Shown: piece by piece, positions 1 through 64,000 of the stretch
How the letters are laid out: every line of letters starts with the position of its first letter
How positions within the stretch are numbered: the stretch's first letter is position 1
Assembly (NCBI GenBank): GCA_023159155.1
Contig: JAJNNX010000001.1
Coordinates: 2,108,001 to 2,172,000, forward strand
Length of the DNA: 64,000 nt
Reading direction: 5' to 3'
Source: Ustulina deusta
Taxonomy: Eukaryota; Ascomycota; Sordariomycetes; Xylariales; Xylariaceae
Translations under genes and position numbers: made by a program
The notes under the pieces: model-generated
What the model was told of the DNA's origin: nothing
Database searches by the model: none
The model's input: only the letters and a program-made list of their open reading frames with translations

Positions 1-2182
1 TTATTTTTATAAAGCCTATATTAAAAAAAGAATACAAACAAAACCTTATAAAAAAAAACTTTCCAAAAAAACCTACTTTATAAAGTCCTTTTATTTCAAT
101 AAAGCTAGCATACCAAAAAATATTTTTATAAACTATAATAAATCTATAAAATAAATAGTTATCTTTTATAACTTTACTAGCAAAATTTAAACTATTTTTT
201 TATTAAGTCCAAGTTTATAATTTTTAGAATTTAAAAAACTTCTATAAAAATAAAAAAAATCTAAACAATAATACTAATATATTAACTTAAATAAACTAAA
301 AATATATATAAATAAAGATTTTATTTATTATTATACTTAAAAAAATATAACTATTAAATATTTTATTATAAAGCAGTACTAATAAAATAAAAAAATAAAA
401 AAGTCTATCTAAACACTAAAAAATATAGTACAAGCAATACTAGTTATAACAAAAAAAAGAATTTCTACTAAACTTCTAGCCTATTTATATTTAAATAACT
501 ACTTATATTAAGAATAGATAACGCTTTAAAAAAATAGTATTAATACTATACAAAAATTAGTATAGCAAATAGCTAAACTATTATTATATAATTATTTTTA
601 GTATACTAAAAAATTATATACTAAATAATAAACTAAATATACTAAAAACAAAAACTATTCTTTATAAAATACTAAAATATAAAAATAATAAAACATATAA
701 CTATATTATTTATAGATTTAATAACTTTACTATTATAACTATTAATAATATTACTTTTATAAAAAAACATTTTTATATATTAATAAAAAATGCTAAAAAA
801 TTAACAAAAAAGCGCTATAGATTATTATTACCCCCTAGCAAACAAAAATGAAAGCAGGCCGCTAGAAAAGCAAAAGAAACAAAAATAACTACTTAAAAAA
901 AAAACTAGCTTTTAATCTATTACTTATAAAACCTCTAAAATTATATATATTAGCAGCCTATATAAAAATACCTTTATTATTTCTAATACCCTTTAGAAAT
1001 CAATAACCTTTAATATATATATTACTAGTACTACTATACCTTAAACTAAAAAGCCTAGTATAAAAAGCACTACAATTTTACTATAATTTATATTTTTAAA
1101 TATAAGTTTTTAATTATTTATAATATAGCTTATACGCTTTATTACCTATTTTTAAAATAGCTATTATAATACTATTATTTATATTATTAATAGTAAATAT
1201 AAAACTAAAAAACTATAAACAAACTAAAAAAAACATTAAATAGCTTAAATAATATAAAGCTATAAAAACAAAATATTAATTACTTATTAATAATAAAACT
1301 TAAATATTTTATAAATTATTTACTAACAAAAATTTTATAACTAGAAAATAAGTTTATAAAATTAAAAAAAGCTTTAATAAAAAAGTTACAAAGTATAAAA
1401 TATAATAAGTTATTTAAAACTTTAAACAAATCTTTAACGAAAATTATAATAAAACTTTTGCTTTAGTAATAAAACCAATAAGTTATAAAGCTATTTTTAT
1501 AATTATTACAGCCCTAAATCTTAAAATTAAACAAATAAATATTAAAACTGCTTTTTTATATAAAAAAATAAAAAAAAACATTTATATTTAATAACTACCT
1601 AAATTTAATAATAGAACTAAGAAAGGTTATAAACTAAACAAAACACTTTATAACTTAAAACAAACTTTTAAAATATAGTATTAAATATTAGCTGATTTTC
1701 TAAAAATACTAGGCTTTAAACTACTAAAATTAAACATTAATATATTTACTAAAAAATATATATATATAACTATTTATATTAATAACTTATTCATAATAGG
1801 ACTTTTAAAAAAAAATTAACAAAATTAAAAAAATATTATTAAAAAAATTTAAAATCTAAAATCTAAAGCTATACTCTTTCTATTTTAGTATAACTATTAC
1901 TTAGGACCAAAAAAATAAAACTATTTTCTTTAGTTAAAAAGCCTACCTAAAAAAAATAATTAAAGAACTAGGCCAATAAAAAACATATATAATTACTACA
2001 CTTATTAATATAAACAAAATTCTAAAACTAACAAATAACTATAAAGCCCCTAAAAATAATATTTAATAATATATAAAAATTATTAGCTATTTAATATATG
2101 CTATATTTAGTATTAAACTAAATATAATATATATTATTTCCTATTTAAGCAAATATATAAAAAACCCTACAATAATATATAT
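1..2182 (+). mobile_element. Ty1/copia retrotransposon, RIP-degraded, left part (integrase tail?, RT, start of RNase H)
   Basis: No open frame survives, but plus-strand translation with stops still follows a copia polyprotein. From about 1330 the RT opens (KxVYKIK-like, then VIKPISYKAIF near 1475-1510), followed by IKTAFLY at about 1541, KLNKTLYNLKQ near 1635, ADFLKILGFK, and YINNLFIIG near 1770, where the catalytic YVDD has become YINN. RNase H begins near 2060 and runs to SYLSKYIKNPT at about 2172. There it stops abruptly at an LTR; the missing continuation is found at 29433. The 5' end of the element lies before the window or in the unreadable first 800 bases. C-to-T and G-to-A changes explain the replaced residues and stops. 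Confidence 0.88.
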
Positions 2183-2546
2183 TGTAGTAGGGCTGGTGCG
2201 TATGTATAGGAAACAGGTCCTTAGTCATGGAATAGAACGTATTCTTGGAGACCTTAGAGATTACAGAACAAAAAGTATAAGAAACGTGCGTTTTTATGTA
2301 AAACTATAAAAGATTTCTTTTTTAATAAACAAAATAATAAATAATTATTATAGAATATTAAATAGAAATTAAAAATTTGTTTTTATTAATTAATTATTGC
2401 GTTTTTATTTATATTTATAAACTAGATCTTAACCTAATACGTAAGAAGATCTGCGAGCCAGAAAATATAGTCTAATATAAAAAAATCAGGTAGGTTTAAT
2501 TAGTTTAAGTATATAATACGCCGATTAGGAGCCCTGCTTTATTTTA
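2183..2546. repeat. Left LTR of the 27-kb nested retrotransposon
   Basis: This segment is repeated in direct orientation at 29070-29432. Shared features include GTACG/GTGCG near the start, a TTTGTTTTTATTAATTAATT tract, the GCGAGCCAGAA motif and the GGAGCCCTGCT end. It starts TGTAGTAGGG and its partner ends in CA, as LTRs do. ATAT precedes this copy (2179-2182) and follows the partner (29433-29436), a possible short target-site duplication. The two copies differ mostly by C/T and G/A transitions. Confidence 0.8.
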
Positions 2547-5500
2547 TTAGTATTTTTAGTAAAGCAACAAAAATCAATATTATTTAATATTCTTTAAAGC
2601 GCAACCTATAATTAGAAACTAATATTTCTAGCTAATATACCTAACATACAAAAACTAACTACAAATTATACTAATTAGTTATATTTTTTTTAATAAATCT
2701 TTATATAAAGCTAGACTTTTAATATAATTTAATAATATAATATAAAAATAATAAAAAACTAATTATAATAAAAATTAAATAAATATAAAGTATTAATAGA
2801 ACTATTATTTTTAAAATAATTAATTATAAAAATACTAATAATACTATATTATTTTTATTAGATCTATAAAAAAATATAAAACTTAATTATAGTTATATTA
2901 AAAAAGTTAATATATTTACTAAATTTAAATATATATAAGTTTTTAATAAAGAACTTATAAAAATATTATATTAATTATATATGTTTATATAATAATAAAA
3001 ATTATAAAATATTAAACAAAAAAATATTATTAAAACTTAAAAACTATTGTTTTATTTTTAAAACATTTATTATTTTATTATTTTTATATATTAATAGTTT
3101 TAATTAGTAACCTAGAATAAATAACCTAAACGTTCTAAAGCAACTATAAAACTTTGGGCTTTTTTTAATAAAGTTTATTCTAAATATTCTAATTATAAAT
3201 ATATCTATTTTTAATACTATATTAATTAATAATTAGATTAATAAATATTAGTTAGCTAAGCTTTTAATATTTATATAATTAGTTTTTAGAAGTGCTATAG
3301 TTTTATATATTATTAGTTTATTTATTTTTAATTTTATATTTTGCCTTTAGAACTAATTTAATAAAAAAAACATAACTAAATAGCTTTATAAAATAAAAAG
3401 ACTTTTTAAGTTATATAAACTTTTATAAACTAAATAAATTAATTAGTTATTATACTAAACAAAAATTATAATTAAAAAATATATAGTTTAATATATTATT
3501 AATTTCTATATTAATTAGGATTAAATTATTATAAACTTAAAACAAAAATATAAAATAATTAATCTTAAATAAACTTAATTAAAAAAAAAAATTTTTCCTA
3601 AGTTTTTCTTAAGTACTAAAATAATTTTTTAAAATTATGCTTAATTTTTTTTTAAATATATAGCTTTAATTAATAAACTTAGCTAAAAAATCCTTTTAAT
3701 ACTTAAAAAATCTTATTTATATAACTTAATTAAATTAATCCTTTTTGATTACTTTAAAAATATTTTTAATAAATATAGAATTATTAAAAATATTTTATAA
3801 TAAAAGAAATATACTAATACTATAAATATTTTTAAATAATAAGCCAACTTAGAATCTTTTTTTTAGTTATAAATAGTAATATTAAGTTTTTTAAATAGTA
3901 CTACTAGCCTAGAACTATTGCTAAATATACTTTTTTATTCTATTTAGCAAGCTATATAAGTATAATTATTCTAAGCTTTATTAGTTGCTTTTTTAATTTA
4001 GCTATTTATAACTACCTTTTTTATTATGCCTTTAATAGTCTATATATATATAGACCTAATAATTAAACAATTAATAGCTAAAATAAAAAGCTTTTTTATT
4101 TATAATATTTAAATAACTAAAATAATAATTAAAATAATATAGTTATTAATTAACTAGAATTAATACTATGTTTTTTTTAATTAAATGTTTTATTAAAAGA
4201 TTAGCTAGTAAAGTAGGCAATAATATAAAAATAGCTAATTTAGAGCTTATGCTACCTAAATATAATAATTAAATTTTTAAAAATATAACTAATTAAGTAG
4301 CTAAAATAACTTTAGAAGTATTAGTAATAATCTATATAAATATTAGTTTTATAAAGCTAAAAATTATATATAATAAAGCTATAAATTAAAAAAAAAAAAA
4401 TTTTTTAAAGCTTTATATAAAAAATATAACTTTAAAGCTTAGTATATCAGTTTACTATATATATTTTAGTATATTTGCTTGTTTATAATTAACTTAAATA
4501 AAATATTAAAAAAAAAAATTAAATTTATATTTTTAGTTTTAATATAGATTTATTATAATTGTTTTAATAAATATTTTTTAGTAGTTTTAGTAGTTTATAA
4601 AGCTTTATATAAACTTAACTATGTTTTAAAAGATTTAGATTTTAAAAATAAAACCTAATTATAAAACTTAAAATTTAGCAAAAATAAAAATATTTTAAAT
4701 AACCTAGTCTAACTACCCGTTTTAATATTTAAACAACTAATTATAATTAATTAGTTTAACCCCAAAGTAAGATTTTAAGCTAATTTAGTTTTTATAGAAT
4801 AATAAAAGCTTAATATTTTAGCTAGAAAAAATTATTTAAAATTTTAATATAATAAATAGCAAAAATATTAAAATAAGCAAAAATTTATAATATTAAAAGC
4901 AATTAATTAAATTGTTTTTTTAGATAATTTATTAGTGCTTATAGTTCTAAACCTTATTAGTATATTTAATATATAAGTTTATATAAAAGCTATAATAGTA
5001 AAAAAAAAACGTTTAAATAAAAAAAATAATACTACGTTTAAAACCTATAATATTATTTAATTTTATAAAATAACTAGCGCTATAATAAGTATAAGTATTA
5101 ATTAGTAAATATTTTTATTTGTTTTAAAAATAAAAAAATATTAGATATTTTTTAATAAAATTAATAATTTGTTTAAAGCTAAAATAGGGTTAATTTGGAA
5201 AGAACTACTAGATTTATTTTTTAATGTGTTAGAATTATTTGTAATATAAGCTTTTAAAATAGGATAAATATTAGGCAAAAAAATAATTAGATTAAGTTAA
5301 CTAAATAAACCTAAGTTTAAAATAAGTAATTAATAAATGTTAGATATACTTATTTTAGAAGTTAATAATATATATATAATACTATAAAAATTTATAAAAA
5401 AAGTTTATAAAACCTTTTAGATAAATATATTTTTATAAAATATAAAAGATTATATAAAAGTTATATTTAAAATTATAATAAAAATTAAAAGATTATTAAA

Positions 5501-5835
5501 AAGCTTACTAATTATTAAACTTTTTAATATTAGCGCTTAATTATATATTTTAATAAAAAGTTATATTAAAAATAACTAATCTTTTATAATTAATATTTAA
5601 ATAATTCAAAATAAATATTTTATTAAATTAAAAGTATTTTTATAATTATATAAAAAAGTTATTGTTTAGCTAGTATAGATTATTAGGAAATATATATAAA
5701 TTATTTCTATATATATAGTTCTAAATAAAAAAATAGCTGTTTTTTTGTTTTTACAAATAAACTTTTTAAAGATTATAGATTATATTTTTTATTTTAAAAA
5801 TTTAGTTCTAATAGCTATATTTATTTTTTATTGAA
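2547..5835 (+). mobile_element. Internal region of the nested gypsy-type element, probable gag
   Basis: Extremely AT-rich DNA directly after the left LTR. A plus-strand frame near 5180-5500 is recognisable as once coding: a run containing KIGLIWKELLDLFF and a following acidic/hydrophobic pattern resembles a gypsy capsid region, but stops are frequent. Nothing else in this interval could be assigned. It is interrupted at 5835 by the tandem LTR array, and pol of what is probably the same element resumes after 20488. Confidence 0.5.
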
Positions 5836-6129
5836 TAGGCTTTATATGATATATCGTACGTAAAACAAATAACACACGTAGACAGAATATAATGTATTAT
5901 ACTATATTATCTATAAAAAAAAAAAAAAAAAAGAATGTTTATATAAAGCATAAGTTTTTTATATTTATATAAGAGCTTATGCTATTATATAAGCTAACAT
6001 AACAAAAAAGAAGTAAGGTCCTTTTTGTCCGGCTAAGGTCCGGCTAATATTTATACAAAAGCCGAGCATAAATTCGCACTTTATGCAAGTTATATAATAA
6101 AGTTATAACTAATGCTAGTTATTCTAATA
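5836..6129. repeat. LTR-like repeat A, copy 1
   Basis: First of four copies of a roughly 290-bp repeat. All contain the AAAACAAATAA block, the polyA near the middle, GTCCGGC..AAGTCCGGCTAA, and an end resembling AGTTATTCCAACA. Termini are TG...CA in the least mutated copies, so it behaves as an LTR. Read on the minus strand it would start TGTTGGAATAAC, a start common in fungal LTR elements, so the minus strand is the likelier sense. Confidence 0.75.
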
Positions 6130-6682
6130 CTAGCTATTTTTTTTTTTGGTTATAACTGTTTATTATATAAAAAAAACAAAAAAGTAACTATATAACTGCT
6201 TAAATATATATATAAAAGTTTAATTACTATAAAAGCAACTAGATTAGTAATCTAGTTTATACGTATAGCTGCTAAGTTAATAGATTATTTTTTTTTAATA
6301 AAGTTATGTAATAATATTGTAAGGCTACTGCTTTGGCTGTACGGTTAATCAAAAACTATAAGCTAAACATTACTTGGTAACTATTTAAATTAAAGCTAAA
6401 TATTTGTTTTTGCTCCGTATAATAGCAAGGTTTATAATTAGTTAGCTTGTTTGGTTGGTAGGCCTTATATAAGCAGTTATTAATTAAAAGCCCTTAAGGT
6501 TGTTTATGTTTAGTTAATTAAATAGGTTATTTATACAAAAAGAAATTAATTAATTAGAAGTTAGGTTAGCTTGTATATAAAAAAACTTATATATAAAAAG
6601 ATATTTGAGTTTTTTATTACTTTTTATTTTTTTGTTATTTTTTAAAATTTTCTATTTAATATGTTTGCTTATTTTTATATAC

Positions 6683-6714
<32 letters not shown>

Positions 6715-9700
6715 ATAAATGCTATTTAGTTTTTTAATAATAATGGTTATATATTAAGAATTATTAGCTAGAATAGTAATTACTATATAATATTACTATT
6801 AATAAACAATTTTAATAATTATTAGCTTATTATAGCGCTATATATTAATATATATATTTGTTTTTTTATTATATATATATTTGTTTTAATATATTATTAA
6901 TATTTTTATTTTTTATATATAAACTAATAAAGCTTAAGTTGCTACTATACTATTGGTTAATATATAAATCTAGATGTTTACTAATATATTTTTTATATAT
7001 TTAATTATGCTTATTTTTTATTAAAAAGGTTATTTTTATATAGTTTTTATTTAGTTATATAGTATTACTATTACTATATATATAAAAAATGCTTATATAG
7101 TGCGTAGTAGTTACTTGTTTTATAATTATTGCTAGATTATTAGGTTTTAAAGTAATATTTATGTAGCGTACGTTTAGCGTTCGTACGGCGCTCGGTACAA
7201 TTATTACGTTTAAAAAGAAGGGGGTAAATTAGTTATATAATAAAAAAAATAAAGAAAAAAAAAATAAAAAAAAGTGGCGTTTATATTTATTTTTCTTTTT
7301 AAAATTAATTTATTATATATTATTTTTACACTTTTAACTTTTTTTTTTTTATAAATATTATAATTATATATAATTTTTTATGTTTTATTAATAAATATTT
7401 TTATTTATATAATTAACTTGTTTATTAATACAAGGGTTTTTAATGTTTAGTTTAATATTTTTTTTATAAACGTATTAGCTAGATTATCTTTACTATTAAT
7501 CCATTATATTTTGGAGATTTTTTATTTTTTATACAATTTTTTTAATAATATAATATTAATTATTAAGCGTTTTTTTTGTATAGTGCTAAGCTTAATAAAA
7601 CAATTATATAATAATTTTAAATTAGAATATAAAATAGCTAGAATTAAAAGCAGTTATAGTATAGTTATAATTTTTAAAAATATTATATAAAAAGTAATAG
7701 TACTATTAAAACTATTAACTATACTATATAATTTATTTATAAGTATGCTTTTAATTATTTTTTTATACTTGCTTAAATTCTAGTATATAATATTTTTTTT
7801 AATTTTAAAGCTTAAATTTTTTTTTATATAATATTTAGTCCTTAGTATAATTATAAATATAAATTAAAAGGTTATATTTATATTATTTATAAATAACCTG
7901 TTTATAAAAATAAATAACTTTATATAATATAAATCTATTAATATAAAGGTTAGGCCGCAATTTTTATTATTTATTTACTACTAGATTTTTTAGTTTAAAT
8001 TTTTAATATTATATAGCTTAAAATATATAATTTAAATAGCTATATATAAGTTATACGCTACTTCGGGCTAGCAAATACTACTAATATATATATTTTTTGC
8101 TTGTTATAAAACATATTGCTATATAAAATTAGTTATATAAGGGTTAATCTAGTCTAATTAGTTTATTTGGTTTTTTTAAATTAAAATAATATTTTTTTTA
8201 AATAAAAATATAATTTATTTATTATTAAACTTTATAAAATAACCTAGCTAAAATATTTCTTTTAGCTTTATATAAAACTTAGCTTATTATAATTTATATT
8301 TTTTTTTTAAAAAAGCCTAGTAATATAAAACTAAATATATTATTTGTTTATAGTCTAGTAATACTAAAGTTGTTTAAAAGTCCTTTAGTAAAAAGTAGGT
8401 ATAAGTTATATATAGAAATAGTTATACTAAGCTTTTTATAGTAGTACTAGTAGTATATTTTGAACTAGTTTAGACCTGATTTAGCAAATCTATATAAAGG
8501 TTATATAATTTATAAAATTGTTTTATTAAACTATTTTAACTTTAGTTCGGATAGTAGTTATGCAAAGATCTTTTTAGCCAATTTGTTTTTTGATTATATA
8601 TATACTTACGTAATATTTTAAAGTTTGCTTAAAGTATTAAAGTTATAAATTAGAAAAAGTTTTAGTACAAATAGTAATTTTTAGTTTATTTGCTAGATTA
8701 TTAGCAACTAAATAAGCACTATTTTTTTTTTAGTATTATTATAGTTTTATATAATAAATTAGAACTTTTTATATAGCTTAGTTATTTTTATTTTTATTTT
8801 TTATATAAGCTAGAACTTAAAAATATAAATATTGCTATATTTTATTAGATTATATTTTATAAATTAAAATATGTTTTATATAACAAGATTATTAATTTTA
8901 GTAGTGTTAGATTTTTTAAATAAAGCTCCAGATATATTAATAATACTATTTTTGCATAGCTTAATAATTAAAGTATAGTTCTATTTTTTTTAAAAGGTTA
9001 GAAATAGTTAATTAATCTGTTATATAAAGGTTATATAAAATATTATAGCTTTTAAAAGTTATTTATGTTTTTTTTATATAATAGGGGCTTAAAAAAGTTA
9101 TGTTTTATTTTTTTTTTTAATATGTTTGTTTAAAATATTTTCTTTAGTTATATAATAATAAAGCTTAATTTATGTTTAATAGAAATATATTAGGCCGTTT
9201 ATTAAATTAATAATTATATTAAGGTTTTTAATTAACTTAATTTTATATAGTTTATTTTAGCTTTTTTTTTTTTGCTATACTAGTACTTTATTACATAAGA
9301 GTAAAAATAATATATTATATAAAGCAGGGCTGTTATACTAATTAATTGCTCGGTTAATTTTAACTTTAGCTTTTTTTTTACGTCATATTTTTATAGCTTT
9401 TTTAATTGCTTTAGCTTTTTATATAATATTAGGCAAAAGAAGTAAATCTTAATTAATTCTAGGGTAGGCTTTAAAAATAAAAAGGGTTAGTATAAGGCTG
9501 TTTAGTCTTGCTATATTATTTAAAGCTTTAATTATTATTTATAGAACTGATTTATTTTTTATATAAAAATTAAGTTCTGTTTTTAGGATATTATATATAT
9601 AATAGAATAGTTTATATGCCTTTTTAACTTTGCTAATTATTTAATATATTTTAATAAATATTATATAGTATTAAATATTTATAATTTTTATCTAGTTCTA

Positions 9701-11310
9701 AAATTTTTCGGATATAAAATTTATATTTGAGTTATATATAATATAGTTAGAAAGTTTTTAGTATATATTAATCTAATACTTATATAGCGCTTTTTAAACG
9801 TTTTATATAAATATTAATTTAAAAAAAGTTATAGCTTAAAATAATATAGCTATATTAATTATATATAAAATTTATTTATTTTTTATTTATATAGTATTAA
9901 TTATAATTTTATAATTAAAATTATAATTATTTTTAATTAAAAACTTAAATTATTAAAATATTTAATTATATAACTAGTAATAATAATAAAACTTTTAGAT
10001 TTTTTTTAAAATTAATTAATTTATATTATATTTTATATAACTAAATATTTTATATAGTTTTTTTATATAAAAATATCTAAATTAATAATATAATTATTAT
10101 AACTCTGTTTTAATAAAATATAGTCTAGCTTTATAAAAGTTTATATTAAAAAATAAATATTCCTATTTATATATAATAGAGATAGTCTTTCTGTTTTTTT
10201 ATATAATAATATTTTTTATATTATTAAAGTATATCTATAGGCAGTTTATATTTTTTAGCAAAAAAAAAAACAGCATTAAGCTATTTAGAATATAATATAT
10301 TATTATATTAAAGGAATTATTTATTTTTATAGTGCTTATAGCAATAATTATATTATTACTATTAAACCTAATATTTGTGCTGCTTAGGGTCTAGTCTACT
10401 TTTATATAAAAATAAAGTTTAAAATAAGCTTTTAATTATGCTTTTTTTACTGTTAAATAGTTCAAAACGCTTATATCCTAAAGTTCGCTTTAGTACTTTA
10501 TATAATATTAATTACTAAAAATAAACTAGTTAGATAATATATCTGTTTTATAGTTTTAAATATTTTTTTTAGTTGTATAGTAAATAAAAGTGTTGTTTAT
10601 AAAAAATTAGGTTGATTAGCTCCCGAATTTTTTTTTAATATTTTTGTTACTTTTGTCTAGTTTTAGGTATTTTTTAAAGTTTATAAAATATACCAAAAAC
10701 TTTTCGGGCATAAGTTCTATTTTATTAATTATTTTATACAAATTAAAATATTAGTTTTTTATATAGGCTTATTTTTAGGAAGTATATTTTATTAATTAAT
10801 ATTTTTTTTTATAGTATATAAAGTATTTTTTGTTTATATAATAGCTTTAGGCGTTTTAATCTTTTAAGTTATAATGCTTTATGCTTAGTTTGCTTAAAAA
10901 TCTAAAAAATTTATATTATTAGCTTTTTATACAATTACTTTAATTATACTTCTAGTTTATAAAATAAACATTATTATTTTTTTATATAAAGTTTTTTAAT
11001 ATATTATTAGTTATTACTTAGATATATATTTAAAAGTTTAAAAAAAACTTTTATTTGTTAGCTTTTAAAATATAAAAACTATAGTTAGTTCTAGTATTTT
11101 TTAATATATTTATATAATAGTTATACTAAATTAGATTTTTTTTTAATAATTTGCGCTAAATATTTATTATATGTTTATAAACTTATTAATTATAAGCTTT
11201 AGTACTTTATATAGTGCTAAATTTAGGTTTTTTTTATTTATTTATATAAAAATAATTATAGTCTAGTTAGCTTAATACTAGCTATAATTTATATTAATAT
11301 TAATATTAAA
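6130..11310. mobile_element. Internal region of LTR array, copy 1 (5.18 kb)
   Basis: This interval is collinear with 11603-16790, with shared landmarks such as the GCTTTATATAAG(G/C)AGTTA block near 6460/11940, the GCGTTCG..CGGCGC block near 7170/12660 and a TA-microsatellite at about 6685 and 12163. It is more AT-rich than copy 2, meaning more heavily mutated. No reverse transcriptase, integrase or gag motif was identifiable in either strand by eye. It ends ATATTAAA directly against LTR copy 2 and lacks the 1.55-kb segment that follows copy 2. Confidence 0.65.
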
Positions 11311-11602
11311 TGGGCTATATACGATATATTATATATAAAACAAATAACATGCGTGGACAGAATACAATGTATTATACTATATCATCTATAAAAAAAGAAA
11401 AAAAAAAATGTTTATACAAAGCATAAGTTTTTTATATTTATATAAGAACTTACGCTATTATACGAGCTAATATAACAAAAAAAAAATAAAGTCCCTTTTA
11501 TCCGGCCGAAGTCCAGCTAATATTTATACAATAGCTAAACATAAACTTATATTCTATATAAGTTGTATAGTAAGGTTATAACTAATACTAGTTATTCTAA
11601 TA
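11311..11602. repeat. LTR-like repeat A, copy 2
   Basis: Starts TGGGCTATATACG and ends TTATTCTAATA. It is shared between the element to its left and the one to its right, as expected when tandem LTR elements arise by unequal recombination. Confidence 0.75.
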
Positions 11603-12153
11603 CTAGCTATTTTTTTTTTTAGTTATAACTATTTATTATATAAAAAGAACAAAAAAAGCAACTATATAACTACTTAAATATATATATAAAAATTTAATTA
11701 CTAAAAAAGCAACTAGGTTAGCAATCTAGTTTATATATATAGCTGCTAAATTAATAGATTATTTTTCTTTAATAAAGTTATATAACAATATTACAAAGCT
11801 ACTGCTTTGGCTATATAGTTAGTCAAAAACTATAAGCTAAACATTACTTAGTAACTATTTGAGTTAAAGCTAAATATTTGCTTTTGCCCCGTATAATAGC
11901 AAGGTTTATAATTAGCTAGTTTGTCTAGTCGGTAGGCTTTATATAGGCAGTTACTAGTTAAAAGCCCTTAAAGTTGCTTATGTTTGGTTAACTAAGCAGG
12001 TTATTTATATAAAAAAAAATTAACTAATTAGAAATTAGGTTAGCTTATATATAGGAGAACTTGTATATAAAAAAATATTTAAGTTTTTTATTGCTTTTTG
12101 TTCTTTTGTTATTTTCTAAAATCTTTTGTTTTATATATCTGTTTGTCTTTATA

Positions 12154-12196
<43 letters not shown>

Positions 12197-15100
12197 ATAA
12201 ACACTATCTAGCTCTTCGGCAATAATGGTTGTGCGCTAAAAATTATTAGCTAGAATAACAACTATTATATAGTATTACTACTAATAAACAATCCTAACAA
12301 TTATTAGCTTATTATAGCGCTATGCGTTAATATATATGTTTATTTTTTTGTTATATATATATTTGTTTTAGTATATTGCTAATATTTTTACTTTTTATAC
12401 ATAAACTAATAAAGTTTAAATTGCTGCTATACTATTAGTTAATATATAAATCCGGGTGCTTACTAATATACCTTTTATATATTTGATTACGCTTATCTTT
12501 TATTAAAAAGGTTATTTTTATATAGTTCTTATCTAGTTATGTAGTACTACTGTTGCTATATATATAAAGAATACTTATATAGTACGTAGTAGTTACTTGT
12601 TTTATAGCTATTGCTAGATTATTAAGTTCTAGGGTAATGCTTATATAGCATACGTTTAGCGTTCGCACAGCGCTTAGTACAATTATTACGTTTGAAAAGA
12701 AAGGAGGTAAATTAGTTGTACAATAAAGAAAATAGGAAAAAAAAAATAGAAAAAAGTAGCGTTTACGTTTGTTTTTCTTTTTAGAATTAATTTATTATAT
12801 ATTGCTTTTATATTTCTGACTTTTTTTTTTTTATAAATACTATAATTATATATAATTTTTTATGTTTTATTAATAAACGCTTTTATTTATATAGTTAATT
12901 TGTTTATTAATACAAAAGTTTCTAAAGCTTGGTTCGGTATCTTTTTTATAAACATATTAGTTAGATTATCTTTACTATTAATCTATTATATTTTAGAAAT
13001 TTTTTATTTTTTATATAATTTTTTTAATAATATAATATTAATTATTAGGCGTTTTTTTTACATAGTACTAAGCTTAACAAAATAATCATATAATAACTTT
13101 AAATTAAAACATAAAACAGCTAGAATTAAGAGCAGTTATAGCATAGTTATAATTTTTAAAAATATTATACAAAAAGCAATAGTACTATTAAAGCTATTAA
13201 CTATACTATACAATTTATTTACAAGTATGCTTTTTATTACCCTTTTATACTTGCTTAAATTCTAGTATATAATATTTTTTTTAATTTTAAAGCTTAAATT
13301 CTCTTTTATATAACGTTTAGTCCTTAATATAATTACAAATCTAAATTAAAAAGTTATATTTATATTATTTATAAATAACCTATCTATAAAAATAAACAGT
13401 TTTATATAACATAAGTTTATTAGTACAAAAGTTAAGCCGTAATTCTTATTATCTATTTGCTACTAGATTTTTTAGTTCAAATTTTTAATATTGTACAGCT
13501 TAGAATATATAACTTAGGTAGCTATATATAAGTTATACGCTGCTTCAGGCTGGCAGATACTACTAATATATATACTTTTTGCTTGTTACAAAACATATTA
13601 CTATATAAAATTAGTTATATAAAGGTCAATCTAGTTTAGTTAGTTTGTTTGGCTTTTTTAGGTTAAAATAATATTTTTTTTGGACAAAAATATAATTTGT
13701 CTACTATTAAACTTTATAAAGTGACCTGGCTAAAATATTTTTTTTAGCTTTATACAAAACTTAGCTTGCTACAATTTGTATTTTTTTTTTTTTTAAAAAG
13801 CCTAGCAATACAAAGCTAAACATATTGTCCGTTTATAGTCCAGTAATACTAAAGTTGTCCAAAGGTCCTTCAGTAAAGAGTAAGTATGGGTTATATATAG
13901 AAATAGTCATACCGAGCTTTTTACAGTAGTACTAGTAATATATTTTAAACTAGTATAGACCTGATTTAGCAAATCTATATAAAGGTTATATAATTTATAA
14001 GATTGTTCTATTAAAATATTTTAATTTTAGTTCGGACAGTAGTTATACAAAGATTTTTTTGGCCAATTTATTCTTTAATTATATGTATACTTATATAATG
14101 TTTTAAAGTTTGCCTAAAGCATTAAAGTTATAAATCAAAGAAAGTCCTAATATAAATAGCAGTTTTTAGCTTATTTATTAGATTATTAGTAATTAAATAA
14201 ATACTATTTCTTTTTTAGTATTGTTATAGCTTTATATAATAAATTAGAACTTTTTATATAGCTTAGTTGTTTTTTTTTTAATTTTTTATATAAGCCAGGA
14301 TTTAAAAATATAAATATTGCTATATTTTATTAGATTATATTTCATAAATTAAAATATGCTTTATATAATAAGATTGTTGATTTTAATAGTATTAGATTTT
14401 TTAAATAGGGCTCCAAGTATATTAATAATACTATTTTTATATAGCTTAATAGCTAAAGCATAGTTTTGTTCCTCTTTAGGGGTTAGGAATAGTTAACTAA
14501 TCTATTATATAAAGGTTATACAAAATATTATAGCTTTCGGGGGTTGTCCGTATTTTCTTTATATAATAGGGGCTTAAAAAGGTTATATTTTATTTTTTTC
14601 CTTAATATATTTGTCCAAAATATTTTTTTTAGTTATATAGTAATAAAGCTTAACTTATATCCAACAAAAGCATATTAAGCCGTTCGTTAAATTAATAACT
14701 ATATTAGAGTTTTTAATTAACTTGATTTTATATAATCTATCCTAGCTTTTTTTCTTTTGCTATACCAGTACTTCACTACATAAAGGTAGAAATAATATAT
14801 CGTACAAAGCAAAGCTATTATATTAATTAATCGCTTAGTTAATTTTAACTTTAGCTCTTTTTTCGCGTAACATTTTTATAGCTTTTTTAATTGCCTTAGC
14901 CCTTTATACAATATTAAACAAAAGGAGTAAATCCTAATTAATTCTAGGGTAGGCTCCGAAAACAAGAAAGGTTAATACAAGGCTATTTAGCCCAGCAGTA
15001 TTATTTAAGGCTTTGACTACTATTTGGAAGATTAATTTATTTTTTATACAATTACTAATTTTAGCTTTTAATATATTATATATACAGCAGAAAGAGCTAT

Positions 15101-16790
15101 ATACTTTTTTAATCTTGCTAATTGTTTAGTACGCCTTAATAAGCATTGCATAGCACTAAATGCTTATAATTCTTGCTTAGTTCCAAAATTCTTCAAACAA
15201 AAAGTTTATACCTAGGTTATATATAATATAATTAGAAAGTCCTTAATATATATTAATCTAGTATTTATATAACATTTCCTAGGCGTTTTATATAAACATT
15301 AATTTAAAAAAGGTTGCTGCTTAAAAAGATATAGTAATATTAATAATATAAAAGACTTATTTATTATTTATTTATATAGCATTAATTATAATTTTATAAT
15401 TAAAATTATAATTATCCTTAATCAAGAACTTAAATTATTAAAATGCTAGGTTATACAATTAACAATAATAACAGAATTTTTAGATTTTTTCTAAAATTAA
15501 ATAGTTAATATTATGTCTTATATAACTAAGCATTATATATAGTCTTTTTATATAAAGGTATTTAAATTAACAGTATAATTATTATAATTCTATTTTAGTA
15601 AAGTATAGTCCAGCTTTATAAAAGTTTATATTAAAGAATAGGTATTTTTATTTACGTACAATAGGAACAGTCTTTTTGTCCTTTTATATAATAATATTCT
15701 TTATATTATTAAAGTAAGCTTACAAACGGTTAGTATCCTTTAGCAAAAATAGGAATAGTGTTGGGCTATCTAGGATATAGTACGTTATTATACCAAGTAA
15801 ATTCTTTATTTATACAGTACTTATAGCAGTGATTATATTACTGCCGCTAAACCTAATATTTGTGCTACCTAGGGTCCAGTCTATTTTTATATAAAAGTAA
15901 AGTCTAAAATAGGCTTTTAATTATGCTTTTTTTACTATTAAGTAGTTTGAAGCGCTTATGTCCTATAGTTCGCTTTGGTATTCCGTACAATACTAGTTGC
16001 TAAAGGTAAACTGGTTGGATAATACGTTTGTTTTGTAGTTCTAGATATTCTCTTTAGTTATATAGTAAATAAAAGTGTTATTTATAAAGAATTGGGTCGA
16101 TTAGCTCCTAAATTTTTTTTTAATATTTCTATTGCTTTTGTCTGGTTCTAGGTATTTTTTAAAATCTGTAAGGTATACTAAGAACTTTTTAAGCGTAGGT
16201 TCTGTTTTATTAATTATTTTATGCAAATTGAAATATTGGTTTTTTATATAGGCTTATTTTTAGGGGGTATATTTTATTAACTAGTATTTTTTTTTGTGGC
16301 ATATAAAGTATTTCTTATTTATATAATAGCTCTAGGTATTTTAATCCTTTAGGTTATAGCGCTTTATGCCTAGTCTGCTTAAAGATTTAGGAAATCTATA
16401 CTATTAGCTTTTTATACAATTATTTTAATTATATTTCCGGTCTATAAAATAAGTATTATTATTTTTTTATATAAAGCTTTTTAATATGTTATTAGTTGCT
16501 ACTTAAATATATGTTTAAAGGTCCAAAAAAAAACCTTTGTTTGTTAGCTTTTAGAATATAAAAGCTATAGCTAGTTCTAGTACTTCTTGATATATTTATG
16601 CAATAGTTGTACTAAGTTAGATTTTTTTTTAATAACTTGCGCTAAATACTTGTTATACTTTTGTAAGCTTATTAATTATAAGCTTTAGTACTTTGTGCGG
16701 TACTAAATCTGGGTTTTTTTTATTTATTTATATAAAAGTAATTATAGTCCAGTTAGCTTAATACTAGCTATAATTTATATTAGTATTAAA
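11603..16790. mobile_element. Internal region of LTR array, copy 2 (5.19 kb)
   Basis: Less mutated than copy 1 and therefore the better template for identifying the element. Minus-strand reading of 16400-16790 gives long stretches with few stops, including a run resembling FSASYQKKI and EVLELAIAFI, which could be a gag or accessory protein. I could not tie it to a named domain. A 61-codon plus-strand frame at 12900-13085 is a low-complexity artefact. It ends TAGTATTAAA and continues into segment C. Confidence 0.6.
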
Positions 16791-18356
16791 GTAAGCATTT
16801 ATTATACAATAGATCTTATTCCAAGTTTTTTTAGGTCCGATTTAGTAGATATAAAAATCTTCTGTATAACTTTTAAAAATTATCAGAAATATTACGTAGT
16901 ATTAATTTTCTATAATACTAAGTTTTTAATAAGCATTTATAAATAAATATACTTTGTTATAAAGTAGGTCGTACGGTTGGCCTGTATAGTTTTTTTTTAT
17001 TTTTTTATTTTTTAGAAGATCGCATACTTTTTAGGAGGAATTATCCCGTTTTATATATTTCTTATAAGAAGTAAATCTAAAAAAGGGTTATTTAGTATAA
17101 GGTCTAGTGTTATACAAAGGTACGCCTGTTATATAGGGGTCTAAGGGGGGTTATAAATAATAAGGTATTTATATACCGGTTAGAAGTTTGGCTTATGGCC
17201 TGCCCTTATTATATAACTATATATAGGTTTAGAAATATTCTAAAACTTAATAATAGGTTGTATAAATAGGGCAGTGTGGTTTTTAGGGGTCTGGAATCAT
17301 ATATTCCGAATAAGTTTAAGCTATATAAGTTCTAGTTGCCTAATAAGCAATTCTAGTTTAGTTCGTATAATAGGTTAAAAGGTTAGTATAGGCCGGGGTA
17401 TAAAAGTAGGCTAAAAAGTAGGTCGAAATTGTTAGCTTAGTGTAAGGGAGACTAAAGGTTATTATATAAGGGGTAAAAAGGTAGGTTAAGTAATTAGAAG
17501 TTTTAAAAGACTTTTTATACTTTTAGATTTATTTTATATAATTGTTTTAAAGTTTTTTAAGTATAATTTTTTGTTTGTTTATATTTGTATGCTTTATTGC
17601 TAAATAATTTAGAACAATTTTATGTATAGGTTATAATATATATTTTTAAAATTCTGTTCTATCCAGTTTTTAAAATCCTTTTTATACGCTTATTTAAACA
17701 GTTATATATTAGTTAGCAAATAGATATATTCTTTAATCTAAAAAGCTATTTATATGTTTAATATTTTTTGTATTATAGTGCTTAAGTTAATATTTTTTTT
17801 TTAGTACTTAAAGTTAAAATATTTTTATATATTTTTTGCGCTTATGTTATGTTTTTTAGCAAGTTTTTTATATATAATAAAAACGTCCGATTTAGTTGTT
17901 TTAGCTATATTGTAGGGTATATCTAATATTATAGTAAGGTAGGGTAGGAGTAAATAAATAAAAATAAAAAAAAAAGATAAAAAGGTTGTTTAGCTGTTGT
18001 ACAACAATATAATTAGGGTTAGCACAACTATATGCTATTTTTTTTTTTTTTTATATGTTACTCCGATGTTCTGTTAAAAGAAGTAAAATAATTATATAGC
18101 GGAAGTTTAGATTTTTTTTTTTTTTTATAACAATTAAATACTTTAACGCTTTGTTAGAAAAGGTAAAATATTTGCTTTATTTCATACGATTACTTTAACG
18201 TTCCATTAAAAAAAATAAAATAATTATATAGTAAAAATTTAAGGTATAATATAAAAATTTATTAATACTACAGGTTGGACTCTGTTTTTATTCTTGCTAA
18301 TCTATAGTACTTTTATAATTATATAAATGTTTTTATAACTACTAATTAGTATTAAA
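16791..18356. repeat. Segment C, copy 1 (1.57 kb), between internal region 2 and LTR copy 3
   Basis: Repeated at 18652-20198. Both copies start ATTAAA(G/A)TAA(G/A)(C/T)ATTTATTATA, and both end (A/T)ATTAAA immediately before an LTR copy. It contains GGGGTCTAAGGG and CAGTGTGGT..GGGGTCTGGAAT blocks that are unusually G-rich for this region. No coding motif was recognised. It could be the 5' leader/gag end of the element if the sense strand is minus. Confidence 0.6.
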
Positions 18357-18651
18357 TAAGCTATATACGATATATTATATATAAAACAAATAATATGTAT
18401 AAACAGAATATAATATATTATATTATATTATTTATAAAAAAAAAAAAAAAAAGAAAATGTTCGTACAAAGCATAAGTCTTTTATATTTATGTAAGAGCTT
18501 ACGCTATTGTACGAGCTAACATAACAAAAAGGAAATAAAGTCCCTTTTGTCCGGCCGAAGTCCGGCTAATATCCGTACAACAGCCGAGCGTGAACTCGTA
18601 CTCTATGCGAGTTGCACGGTAAAGTTGTAACCAATGCCAGTTATTCCAACA
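18357..18651. repeat. LTR-like repeat A, copy 3
   Basis: Matches the other copies; less mutated in its right half (GTCCGGCCGAAGTCCGGC). Ends TTATTCCAACA, the canonical CA end. Confidence 0.75.
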
Positions 18652-20198
18652 ATTAAAATAAATATTTATTATATAATAGATTTTATTTTAAGTTTTTTTA
18701 GGTTTAATTTAGTAGATATAAAAATTTTTTATATAATTTTTAAAGATTATTAGAAATATTATATAGTATTGATTTTCTATAATACTAAGTTTTTAATAAG
18801 TATTTATAAATAAATATACTTTATTATAGAGTAGGTTATATAGTTAGCCCGTATAGTTTTTTTTTTTTTTTATGTTTTTTGGAAAATTATATATTTTTCG
18901 GAAAGAATTATTTTATTTTGTATATTTTTTATAAAGAATAGATCTAAAAAAAGATTATTTAATATAAAGTTTAGTATTATATAAAAGTATGCCTATTATA
19001 TAAGGGTCTAAGGGAGGTTATAAATAATAGGATATTTATATATTAGTTAAAAGTTTGGCTTATAGCCTGTTTTTGTTATATAACTATATATAAGTTTAGG
19101 AGTATTTTAAAACTTAATAGTAGGTTATATAAATAGGGCAGTGTGGTGCTTGGGGGTCTGGAATTATATGTTTTAAATAGGTTTAAGCTGTATAGGTTTT
19201 GGTTGTTTAATTAGTAGTTCTAGTTTAGTTCGTACAATAAGCTAAAAGGTTAGTGTAGGCCGGGGTGTAGAAGTAAGCTAAAGAGTAGGTCAAAATTATT
19301 AATTTAGTGTAAGGAAGACTAAAAACTGTTGTATAAAGGGTAGTAAAGTAGGTTAAACAATTAAAAGCTTAAAAGAACCTTTAGTTAGTTTAAATTTATT
19401 TTGTATAATTTAAGCAAAGTTTTTTATATATATACCTAGGTCTATTTATAGTTATATTTTTTTATATATAATAATATTATAAAGTTTTATATAAATATTT
19501 ATATAAAGTTTTTTAAAATATTTAAATATTTATTTTATAAAATCTTTTTTATATATTTTTTAAAATATTTATTTATTATTAATTATATAGTTATATTTTT
19601 TGATCTAATAAGCTATATATATATTAAATATTAGTTTTATTATATTATTTTAATTAATAAGTTTCTTTTAGTATTAAAAATCAAATATTTTTTATATATT
19701 TTTTAGGCTCATATTAAGTTTTTATATAATTTTTCTATATATAAATTATAAGTATATTTTAGTAGCTTTTTATATATTATATAATATATTTAATATTATA
19801 ATAAAAAGAAAAAAAAAAAAAAAAAAAAAGAGCTGTTTAGTTGTTATATAATAGTATAGTTAGAAGTAGTACAATTGCGTGCTATTTTTGTTTTTTTTAT
19901 ATAATACTTTTAATGCTTTTTATAAAAGGTTAATACTTATATATTAAAAATTAAATCTTTATTACTTTTTTTATAATAATTAAATATATTTAAATATTTT
20001 ATAATATAGAATATTTGTTTTATTTTATATAGTACTACTAATATTTTTTTATAAAAAAGTAGTATTATATAATAAAAATTTCGAAATATAATATAAAAAC
20101 TTATTTAAATAAGTTTAATTTTGTTTTTATTTTTGTTAATCTATAGTATTTTTTTATAATTTATATAAATATTTTTATAACTATTAATTAATATTAAA
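18652..20198. repeat. Segment C, copy 2 (1.55 kb)
   Basis: Directly flanked by LTR copies 3 and 4, so this unit is an LTR-C-LTR structure with the 5.2-kb internal region missing. Landmarks shared with copy 1 include GCCTGTTTTTGTTATATAA / GCCTGCCCTTATTATATAA and the GGGCAGTGTGG block. Confidence 0.6.
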
Positions 20199-20488
20199 TA
20201 GGCTTTATATAATATATTATATATAAAACAAATAATATGCATAAATAAAATATAATATATTATACTATATTATTTATAAAAAAAAAAAAAAAAATATTTA
20301 TATAAAGCATAAGTTTTTTATATTTATATAAGAGCTTACGCTATTATATAAGCTAATATAACAAAAGGGAAGTAAGGTCCTTTTTGTCCGGCCGAAGTCC
20401 GGCTAACATCTGTACGAAAGCCGAGCGTGAACTCGCACTCCGTGCGAGTTGCACAATAAGGTTGTAACCAATGCTAGTTATTCCAACA
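20199..20488. repeat. LTR-like repeat A, copy 4 (right end of array)
   Basis: Starts TAGGCTTTATATAA and ends TTATTCCAACA. Its GC-rich part (GTCCGGCCGAAGTCCGGC, GAACTCGCACTCCGTGCGAG) is nearly unmutated. The sequence outside (TTTTT) does not match that before copy 1 (TTGAA), so no target duplication is visible. Confidence 0.75.
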
Positions 20489-23400
20489 TTTTTAGTAATA
20501 TATATATTATTGCCTTTGTAACCCTGCTTATTTAATTATGTTTTTATAACAAATTAGTAATTAGAGCTACAAAAAACTAATAGTTATTTATATATAAAGA
20601 GTTATTATAAATAGTTATAATTAGTTTTTAATTAATATTTAAATTTTATTTTTATTATGTACTACTAAAGTAACTTTTAACTTAATACTAAATTTAAATA
20701 ATAAAATTATATAAAAATACTTTTGTAATACTAATTAGCTACTTATAAACTATATAAACTAAATATTAAAACTAGATAATAATACTTTTTTTATAAGTGT
20801 TTTATTAGATAATAAATTTTTAATAATTTTTAGAACTATTATTTATAGAGCTATAAAAAAAATAAAAAAAACAAAAGTCTTAAGGGCTAAATAAAAAGAA
20901 TTTTTTTTTTTTTTTTTTAATATTTATAATATATAAGCCTAAATTAAAAAAAGTTTATTTAGTTAATAATATGAAATATAATAGTTCTATACTTTTAAGG
21001 TTAATTAATTAAAAAAAAAGCTTTAGTAAAAGTATATAATTAGTACGAATTAAATAAAATATTTAAAAAAGAAAGGATTTATTTAAATATTTATTTATAT
21101 TTTGTTATATAACTTAAAAGAATTTAATTAATTAAACAATATTTTTAAAAAATAAAAAAAAGCATAAAAATATTAGAACTTATTAATTAAAAAAAAAAGC
21201 TTTAAATTAAAGTGTTATATAAATATAAAATAGCTTTAGTTTAGGATTTTAGTAAAATTAAAAAAATATATAATAAAATTATACTATTATATAAAATCTA
21301 GATAATATTATATAAAGCTTAGCAAATAAAAAAAATCTTTATTCCTGTACTACTACAAAAAAAAGTACTAAATATACTTAAAATTTAACTTATAAATAAT
21401 ATATTAAAAAAAAAACGTAGTATATATTAAAACATATAGTTTATAGTAAAAAAAAAAAAAAAAAAGCTTAAACTAATTAATTTTACTATTAAACTAAATA
21501 TAGTTATAATCTAAAATATTTTTTTATTAAAAAGCTGTAATAAATTTATTAAAAAATTTGTTATATATAAAATCTTATTAATAATTAATTTTTTTTTTAA
21601 ATATAATTAGGTATTTTTGTTTTTTTTTAGTTAAATATTAATAGTTTTTTTTATATTATTTGGAATTTTATAAATAATAATACTTTTTTAAGGCATAATA
21701 AATTTGGTAGCTTATTTTTTTAAAATAATTAGCTAAATATTATATAATATTATATTTAAAAAATATAAACTATTTTTTAATAATATAAAAATTAAAAAGT
21801 TTATTATTTGTTATAATAATTAAAAAGTTATTTTTAGTATATAGCAATTTATTTTTAAATATATTAAAAATATTAATATAGTTTTGCTAAATTTTGAATT
21901 AGTAAATATTACTATAAATAGTATTAAAAACAAATAGTATAAACTAATAATAATACTAGTTAGATATTTTTATAGAACTAATAACTATAAACTTATAAAA
22001 GCTAAAATATTTAAAATTTTAAAATAAACAATATATAGCAATATTATAAAAATAAAAGCTTTTTTAAAAATAAATAGTTATTATTAGATATAAATAAAAA
22101 TATATATTATAATAGTATTTTTATTAACTATATTTTTTTAGTATAATATTAAGTTTATTTAAAGAAATAATTAAAAATAAGCAATAATAATACTATAATA
22201 AGCTTTAATAATTATTTTTTGCTTAATTACTTTAGATTATAAAACTAAAAAAATCTAACTAAAAATTAACGTTTTAAAAAAAAAATAAAGCGCTATATTT
22301 TATTAACTAATTAAAAATAAAATATATTTGTTTAAATATAAATTAGGAACTTAAAAAAAACTTAAATTAAATTATAACATAACAAAGAAAAAGTACTTAA
22401 AGGTTATTAAAGCTTTTTATTAATTATAAAACTATTTATATAACATTAAATTTTATTTAAAAATAAATATAAAAATATTAATTGCTTAGCTAAATAATAA
22501 ATTTTTTGTATTACTTAGTATAATTCTAACCTAATAAGTTATTTTTATTAAAATATTTAACTTTAAATTGCACGACGTTTTTAAAAAAAAACATATAGTA
22601 GTAAATAGACTATTATATAAACTAGAAAAATTATTAAATAAGTTAAATAATTAATAAAGAAAAAATATAAAAAATTTTATTAATTTTTAATTTTATATTA
22701 TAATAATTAAACTAATAATTATTTTAAATATTACTACTTTTTTTAAACTAAAGCAAAAATAGTTAATATATTTATAAAAGCTAATAATATATTTTATTAC
22801 TAAAAGTTTGTTTGATTGCTTTATAATAATAATATAAAAAGAAATCTATAAAAATTAAGCTTTTTAATTTTTTGTTTATAAAAATTGCTTTTAAAAAAAA
22901 ACAAAACTATTATACTAGATCTAATATTATATGAATAACTTTAATAATTAAAAACATCTTTTTTAAAAAAGCTATATATAACTAGAATATTAAAACTAGA
23001 ACTTTATATATTATAAAATTATTACTTAATACTACTAAAAAAACTTATATAAAAATATTAAAAATGTTTTAAAAAGTTATAAGTTATATTAGTAAATATA
23101 AAACAAGCAATTTAAAAAAAAATATTACTATAATAAAGCTAAAAATATATTTATAAGCTAGGTTTTTAATATTTAATTTATGCCTAATAATAATAGGTTT
23201 AAAATAATTATTAAAGCTAAATATAAAATATTAGCTTATTTTAAAGCAATATTACTCTAATTAGCTAATTTTAAAAGTATTGCTTAATTTATTAAATAAT
23301 ATATTATTTATTAGTATAGTACTTCTATTAAAATTAAATATAATAATAGTTCTAAAAATAAAAATAAAGTTATAATAGCTAAAATATAACTTAGATTTAT

Positions 23401-24500
23401 AATAACTTATAGCGTAATATATTATTTCTAAAGCCAAAAATTTATTAAGTTAAGCTATAAAGCAATTATTAGTAGTTTTAAAAAAACAACTTAAAAAATA
23501 AAAAAAGGCTAAACTAAACAATTTAACAAAATAATCTAAACTAATAGAACTATTATTTAATATTATAGCTATAATATATATAAAATAGTTTATGGCTAAT
23601 TATTAGTTTTACTAATTAAAAATATTATTTTAATATAATAGATTATTAATTAATAAAATACCCCTGATTATATATATTTTTTAGTATATAAAGTATAGCA
23701 ATTTAAAAAAAAAATATATAGCTAAGGTCTAATATATTATTACTAAAAAAAAATACTAAGCTATAAAATAAGCTAATTAGCAATATATTTATAAGGTCTG
23801 CCTTATAGCTTTAAAAAAAAAAAACCTTATTTTTATGTTTAATATTTTACTAAATAATAATAAATTTTAAAGCACTAAACTTTTATATAAATAAAAAAGC
23901 TTATTTTTTATAGTATTTAAAAAGGAAAAAAAATTATAAAATAAAAGAGCTAAAAAAACATATAAAAGTAAGAACTTATATATTAAATAGCTTATAACTA
24001 TTTATTAAAAATAAAACTAAATACTAAAAACTAGTTAATTTTATTATTAACAAATAAATAATAAGCGTACTAAAAAATAATTATTATAAAAAAAATATAA
24101 ATATAGTTAGGATAGCTCTAATTAAAACTATAATATAACTAAACAAAAGCTAAATAAAGCTTAAAATATAGCTAGATATAGCTAGAACATAACTAAAATA
24201 AGTTTAGATATACTTAAATATAATTAGTAATAAAGTTTTATTATATTAAATTAAAATCTTAATTAAAATAAGCTTAAAAACTAAATATTTAAGCTTTAAT
24301 AATTTATAATTAAAAAAAAAGTTTATTAATTAGCAAGCAATATTTTTTTAAATTTAAAAACTAAAAAAATAAATATAACTAAAATCTATAAATCTAGTAC
24401 TATATATTATAATAATATTATTTTAATTAGCTTAGATCTATTATAAAATAATACTTACTACTTATATTTTTGTTTTTTTTATTGTTCCTATACTACTTTT
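20489..24500 (+). mobile_element. Ty3/gypsy pol remnant: RT, RNase H, probable integrase
   Basis: Plus-strand translation through stops follows a fungal gypsy pol. RT is seen at about 21480-21850: a PSI-FFS-like run, GILRIIILF-like, then FFNNIKIK where the catalytic FxDDI has become FNNI. The linker AKIFKIL (~22000) precedes RNase H, which runs through KINSYY, ITLDYKT, YNITKKKYLKVIKAFY (22370) and KIFNFKLHDV..KKHIVVNRLLY (22550-22640). Downstream sequence to about 24.3 kb is poorly readable; integrase would be expected there. It is probably the pol of the element bounded by the LTRs at 2183 and 29070. Confidence 0.8.
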
Positions 24501-27500
24501 TTACTTCTAGGAACCTGTTCTAAAATAATAACCTTACTACTGCTTTATATGCAGATCAACTAAAAAATATATAAAATAATATATAATAATCTTTATTTGA
24601 TTAGCTTAAATTAAGAACTTTTTTGGGCTATTCTATTTATTTAGATTTTTATTTTTATTTTTTTAGGTTGCTACTATATATAAATAAATATACTTAGTAT
24701 TGCTTATATAATATTTGCAGTCCAGCTAGCTAACTAAATAAATATAATTGCTATAAATACTAAACTATAAAAGATTTATTAATTTATATTTAAAAAATAG
24801 CTATATTTTAAAGCAACTATTACTTTTAAATTTTTAGAATTAATAAATATATAACTAATAAAAAATAAGATTAAAAGTTTTAATTAACTAAACAATAAAT
24901 ATTATTATTTATACTGGATAATTAAACATTATAAAAAGATATTTATTAAATAAACTATTATAGTATAGCTTAATATAGAAAAGTATAAGTTTACTAGCAA
25001 ACATTATAACTATTTTAAATATAGCTTTATTATTAAATATTATAAAAAATAAAAAATAAATATTCTAGTATATATATTAATTAATAGTATAGTTATTTAA
25101 AACTTTAATAATAAAATAACAAAAAATTTAATAATTACTATTAAATATTTTTACTAACTATATATAAAAGTTAAAAAAAAAAATATAAAGCTTATTTATT
25201 TATATTAATTAAAAAAGTTATAATATTTATTTTAATTATATTTAAAAGTTTTTTTTTAAATAACGTATAGCTTTATTAGTTTATTAAAATCCTTTAATAA
25301 TATTATATGTTTTAGGACTAGAGCTCTAAAAAAATATATATTTAAAAAGAGTATAACTAGAATTATTAAAGCTATACTAGATCTTAACTAGAAATATATA
25401 ATATATTACGATTTAGCACTAAGTAATAAAAAAAATAATATAATAGTTGTTTTAGAAATATAATTTATATATTAATTAGTTTAATTAAAATATTTATTAG
25501 TTCTAGCATATATTGTTTTGATTAGTATCTGATTATTAAAGCTTTTTTTATAACTTAGCTTTTTTTTAATTAATTATAATAGAAATTAGGATTATATAAG
25601 CTAGCTTAAAATAAAGAATCTTTATAATTAAAAAAAAAAATAATCAAACATTAAGCTTACTAGTAATAAGGTAGTATAGCTAAAAATAATATATAAGATT
25701 TAAAATATATAATAGTAAATTAGTTAGTATAAAAGCTTTAGATATATTTTGATTAATAATACTTATTTTTTTTTAAATTGTTTAAATTTTTAGATTAATT
25801 TATAAAGTAATTAAAGCTTAAAGTTTTAATTGCTTATTAATAATCTAACTAAACATAGATATATTTATATAATATTTAGTATAGCTAATATAAAAATAAT
25901 AATTATATAGCGAACAAAAATAACTAAAAAAAGCTAATATGCGCTTTTTGCCTTAAAATAACTAATTATTAAATATTATAAAAAATAATAAAAAATAAAA
26001 ATATATATTATAATATATTATATACGGACTGATTATTATAAATTAAATAAATAGAATTAAAAATATAAAAAAATATAAATATAAATATAATTTATATAAA
26101 AAAATAAAAAAATAAATAAATAAGTTAAAAAAAGATAATTAATCTATATAAAACTAATAAATATTATTTTTTATAAAGTAATATAAGTAGAGGAGCCCTA
26201 ATTAGTATTTTTTTTTAATAATAATTTATATTAAAAAAAAACTAACAAAGTTTTTACAAAAAAGTAATATAGACTAACTAAACTTATACTAGCTTAGCAG
26301 ACTTTATATTTAGTTTTTAACTACTTATTTTCTAGCTAATATATTTTATATTACTAGTTCTTAGACCTTACTTATTAATATATAAACTATATATTTATTA
26401 TATTTTATTTATATTTTTAATTATTAATAAATAGAACTAATATTTTGCTTTAATATTAAAACTATTATATAATTAGTTTATTTTAGCGTTATTATTTTAA
26501 ATTATTATATTGAAAATATTTTAACTAACTTACTTAAAGTATTACTAAAAAGATCTAAAAAATATATATATATATATTTTTTTTTAATAATATTATTACT
26601 ATTATGCTATCTAAGCTAGTATAATATATATTGCTAAATAAATTACTATATATAAGTTATTATAATAAAAAACCGCTATTTTATTTTTGCTAAAAACATA
26701 AAAATGCTTTATATAACTATAAAACTTCCTTAGGCATTATAACTTAAGTTTTTTATAATTTGCTTAGACTTAAACTAATTAATATATTTTAAAAAATATA
26801 ACAATATTAATAACTAAATATATTAAAAGTTAGTATACTAATTACTGTAATAATTAGTTATTTTGAACTATAGGTAGTATTTCAAAGTATTTTTATATAA
26901 ATATTTTTTTAAGCTTAAAACAAAAGCTTTAATAAGAACTACTTTATTTTTTAATTTTTTAAAAAATAAAATAAATTTATTAGTTTTATAATATTTAAAT
27001 AATTAAAATAACTAAAGCTAAATATGTTCTTAATTATTAGTTTGTTATAATTTATAATATTAAATAAAAAATATTATATATTATAAATTTTATTAATAAT
27101 AATATAATAATTAATGTTTATTAAAAAGTTTTTATTATTTTTAATTATGTTTAAGAATTATTATTTAATAGTTACCTGCCCGGACCTAAGCTTATAGTAT
27201 TAATTTTTAATATTTAATAAAATAATAGCTAGCGTTACAGTTATTTTTGTAGAACCTATATACTTTTAGCTTTTTATAAGCTAAAGCTTTAAAAAAAATA
27301 GTAAATATTATAAATAAAAAACCCTATAATTTAAACAAAAATTATATTATAGTTTATATAAAAAAGCTAATTTTAGATTTCTAGTTATAAACTTAATTAA
27401 TTTAGCTAGCTTAGCTAATTTTTTAACAAAATTAGTTAATTTTTTAGCTAATTATTTTATTTATTAATTTCTAATTTATAAAATTTTACTTAAAGTATTA

Positions 27501-29069
27501 TAAGTGCTTATAAGATTTAATTATAAAAATATATAGTTAGTATAACCTAAAATATAAAAATATTTTTTTATTATTATAGTGCTTAGTAGCTAATAAAATT
27601 AGGATTTTTATTAATATGCCTTTTTATAATAATTATTAATATATAAATAATAAATTTCTTAAAGGATAACTAATTTTTTTTTTTTTTAAAATATTTAAAT
27701 AATTAATAGTTTTAGTACTTAGATTATTAATATAATAATTAAATAAAAATAATATGCTTGGGCTAATATTATAAATATTAGGGTACAACTTATTATTTAG
27801 CTCTATAAGCTAAATATAAAAATAGTTTACAAATAATTATTTAGATTATTTAATTATTTTGTAGCTTAATTTATAAAACTTAATAAAAAAGTAGTTATAA
27901 TTGTATTAATTTTTAAAATAAAATAAGTAATATTTAGTAAGCTTAAGCTTTTTAAAGCAAGTAGCAACCGATTAAATTATTTTTTTGTTATAGTTATTAA
28001 TAAATAAAAATAAACTGTTTATTTTATTAACTTAGTTTTTAAACAAAATAAAAAATATTAATAATTTGTTTATAATTATTAAATATAAGCTTTTAAAATT
28101 ATTATTAATTAATAAACCTTAAAGCTGTTTTTTAATATTTTTTTTTATATATATATATAGTTTTTTTATATATACCTAAAATAATTAGTAGAGCTATAGT
28201 TTAATATATATTATTTATATAATATTATTTTTTAAATATTTAAGTATTTTTTTTAAAAATTTATAATTTAGTAGCTAGAAATTAATATTTAATAACTTAG
28301 TAGTAAGTATTAAAATTATAAAGAATTATTTAAATATTATTAAAAAATTAAAATCATATATTAAAATTATAGTTATTAAAACAAAGCTTTTTTTTTAATT
28401 AATATTATTTAAAATAAAAGAATAATTAATAATTATTTTATTTTATAAAGCTAATTAGTTAATAAGTAATAATATAAATATATAAAATATATTCTATAGA
28501 TTTTTTTATAATAAATATTTTTGCTTTTTAGTTTATTTATAAAAAAATAATAATTGTTAGATCGCTTAAAAAGTTAATTTAAAGTTAATCAAAAAGTATT
28601 TTAATAGCTATACTTAAATTTAAAAGATTTAATTAAAAATATAAATATTTTAATATATTTAATTTTAGTAAGTAATACTAACTTTTTTTTTAATAATAAA
28701 AAAGCTTAAGCTATAATTTATAAAAAATTTACTTACTAGTAGATTTTTTTTATATTTTAAAAAAATAATATATATAGTAATATAAAAAATTATTTTATAC
28801 TAAACTTTTTTACTAGGTAGAAGTTCTAAAAAAAATATAATTTGTAAATATATATAGTTAATTAAACAAATATTAAAAAACTTAAGAATTAAAAAGCTAC
28901 TTAAAAAACGCTAAGTATATAAAAAAAAAAAAAAGTTAAATTATTAAAAATAAATATAAAGATTAAAAAAGCTTAGCAATAAAAATCTAAAAAAAATAAA
29001 TAATTAATTAGTTATAGTTTAAGTTAATTATTATAGTCTAAAAACAAAAACCTAATAATTTAGGAAGTT
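24501..29069. other. AT-rich degraded repeat DNA, family not identified
   Basis: About 4.6 kb of sequence dominated by TA, AA and TT dinucleotides between gypsy pol and the right LTR. It is too long to be only the 3' untranslated part of one gypsy element, so it probably includes a further nested insertion. No LTR pair, coding motif or repeat shared with the rest of the window was found by eye. Confidence 0.5.
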
Positions 29070-29432
29070 TATAGTAAAGCTAGTACGTATATATAAAAAA
29101 TAGGTTTTTAGTTATAAAATAGAACATATTTTTAAAAACCTTAAAAGTTACAGCATAAAAAATATAAAAAACGTATATTTTTATTTAAAACTATAGAAGA
29201 TTTTTTTTTAATAAATAAAACAATAGATAATTATTATAAAATATTAGATAAAAATTAGAAATTTGTTTTTATTAATTAATTATTGCGTTTTTATTTATAT
29301 TTATGAATTAGATCTTAACTTAATACGTATAAAAATCCGCGAGCCAGAAGATGTAGTCCGATACGGGAAGATCAGGTAGGTTTGGTTGGTTTAAGTGTGC
29401 GATACGCCGATCAGGAGCCCTGCTCCATTTCA
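29070..29432. repeat. Right LTR of the 27-kb nested retrotransposon
   Basis: Direct repeat of 2183-2546. Its last 110 bases (AAATCCGCGAGCCAG onward, ending CCATTTCA) are far less mutated than the rest and than the left copy. Immediately after it the copia RNase H frame interrupted at 2182 resumes. Confidence 0.8.
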
Positions 29433-29970
29433 ATATAAAAATAGCTAAACAAATACTATATTATTTATATAGCACTATTAACCTAAAACTATATTATTAA
29501 AAAAAACTATAAAATTTAATAAAATAAACTAATATTAACTAAGCTAGTTATATTTAAACTAAATATTTAATAATAAAATATATTTTTAATATAAAAAATA
29601 ATACTATTAATTAAAGCTCTAAAAAACAATAAAGCAGTACTTTATTTTTTTATAAATTAGAACTAATAAAATAAACATAAGCTACAAAAAAAGCTATATA
29701 GCTTTAATAATTATTATTTAAATTAAACGCTTTAAAAAAAAATAACTATTATTATTATATATAAAAACAATTAAAAAGCTATAACTATAGCAAAAAACCT
29801 ACAATTTTATAGCAAAATAAAATATATTCTTATATAATAAGCTTTTTATAAAAAAGCTATATAATAAAAAAATATTAATTTTAAATAGATTTATATATTT
29901 AAACAAATAACTAATAGCTTTACTAAACTACTACTATAAAACAAATTTATTATATTTTAAAACGCTTTAG
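29433..29970 (+). mobile_element. Ty1/copia retrotransposon, right part (RNase H C-terminal half)
   Basis: Plus-strand reading gives KIAKQILYYLYSTINL at the junction, the usual copia segment after SYLS..NPT. It continues through an STTEAEYIAL-like stretch near 29660-29710, AITIAKNLQFYSKIKYI near 29780-29830, and a FTKLL-like end near 29930. With the interval 2183-29432 removed and one ATAT counted, this frame is continuous with the left part. The 3' LTR of the element was not identified. Confidence 0.85.
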
Positions 29971-31027
29971 GCCTTTAGCTATAAAACAAATAAAAAAAAT
30001 AACTAAGTTTATACTTTATAAACTTTATAAATTATTTATTAAAACTTTTACTATTTTAAAATATTTTTATAAGTTTTATATAACTAATTTAATAAAGCTT
30101 TTATTTTTTAAGGCGTTCTATTTTAAAAAACTTTAAAATTATTAATACTTTTTTTAAACTATAACTATTTATACTTTATAAAAAATATATTAAATATTTA
30201 TACTTTATTAGATCTTTTATTTTATTATAATTTAATTAATACTATTTATAAACTAATTAATTAATATTATTAACTTTTATTTTATAAAAAACCTTTTTAT
30301 TAATACTAGGGCCCTACCCTAAAAAATAAAAAACTATAATAAAAAAAAACATTTAAAATATTAATACTACTTATAAACTTTTTATTTTTATTTTTAAGTA
30401 TAATAAAATTAGTAATAAATCTTAATAAATTTTTATTAAATCTAAAAATATTAAACTCCAAAATTAAAAACTTTTTAAAATAATTTTAAACATAACTAAA
30501 ACTAACTTTTATTTTAAAATATTTAAAACTAAAATAAAAATATAAAATAATCCTATATATATATTTTTAATTTTTTTTTTTTTATAACAAACAAAACAAA
30601 ATAAACTAAACAAACTATATATTAAATATTTAAACTAAAAACTTTTTTAATTATTTTGCTAAACTTATTAATATAAATAAACACTACTTTAAAATTAAAA
30701 TATTTAATATTTTAAATAAACTTATAATAAAAAACTAATAAAAAACAAAAAAATTGCACGTTTTTATAATTGCTATTATTAAAGCAAAAAAATTAAAAAG
30801 AAAATATATTCTAATATAGAACTATAATCTAATAAAAGTTATAAAATTTAATTACTAAAACAAAATACTTTTTAAAAAATAATGCACCTTTATTAAATAT
30901 TTTAAAAAAAGAAAATATAAAAAAAGTATATATCTAATATAATATAAACGCAAATTAAAGCAATAAAAAAAATGCTTATTAAACTTTTTACTAAAAATAT
31001 TAAAATAAATAAAGCTAAAAGATCTAC
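29971..31027. other. AT-rich degraded DNA between copia and gypsy elements
   Basis: About 1 kb with no gene. It should include the 3' LTR of the copia element, but no second copy exists in the window to delimit it. The last five bases (31023-31027, TCTAC) are the left target-site duplication of the gypsy element. Confidence 0.5.
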
Positions 31028-31274
31028 TATAACAGTTAGTACAGTTTTGGCAAGACCTGCAAAGACTCCAGACCCACAAGGCAATAAGATAGAAGGTCTA
31101 CGCACAAACTAGCCCATACCTCTGCAGCCACATACACAAAGTCTATATCTACCCATTTTATAAACTCTAACTTCTTTCCTTTTTTTTTCCTTTTTCCTTT
31201 TTTTTTTAACTTAAAATCTTTGCTTATAATATTAATAAACTAGCTATAAAAACTTTATTTAACTAAACATAGCA
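31028..31274 (+). repeat. 5' LTR of chromoviral gypsy element
   Basis: 247 bp, same length as the 3' LTR. Shared blocks include CAAGGCAATA(A/G)(A/G)ATAGAA, CTAGCCCATACCTCTGCAGCC and TATTAATAAACTAGCTATA. Differences are almost all transitions. It ends AGCA. Confidence 0.92.
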
Positions 31275-34200
31275 CTACTCTAAATTTACCGATTACTTGC
31301 TAACAAACATTTAATAAAATATATATTTTTTATTTTGCTATAGTTAGCAAAATATAAATAAACTTCTTTTTTCTAGTTATATACTTAATACTAAAGATTG
31401 CATATTTTATAATACAAACTTAACTTTAATATAACTACAACAAAATTTTCAATTCTTATACCACCTAAAAACAAACAACTTGCAAAAAACCCAACCTTAA
31501 ACACCCCAATTCCACCCTAGGCACTTAAACAATCAGAACAACTTTAGTTATAAAATATAATTAGCCTATTACTTTTAAACAATTCTAAAATTTTTACTTC
31601 TATAAAAAAAAAAAATTATTTTGCACTAAACTTTTTTATAAACGCTCTAAATAAACCAATACTTAAAAAAAAAAATAAAACATTAGAACATAAAAAAAAC
31701 AAAAAATTAGAACCTAAAAAAAACAAAAAATTAAAACCTAAAAAAGCAAAATCTAAACTAGAACTAAAACAACCTAATATAAATAACGCACCTAAAAATA
31801 TAGCAAAAAATATCGGAGCTATACAAGCTTGCAATTTTGCGTTAGTTTTAGTAAAATTTTTTTAATAACTAAAAAAAATAAAGCGCCGATCCTTTACTAC
31901 GCCTACTCTAGTACTTTTAAAAAACTATTATAACTTAACTATAAAAAGCGCATTTAAAAGTACTAACTTTAAACCTTCCGGCTTTACTACTTTATTTATT
32001 TTTTAACCCGTTAGCTTACTTATAATTGCTCTAAACCCTTTTTATACCAAAAAAGCTAAAATATAAAAAATTAATCCTAGCAAATTTACAAAAGATAAAA
32101 ACTTATTTAATAACTAGGTCTACAAACTAGCAAAAAAGTTAAACAAAAATATTACTACTTTCCAAACTAAAAATAGCTAACTTTAATATATTATAAGCTA
32201 ATTAAAAAGGCGTACTAAAAAATCTATAAAAATATATTTCTATTTAACTAAAAAACCATTTAGTAATATTACAAAAATAATCTAAGCTTTATTAATAATT
32301 TACTATAATTCCAACCAAACAGCTACTACTTATAAAATATTTAAAGCTTATATATATAAAGCAAATAAAAATATTAACAAGTTTATTTTTATATTTAATA
32401 GCCTAGCTTAAAAATATCAACTTACAAAATTATAATAAAAGTACAAACTATAGAACCATTTTTATATAAACTTAAAAAAAAACTTATACAAAACTTTTAT
32501 AAATCTAAATATCCCTTACAAATTATTTACTAATAAAGTTATTAAATCAATATATAACGCTAAGCAAGCTTACAAAAATTACTAGCAAACCAAACCTATA
32601 AGCTTAACTAAAAAAAGATTAAACTTAAGTAATCAAACTTTTAGCAAACCTAACTACTAACCTTTAGCAAACTTTAAAAATTCTAAAACATTTATTTTAA
32701 AACAATTAAAACAGGCCTTAACTACAAAAAAAAAAAAAGCCTATTGGGATAATAAAACCTGCTTTATTTATAATAAAAAAAAACATATATTAATCGACTG
32801 CTCTAACTAAAAACCTAAAATCTTAGGTATTTAGCTAATAAAAAAAGCACCTAATAAAAATAGCTTAAGTAGTTTATTTAATTTAAAAAACAAATAGAAC
32901 TAATAAAAATCTCTTTATTAATCTTTTTACCTATTTTAGTTAAAATATATAGCTAAAACAAATCAATTATTTTTAAAATATTTGCTAAGTTATAAATCAA
33001 TAATATTAAAATAAAAACTTTAGCTTTATATAATACTAAAACCTATACTTTTTTAATAATTAGCCGCAAATTTATACAACAAGTCAAGCAATAATTAAAA
33101 ACAGAAATAGTCTATCTAGCAAAACTTCAAAAACTCCGCAACTATTATAGCAAAGTAGTCAGCAAAATCTACAAATATTTAATATATATAATAAAAATCA
33201 ATAGTTAATAGTTCAAGGACCAAACATTCTAAATCACTAACCTTAGTTATAACATTATTATTAATATTAAATAATTAATAAAACAAAATATTCTAATAAA
33301 AACTTAAAAACAATAGTTAATCTAGCTAAATAATTTATCCCTATTAGCTCAGTTCTCCCCTATAATTATAGTTAAACCACTTAGCTATAAATAATAAATT
33401 ATAAACCTAAAAATACAAAAAAATACTAATTAATACAATCAAACATTAAAAAAATATTATTAAATATTAAAACAACTCCTTAAAACTAAAATAATTATTC
33501 TAAGTATAACCAAGACTAAAAAAATATAAAAAAAACTTAGAACTTCTAAACCCAAAACAAAAAAAGTCCGTATAATAACCCTTAAAAAAAAAAAAAACCA
33601 AGCTACTATTAAAAAAATTCTACAAAACTTTTAGAACCACTTTTACTAGAATAAGTAGAAATAGTTAGCCAAAAGGACTTTATAAAAACTTATTGCAATT
33701 AAGTTTGTAATAACTAAAAATAACAATACTAAGCTATTTAAAAAAAACTTAAAAATAATTAATACTTTATAAAAAAAATAGACTTAAATTAACTAAATAG
33801 TACTATAAAAGATTTTTAATAATAAACCTATCCTATTTCTAAAAAAAAAAAACTTTAAATATATAAAATTAATATAAAATCTTTTGCCTCCTTAACTATC
33901 ACACCTAAAAAAGTTTTTTTTAAAAAAAAAATCTAAAACCTTGCTATTATTATAACTAAAGTTTAATATAGTGCTAGAACCTAATAGCAAAGAATACGCC
34001 TTAGAACCCTACTAATACTAAACACCTATATAGTTTATTTCCTTTAAAAAAGAGTTTATAAATAAACTACTAGTTATAAACTTTATTAAACAAAATATAA
34101 ACCTAAATACTATGTCCGTTTTGTTTATACCTAAACTTAAGTCAACCAAACATAAATTTATAATTAATTACTAATAAAAAAATATATATTTAAAAAATAA

Positions 34201-36951
34201 AATTATACCAGCTCTAAATATTAGTAGTACTATATTTAATTATTATAATATAACCTGTTTTATAAAGCTAGATATTATTAAAACTTTTTATTAATTACTG
34301 CTAATTTTAGAATTACGCTACTTTACTTTTTTCTAAACCTATAAAAGAATATTTTAATAAAAAGTCTTACTATTTGGTCTAAAAGTAAAACCTATATAGT
34401 AGCAAGCTTTTATTAATATATAAATCTAAAAACTCCTAAATAAATTTGTAAGCGCCTATATAAATAATATTCTAATTTATTCTAAAACTAAAAAACAGCA
34501 CTAGACCTATTATAAAAAAATAATCTATTGCTTATATTAAGCCGGGTACTAAAAAGATATTAGAAAGTCTTGTTTTAATACGCCCGTTATTAATTATTTA
34601 AAAATAGTTATAAAAACTAAAATAAAAATTAAAATTAACCCTGCTAAAATCTAAACAATCCTAAATTAGAACTTTAACAATCTTAAAAACACTAAATTAA
34701 TTCGGTTATTTTTTAAGCTCTGCAACTATATTTATATATTTACCTACTATACTAATAAAATAGCTACCCCTTTAAATTAACTATTAAAAAAAAACAAGCT
34801 ATTTGTAATAGGACCAGAACAAAAACAAGCTTTCGAATATATAAAACTATTAATATATAAAGCCCTAGTTCTAGCCTTTTTTAGGCCTAGCTAACCAACA
34901 CAAGTAAAAACAGATACTTTACGCAATATAACAAAAAAAGTTATCTAGCAACAACAAAAAGATACAACCTAGAAACTTATAAAGTATTTTTTTAAAATAA
35001 TAATACTAATTAAGCAAATTTACCTAATTTAAAACTAGAAATTTCTAGTAATAATATAAACTTTAAAACATTACTACCTAAAACTTCTAAAAACTAAATT
35101 CTTTATAATAACCAATTATTAAGCTCTACTATACTTTTTAAATAAACAGATCTTATTAACACAACAAGTCTGCTAGGCCAACTTTCTATTAAACTTTAAT
35201 ATTATTTTCTAGTACTAACTAGAACAAAAAAACATAGTAGCTAATACTTTATTAAAAAAAACAGCAGAGCTCCCTATAATAAAAACTAAAAAAGCCAAAA
35301 AAAAAAAAATAGTACTAGTCCTTTTTAATAAAATACTAAATCCTATATTAACTATAGACATTCCGCCTAACACCCCCCGAAAAGCCAACCTAATAAACCT
35401 AATCAAACAGAAAAACTAACTATAAAAACTAAAAAATAAAAACAAAAAACTATATATACTTAAAATTACCTTAAATAGAACTATTTTTTTTTATACAGCT
35501 CTAATTCAAAAAGCTTATATGCCCCTAATTACTATATACCAAAGCTAGCATAAAACAATCAAAATATTAAAATAAAAATACTACTAGCCTTACTTAAAAT
35601 ATAATTATAAATAGTATATATATAATTGCTACAACTACAAAAAAAATAAAATACTATAAAACAAAACTTCTAGCTTTTTTTACCTATTGCTTATACTATT
35701 TATAGTATAGCAACATATAGTAGTAAATAATAAAAACATGCTACCCAACCAATAGGGTTATAACTATATATAAGTGTTTATAAACAAGTTCAGCCGTTTA
35801 ATCGCAACTTTACCTAGCAAAAAAACCAATACTACAGAATTATTAGCTACATAATACTACAAAAGTTTATATAAATTTTTAAGTATACTAGATATATAAA
35901 TATCAAATAACATAAAACTATTTATTTTTAAATTTATAGCAATAATTAACAGTCTTATAAGTACTAAGCACCGCTTTAGTAGTACTTATTATCTTTAGAC
36001 CCAAGGAGCAATAAAATTAACTAATCAAAAACTAGATCAATAATTCTATTTTTATATTAATAAGTACCAAAACAACTAAAATATTTATTTCCTTATTTTA
36101 GATTTTGTGTATAATTCTTTATAATATTTATTAATTAATATGTTATTACTAAAAATAGTAATAGGAATAAATATACAAAACTTTTTAATAATAAACTTTA
36201 GTAAAGCAGTTATAAATTCTAATACTAAGCAATAAATACTTAAATTAATTTGTTAAACCTAAAACGTTTAAAAAATAGCATATAAAGCTGCAACTTTTGT
36301 GCAAAAATAATATAAGCTATAAGCTAATAAAAAAAAACGTCCAATAGACTTTAAAATAAAAAACAAAGTCTTTTTAAAAAAAAAAAGTTTTATAACGCAA
36401 GTATTAACTACTAGATTAGACTTATAATTAGTTAGCCCTTTCGAAATCCTAAAAAAACAAAAATTTAGTTATATTCTTAATTTGCCTAACTCTTATACAA
36501 TAAAAAACCTATTCTACGCTAACCGATTGCAAAAAACAAACAATAACCCTTTACTTTAGCAAATTTAGTCACTGCTTCCGGCTAAAGATATTAATAACAA
36601 AACAAAATTTAAAATCAAACAAGTCAAACAATCAAAAATATATAAAAAAAATAAAAAACTATAATACTAAGTTGCCTAAAAAAGCTACAATCCTAATAAT
36701 ACTTAGTACGCAGCCTAAAATTTTAAAAATGCACTAATTAAGCTTAACTAATTCTATAAAACTTACAAAAAAGCCCCTAGACCTCCTATAAAACTACAAA
36801 AATAAATACATATAGCAGTAACTAACAAATTTGCAAGCAATTACAAAAATAATAATAAAACAGTATGCTATAAAAAAGCTATATAAACTTACTATTATTA
36901 ATAATTTTAAGTTAAAACTATATTTAAACTTTTAGTTTTAAAAAAAAATAG

Positions 36952-37198
36952 TATAATAGTTAATATAGTCTTAGCAAAACTTGCAAAAACTCTAGACCTA
37001 CAAGGCAATAAAATAGAAAGTCTATATATAGACTAGCCCATACCTCTGCAGCCACACATACAGAGTCTATATCTACCCACCCTGTAAACTCTGATTTCCT
37101 TCCTTTTTCCTTCCTTTTTCTTTTTTTCTTTAGCTTAGAGTTTTTGCCTATAGTATTAATAAACTAGCTATAGAAGCTTTACTTGACTGAGCGTGGCA
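36952..37198 (+). repeat. 3' LTR of chromoviral gypsy element; left edge of the gene island
   Basis: 247 bp ending GCGTGGCA, followed by the TCTAC duplication. Its right third is GC-richer and much less mutated than the 5' LTR. The gene island begins within about 100 bp. Confidence 0.92.
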
Positions 37199-37516
37199 TC
37201 TACCTTATTAAAAAATTAAAAATATATACTTCTAAAATTACGTATAATTTTAAACATAACAAAGAACAGTCAAAAAAATAAGTTAGTAATAACTTTATAT
37301 AAATATATATAATTTAAGTAAGAGTATGGAAATTAGGAAGCAAGTAAAAAAGATAGCTGGGTACTACGCCCCATACATATCTATTATATATTGTAAAAGT
37401 ACTACCTCATCTAACTATACCTAGACTTGTTCCTTAATATATAATACAATACTGTACACCTACTATATACACTCATTTTTAACTCCCACGGCCTCGAAGT
37501 CCCAATCAAAACACGC
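37199..37516. other. Transition from AT-rich block to gene island
   Basis: Target-site duplication TCTAC (37199-37203), then about 90 bp of AT-rich DNA, then base composition rises. The sequence immediately 3' of the minus-strand gene stop at 37517 stays partly readable in the gene's frame for about 20 codons, so the original gene probably extended here. Confidence 0.55.
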
Positions 37517-38889
37517 CTAGAAAATAGGGGCGCTTGCTGGTCTGATATTGATCGTTGTTAATGACAGTCCTAACCATGGTAAGGACATCCAGTGTCGCGT
37601 ATCATGTCTCAGACTCAGCTCAAATTGAATGATGTGTTTTCGTATTAGGCTAAGTCCTACGCGGAGAGCCAAACGTAGCTTTCGACGAGTTTGGCTTGAT
37701 GCTAATGCGACGCGCGCATCGAGTCTAGGCCAATAAGTGTCATTTTGAAACCAGTCACATAAATCTCCAAGATGCAAAAATAGTTGATGTCTTGTTCTCT
37801 TCATCTCGTAGCTCAGTAGCTGAGTTGAGACATGCCAACCTGGCTCGGTTGAAAAAATAGCGCCAGAACGCCTCGGTATCACTGACGTGACTCCTTTATT
37901 GGAGTAACCATATCCCCGTCTCGGGCAATAGGAAGCAATAGCTTGGCTTCGCTGATTGGTGATGCCGTTATTAAGACAGTGTACATCATTGCTCAACCCC
38001 CTTTGGGGATCAGTCAAGTTCTACAATATTAGTAAAACATCTTGCCAAACTTTCGTTCAGAGGCATAATTAACTCACCCGAAGCATCTCCAAATGGGTAT
38101 TTCCAGACGCTACGACAGTCTGAAGTACGCGGGCCAATTCGTCCAAGTTGGCCTTAACTTCGTTCTGAGACTCTCCAGGAGTTGTGTCAGCGTGAATGTT
38201 GATGTGCATTCAGAAGTGAGATACTGCTAACGAGAGTTTTAAAACAATGGCTGTGCTTAAAACTTCGCTAACCTGTTCTACCGCGTTGAAGAGTTGCTCA
38301 TTAATACATTGCTTGATGCCCGTCAATCCTTCCGTTAGCTTAGGCAGAAACATCTCCTGGCTAGTCCGCAGTGCAGCTAGCGACGTCTGGTTTATCGACA
38401 CAATTCGCCTAGTCAGTTCCGCACGGTCAGTTCGCGAAGCTTCTATTATCAAATCATTGCTTACATTGTGACTATACTCAAGGCCGTATCCAAAGAGCTT
38501 TCTGCGTCTCGGATTTCGGCTAGAAGATCTCGAGCCTTCCTCTTGTCGACAGTTGCCCAGTGGATCCTTCCCCTGACAGTCATCGAGTCTATCGTAGGAG
38601 CGTGCTGCAAGCCTTTCAGCTTTTCCAGAGCTTCGGCATTGTAGTCTAAGAGTCTGTAGACAATATCGCGATAGCTTTCTGGGAAAACCTCATCGACGCT
38701 CGAAACGTCTGTTCTCTGTTTCTGAGTCTGTTCAATCAATAGTTTGAAGCGCTCCAGTTTTTCTGCGAGCTTTGTCACTTCTGCCGGTGCTCGAATAATC
38801 GATTGTGTGAGACACCATGCTGATGTGGCTGTTTTGTTGGCCAGGTCGATAAGCTGGCCGACCGAGGCCACCGCACCAAGAGCAGCCAT
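37517..38889 (-). CDS. PigL_N / STAND-type N-terminal domain protein, truncated (383 aa, 4 exons)
   Basis: Four exons on the minus strand: 38889-38465, 38408-38273, 38164-38078, 38020-37517. Introns start GTAAGC, GTTAGC and GTGAGT and end TAG, CAG and TAG, with CTGAC, CTGAC and ACTAAT branch sites. The frame is continuous through all junctions, giving 383 residues. Residues 1-140 (MAALGAVASVGQLIDLAN start, then helical Leu/Glu/Lys-rich sequence) resemble the fungal N-terminal domain found on NLR-like and ankyrin proteins (PigL_N). The last exon has FELSLR and WMSLPWLGLSL, resembling the region before ankyrin repeats in such proteins, but the protein stops there with no repeats. I infer a truncated member lost at the border of the repeat block. 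Function is unknown; relatives act in non-self recognition. Confidence 0.7.
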
Positions 38890-41496
38890 CAGACATTGAC
38901 GAGTAGAAATCGTGAAAGAACGTAGATTTACGAACCGTCCACGGTGGTGAGCCTCATCGACGCCCTGGAAGCAGAAATCTCAGGGACGTGCCTGTCATGT
39001 CGTCTTCTGAGTGTTTGAAGTTTCAACGGACATGATTAAATGATCATATTGGTCTGAGTCCGTAATTCAAGAAAATCTCGAAGATTAGTCGCAGGGCGCA
39101 GCAGTTTTTATAACTGAACCACTGGAGGGGTGTTTTCGACCTGCATGACGGCAAGGCAGAGTCTCGTACAGTGCGAGGCTGTTGGCAGGCTACTAGTAGT
39201 ACTGTAGACTTAATTGACCTCCCTAAAGAGATGTTTTGCAATACATGTAAGTGGTTGATGTTATATACCAAGGTACCTAGGCGGGTTTGGGGGGAAGTGC
39301 TCCCTAGCAAGCGTTGTGTAAGCCTAATCTATATATATTACCAGGGAGCATTGGGCTAACCACGCCGAAAGTATTCGCATAGGAAATCGACTTTCATATA
39401 TTGCCCAGCGAGGCAATCGCAACTGTGCCATTAGAAATTGCGACCCTAATAATTGGAAAGCTTTGCAACCTTCCCGATATTTAATATTAGATCGATCAAA
39501 ACTTCTATATTTGTTTGCAAGCCTCTGATTGGTTTATGTATGTTAAGCCACTTATTTATAGCTCCAAATCTATATTTGTAGCTTAAGCGGTTCTACAGAG
39601 CTACAGGTGCCCCACCGCACAACTCTTCCTTCTACAACACACTTTTCGAGGCACCGTCGACTCGTATCTATCGCGTTCTTTCGCCCGCCCTTCTCCCTTA
39701 AACCACTGTAGATAGCTATAGATAGTTGTTTTTTGTTTGTTTTTTAGTTTGGGCTGTTTTAGGCTACTCTACGAGGCGCTTCCGTAAGCTACGGCCCGGC
39801 CCGTAGAACCGCCTAACACGCTCACGCTCCCCCAATATACGCGTTACTCCACTCCACTAGGTGCCCTGAAGTGTGCTGTAGATATGTAGTTTTTGCTTGG
39901 AATTTTCCTAAATAGCGGTTCAAGGCCTTGAAAGGGGTCCCCCCCTGGTTACGTAGTTAGAGGGGAGGAAATTTTTAAATTGTAGTGCCTTGACTTTGAT
40001 TTACAGCGTACTAATGGAGCTTCGCTGGCAAAGCTTTCCATTTCAGGGATATCCTTAGCCCTACATGGTATTTTTACAGGCTGCACTAATGATTACCAGA
40101 GGCTGGAATTATTACCGGCAGCCAAAAGTATTACACCTGGCAAGCTGTTAAAATTATTGCTAGGTGTATTATTTAGTCCGGTTACGGTTATACTTTATAC
40201 AAGCAATCACAGTGCAATCCTCCGAACAACCTTTTTTTTTCGAAATATGGTTAATTACTACCTGCGGCGATTGATTTCTAGTGGTATCAGTGCTAGCTAT
40301 GCAAAGTTTCTCTAACAATTATGTGAGTTGCCCGGACGCCACCACTCTATTCAATATTCCGCATTCTACCGAATACCCTTTGGCGTGCTACGGTATAGAC
40401 TTACCCACCTTGGGGTACGCGATAGGTTGTGGCTGGTCAAGATGGAGATTTTGGCCTAGACTAGATGGCGGATTGTTGAAATTCGGGATGCAAGTGTTTG
40501 ATATGTACCTAGTACGCATACTGCCCGATAGTGCGGGGGCGATCACGTGCCTAGGGGCAGATGATTACTTGGTAGTAGGTAGGCAGATACATACATACCT
40601 AGGAGGTAGTTTTAGACTATCTAGGTACCTAGACAGACTATTGAGATAGTACCTAAATGTACCTACTAACTATTTTATAGTGGTTAGCCATATGTACCTT
40701 TCACGTTTAAAATAAATAAAAATGCACAGTCACTTCGCATTGACGATCGCACAAAGTTTTGCATTCGCCTAGAGCTTTCCCAACTGACATACCCCCTGGT
40801 GAAAGAGAATCCTGGGCTATTGAGCTAGCAGTAATCATGCTGTGATTCATCACTTACACTCGCTTTCATAGAACCGAGGGCATAGGTAGGTGTATTCTGA
40901 ATATATGTTGTTGCGCGAGAACTGCAGGATTTTCAATGGGTGCCCTCAGAGAACAAGACACAAAACACATTCTATACAAAGCGGTATCTTAAATTTTGGC
41001 AGTGCTCACTGCTATTTATGACAGATTTGATGCCAGGTGGTTTGCTGACCGTTAAATTCTGGTCAGTGTTCGTAGTCACTCGGCCCCTTAACACCTTCGC
41101 GGTTATGCAGGAACGGAAGCCACGCACACTTGCCCCAATAATTTAGGTACCTAAACTTCTCCAGATAGCCGACGGCAGGAAGTCTGGGGAAGGCATGGCG
41201 TTGTGCCGTGTGGTGGAACATGGCTGCTCACGCGTGGCGGTCCGTGGGGAACTCCGTGTGTTCCCTCGCCGACATGACGGACCCAGAAGGGGTTCCGCAC
41301 CCAGTCGCAAGCCGCAAGTTATAGTTTATAAGAACGATTGCCGACCTCCTATAAGCACTAAAACTTAAAGTTATTAGACAAATACATTCCATCACGCTGG
41401 GCGTCATCTGAGCCGCTAAATAGTCACACACCATCGCGTCATTCGGAACCCAAGCCACCCGCCCAAACACCCAATAGCGCATTTCTGTCACTCGAA
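38890..41496. other. Gene-poor intergenic DNA, 2.6 kb
   Basis: No gene supported. Frames up to 122 codons here lack introns, start context and family resemblance. The interval holds several TACCTAGGTA-type runs (39265-39285, 40505-40660), a pyrimidine/T-rich stretch (39725-39760) and two imperfect hairpins near 40101-40170. Composition is ordinary, so it is not part of the mutated repeat compartment. Confidence 0.5.
40101..40170. repeat. Pair of imperfect hairpins, possible end of a small transposon
   Basis: GGCTG (40101) pairs with CAGCC (40119-40123). ATTACACCTGGCAA (40130-40143) pairs with TTGCTAGGTGTATT (40157-40170) with two mismatches and a 13-nt loop. No target duplication or matching second terminus was found. 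Confidence 0.3.
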
Positions 41497-42113
41497 ATGG
41501 CTGCCAACAGAGAAATCACCAAAAACATCTCTTTCGAGGATTACCTCGGTCTGACGACCTGTCTCGTGGAGTGGGCCGACAGTTACGACACGAAGAACTG
41601 GGACAGGCTGCGGAAGTGCATCGCGCCGACCCTGCGAGTAAGAGGAACACCCTCACTTCTCATTCAGATGTTTCCCAAGCTTACAAACTAACCTAACCCG
41701 ATCAGATTGACTACCGCTCGTTCTTAGACAAGCTCTGGGAGGCGATGCCGGCGGAGGAATTCGTCGCGATGATCTCGAGCCCAACGGTCCTCGGCGACCC
41801 GCTTCTGATGACGCAGCACTTCATCGGCGGCACTAGGTGGGAGAAGGTCTCGGACGACGAGGTCATCGGCGTCCACCAGCTGCGCGTGCCCCATCAGCGC
41901 TACACCGACGCCTCGCGCTCCCAGGTCGCCGTGAAGGGCCACGCCCACTCCACTAACACGCATTGGTACAAGAAGGTCGACGGCGTCTGGAAGTTCGCCG
42001 GCCTGGATCCCGAGATTCGGTGGGCCGAGTATGATTTCGATCGTGTCTTCGCTGGCGGCCGTGACGAGTTTGGTACCAGCGATGCTACGAAAGCTGCAGG
42101 CATCCCCGCCTAG
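41497..42113 (+). CDS. SCD1: Scytalone dehydratase (DHN-melanin biosynthesis), 182 aa, 2 exons
   Basis: Dehydrates scytalone to 1,3,8-trihydroxynaphthalene and vermelone to 1,8-DHN, the steps after tetrahydroxynaphthalene reductase in melanin synthesis. Exons are 41497-41637 and 41706-42113. The 68-bp intron starts GTAAGA, has an ACTAAC branch site and ends CAG, giving 182 residues (family about 170-190). Numbering matches the rice-blast enzyme exactly: Tyr30, Tyr50, His85, His110, Ser129 and Asn131 are all present, inside [41 protein letters not shown] and [14 protein letters not shown]. The catalytic set is therefore intact. Val75, whose change to Met gives carpropamid resistance in rice blast, is unchanged. 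The next gene is convergent. No other melanin gene is in the window. Confidence 0.96.
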
Positions 42114-42843
42114 GCTGAGAGCGAGGTTTTGGGATCAGAGTCATGAGATCCGTTGAACATTAGTCTTGCAGTGTAGATCACAATTATCCAGTAATCTGGA
42201 ATTCCATTAGGTCGGTTCTTTCATACATATCGTTGGAGACTGTGTCTACAACTTTATTCCAAGGACTAGCCTGTATTACGTTCTATTTCAAGTGATGAGA
42301 TTTCGACCTATCTGAGCTATGGGTAAAAAGCTCCAGTTTTATGATCGAATCGTTGTAGCAGTCCTGTCCTTGCTGTACCTATGTCATTTTGAAGCCCGAT
42401 GAACAGTGTCGTACGGAAGGTCTACGCAACCTGGAAAGTCCAAGCGAAGGTGATACACCGAGTGGAACGAAGGTCTCGGTCTTCAATGCCATGTCTCGGT
42501 CTCTAATAAGTCAGCCATTCAACCCTCGCTCGTTTGAGACAATTATCGGCCCCGCTTAGTTCCGGCATTTCCGCCTCGTTGCCCCCCATAGGACTTATTG
42601 GTACCATAGAAGATTATCCTTGAATTGCGTATATTGTCCAAGCTCTTGGTCAGCTCTTGTTATAAACAGTGATGCTAAGCAATGACGCACGGTAATACAC
42701 GTAGGGGGCGGGGCCTGCGCCAATTAGGTATATTTAAAAAAAAAAAAGCAATATTATTAATGAACACGGCCACCTCTACAATTGCCAACTTGGCTAAATT
42801 TGCATATAAGTAGCGGTGGTCGCCATCCCCTAAAACCATCATA
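42114..42843. other. Intergenic region between convergent genes
   Basis: About 730 bp between two stop codons facing each other; it holds the two 3' untranslated regions. There is an A12 tract near 42735. No gene seen. Confidence 0.5.
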
Positions 42844-43773
42844 TCACCGTCGCAGAGGAAATACCACGTCTCCCGGGAGCTCACGCTTCATGACATCAGT
42901 GTGGAGCTCCTGTGGTGGTGGCGGCGGGAATCCATCACTCTGAGATAACCATGCCGGGTGTTGCGGGGTCTCGTGAGAAGCTCTCATCCTAAGCACAGCA
43001 TTTCTCTTGCGCATTTCCCAACCCACAAAGGCTAGCGCGGGCGCCACTACAGCACACGAAGTCAGTCATCGCAATTTTGAGGGCAATAGTTGAGGGTTTC
43101 GAAGCCGTGTGAAGCTTTTGGGATGTAATTACTTACGAAGTCCCAAGCCAAGTCCTAGCCCCAAACCCAGCCCGAGTATCTGGGATTTATCATCTGTCTT
43201 CTCTGAGGGAGAGCTCGGAGATGATGATGGAGCAGAAGTCACCGAGTCAGCCGTTGGTGTTGATGCCGCCTCCATGGCTCTGTAAACGCTAGCGAAAAGG
43301 GGTATTGTGATATAGGAAGCGGTGTCATTGCAGCACGACGCGTCCTGTCCGCAGCAATACTCACCCGATTCGCGATCATTCGTCTTGCAGAGCGTCAGGT
43401 CTTGATACCAATTGGTGGTGGCTACCAGAACACACCGGTCAGATCAGAAGCTCGGATTAAGATTTGGGACACCGGGCGGGATGATGTATTGGCCGTCCGT
43501 TTTCAACTCACGTGGCAGGCCTGGACAGTACTGCTTGCATGGCGCTTCCCACTGCGCCGATGTGCAGCCCTGGACGGTGAAGATGTTATCGCCGCCGGCA
43601 TCGAGACAGAGCCCGTTATCCAGGCAGTAGTCACTGGCGCCGCAGCAGACACTCACGTTCGCCGATGCATTGCAGGGCAAGAAGGTGTCGTGCTTGTTCC
43701 CAGCGGTGTCGTAGCATGCCGCATCGCTCTGGGCGATTACCAAGAACAGAGTCGCTAGTAAGGAGAGCATCAT
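42844..43773 (-). CDS. Cysteine-rich secreted-ectodomain single-pass membrane protein (249 aa, 3 exons)
   Basis: Exons 43773-43512, 43421-43137 and 43046-42844. Both introns are 90 bp, start GTGAGT and GTAAGT, end TAG and have CTGAC branch sites; the frame is continuous. Residues 1-18 are a signal peptide (MMLSLLATLFLVIAQSDA). The ectodomain has 14 cysteines in the pattern CYDxxGN..CN..CCG..DYCLDNGLCLD..GCT..W..PCKQYC..LCK..YCCG..SCC. A Ser/Thr/Pro linker follows (residues 135-160), then a membrane segment (169-192) of alternating Gly-Leu, a WEMRKR stop-transfer, and a Pro-rich cytoplasmic tail with PPPPP. This layout is common in uncharacterised Pezizomycotina surface proteins, some annotated as Mid2-like sensors. 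Ligand and role are not known. The ATG is preceded by a TATA-like box. Confidence 0.85.
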
Positions 43774-44349
43774 ATTAATTGTCCCTACACATTAAATCTA
43801 TGTAATACCTAGGGTTTTTCCTACGAAACGGAACAGACGGACAAGGGGGCGAGGGCTATATATGATAACAACAGGTCAGCAATTGGGGGCTATAAGTTTC
43901 ATTTCTCAGCTGCGGCTGCGCAGGATGATGGTCGAAAGGGAAATGCAACATCCTCAGCAATTTGAATTTCTCACTAGGTCTATATTTAGCATTCATACCA
44001 TCTCTTTTGCTTTCCGATACCCAATCGTTTGATGCATTTACCAACGCGTCCATACATCCAGTACATGCTTAATCGGGAAAGTGGAGCCGTGCAACATGCT
44101 CTTCAATTGGTGAGCGGCCGATGGATTGCTTTACTGCAATACCTCCGTATAACACGGTCACATTGAGAAAGAGGAAGGGTACTGGAAAGTGACTACGTCT
44201 ATTGAACACATCTATAGAGTAACTGAAGTACGCGAGTAGTAGGTAGTAAGAGACTCTATACCCTATACAAATGAAAATCCCATGCGTGATAAGCGGCCGT
44301 GTAAGCAATCCGTAAAAAAATCATGCTCGCTGAATGGATTCATACATCA
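43774..44349. other. Intergenic region, promoter of the membrane protein gene and 3' end of the GH16 gene
   Basis: About 575 bp. Frames up to 79 codons on either strand show no family resemblance. Nothing else recognised beyond the TATA-like element. Confidence 0.45.
43857..43863 (-). promoter_or_regulatory. TATA-like element upstream of the cysteine-rich membrane protein gene
   Basis: TATATAT about 84-90 bp before the start codon at 43773, read on the minus strand, in an otherwise mixed sequence. Position suits a core promoter. Confidence 0.35.
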
Positions 44350-47300
44350 TCAATGGTGGCCATGCCCATGTCCGGCTTGAGCGCGTCTAAACCACCTACG
44401 CTTGGGCGCCCCGGTATTCGTGGGCTGGCCCGTTCCAAGTGGTACCCCACCAGTGCCCGTGCCGTATGTACTCGGAAACGGCGGCTCCACTGTCTTGGTG
44501 CTCGTAATCGTAGTCTCGGCAACCGTCACCGTAGCATAGACAGTCGATATCGTAGGATCGCAGATGCACTGGCCATCCTCTCCCTGGTGTCCCTGTGAGG
44601 GGGTCACATGCGCCGTCTCGATGTGCGTAACAGATGAAGTAATAGTTGTGACATCAGGCGGAGGAGTCTCTAGCTGCCGGGAAATCGTACTGTTGACAGA
44701 CAGGTTTCGCCATTAGTAGGCTGATCTCACTGCCTAGAGGGCTTTGGAAAGGAACGCGCGAGGGAGTGTCGGGAAAAGAGAAGAAAGGCATACTAACCTG
44801 GAAGAACTCATTTCTATCGTGCTTTCAATCTCGGTCATCGTGTAGCTTGGCACGTCCGCGGGTATTGTCTTATCAGATACAGGACATACCGTAGTCGACA
44901 CAGCAATGATTTCAGTAGTAACGGTAGCAAACTTAGACCTAACACAATTCGACGTACGCGCATCGCAGTATGTAGAACTAACACTATCACTAATCATAAC
45001 AGTGTAAACTGTTGTAGAATATAGCGTCGATGTCGTGTATACCGGGGCAGGACTTGAAGCAGTCAAAGATGAGGAAGAAGGAAGCTCCGCTAGAGTGGAC
45101 GATGCCCCATTTGCGAACGAAGGGGTCGACTCAATGCTAGTTTCAGAAACCGCAGTGCTGGTAAGCAAGGATGAAGTGGTGGACTGGTCTTTAACGGGAC
45201 AGACCGTGGTATATATTGGCACCAGCTCTGTAGTAACCGAGCCGATATTCGAAGAGCATTCGATAGCCCCAGGTGCACAAGAGCTGACGGTGTACACACT
45301 GCTAGTGTAAACTGTAGACGTAGTGAGCACTATATCAGAGGATATTGGGCTATTCAACGGTACGGTTAGGGAGTATGACGGGACCGATGAAGCGCTAGTG
45401 TGAATTGTGATATCTGATGACTCTTGAAGACTGGTTGTGACCCCCTGTTCGACAGGACAAATGGTGGTGTAAAGCGATACAAGCTCCGTAGTCACTTGGC
45501 CCAATCGGGCAGGACAGTTCGTGACGGTCGGAGCGCAGGAAGTAATCGTGTAGATGTTGGTTGAATAAACAGTAGAAGTCGTTAATTCAACCGGGGTGCT
45601 GGCAGGTGAATTAGTCGGGCTTTGGGTCACAGTCGGAAGGCTTCCGCTTGCTGGCGCTGTGGTATTTGGGTAGATAATACCTGACATGACGACTGACAAA
45701 GAAGTACCCAATGAAGGCACCAGGTTCGTCGTCAGGGAGTCACTCGATACTAGTGAGGGGGGTGATTGGGAATGAAGGGGGGTTGGAGAGCTAGATATTG
45801 AGGTGGAAGATATTGACCCTGTGGTGCTATCCACTTGGCTTGGCTGTCCACTGAATGTCGTTCCATCTATGACAGTGTTGGTAACTGGGCAAAAGGTGGT
45901 GTACATCGATACGATTTCGGTTGTGACTTTGCCTACTGGGCAGTTTTTAACGGTTGGCGCGCATGATGTGATAGTGATGATGTTTGTTGAATAAACCGTC
46001 GACATGAAAGAAGTCGTAATCTCGGAACTGAAAGTATACGTCGTGGGCATTGTTTCAGACGAAACATTTGAAAATATGGTCGAACTCAGGGACGCAAAGC
46101 TACTAAGCGACGAACTGCCCGTCATTAGAGAAGAGGAAAGTGCCGACGACGCAGATAAGGTCCCTGACGGGGCAGGAGTCGTAACCCCAATACTTGACGA
46201 CCCCGAGCCTTTTGAGGTAGAGACCGAGGCGGTTATGTGTGTCGCTGGGTATGTTCCATTGAAACCGGGCATTGACGATGTACCGCTATATAGTGCTCCA
46301 GAGCTAGTCCCCAAGAACAAGGAGCTCAGGCTGCTAAGGATGCCTCCAGTGCTAGACGATGAAGCAACCGGGTAGCCACCAACGATAGTTGAAGGCGTAA
46401 GTTCGGAGGAGGCAGCGGATGAAGCAGGTGTAGGCTGGCTTGTAGTGGTATTGCTTACAGGAGAACCCGATAAATAACTTGAAGCGACTGGGTAGCTGCC
46501 GGCGATAGCTGAAGGCGTAAGTTCGGAGGAGGCAGCTGATGACGCAGATATCGACTGGCTCGTAATGGCATCGCTCATAGGGGAAACCGGTGAAGAGACT
46601 GAAGGGCTGGACGATGACGCGTTACCGGTACCAGCAGGTTCTGATACTATTGAAGTGGGATATATGCCCATGGATTTCACGGGGATAAGAGTCTCAGCGC
46701 CGGGGCTATCCTTAATTATTTCTGGTAGAGTAGTTGAGGCTGAAGTAGATGCGGAGGAGGGACTACAGCCGTCGTGAATTTTATCGATGCCAGTAATCTT
46801 CCCACTCTAAGTTTTGTTAGCATGAGTCCGTTCTATTATAGAAATACATACTCTATCCTGATATTTGTATTGGCAGGCCGGATACTTGTTGGTGATATTG
46901 ACGCTCCGCACATACATGGTATAAGGGACACTCTTCATATCGATCTCACCGCCAGCCCATTGAATTGTCCAATAATTGTTAGAAGGATCGCCCCCTCCCC
47001 AGACACCTAGCTGCAACTTCATAGGCGACTGCGGAAAGATAAATCCCGATGGGGTGTTCGAGGCTTGGGCGCTTCGGACAACTTGATTGTCAACGTACCA
47101 ATTCATATGATTTTCGTCCCATTCTACTGAATACGTGTGAAACTGTGTCGTCGGATTATGTGCATCCTTCTGGTAGGTAGCTGCTCCATCCCACATCTTT
47201 CCCTGGGCGAATATGTTCGTCTCGACCGTCCACTTTCCATCTGGGGGTGGAAACGGCTGCTCCCCATGTTGGTTGCCTGAGAATTCCCAATCAATCTCAT

Positions 47301-47667
47301 CTTGGATATCGGACCAAAGTACCGAGCTACTGATTATTCCCTGGCCCGGCGCAATTTGCAATTCGACATCATATCTGCCCCCGAGCATATAGAAGTCGGT
47401 CCACATGTTCGGAGCATCACCTCTCTTTGCATATGTAAATTCAGCCCCCTGAGGGGTGAAATTGATGACCTCATCGTTGGCAATAATCCAGTTTTTTGGT
47501 GGCCCCGTCTCTTTCGTGAAGTCGATGTAGTAGTTTTCCTCTGGCCAAGCCTTCTTCGCTGGGCAATCAGCGTGAAGAGGGTTACAGTCGGGTTCGAGTT
47601 GCCCATTTACGAACCGCGTGGCGAGTCCCAATGTGCTAAGTAAACCAATGAACTTTCTTATCGGCAT
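44350..47667 (-). CDS. Crh-like GH16 cell-wall transglycosylase with long Ser/Thr-rich extension (1054 aa, 3 exons)
   Basis: Crh proteins cross-link chitin to beta-glucan in the fungal wall. Exons 47667-46852, 46806-44798 and 44689-44350. Introns of 45 bp (GTATGT, GCTAAC, TAG) and 108 bp (GTTAGT, ACTAAT, CAG) keep one frame. Signal peptide is residues 1-22, then the conserved C28/C35 pair. The catalytic motif DEIDWE is at 123-128 (Glu124 nucleophile, Glu128 acid/base). A WAGGEID motif is near 240. After residue 273 comes about 750 residues of Ser/Thr-rich sequence with four modules of the form TVYSTNxxTxxSCAPTxxNCP..VTTExVxxYTTxCPV (about 538-582, 682-725, 768-812, 862-915). The C-terminus is KRRWFRR then GHGHGHH, with no GPI signal, unlike most Crh enzymes. 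The downstream exon lacks its own start and signal peptide, supporting one joined gene. Confidence 0.82.
46361..46600 (-). repeat. Two tandem 120-bp repeats in the GH16 Ser/Thr region
   Basis: 46361-46480 and 46481-46600 are near-identical over the first 80 bp and recognisable over the rest. They encode two 40-residue units with ASSAASSELTPS and YPVASS (residues about 341-421). The period is a multiple of three, so length change keeps the frame. Confidence 0.85.
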
Positions 47668-48697
47668 GTTTACGACCTTGCGTATGGTCTATTACTATTT
47701 TTAATTAGATTTACCGTTAGAGAAGGGAGCTTACGAGACGAGTGCGCCGCTCAGACGGCATTTTTACCTGCCCATATCATTAAGGCTTGTGATAAAGAGT
47801 CATTGTGTCGGTGCATCACGGAGTAATTAACAACAATGTCAAAGCAAGTATGAAAGAGGTCGTGAGGCTAGCCCCCAATCCGGTCAATATCAATACTAGG
47901 CTCCTTATATTAACGCGATTCGTAGTGCCCTCTTGGATGGGGCTAAATTCCTCTCCTCAATGAATACTAAGAAAAGCATTTGCCTTCTCACAATCCCCTT
48001 TCACAACGACTTTAGACAGCAAACAGTAGCGGTGGATCCTCCAAGAATTCTTCGAAAATCTCTTTATAATCCCTGACTAAGACCAATATTTGGCAATTTC
48101 CACAACTCCCCTTGCGGTCGCCCGCCGTGAAATTAAGAGGCAAAGGAGACTATTGTCATCGCTATTTTGTTTTGAACTCTTAAAAGGCAGACAGTTTTAC
48201 GAATACTTCTAAGCACGTAACTTAGGTAATATAACTTGTGAGCTAAACAAAGTTGCAACATTGAATATTGAACACTGGGTACGATGGTCTCTGCCGACTC
48301 ATCGTAGCGGCGCAACGGTCTCACCGGTTCTGCCGCCCCGGACCACCCTCTCCTCGTAGCCGTCGGGTCGTCAACAGTGGATTGTCGACTGGATCCATCC
48401 CGCAGATTTACAGCAGAACCACGGCACCATTCTTGCACCCTTCATGTCACGATCTCGAAGCTTTTAAGACGCTCACACTTTAATTTCCATGTTATAAGAA
48501 CACTACAAGGTGTAAGGAGCAAAGTTGGCACAGAGGCCCCTATTCCACACTCGCCTGTTCTCAGTTGATATAACCCTGTCTGAATGCTCTCCTTCGTTCA
48601 ACACTTTCCCACCAGACTACAAGACTAAGCAGATGAGTCTTAATGTCCGCGTTTCCCAAGCATTTCGGCATTCTTGTCATAGGCACCAGCCTTGGTA
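47668..48697. other. Intergenic region, 1.0 kb
   Basis: Upstream region of the GH16 gene and 3' flank of the peptide precursor gene. Several overlapping frames (up to 101 codons) exist but none shows a signal peptide, splice structure or family motif. No clear TATA box before the GH16 start. Confidence 0.45.
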
Positions 48698-49379
48698 TTA
48701 CTCAATAGCAATAATCGGGATATCTTTGGCTCGCTTCCCAAGGACCTCAGCCGGGTCAGCCGCCGCAACATCCTCGTCATAGGCGCCGGCCTGCTTGTTG
48801 CCCCCAATCAAAGACACAATAGCTGCAATTGGGATGTCTGTTCGTTTTCCAAGGACCCCAGCCGGGTCAGCCGCCGCACCATCCTTGTCATAAGCGCCAG
48901 CCTTGGTGTTGGGCCCGACCAGAAACAAAATGTCCTCCGGTGAGATGTCTGTTCGTTTTCCGAGGACCTTGGCAGGGTCGGCTGCCGCAATATCCTCGTC
49001 ATAGGCGCCGGCTTGCTTGTTGCCGCCAATCAAAGAGACAATCGCTGCAATTGGGATGTCTGTTCTTTTTCCGAGGACTTCGGCAGGGTCGGCCGCTGCG
49101 ACATCCTCGTCATAGGCACCGGCCTTAGTATTGCCTCCGATCAGGGACACAATAGCTGCAATTGGGATATCCGTGGGATTACGCTTGTTAAGATGCTCGT
49201 TAGAGTTACCTGGAAACATCAGTTAAGAAGCAGGCTCATTTCTCATTTCGATGTGGCATGTCTCAAGTCAACAAGGCGGGATTTTGCATACCGGCTTGAG
49301 TGTTGCGGAGCTGGAGTGGGTGGCCGATGATGGTGGTCGCCATGGCTAGCACCAGAGTGGATTTAAAGAGGAAGGCCAT
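48698..49379 (-). CDS. Kex2-processed repeat peptide precursor, dikaritin-like RiPP candidate (199 aa, 2 exons)
   Basis: Exons 49379-49292 and 49209-48698. The 82-bp intron starts GTATGC, ends CCAG and restores one frame. The first exon supplies a signal peptide (MAFLFKSTLVLAMATTIIG) and short pro-region; the second supplies a Lys-Arg at 38-39, four 37-residue units (42-78, 79-115, 116-152, 153-189) each ending GKR, and a 10-residue partial fifth unit. Each unit begins TDI, has a hydrophobic first half and an acidic second half with AGAYD-D-AAADPA-VLGKR. Tyr is the only aromatic residue in units 1, 2 and 4. Known family: fungal precursors such as those of ustiloxin and phomopsin are cut at KR by Kex2 and cyclised through Tyr by UstYa proteins. 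Here the core and product are unknown. A plain secreted repeat peptide is the alternative. Confidence 0.85.
48731..49174 (-). repeat. Four tandem 111-bp coding repeats in the peptide precursor
   Basis: Units at 49174-49064, 49063-48953, 48952-48842 and 48841-48731 (minus strand), exact 111-bp period. Units 1, 2 and 4 are almost identical at DNA level; unit 3 differs through its first 45 bases (encoding ISPEDILFLVGPN) but is near-identical afterwards. The 30-base tail (48730-48701) repeats the DIPI start. Confidence 0.95.
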
Positions 49380-49489
49380 GTTGATAGGAGTCTTGGTAGT
49401 AGTAGTAGTCTCTGTATAAGCAGATTTATTCTTGATAGTGGGTTATGTTTGGGAAGTAGTTTTACATCTCTTGGGATGGATGAGTCCTC

Positions 49490-49495
49490 TTTATA
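49490..49495 (-). promoter_or_regulatory. TATA box of the peptide precursor gene
   Basis: TATAAA on the minus strand, 111 bp before the ATG at 49379, followed by a CT/CA-rich leader with repeated CTA just before the start codon. This is a standard layout for a strongly expressed fungal gene. Confidence 0.5.
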
Positions 49496-50186
49496 GACGA
49501 CGTCGGCTGTTCCTAACATGAGAACCTGGTTGCGTCGTGTTCGAACAGAATTCACTCGCATTGCACCCAAAAGCCAGCGCATAGCGCGGGTACTCCAAGA
49601 AATCAAGAGTAGTATAGAGAGTCGAGAGATGACGATTTCCTGGATGATATCCCGCCGATCTCCGGTTAAGCTGGTCGCCTCTAGCTCATGTTTGTCTCGA
49701 AGATCTATATTTCATGGTTATTCATCACGTAATAGTGTCAGTGCTTTGGGGCTCTGCCTCCATAAACTGGAGTTTACTGGTTATCAAAAACCGCCTAGTA
49801 ATATCGCGTCCACAAGATGTTGTGCATGGAGGACTTGTCGAGCCGGATCTGCCGCGGGTTACATCCGCAACACAGCAACTACTAATACCTGCAGCTACCC
49901 TGCATTAGCGTTGTTGTTAATCTGGTTCAACCATCACAGGCAATGCAGGAACGTATGTCAGTTACGCAACCCCAGAACAACATGAAAGCAGGTCTCAGCA
50001 CAACCCGCCGCCCGCAAGCCTCCCGATCGCGAATCTTGGCAGCCTTGGGCAGCTACTCCCTTTTAACTACGTCTGTAGCTAACATTTTATCGGCTCTTAC
50101 GACAGCGTAGTTAGCTCACAGAATTACGAGCCTTGATAGAACCCTCTATATTGCCGCCCCTGGCAGCGTTCAAGTTTTTTTTTTTT

Positions 50187-50204
50187 GGGAGGGAGGGAGG
50201 GGGG
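50187..50204 (+). other. Potential G-quadruplex motif
   Basis: Four G-runs separated by single A bases (GGGAGGGAGGGAGGGGGG), right after a T12 tract. It meets the usual G3+N1-7 rule and lies in the divergent promoter region. Confidence 0.6.
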
Positions 50205-50828
50205 CTACTTACTAAGCTGCATATAAGTTCCAATACACTTACTAAGCTACCGATGGCATGAATGATGATGACTTCGTCTCCCAGCTGAAGAAGATTCCGC
50301 GGTACACTAGGCGTCTAGACTGCAGTCTAGACGGCGCATTCAGCTCCTGTGAAAATCACACCGGTTACCTATTGCGGTATTGCACAGTCGGAAACAGGGA
50401 TCACTACACCCCACAAGAGCCAAATATGCCGACATCGTGGATTTGATCCAACTCCCGACACTAAACCATTTGCCAGAACTCACATAGTGGCGAATGGCAC
50501 TTTATGTCGTGCGATGTAGATCCACGAAGTGTACAATCTACCGCACCGGGAAGGGCGTCAATGAGCACGCCATCACCAACTATCAAGCTTGTGAGGTCAT
50601 CCAGCTTGAGAGTGGGGAAAGGAAGGCTTGGATGGCAGCATAGTCTTTTTCTGGGATATCTCCATGGCTTGTTGGTGACTCGCCAAATGCGGTGAAATAT
50701 AATACAAGCCCAACTAATCAACGTAAAGTGCTTCCCTTGAGATATACCAACTCCCCTTTCTGGTGCCTCTAGAATTAACCTCACCTTCATCGATCTCAAC
50801 GTAGATGACAAGTTAGCTATAGTCAATC

Positions 50829-51877
50829 ATGGGGTTCTCTAGTGCATTCCGGTACTCGTATCTTGCTTCTCAAGGCACATCCTCCGAGTCTGTAGAAGAG
50901 CAGCATCTCGTTCACCAGCACGACCACTCCGAAAAGACAGGAGCCCAGCTTCCCGAATCACGGTACCACTTTTATCTCCTTCGTTTTTTCCCTGTCTTCC
51001 CATGGATTCTAGCTGTCGTGAGTACTGGATTGCTCCTATACAGCGTCTTAAGAGTTCCAAACGAGCTCACATGTACACGACTTCTCAACCCATACTGTTA
51101 GTATTGCACTGCCTGTCGAGCTTTCTCAGTGCTGACGTTCCAAGCAGCACCAGCCATCGAGGACGACATCGTCGAGTATTACGACACCAACTTTGAGAAC
51201 GAATTTGCGCACAAGACGAAGTATAGGGGGCCGCCAACTCCGGAAATAGAGGCGGCGTGGGATCGAATTTGGAACTGTATGTTGGCCCGCTTTTTCACAG
51301 ATAGATAATGAATGAGCCAACAGGTTCATGAGCCAGTTGGCGGCATAGAAGTGCCACTCGACGGTCCAGCCCGACTAGGAAAAGCGTCCAAAAGTTTCGT
51401 CCACGTCGACTGGGACGAAGCCCGAGGATACAGCGGCATGTTGGAGGTTTTCCATCAACTGCACTGCTTGGTACGTGATGCGGATATTGCCCGCCGCTCT
51501 GCACATAAACGCCCGTCTGCTAACATCTCGACGACAAGAACTTAATTCGGCAATATACTTGGAAGGATTACTACAACGACAACCTACGCGAGTGGCTCGA
51601 AGAAGGTGACAATCATCTGTTCGTCGATTTGAACGTATCGAGCCACGCCTCTGTGGGCGACCGCATGCATGTAGACCACTGCATCGAGACATTGCGCTTG
51701 CAACTCATGTGCAATGCCGATTTGACGCCGATGCTGGTGCTGAAGGATGACAGTGTTGCTATCGGAACCAAGGCGGACTTCGATGTCCACCACAAGTGCC
51801 GACGCTGGGATAATGTTGTCGCGTGGCAGCGCATTCATACAACTGACAAGGAAGCCAGCGGGCTAAGGCCGTCGTAA
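50829..51877 (+). CDS. UstYa/DUF3328 family protein (about 294 aa, 4 exons) with a reading-frame conflict at intron 2
   Basis: UstYa-family proteins catalyse oxidative cyclisation or hydroxylation in fungal RiPP and other pathways. Exons by splice signals: 50829-51096, 51148-51276, 51324-51470, 51539-51877. Introns 1 and 3 are clean (GTTAGT/CTGAC/CAG; GTACGT/GCTAAC/AAG) and keep frame. Intron 2 has a good donor (GTATGT, 51277) and acceptor (CAACAG, 51323), but joining them shifts the frame by one base and meets a stop. Family features all present: cytoplasmic N-terminus, membrane helix (residues 54-75), NPYSPAIED..YxxxxF, YRGPPTPEIEAAW, and both copper-ligand-type motifs HQLHCL (51453-51470) and HVDHCIETLR (51668-51697). 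The downstream exons lack other damage. Either the gene is freshly frameshifted, an unusual splice is used, or there is an assembly error. It is divergent from the precursor gene. Confidence 0.85.
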
Positions 51878-52860
51878 TCCAAAGCCCCCCTCCCCAAATG
51901 CAATCGGCCTATTGGTTTCCTGTCAGGGGCTAGGATCGCGTGAGGATAGAAGCTACCTCTGTGGGCTTGTACGATAGGATAGACTACATAACGGCCTGAT
52001 TCCGCCCTCCCCCAAAATACTGGGAGAGGAACCACGAATCAGTGATATTGAGCTGTTACCCCTACACTTCAACCTACCACTGACCTGCCTGTGACCTACC
52101 TTCACTCTGGGACCACGACTCCTGACATTTCCCACGCGGTCATTTTGTGTTTTTATATTCATGTCCTGATAACTTAAAGTTGTATGGGAATTCGCTGTAA
52201 TTTTGTATTTATCACCAGTGTAAGGACAGCTTCTTTAAGTTGAACGGGGCAATAACGACACTTTTTGCGACATCGACCCTAGGTCCTTTTTTCTTCTTTT
52301 TTTCTTTAGCCACAGTATATTTATGCAAATCTAACCTAGCCACACCTATTACTCTGTTACAATACGAGGAGGCGGTTTAAAGATACATGTTTGCTATGAT
52401 GCACAAGCTAATTTGTAACCTTCACACATGTAGGTTAGATACTACAAGAATTAGGCCATAAACCACTTGCAGAAAAAACACCCAAGCCGTGCCGACACCA
52501 ACTAGTCTAGGCAAGTATCTACCTACTATCCACAAAGGGCTTAATATATGCTGATATTACTTTAGTAAGTCCAATCACCGTCACAGTATCACGCTGAAGG
52601 GACCAGGCTTTAGAACACCGAGCTGAGTCGGAAATGCCAGGTCTCTACACACCAGTTGGCAACTGTTCTGGACTTCGCTTGATTTCATTACATTCCTTTG
52701 CATGTCTCGGACTGACGTACGTAAACTATTCTTGTCCACACCAAAATCGCCCAGACCTGGAAACTAGAATGGCCCTACAGCGTATACTCCGTAATTATGA
52801 CACCCCAAAAGGGAGGCCATGGGAGATTCTCTGCGGAACACGACTGAGATAAAGCGTGTT
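51878..52860. other. Intergenic region, 1.0 kb
   Basis: 3' flanks of the UstYa gene and of the ATPase pseudogene. Short frames only; nothing recognised. Composition is ordinary. Confidence 0.45.
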
Positions 52861-54007
52861 CTAATTGGATGGAAGATGCGGCCCTTGACCTCCCACCGGC
52901 GGATCCTGTTGCACGGCCTGCCCGTGTGCGTACCACTGGGAATAAGGATCTTGTCCCCATGCTGCCGTTGGGGGCGGAGCATTGCGGGAAGGCTCAGGAG
53001 GCGGCGGGGCTCCGTATCCAGGCTGTACATTATATCCGTAAGTGTCGCGTAGGAGTGGGTATGAGCCCTATATACCGTTAATACCCTCACGGGATTAACG
53101 GCGTCGTTTTTCCGTGACAGTAAGGGTATGGATAATTCGGCGGCAACGGCGGGAACTGTGCTGGACCTTGGGGGTTGGCACCCACAGGTAGCGGTGCTGC
53201 GGCTGCTGCCTGTGGAGTAGAAGTCGGCGCCATCGGTCGTGCAAAAGGTTGCGTTGCCTGAGGCGAAGGCTGCATGTGCTGCCCCGGCTGCAGGCTTGTC
53301 TTCGGCACGGCCTTGCGGCATTTTCCTTTTCTCCCATCATTTTCCTCCTCCAATGCGCGAATCAGGATCTACTTCACCTAAGTCTCTGAGTCTTTGCCAC
53401 GTACTCTGTTAAGGTACTTTATAAACTCCAAGTAGGCATTCGAGACCGTTTCCAAGTTGCTCTTCGCTCACACTATAGTGGCGTTCGCGTCCACAGCTCT
53501 CTCGTAACTAGATCCTTGGGCACGGTACTCAGCCAAAGACAGTGCGGTCTGGCAAGCGTTGCGAATTTGCCTGCCATTCAACTGTTCGTGCGGGTGGTCG
53601 TTGAAGTAGGTTCTGGCAAACTCGAGGATTTCGTCCTCCCCAATCTAGATGCTTCATTGCTTCGATCCGAAGCGCTCATTAATCAAGCCAATATTGAGCC
53701 TAAAAAATGCCTCAGTAGCGGCCATGTCGACTTGTGGATAGTAGAGGCTGATGTAAATCCGGGAGGCAAATGCCTCATCGAAATCTCTGACTTGATTGGT
53801 TGTGAGGAATAAAATTCCGGCATAATATTCCAGGACGCGCAGGAAGACTGCTGTTGTCAGCATCTGTGTACGCTGGGACGTACGCCTAACAAACCTGATA
53901 CTAGGCCGTTTCGCTTGAGGTCCATCTTGGAATGAGTAAGCTAACACCCCCCCTTGCGAACCACCCCATCGCGACCCAGCTAAAAACGCGCTACTGACCC
54001 CAACCAC
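52861..54007 (-). pseudogene. AAA+ ATPase, 3' fragment with several in-frame stops
   Basis: C-terminal part of a large fungal AAA-family ATPase. The minus-strand frame has VFLRVLEYYAGILFLTTN (sensor 1), then DFDEAFASRI (arginine-finger region), ISLYYPQVD, GEDEILEFARTYFNDHP, QLNGRQIRNACQTALSLAEY (lid) and TVSNAYLEFIKYL. A Pro/Gln-rich tail ends at TAG (52861-52863). A small intron at 53894-53851 (GTTTGT..CAG) is retained. The frame is broken by TGA at 53654, TAG at 53645, TGA at 53468, TAG at 53378 and TAG at 53369; all could be single C-to-T or G-to-A changes. Walker A and B regions are missing because the gene runs into AT-rich DNA at about 54010. It is non-functional. Confidence 0.88.
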
Positions 54008-54011
54008 CTCA

Positions 54012-55429
54012 ATTAAAAATTGTTAAATAACGCAACCGCGTTCAGTTCTTATGTTCTCTTTTTACCTTTATTTTCTTTAGAATTAATTTCTTTTTATTAT
54101 AATACTTTTATATAGCAACTAATAATATGCGGCAGCTATAGTTTGTACTGTTTAATTTAGTACTTTGCAAAAATAAATAATTATTTAATAAAATATTAAC
54201 TAGTTATATATATACTGCTGCTTTAATAACATTTTAACTAAAAAATATTTATATTAATATTTTTAGATCTTATTTATATATTTTAAAACTAAACTAGCTA
54301 ATTAAGCTATAAGTTAAGCTAAGTTAAACTTTATATTTTTAATAGTTAAATTTAAATATATAGCTAAATATATACTATTAGTTTTTAGAAACCTTAAAAT
54401 ATTTAAAAAGTTATAATATATATATATATTTTTTTATAATCTTGAGCTAAAAACTGCTAGATTAATATTTATTAGCTATTTATATATTAATAAAGCAACT
54501 ATAGCTAATATTAAACTATTTTTTAAATATTTTAAAACTTTTAAACTAGCAAATATATTTTTAGAACAATTTTTTAATATTAATAAAATAAGTATTAGCT
54601 AAAGTATGAAAAAAAGTTTTTAAGTTATTTATAAAGCTTTAATATATATAGTTTTAAAAAAAATATTAAAATAAATAAATAAATAATATTTTTTAAATAT
54701 ATTAGTAATAAAAATATTGTTTTATTACTATTGCTTATTTTTAAAAAATTTAATATTTAAAATTAATAGTTTTTAAATATAAATTATAATTTATTTAAAA
54801 ACTAGTAGTTTAAAACTTTATTTAATAAATAGATCTATAATTTTATTATTATTAATTAGCTTATTAATATTTTTATTTTGTTTATTTAAAGCTATTTTAA
54901 TAATATATAAGTTATACTAATATATAATAGCTATAACTTATATATAAATAATAATTTTTATAGCTTTATTCTTTATAAACTATATTATAGCTATATGATA
55001 TAAGTATTAAATATTAAAGTTTTTAGTTTATTATATAAAAAAAATTAAAAATAAAATTAAAAAAATATTTAAAAGCTGCTTTAGCGTTATATTTTTAAAA
55101 AAAAATATAATTATAATATATAAATAGGCTTATAATACTATTTTATTACTAAAAACTATTAAAAAAATATAAATAATAGCTAAAATATAGCTAAAAAATA
55201 TTTAATTACTATTATTTTTAAAATATATTATATTTAAAAATAAAAATATTGCTTATAAAGTTTAACTAATACTTATATTAACTAATTAATTTAAAATATT
55301 TAAATATTAGTTTAAACTAAGCTAAATAAAAATTGTAATATTTATAAAAAACTAAAATTTATAATATATAATTCGGAAATTAGCTAGGTATTAATTTTTT
55401 TTTAATAACCTATTACAAAAGCTATTTTT
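54012..55429. other. AT-rich degraded repeat DNA, family not identified
   Basis: Starts abruptly after the ATPase fragment. No readable coding stretch, LTR or shared repeat. It separates the island from the inverted gypsy copy. Confidence 0.5.
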
Positions 55430-55494
55430 TGTTACAATTAGTCGAGTAAAGCTTCTATAGCTAGTTTATTAATACTATGGACAAAGACTCTAAG

Positions 55495-55528
<34 letters not shown>

Positions 55529-55669
55529 AAAATTTATAAGGTAGGTAGATATAAACTCTGTATGTATAGCTGCAGAGTTATAGGTTAGTCTATACGTAGA
55601 TTTTTTATTTTATTGCTATATAGGTCTGGAGTTCTTATAAGTTTTGCTAAAACTGTACTAACTATTATA
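55430..55669 (-). repeat. Inverted LTR of the same gypsy family as 31028-37198
   Basis: Reverse complement matches the 247-bp LTRs: CTGTACTAACTATTATA corresponds to the LTR start and TGTTACAATTAGTCGAG to its end, with CTCTGCAGCTATA and TATTAATAAACTAGC blocks between. An A-run near 55499-55526 replaces the pyrimidine-rich tract of the other copies. More mutated than 36952-37198. Confidence 0.85.
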
Positions 55670-57270
55670 TTTTTTTTTTTAAAACTAAAAGTTTAAATAT
55701 AGTTTTAACTCAAAGTTATTAATAATATTAAGTTTATATAGTTTTTTTATATTATATTGTTTTATTATTATTTTTATAATTATTTATAAATTTATTAACT
55801 ATTATTATATATATTTATTTTTATAATCTTATAAAAAGTTTAAAAGTTTTTTTATAAGTTTTATAAAATTAGTTAAGCTTAATTAGTATATTTTTAAAAT
55901 TTTAGGCTATATATTAAGTATTATTAGGATTATAGTTTTTTTAAGCAACCTAGTATTATAGCTTTTTGTTTTTTTTATATATTTTTAATTGTTTAATTTA
56001 ATTAATTTTAAATTTTGTTTTATTATTAATATTTTTAGCTAAAAATAATAATTAAATTTATTAAAATAAAAAATTATTGCTTATTTTTTATAATTAGTTA
56101 ATATAAAATAAGTTTTTTATTTTATAAAAGTTAAACAAGTTAAAAATATAGCTAAATTTTTATTTTTTTAAGATTTTAAAAAGTCTAACTAACTAAAAGT
56201 TTAATTTAATAGTTAGTATTTATATTATAAAGCTTTTTTTTATTAAAAAGATTTTATTTTTTATTTTAAAATTTATTAGGCGTTTTTTTTTTGTTAGTTT
56301 ATAGTTTGTATTATTTTTATGTAAGGGTTATTATATTATATATTATTTTTTGAACGTTTTAGGTTTAATAGACTAGTTTGAGCGTTTGCTGCTTAGCATT
56401 AAAATTTGCAATAGTTTTATTAATATTTATTATTAAAAGGTTTTATGTTTTAATTTTTATTGTTATTTTTAATAATAATATATTAATTAATAAATATTAT
56501 AAAAAATTATATATAAAGTTTAAAGCAAGGAAATAAATATTTTAATTGTTTTAATATTTATTAATATAAAAATAAAATTATTAATCTAATTTTTAATTAA
56601 TTAATTTTATTGCTTTTTAGGTTTAAAAATAATAAATATTACTAAAATAATGCTTAGTGCTTATAAAACTATTAATTATTACTATAAATTTAAAAATAAA
56701 CAATTTTATATTATTTAATATTTATATATCTAGTATATTAAAAAATCTATATAAATTTTTATAGTATTATATAGCTAGTAACTTTATAATATTTATTTTT
56801 TTGCTAAATAAAGTTATAATTAGATAGCTAAACTTGTTTATAAATATCTATATATAGTTATAATTTTATTAGTTAGATAATATATTTTTGCTATTTATTA
56901 TTATATATTACTATATTGCAACTAGTATAAATAATAAATAAAAAAAGCTAGAAGTTTTGTTTTATAGTATTTTGTTTTTTTTATAGTTATAATAATTATA
57001 TATATATTATTTATAATTATATTTTAAATAAAACTAATAATATTTTTATTTTAATATTTTAATTGTTTTGTATTACTTTTGGTATATAGTAATTAAAAAT
57101 ATATAAACTTTTGAAATTAAAGCTATATAAAAAAAAATAGTCCTATTCAAGGTAACCTTAGGTATATATAGCTTTTTATTTTTATTTTTTAGATCTTATA
57201 ACTAGTTTTTTTATTTAATTAAGTTTATTAGGTTAGTTTTTAAAAAAATATTAGGTAAAAGGTCTATAGT
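55670..57270 (-). mobile_element. Ty3/gypsy chromovirus copy 2, inverted and truncated (integrase to LTR)
   Basis: Minus-strand sequence is collinear with 35330-36950 of the first copy. Integrase residues around NQKLDQ..FYINKY..NNxNIYF lie at about 56510-56670, and the ATATACC(A)AA block at 57060-57090 matches 35545. Homology ends at about 57270, where an LTR of another element begins, so RT and gag are absent. Confidence 0.8.
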
Positions 57271-57514
57271 TGTCGGATTTAGTGTTATAGAGCGTACCGC
57301 ATATATATCTTTAGATCGCCTTGTCTATTATTGTTTTTTGTAAGTCTTATTTTTCCTTTGTAAGATATTTATTTATAAGCTTGCTAGTAAGTATGGCTAG
57401 GCCACACTTACTAAGCTACGTTATTAAGCTATAACACTTATATAACTAAATAATCCTGCTATCTATACTTAATTAGTTTTTTTTATAGCTACTAGCTATA
57501 GGCTAAATCTAACA
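57271..57514 (-). repeat. LTR of a minus-strand copia-type element
   Basis: 244 bp with complementary ends: TGTCGGATTTAG at left and CTAAATCTAACA at right, that is TG...CA in either sense. On the minus strand a purine-rich AAAGGGGTA tract precedes TGTTAGATTTAG, as a polypurine tract precedes a 3' LTR. No second copy in the window. Confidence 0.65.
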
Positions 57515-58204
57515 TACCCCTTTAAGAAAAATTACTCTAGTGACTCTTTTTATATATATATTACTATAGCTATAAAAGTAGTTATAAGTGAGTGTTAAGG
57601 CATAGATAGTATATAAGTAACTAGTATAGCATACAAATGATTACGTAGGCTAGTTCTGAGTGTTATACATATTACTATGCAACTATTTGAAATATAGCAT
57701 GGCAAGCTCGGTAGGCAAGAACATTTATAGGAAGGTGCGCTTATAAGTACAGTATACACAAGCTTACTTCTAGTATTACTAGAGTTTTTTTTTTTATTTT
57801 TTTTTTTTTCTAGCTTTTATAAAATTTTCGTAGTAAGTTCTTAGAACTAAAATATTAAACACTTTACCCTTTTGCAATAAGATCTATACTAATCTTTTTT
57901 TTAGTTTTAATTATAAAATTATTTTTTGCTAATATATTACTAACTATTAAAGAAAAAAGGGTATTTTTATTATAAGTTTTAAAAAAACTTTAAATTATTT
58001 AGTAAAAAGCTCGCTAATATATATAAAAAAAACTATTATAATATTTCTTTTGCTTTTTTTTTGCTTAAATTATAGTAGCTAGCGCTTTTAACTAGGCTAG
58101 AACTTATAAATATAATATATAACCGTTTTTTAAATTAATAATTAATAGGCTTATTGTTAGTTCAAAGTTATTATTATTAAATAGTAATAATATTTTTGTA
58201 TATT

Positions 58205-58470
58205 TTTTGCTTTGCTTTTTATTTGTTATAGAGCTTCCGGCGTATTGTATTTTTACTATTGCTACTACTACTACTACTCCTTTAACGCCTTTCCGCCGAG
58301 CTCCCTTTGCTACTACTATTACCCCTAGGATGGCTAGTTTTTTACTAGCTTCGCCTAGCACCTACTATTTGGCTTTTAGCCGGGTTATTCCAGTTATACC
58401 TATACTACTGCCAGTTCTGCCTAGTCAAACTTCTGGTGGCTGGGGTACTACGCTTACTACTATTGCTTTT
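58205..58470. other. GC-richer, weakly mutated patch with TAC trinucleotide runs
   Basis: Composition is clearly higher in G+C than the surroundings. It includes a run of CTACTACTACTACT (58262-58277) and open frames on both strands (97 and 85 codons) with low-complexity Thr/Ser or Val/Ala products. No family recognised; I do not call a gene. Confidence 0.4.
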
Positions 58471-60750
58471 TATAGTTATAGCTATATTTTACTTTTATAG
58501 CAAGCCAGTTCCTATTTATAGCTAATATTTTTAAGGATTTTTCAAAAGATACTATATTTGTAGTATACCTATAATACTTTTTAAAGTTATTTAGATAGCA
58601 ACTATATTAAAACACTTAGTAATAAGTTGTAATACTTATAGTATGCCTTTAGATATATATATAAGCTTTTATAAGTAAGCTTTTTAATAATTAATAATAA
58701 GTACTAATTATAAATAGCCCTACTAATATTAAGCTTTATATTTGTTATTTCTAGGATGCTCTTATAAAGAGCGCTAATAACGCTACTATTTAAGCTCTAT
58801 AGATTATGGTCCGTACTATACTATCCCTTTATTGCTTAAAAGAAGAAAAGAAAAAATAAATGTTTTTTTTTTTTTTTATAAGCTTTTCGCCATTCTATAG
58901 CAGGATCGGTGCCTTCTAGGGTAGTTAAGTTTTTATATTATTAGCTCTAGGGCCCTTTAAACATATAAAAACACTTTGTAATTTTTTTATTAATATATTA
59001 TAAATTTATAATTTATATTTAAATAATATTTAAATATTTTATTTTATAGATTTCCTTTTAAGTAGTAAATTCTTAATTTTTTTTTAAAAGACTAATACGT
59101 TTTACTAAGCTTTTTGGTTATGTTTAGAAAGCTTATATAATTTGAGCTATTTTAAAAAAGTTGTTTATTTTAGTATAGGTAAAGCTTTTATAAGTCTGTT
59201 AATAATTATATTGTTAGTAAGTATATATTTTATTATAATAGTTTTATTTTTAATTTTTTAGCGTAACTAGTGGTTATAAATATTAATATATTGTAGTTTA
59301 GTGTATAATAAGGCTACTTTTTTTATAATAAGCCTTATAGTTTGCTAATTATTATATTATATTTATATTTACTAATTCTATAGTACTACTCCAAGCTTAT
59401 TAATAAGCCGGTTAATAAATATTGCTTTTTTAGCTGCTTGGGCTAAAACTAGAAGCTTTGCTTTAGTTGTGGATGTAGTGACTATATCTTGTTTATTGGC
59501 TTACTAGTAGATTATTCCTTTAAAAAGCTTTATAATATAGGCTTAGGAGCTTTTTTAATTAAGGGTATTATTTATAAAAAAAATATTATTAGCTACTATA
59601 AAGTTATTTTTATTTTTAAATTGTAATGCGTAGTATTATATAAAAAGTAGGTATAATAAAAGCCTATTAGTAGCCTAGTAGTACTCGGGGAAAAGATTAT
59701 AGTTAAATTATGTAAGCTTAAAGACTTTAAATATTATATTTAGACATATTATTACTATAGCATATAAGATCAACTTTATTTTTTATTAGTAGCGCTTGAT
59801 ACTAGCAAATATAAAGATCTTTTTATATAAAAAAAACTTTTAAGCTTTTATTAAAGTAGTTATATAAGCTATAGCTATAATATTTTGTAGCTTAGCAATC
59901 TTTTTGATATAGAAGGCCTATAAAAGCTAAAGAAAGCTTTTTTCTTTGTTTCTGATTACTTTAACGCTTAGGAACTATTATAGGTTTTTACCCCTAGTAA
60001 GGTTATAGCATATTTTAAGTGCGGCAATTGTTTTATTTATGGTTTTTTAGCTTTTTTGCTTATATATTATAACTATATTATTAATATATATAAATAGGAG
60101 TATATTTTTTAAGGAGTAGTAGCAGGGTTTATGGGGTATTGGTTTAAAGCCTATTTTTTATAGTGACTTGGTAAGCTCTTTTTATTATAGCAAGGGAGAC
60201 TTTCGGAGCTTGTATAAGGCTTACAGTAGTTTAACTATAATATTTGGCTTTTAGTAGCCTAGAGGTATATATATATAGATCTCTTTATTTAATTTAGTAT
60301 TTATAAAAGTATTTATAATGTTATATTGCTTAAGTTCTAAGTTAAACTTAGTAGCAATAGCTATTAATGTCCTAAAAGATTTTTTTGCTAGTATACTAGT
60401 ATAGGTATCTTTTTGGTTATTATTTGGCTGCTGATTTTTTTATACTATTAGACAAGCTTTGCATTTTTTATAATACTTATATTTATTAAACTTATAAACA
60501 TAAACCTATATATAGTCTAAAATGATCTTTTTTTATAAGGAGCTTTTAGGTATTTCTTTTTAAGTACTTATTTTTTTATAGCTTTATAAATAAATAAGTT
60601 CTGCTTATTTAAAGTAATCTCTTAACAAGTAGTTTATAAAATCTTTATACTACTTTAATAATTATAATAGATTTTGTTAGTATATCTTTTTTTTTTAGTT
60701 TAAAAAAGTTTATAATTAAACTTTTAAATAATTAGTATTTAACTTAAAAG

Positions 60751-61086
60751 CTTTTTTTTTTTTACTAGTAGAGCTTTTAATAAAATTTATTAGCTATAAT
60801 TAGTTGTATAATAACTAATAAGTTTTTCTAGGGGCTTTTTTTTTTTTATTAATAAAGCTTTTAATAGGATTTAGTAGCTATAATCAGGTATATAATAAAT
60901 AATAGGCTTTTTTAAAGGCTTTTTCTTTTTTATTAGCAAAGCTTTTAATAAGATTTAATAGCTATAATTAGTTGCGTAGTAATTAATAAGCTTTTCTAGA
61001 GGCTTTTTTTTTTTTACTAATAGAGCTTTTAATAATATTTAACAGCTATAATTAGTTATAGTAGATTTTTAAAAAACTTTTTAATA
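60751..61086. repeat. Minisatellite, four copies of 84 bp
   Basis: AGAGCTTTTAATA-type anchors fall at 60772, 60856, 60940 and 61024, exactly 84 bp apart. Each unit has a T-run, TA(C/T)TA(G/A)(T/C)A, AGCTTTTAATA, TAGCTATAATTAG and TCTAGAGGC-like blocks. The period is 28 codons. It lies inside the copia remnant; the last unit decays at its end. Confidence 0.85.
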
Positions 61087-64000
61087 GCCTAGCTTTTTTA
61101 CTTTTGGTTACTAATTTATTATTAATAGTTATTGCTCCTTATAATCTGGCCATATTAAAGCTGGTTGCTTAGTAGGCTATAGTTAGAACACTAGAGGTTA
61201 ATTTAGTAAAAGCTCAGTATTAATCGTTAGGCAGCTCTCCGTTTAGGCTTAGATTTAGCAATTTAGCTTACAACATTACTAAATATAACAAGGCAGCTTT
61301 TGGACTCCATAGTAGTGTTAATAATCCAAGGGCAAACTATAAATCGGTATAAAAATAAGAGTTCTAATAAAAAACTTCTACTTCTTTTTCTATAGGCTTG
61401 TTTTTATTAGAATTCTTTTCGGACTTAGATTTATCGGCATCCTTAGTATTACTTTCTGAAAGTTAGCTAGCAAGCTTATTATCTTTTTGTTTGTTAGCTA
61501 CGTTTTTTTTAAGGTTAGAAGCATTTTAGTAATTAATACTATTTATTAATATTTTATATACTTTTAGAATTATTTTAAGGAAATTGTTTTTAAATTTATT
61601 TTTATTATTACTAAAGAACTTGTTCTTATTAAAAACTACGTTTTTTATTACTATAATCTTATTTTTCCAGGGAAACTAAATATAATAGGTATTAATAAAC
61701 TAGTAGCTTACTAAATAGCCTATTTAAACATTAAAGTCGAGCTTTTTATGTTTCTATTTTTTAAGCTTGGCTTTAGTAGTTATAACAAATGCTATATACT
61801 TAAACATTTTTAAATAAAATATATAAAATGTTTGATTATAACTAACAAACTTCTGTAAGTAATCGAAATATAAATAGAATTTTTTGTATAGAGCTTGCTA
61901 GCAATTAACTTGCTTAAATATCTAGTTATATAAATATACTACTATTCGAACTATTTTAGGCTAGAGGAAAGCAGAAAGCCTATAACTATTATATATCGAG
62001 CTTGCCTAATATTTAATAGTACTTCTTATTTTTTTGGCTGCTTTATTAAGATTTTAAATATATAGTAATAAAATTTTAAAGTTTATTTTATAAGCTTGTT
62101 TTATAACTATTGCTAAGCGTATAGTTTCTTAATTACTACTAGCAATCTTATTATTGCACTTTATAACTTTTATTTTATTGTTATAGTATATTTAGATATA
62201 TTAAATATAATATTTAAAAGCTTTCTAGATAGTACTAATATACTTATTATTAGCGTAATAATTCTAAGTATAGCTTAAGTATCGATTAGTAACTAGTATA
62301 ACATGCTATAAGTGCTTATTTTTATTAAAAGCGTTAAATTTATAAAAATCAATAATTAATTAAGTATTAACTTTTATAGCTTTTAAGCAAACGTTTTATA
62401 CTATTCTGTAGCAAGCTTTAGATTTACTATATACTACGCAGTTTATAGTTCGGATTTTATTATTAAAGTATAAAATAATTACTACTTTTTTTATATAGTT
62501 AAACAATTATTTTAAAAGTTTAGTACTTATATATTCTAAACATTAGTACTACTTATAAAAGCTAGCTCAAAATCTAGAACGCTTTATATAAGAGTTTAGT
62601 AAGTTTTTTTATATATAGAACGCCTGCTTAATTAGACGTTCTAAAAGATATTTTATAACATATTAGCTATATATTCGGGTTAAAGAACATAGGGGCTTTC
62701 CTTATTAATATTTTAAAAGATCAGACTTAAGTTTATTATTTTAATATACGCCTGTTCGGTTTAAAATTTGCAGAGAGACTAGGTTAGTAGTTATGTCTAG
62801 GCAAAAAGTAATATTATATAGCTAATATATAACTGTACTTTTTGGGCCCCAAACCTTAATATTAATTTTATTATAGCTATATATATAGATTGCACTATTT
62901 TCTACTAATATTATATTATTTAGGTTAGTATTCTTTAAATATATAAAGCAATATACCTAGTTAAATATATAAATAGTTAATCTAAAGTCTACTATAGTTA
63001 AGTTATATAGTTTATATATTTTAGCAAGCTTTTGGTTAGTAGTAAACAAGCTTGCTACTTTTGCTATAGGAGGCTTTAAGAGTTAATTATTCCAAAGATT
63101 ATTTTTTAGAACTTCGAAATTTTTTTTTTTTTTTTTCTATTACTTCTGCGTTTTTTTTACTGCTTGTTTAACGCTTTTTTCATTTGCTATATATATTTTA
63201 GCTACTTTATTAATATTTTAATTAAATTTCTAGCCTTTTAGTTGGAGTTTTATAAATATAAGCTAGTAGCTTGATATATAGTAATAACTATAGTATATAA
63301 TATAGTTCTTTATGTTTAAGTTTTTTTTTTTGGTTTTAGTTCTTATATTAACGCAGGGGCGCTTAATAGAAGTGTTTCTAGAGCTTTTTTTTTAATTATT
63401 TTAGTAGCCTCTGCAACTATTATTAGTTTAGTATTATTAGTAGTTTTTGCAATTTTAACAATTTTGTTTAAAATAATCTTTTTTTTAATTATTTATAGGA
63501 TTATCCGAATTGTTTTGGTTATTAAAAGGTTTAAAGGTATTAAAAGCACCTTTTTTAACAATCCTCCCAGAAATACAGGTTATGCTTAAAATTATAGCTT
63601 TTTAGTATAGTTCAGTAGTAATAGTCTAGTATTATAAAGTATTATTTATAATAATATTACAATAAATATTTCAAAAAAAAATAACTTAAGCTAGATAAAT
63701 ATTCTATAAAGCTTTTTTTAAGTTAGTAATAAGCTTAAACAAGTTTATTATTTTAGCGTTTTTTAAATAAGCTTTAAAAACTTTATTAAACTATTTGTTT
63801 GCCTATTTAATTAAATCTTTAATAGGTTTCCTAGCTATAGAATTAATAAAAGCTTTATATTCTAACTTATATCTAAACTTTAAAGCATATTAGGCTACAT
63901 TTCTAAATTCTCTAAAGTTATTATACTACTTATTAATTGTTTGGTCAACTTTTATTTGCGTTAAGCAGTAATTCAAATAGATTATTTTATATATCTATTT

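Follow-up and report, generated by a model that had tools for sequence, protein, structure and literature searches.

The locus analysed here raises the question of whether a short spliced gene with an internally repeated coding sequence encodes the precursor of a modified secreted peptide and, if so, which neighbouring gene could act on its product. It lies in a window of 64 kb (the whole stretch of DNA that was analysed), bases 2108001-2172000 of contig C1, from the 56-Mb genome of Ustulina deusta, a wood-decay fungus of the Xylariaceae. In the initial annotation, positions 48698..49379 had been read as a Kex2-repeat precursor of candidate dikaritin type, with a spliced first exon, a signal peptide, a Lys-Arg pair after the pro-region, four exact 37-residue units ending in GKR and a partial fifth unit. 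The structure of the gene is the following:

49292..49379, minus strand: precursor exon 1 (from translation, in-frame join and hydropathy; conserved in P0002-P0005; Nemania match)
49379-49323, minus strand: signal-peptide-like segment, about residues 1-19 (from hydropathy)
49210..49291, minus strand: predicted precursor intron, 82 nt, GT...AG (from the sequence; relatives annotated across the same junction)
48698..49209, minus strand: precursor exon 2, with the remaining pro-region to KR, four units, a truncated fifth unit and the stop
49064..49174, minus strand: unit 1 (U1), 37 aa, ends GKR
48953..49063, minus strand: unit 2 (U2), 33/37 identical to unit 1
48842..48952, minus strand: unit 3 (U3), the divergent one, with 24-26 of 37 residues shared with the other units and Gly at Tyr+4
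48731..48841, minus strand: unit 4 (U4), 35 of 37 residues shared with U1 and with U2
48698..48730, minus strand: incomplete fifth unit of 10 residues before the stop codon (X. grammica EKO27_g9904 ends alike)
48640..48697, minus strand: coding remnant resembling a unit, read in a different frame beyond the stop (from three-frame translation; ORF 48640..48807)

The coordinates first proposed for the gene are right, with the ATG at 49379 and the stop codon at 48700-48698 on the minus strand, and the predicted precursor comprises 199 residues. Exon 1 carries the start codon, the signal-peptide-like segment and the first part of the pro-region, and its translation joins that of exon 2 in frame across the 82-nt intron, whose position had also been correctly anticipated. 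Annotated relatives from Xylaria and Nemania continue ungapped over the exon junction (HPLxSRNTQAG...), and the Nemania diffusa relative gives a separate exon 1 match in the U. deusta genome (E 0.0015) that runs slightly into the intron. The signal peptide is supported by hydropathy, the sole measure applied, with a maximum of 2.34 over nine residues in a hydrophobic N-terminal segment conserved in relatives, and both the Lys-Arg pair that closes the pro-region (as NKR) and the partial fifth unit are present in the translation. Among the 136 ORFs of at least 60 aa in the window, the precursor alone has both repeated peptide words and dibasic sites; a further ORF, rich in Ser and Thr, shows repeated words but lacks any dibasic pair. 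No Pfam match was obtained for the exon 2 ORF up to E 0.1, a search of the 56-Mb genome with the precursor's own sequence, in which one candidate was scored, returned one match and no second locus, and no relative was found in the viral contigs scanned with the precursor alignment. A U. deusta precursor protein is absent from the matches of the protein search, in which the best named match has 66% identity, so the gene has apparently escaped annotation.

Regarding the repeats, their number, their length of 37 residues and the GKR at the end of all four are as originally described, and NKR plus two residues precede U1. Their supposed exactness did not hold, as U1, U2 and U4 are identical at 33-35 of 37 residues and U3 matches the others at 24-26. 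The codon differences among U1, U2 and U4 fall mostly at third positions, with 11-18 synonymous versus 2-4 non-synonymous changes, dN of 0.02-0.06, dS of 0.55-1.48 and dN/dS of 0.02-0.05 in pairwise comparisons. These three units are under strong purifying selection and, since their DNA differences are mostly silent, it is the peptide that is conserved and not the DNA repeat. Constraint on U3 is weaker, with dN/dS of about 0.10 versus U1, 0.33 versus U2 and 0.53 versus U4. The latter values, the 11-13 of 37 residues at which U3 differs from the other units and the unit-like reading that persists out of frame beyond the stop are what would be expected if the U. deusta copy were decaying, with a drifted third unit and a broken fifth one, and yielded no product now. 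The strong purifying selection on the remaining units speaks against such decay, as do the intact and annotated frame of the neighbouring UstYa gene (see below) and the fact that X. grammica P0004 also ends in ...DIPIISIE after its last KR, like the truncated fifth unit of U. deusta. Because of this identical ending the truncation is probably no assembly error, and it is probably old and tolerated. Altogether, the chance that this copy is a decaying one is slim.

The initial annotation overlooked a divergently transcribed UstYa gene located 1.4 kb from the precursor. The two genes stand head-to-head, 1,449 bases apart, as follows:

49380..50828: intergenic region between the divergently transcribed precursor and UstYa genes
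50829..51096, plus strand: UstYa exon 1, with a hydrophobic transmembrane-like stretch by inspection (gene model)
51148..51276, plus strand: UstYa exon 2 (gene model, annotated protein)
51337..51470, plus strand: UstYa exon 3, first HxxHC (HQLHC) at 51453-51467 (gene model, annotated protein)
51539..51877, plus strand: UstYa exon 4, second HxxHC (HVDHC) at 51668-51682 (gene model, annotated protein)
51097-51147, 51277-51336 and 51471-51538, plus strand: UstYa introns (gene model)

The four-exon model (50829-51877) corresponds to the annotated protein F4824DRAFT_441285, with 100% identity over 289 aa; in U. deusta, the UstYa gene has therefore been annotated and its neighbour apparently missed, small spliced precursor genes being easily overlooked by annotation. 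The protein scores 169.7 bits against PF11807 (cut-off 25) and displays the paired motifs that define UstYa/DUF3328 proteins, HQLHC at residue 172 and HVDHC at residue 221. A search of the PDB up to E 10 gave no sequence relative. For the DUF3328 protein CctR, two coppers per monomer have been measured and the HxxHC pair has been proposed as their site, according to PMC12435403. The 45 PF11807 matches in the genome were grouped by hand into 26 loci, the neighbour of the precursor included, and the chance of a position falling less than 2 kb from any of them is about 0.24%. Taken together, the two genes very probably form a minimal UstYa-type RiPP locus, in which a dikaritin-like precursor would be processed by Kex2 and modified by the UstYa protein.

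The precursor lies in a 17-kb island (37-54 kb) of 38-56% G+C between very A+T-rich blocks. The latter, at positions 1-37000 and 54000-64000 of the window, have about 10-27% G+C and look like repeat-mutated DNA; a tandem array with an A+T-rich unit of 84/168 bp occupies 60744-61102. Within the island, a glycosyl hydrolase family 16 ORF (46807-47688, minus strand, 123 bits) is followed by a 690-aa Ser/Thr-rich ORF (44734-46806, minus strand) with a two-copy 120-bp tandem repeat at 46360-46604, and the whole of 44734-47688 (minus strand) is presumably a cell-wall enzyme of CRH-like type. A scytalone dehydratase ORF, of a melanin-pathway enzyme family, is located at 41697-42113 on the plus strand (PF02982, 229.8 bits), and a HeLo-domain match slightly below the curated cut-off (21 versus 23.2 bits) at 38461-38979 on the minus strand.

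The search of fungal proteins that had been suggested with the first description of the unit was productive, giving eight relatives directly and 34, those eight included, with a profile, in both cases among the roughly 8000 candidates sharing most words, the only ones scored. In the Xylariales, relatives are found in X. grammica (two genomes), Nemania diffusa, Nemania sp. NC0429, X. palmicola, X. digitata, Xylariales sp. 14919 and Xylariaceae sp. AK1471. A UstYa relative lies on the contig of the precursor in five of these eight genomes (X. grammica EKO27, NC0429, X. digitata, 14919 and AK1471) among the matches listed, the best 120 of 234, with "same contig" being taken from the equal size of the contigs of both relatives. 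The tags of the pair are consecutive in two cases (EKO27_g9904/g9905 and ANO14919_134290/134280) and close in Nemania NC0429 (400930/400928). The other three genomes show no same-contig UstYa relative among the same best 120 of 234 matches; the UstYa relative listed for X. palmicola (P0046) is on a different contig from the precursor, and so is that of X. grammica F5X98 (P0111). Seen from the enzyme side, no precursor was found on the same contig for 11 of the 17 closest UstYa proteins (P0009-P0025) among the matches listed, which may reflect missing annotation. In a UstYa tree of 50 of the 52 rows P0009-P0060 (two proteins shorter than 190 aa were omitted), all six paired proteins, that of U. 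deusta included, fall within one 18-row clade with support of 99/96. The "paired" label needs four changes on this tree, a number that fits unannotated precursors in other species, without proving them.

This recurrence bears on a second explanation of the locus, namely that the repeat protein is cut by Kex2 into linear unmodified peptides (signal, pheromone-like or membrane-active) and that the UstYa protein acts elsewhere. By inspection, the unit has a hydrophobic N-terminal half and an acidic C-terminal one, a composition that would suit such peptides, and no additional tailoring gene was found near the precursor in Pfam scans, nor any tyrosinase on its contig. In addition, PMC7329392 reports a DUF3328 gene nearby for only 22% of the Kex2-processed repeat proteins (KEPs). 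However, the same source places mating-factor and pheromone KEPs, three exceptions aside, away from DUF3328 genes, the precursor-UstYa pair recurs in five of eight Xylariales genomes among the matches listed, and a Tyr is present in all 75 units counted (see below). We consider it unlikely that the peptides are linear and unmodified. A reading as a mating factor or alpha-pheromone was discarded on the grounds that the exon 2 ORF has no Pfam match and a UstYa partner is present.

Beyond the Xylariales, distant relatives of the precursor occur in Didymella (Dothideomycetes) and in Letrouitia and Lecanora (Lecanoromycetes), and the similarity is mostly to the C-terminal half of the repeat, [AP]Y[DQ][DE]x[VI]xA...[DN]Pxx[VI]LG, followed by KR. 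It is important to note that this wider family rests partly on the link provided by P0008 (E 8e-4), since this protein was in the profile query. Anchoring on the end motif, and not on the Tyr, yielded 75 units (31 of Xylariaceae type and 44 others), a count that misses ends off the anchor (the first units of P0132 and P0139 and the unit of P0150) and to which the incomplete P0154 contributed none. The Tyr is present in 75/75 units and Val or Ile occupies Tyr+4 in 74/75, the exception being the Gly of U3 in U. deusta; this conservation is supportive and not independent proof, because the search itself favours conserved positions. In the metagenome proteins P0001 and P0006, the main unit alternates with a second, shorter one, which ends in KR, has no Tyr and was left out of the 75.

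The distribution of the dibasic pairs along these proteins is informative about processing. A KR or RR stands behind 40 of the 43 inner units and behind just 5 of the 32 C-terminal ones, the latter defined as lying within 15 residues of the C-terminus of the protein, in a set of related proteins whose cases are not independent. The pairs are thus mostly retained where a cut is needed and lost elsewhere, as for cut sites. Moreover, among the 20 terminal units from outside the Xylariaceae-type set, 18 have ..VLG or a near equivalent as their very last residues. The combination of this dibasic pattern with terminal units that end like trimmed inner ones suggests that the mature peptide probably spans the entire unit as far as ..VLG (35 residues in U. 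deusta) and is no short core. The linear monoisotopic masses calculated for these 35 residues are 3396.730 for U1, 3436.809 for U2, 3457.725 for U3 and 3423.741 for U4, with 3607.826 for the first unit when NP is included; each crosslink would lower them by 2.016. Both observations argue against an unprocessed secreted structural or surface protein with incidental KR pairs, given that the terminal units of the wider set end where the mature peptide would. Cell-wall proteins can also have repeats and a signal peptide, and the Ser/Thr-rich repeat ORF at 44734-46806 is close by; even so, a structural protein is barely credible as the product of this gene.

Returning to the preferred reading of a modified, Kex2-processed peptide, the question arises of whether such pairs exist elsewhere in the genome. 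Of the other 25 UstYa loci, 20 were covered, each within a stretch of 9.9 kb, with the 64-kb window itself as the sole background, and tandem-repeat ORFs were found at 10 of the 20. Eight of these ten loci have three or more [KR]R pairs, while L037 and L033 have none or one. The eight repeat ORFs near UstYa genes with at least three [KR]R pairs are:

L032, C47: 5307-6191
L028, C45: 7246-7728
L038, C42: 5159-5554
L035, C47: 3409-3921
L025, C59: 7109-7390
L030, C65: 7843-8187
L024, C34: 3237-3506
L026, C75: 6196-6636

The units differ among all eight. L043 (two rows), which has ankyrin-like repeats and no dibasic site, was not counted as a repeat locus, and neither the Ser/Thr-rich ORF of the window nor three frames overlapping the repeat ORFs of L028, L032 and L035 were counted as repeat rows. 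The precursor locus is accordingly one of many UstYa/repeat pairs in this genome, which strengthens the reading while making the find less surprising; as a reference, the Ascomycota average given in PMC7329392 is 5.25 KEPs per strain. At L037 (C13:71000-80900), UstYa matches are accompanied by a repeat ORF (5661-5924) that lacks [KR]R pairs and by tyrosinase-family matches (C13:74403-75145), which would make it a fuller dikaritin-like cluster than the precursor locus.

The conserved motif was also sought at the DNA level. Across 56 Mb, a Y...DP pattern matched at five places and its reversed control at none. Three of the five are at the precursor, one contains an in-frame stop (C2:984629, dropped since the stop occupies its second codon) and the last lies within a C91 repeat ORF beside another UstYa gene. 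Hence, the motif is common to two distinct repeat ORFs, each next to a UstYa gene of its own. The C91 ORF (L033 5921-6367, the same as L013 1273-1722) looks secreted and resembles the precursor in adjoining a UstYa gene and in the kind of end motif (PY.DAVDAANPAEVLG), but its repeats are different, it lacks the KR spacing and it has a single copy of the motif. When this genome was searched with P0136, the precursor locus and, very weakly (E 1.77), the C91 ORF were recovered; the N. diffusa relative and P0143 recovered the precursor locus alone and not the C91 ORF.

These data fit with a scheme in which the precursor would enter the secretory pathway and the UstYa protein, by family a membrane-anchored copper enzyme, would oxidatively modify each unit. 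The most likely site of modification would be the only Tyr of the unit, within the conserved A-Y-D-E/K-D-V/I stretch. Kex2 would cleave behind the terminal KR of every unit, and this KR would be removed by a carboxypeptidase, releasing peptides of about 35 residues ending in ...VLG. The C-terminal half (Y..D[VI]...DP..VLG) could constitute the recognition segment, probably with the modified residues. Cutting by Kex2, the action of the UstYa protein on the precursor peptide and the copper chemistry are proposed from what the families are known to do, and a secreted bioactive peptide would be the product to expect on the same grounds. A link between the side chains of the Tyr and the Val or Ile at Tyr+4 is a speculative guess from conservation.

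A broader proposal can be put forward tentatively, although the odds are against it: the C-terminal motif [AP]-Y-x-x-x-[VI]-x-A...[DN]-P-x-x-[VI]-L-G before KR might mark an undescribed class of long (~33-36 residue) UstYa-type peptides common to the Xylariales, Didymella and lichen fungi, with a ring from Tyr to the Val or Ile at Tyr+4 unlike ustiloxin-type cores and an N-terminal half free to vary. In practical terms, the shared C-terminal half offers a sequence handle on a precursor family in Sordariomycetes, Dothideomycetes and Lecanoromycetes. For the lichen RiPP clusters, in two clans of which PMC12048977 describes the repeated precursor as not found, it is a concrete thing to look for, and the conserved Tyr together with the Val or Ile at Tyr+4 leads to a direct mass-spectrometric prediction.

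How does the locus compare with known systems? KEPs are Kex2-processed repeat proteins defined, as stated in PMC7329392, by a signal peptide and at least three tandem repeats of 8-100 residues between KR, KK, RK or RR; the precursor has such repeats and, on hydropathy, the signal peptide. With 7878 proteins of 838 types in print according to that source, unfamiliar repeats are the rule. The initial annotation considered the unit unlike known ones, and, within the main text of the papers searched, five longer unit strings gave no match. KEP type G-6 is described in PMC7329392 as Tyr-containing and DUF3328-linked, and as including Hypoxylon, Monosporascus, Aspergillus, Penicillium and Colletotrichum, whereas no Aspergillus, Penicillium or Colletotrichum appears among the named profile matches of the precursor. 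The same work finds Tyr in 65.6% of the KEP repeats near DUF3328 genes and in 38.2% of the others. Ustiloxin-like clusters have been reported from some Hypoxylaceae (PMC8403587), and at least one RiPP sequence from free-living Xylaria (PMC10119272).

Measured against the five-gene definition of the dikaritins given in PMC12048977, the locus has the precursor with a leader and repeated core/recognition motifs. Instead of multiple DUF3328 genes, the window holds one UstYa gene, and the next PF11807 match on contig C1, the only other one there, is about 1.08 Mb away; a single DUF3328 protein is also what PMC7329392 describes for the asperipin-2a pathway. The genome has 23 PF00264 (tyrosinase) matches among the best candidates scored, none of them on C1, and no methyltransferase, peptidase or transporter was seen when 18 out of 24 ORFs of at least 110 aa were scanned against Pfam, a scan that spliced genes could escape. 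The comparison with the dikaritin precursors is one by description, and the same applies to the epichloecyclins (GigA), for which an ustiloxin-type precursor and DUF3328 genes are described in PMC7329392 and PMC12048977. The precursor departs from ustiloxin, phomopsin and asperipin-2a in its 37-residue units, in a Tyr located well inside the unit, in the lack of a tyrosinase match on its contig, and in having Val or Ile at Tyr+4, whereas in ustiloxin and phomopsin the Tyr and Ile that are joined lie two residues apart according to PMC7329392. With these dikaritins it shares predicted secretion, Kex2-bounded repeats, a UstYa/DUF3328 neighbour and a Tyr in every unit. The dikaritin-type reading offered at the outset is supported by the UstYa gene 1.4 kb away, the pairing in Xylariales and the dibasic sites on inner rather than terminal units, and the best reading is that the precursor, while short of the strict five-gene definition, works like that of a dikaritin or KEP RiPP.
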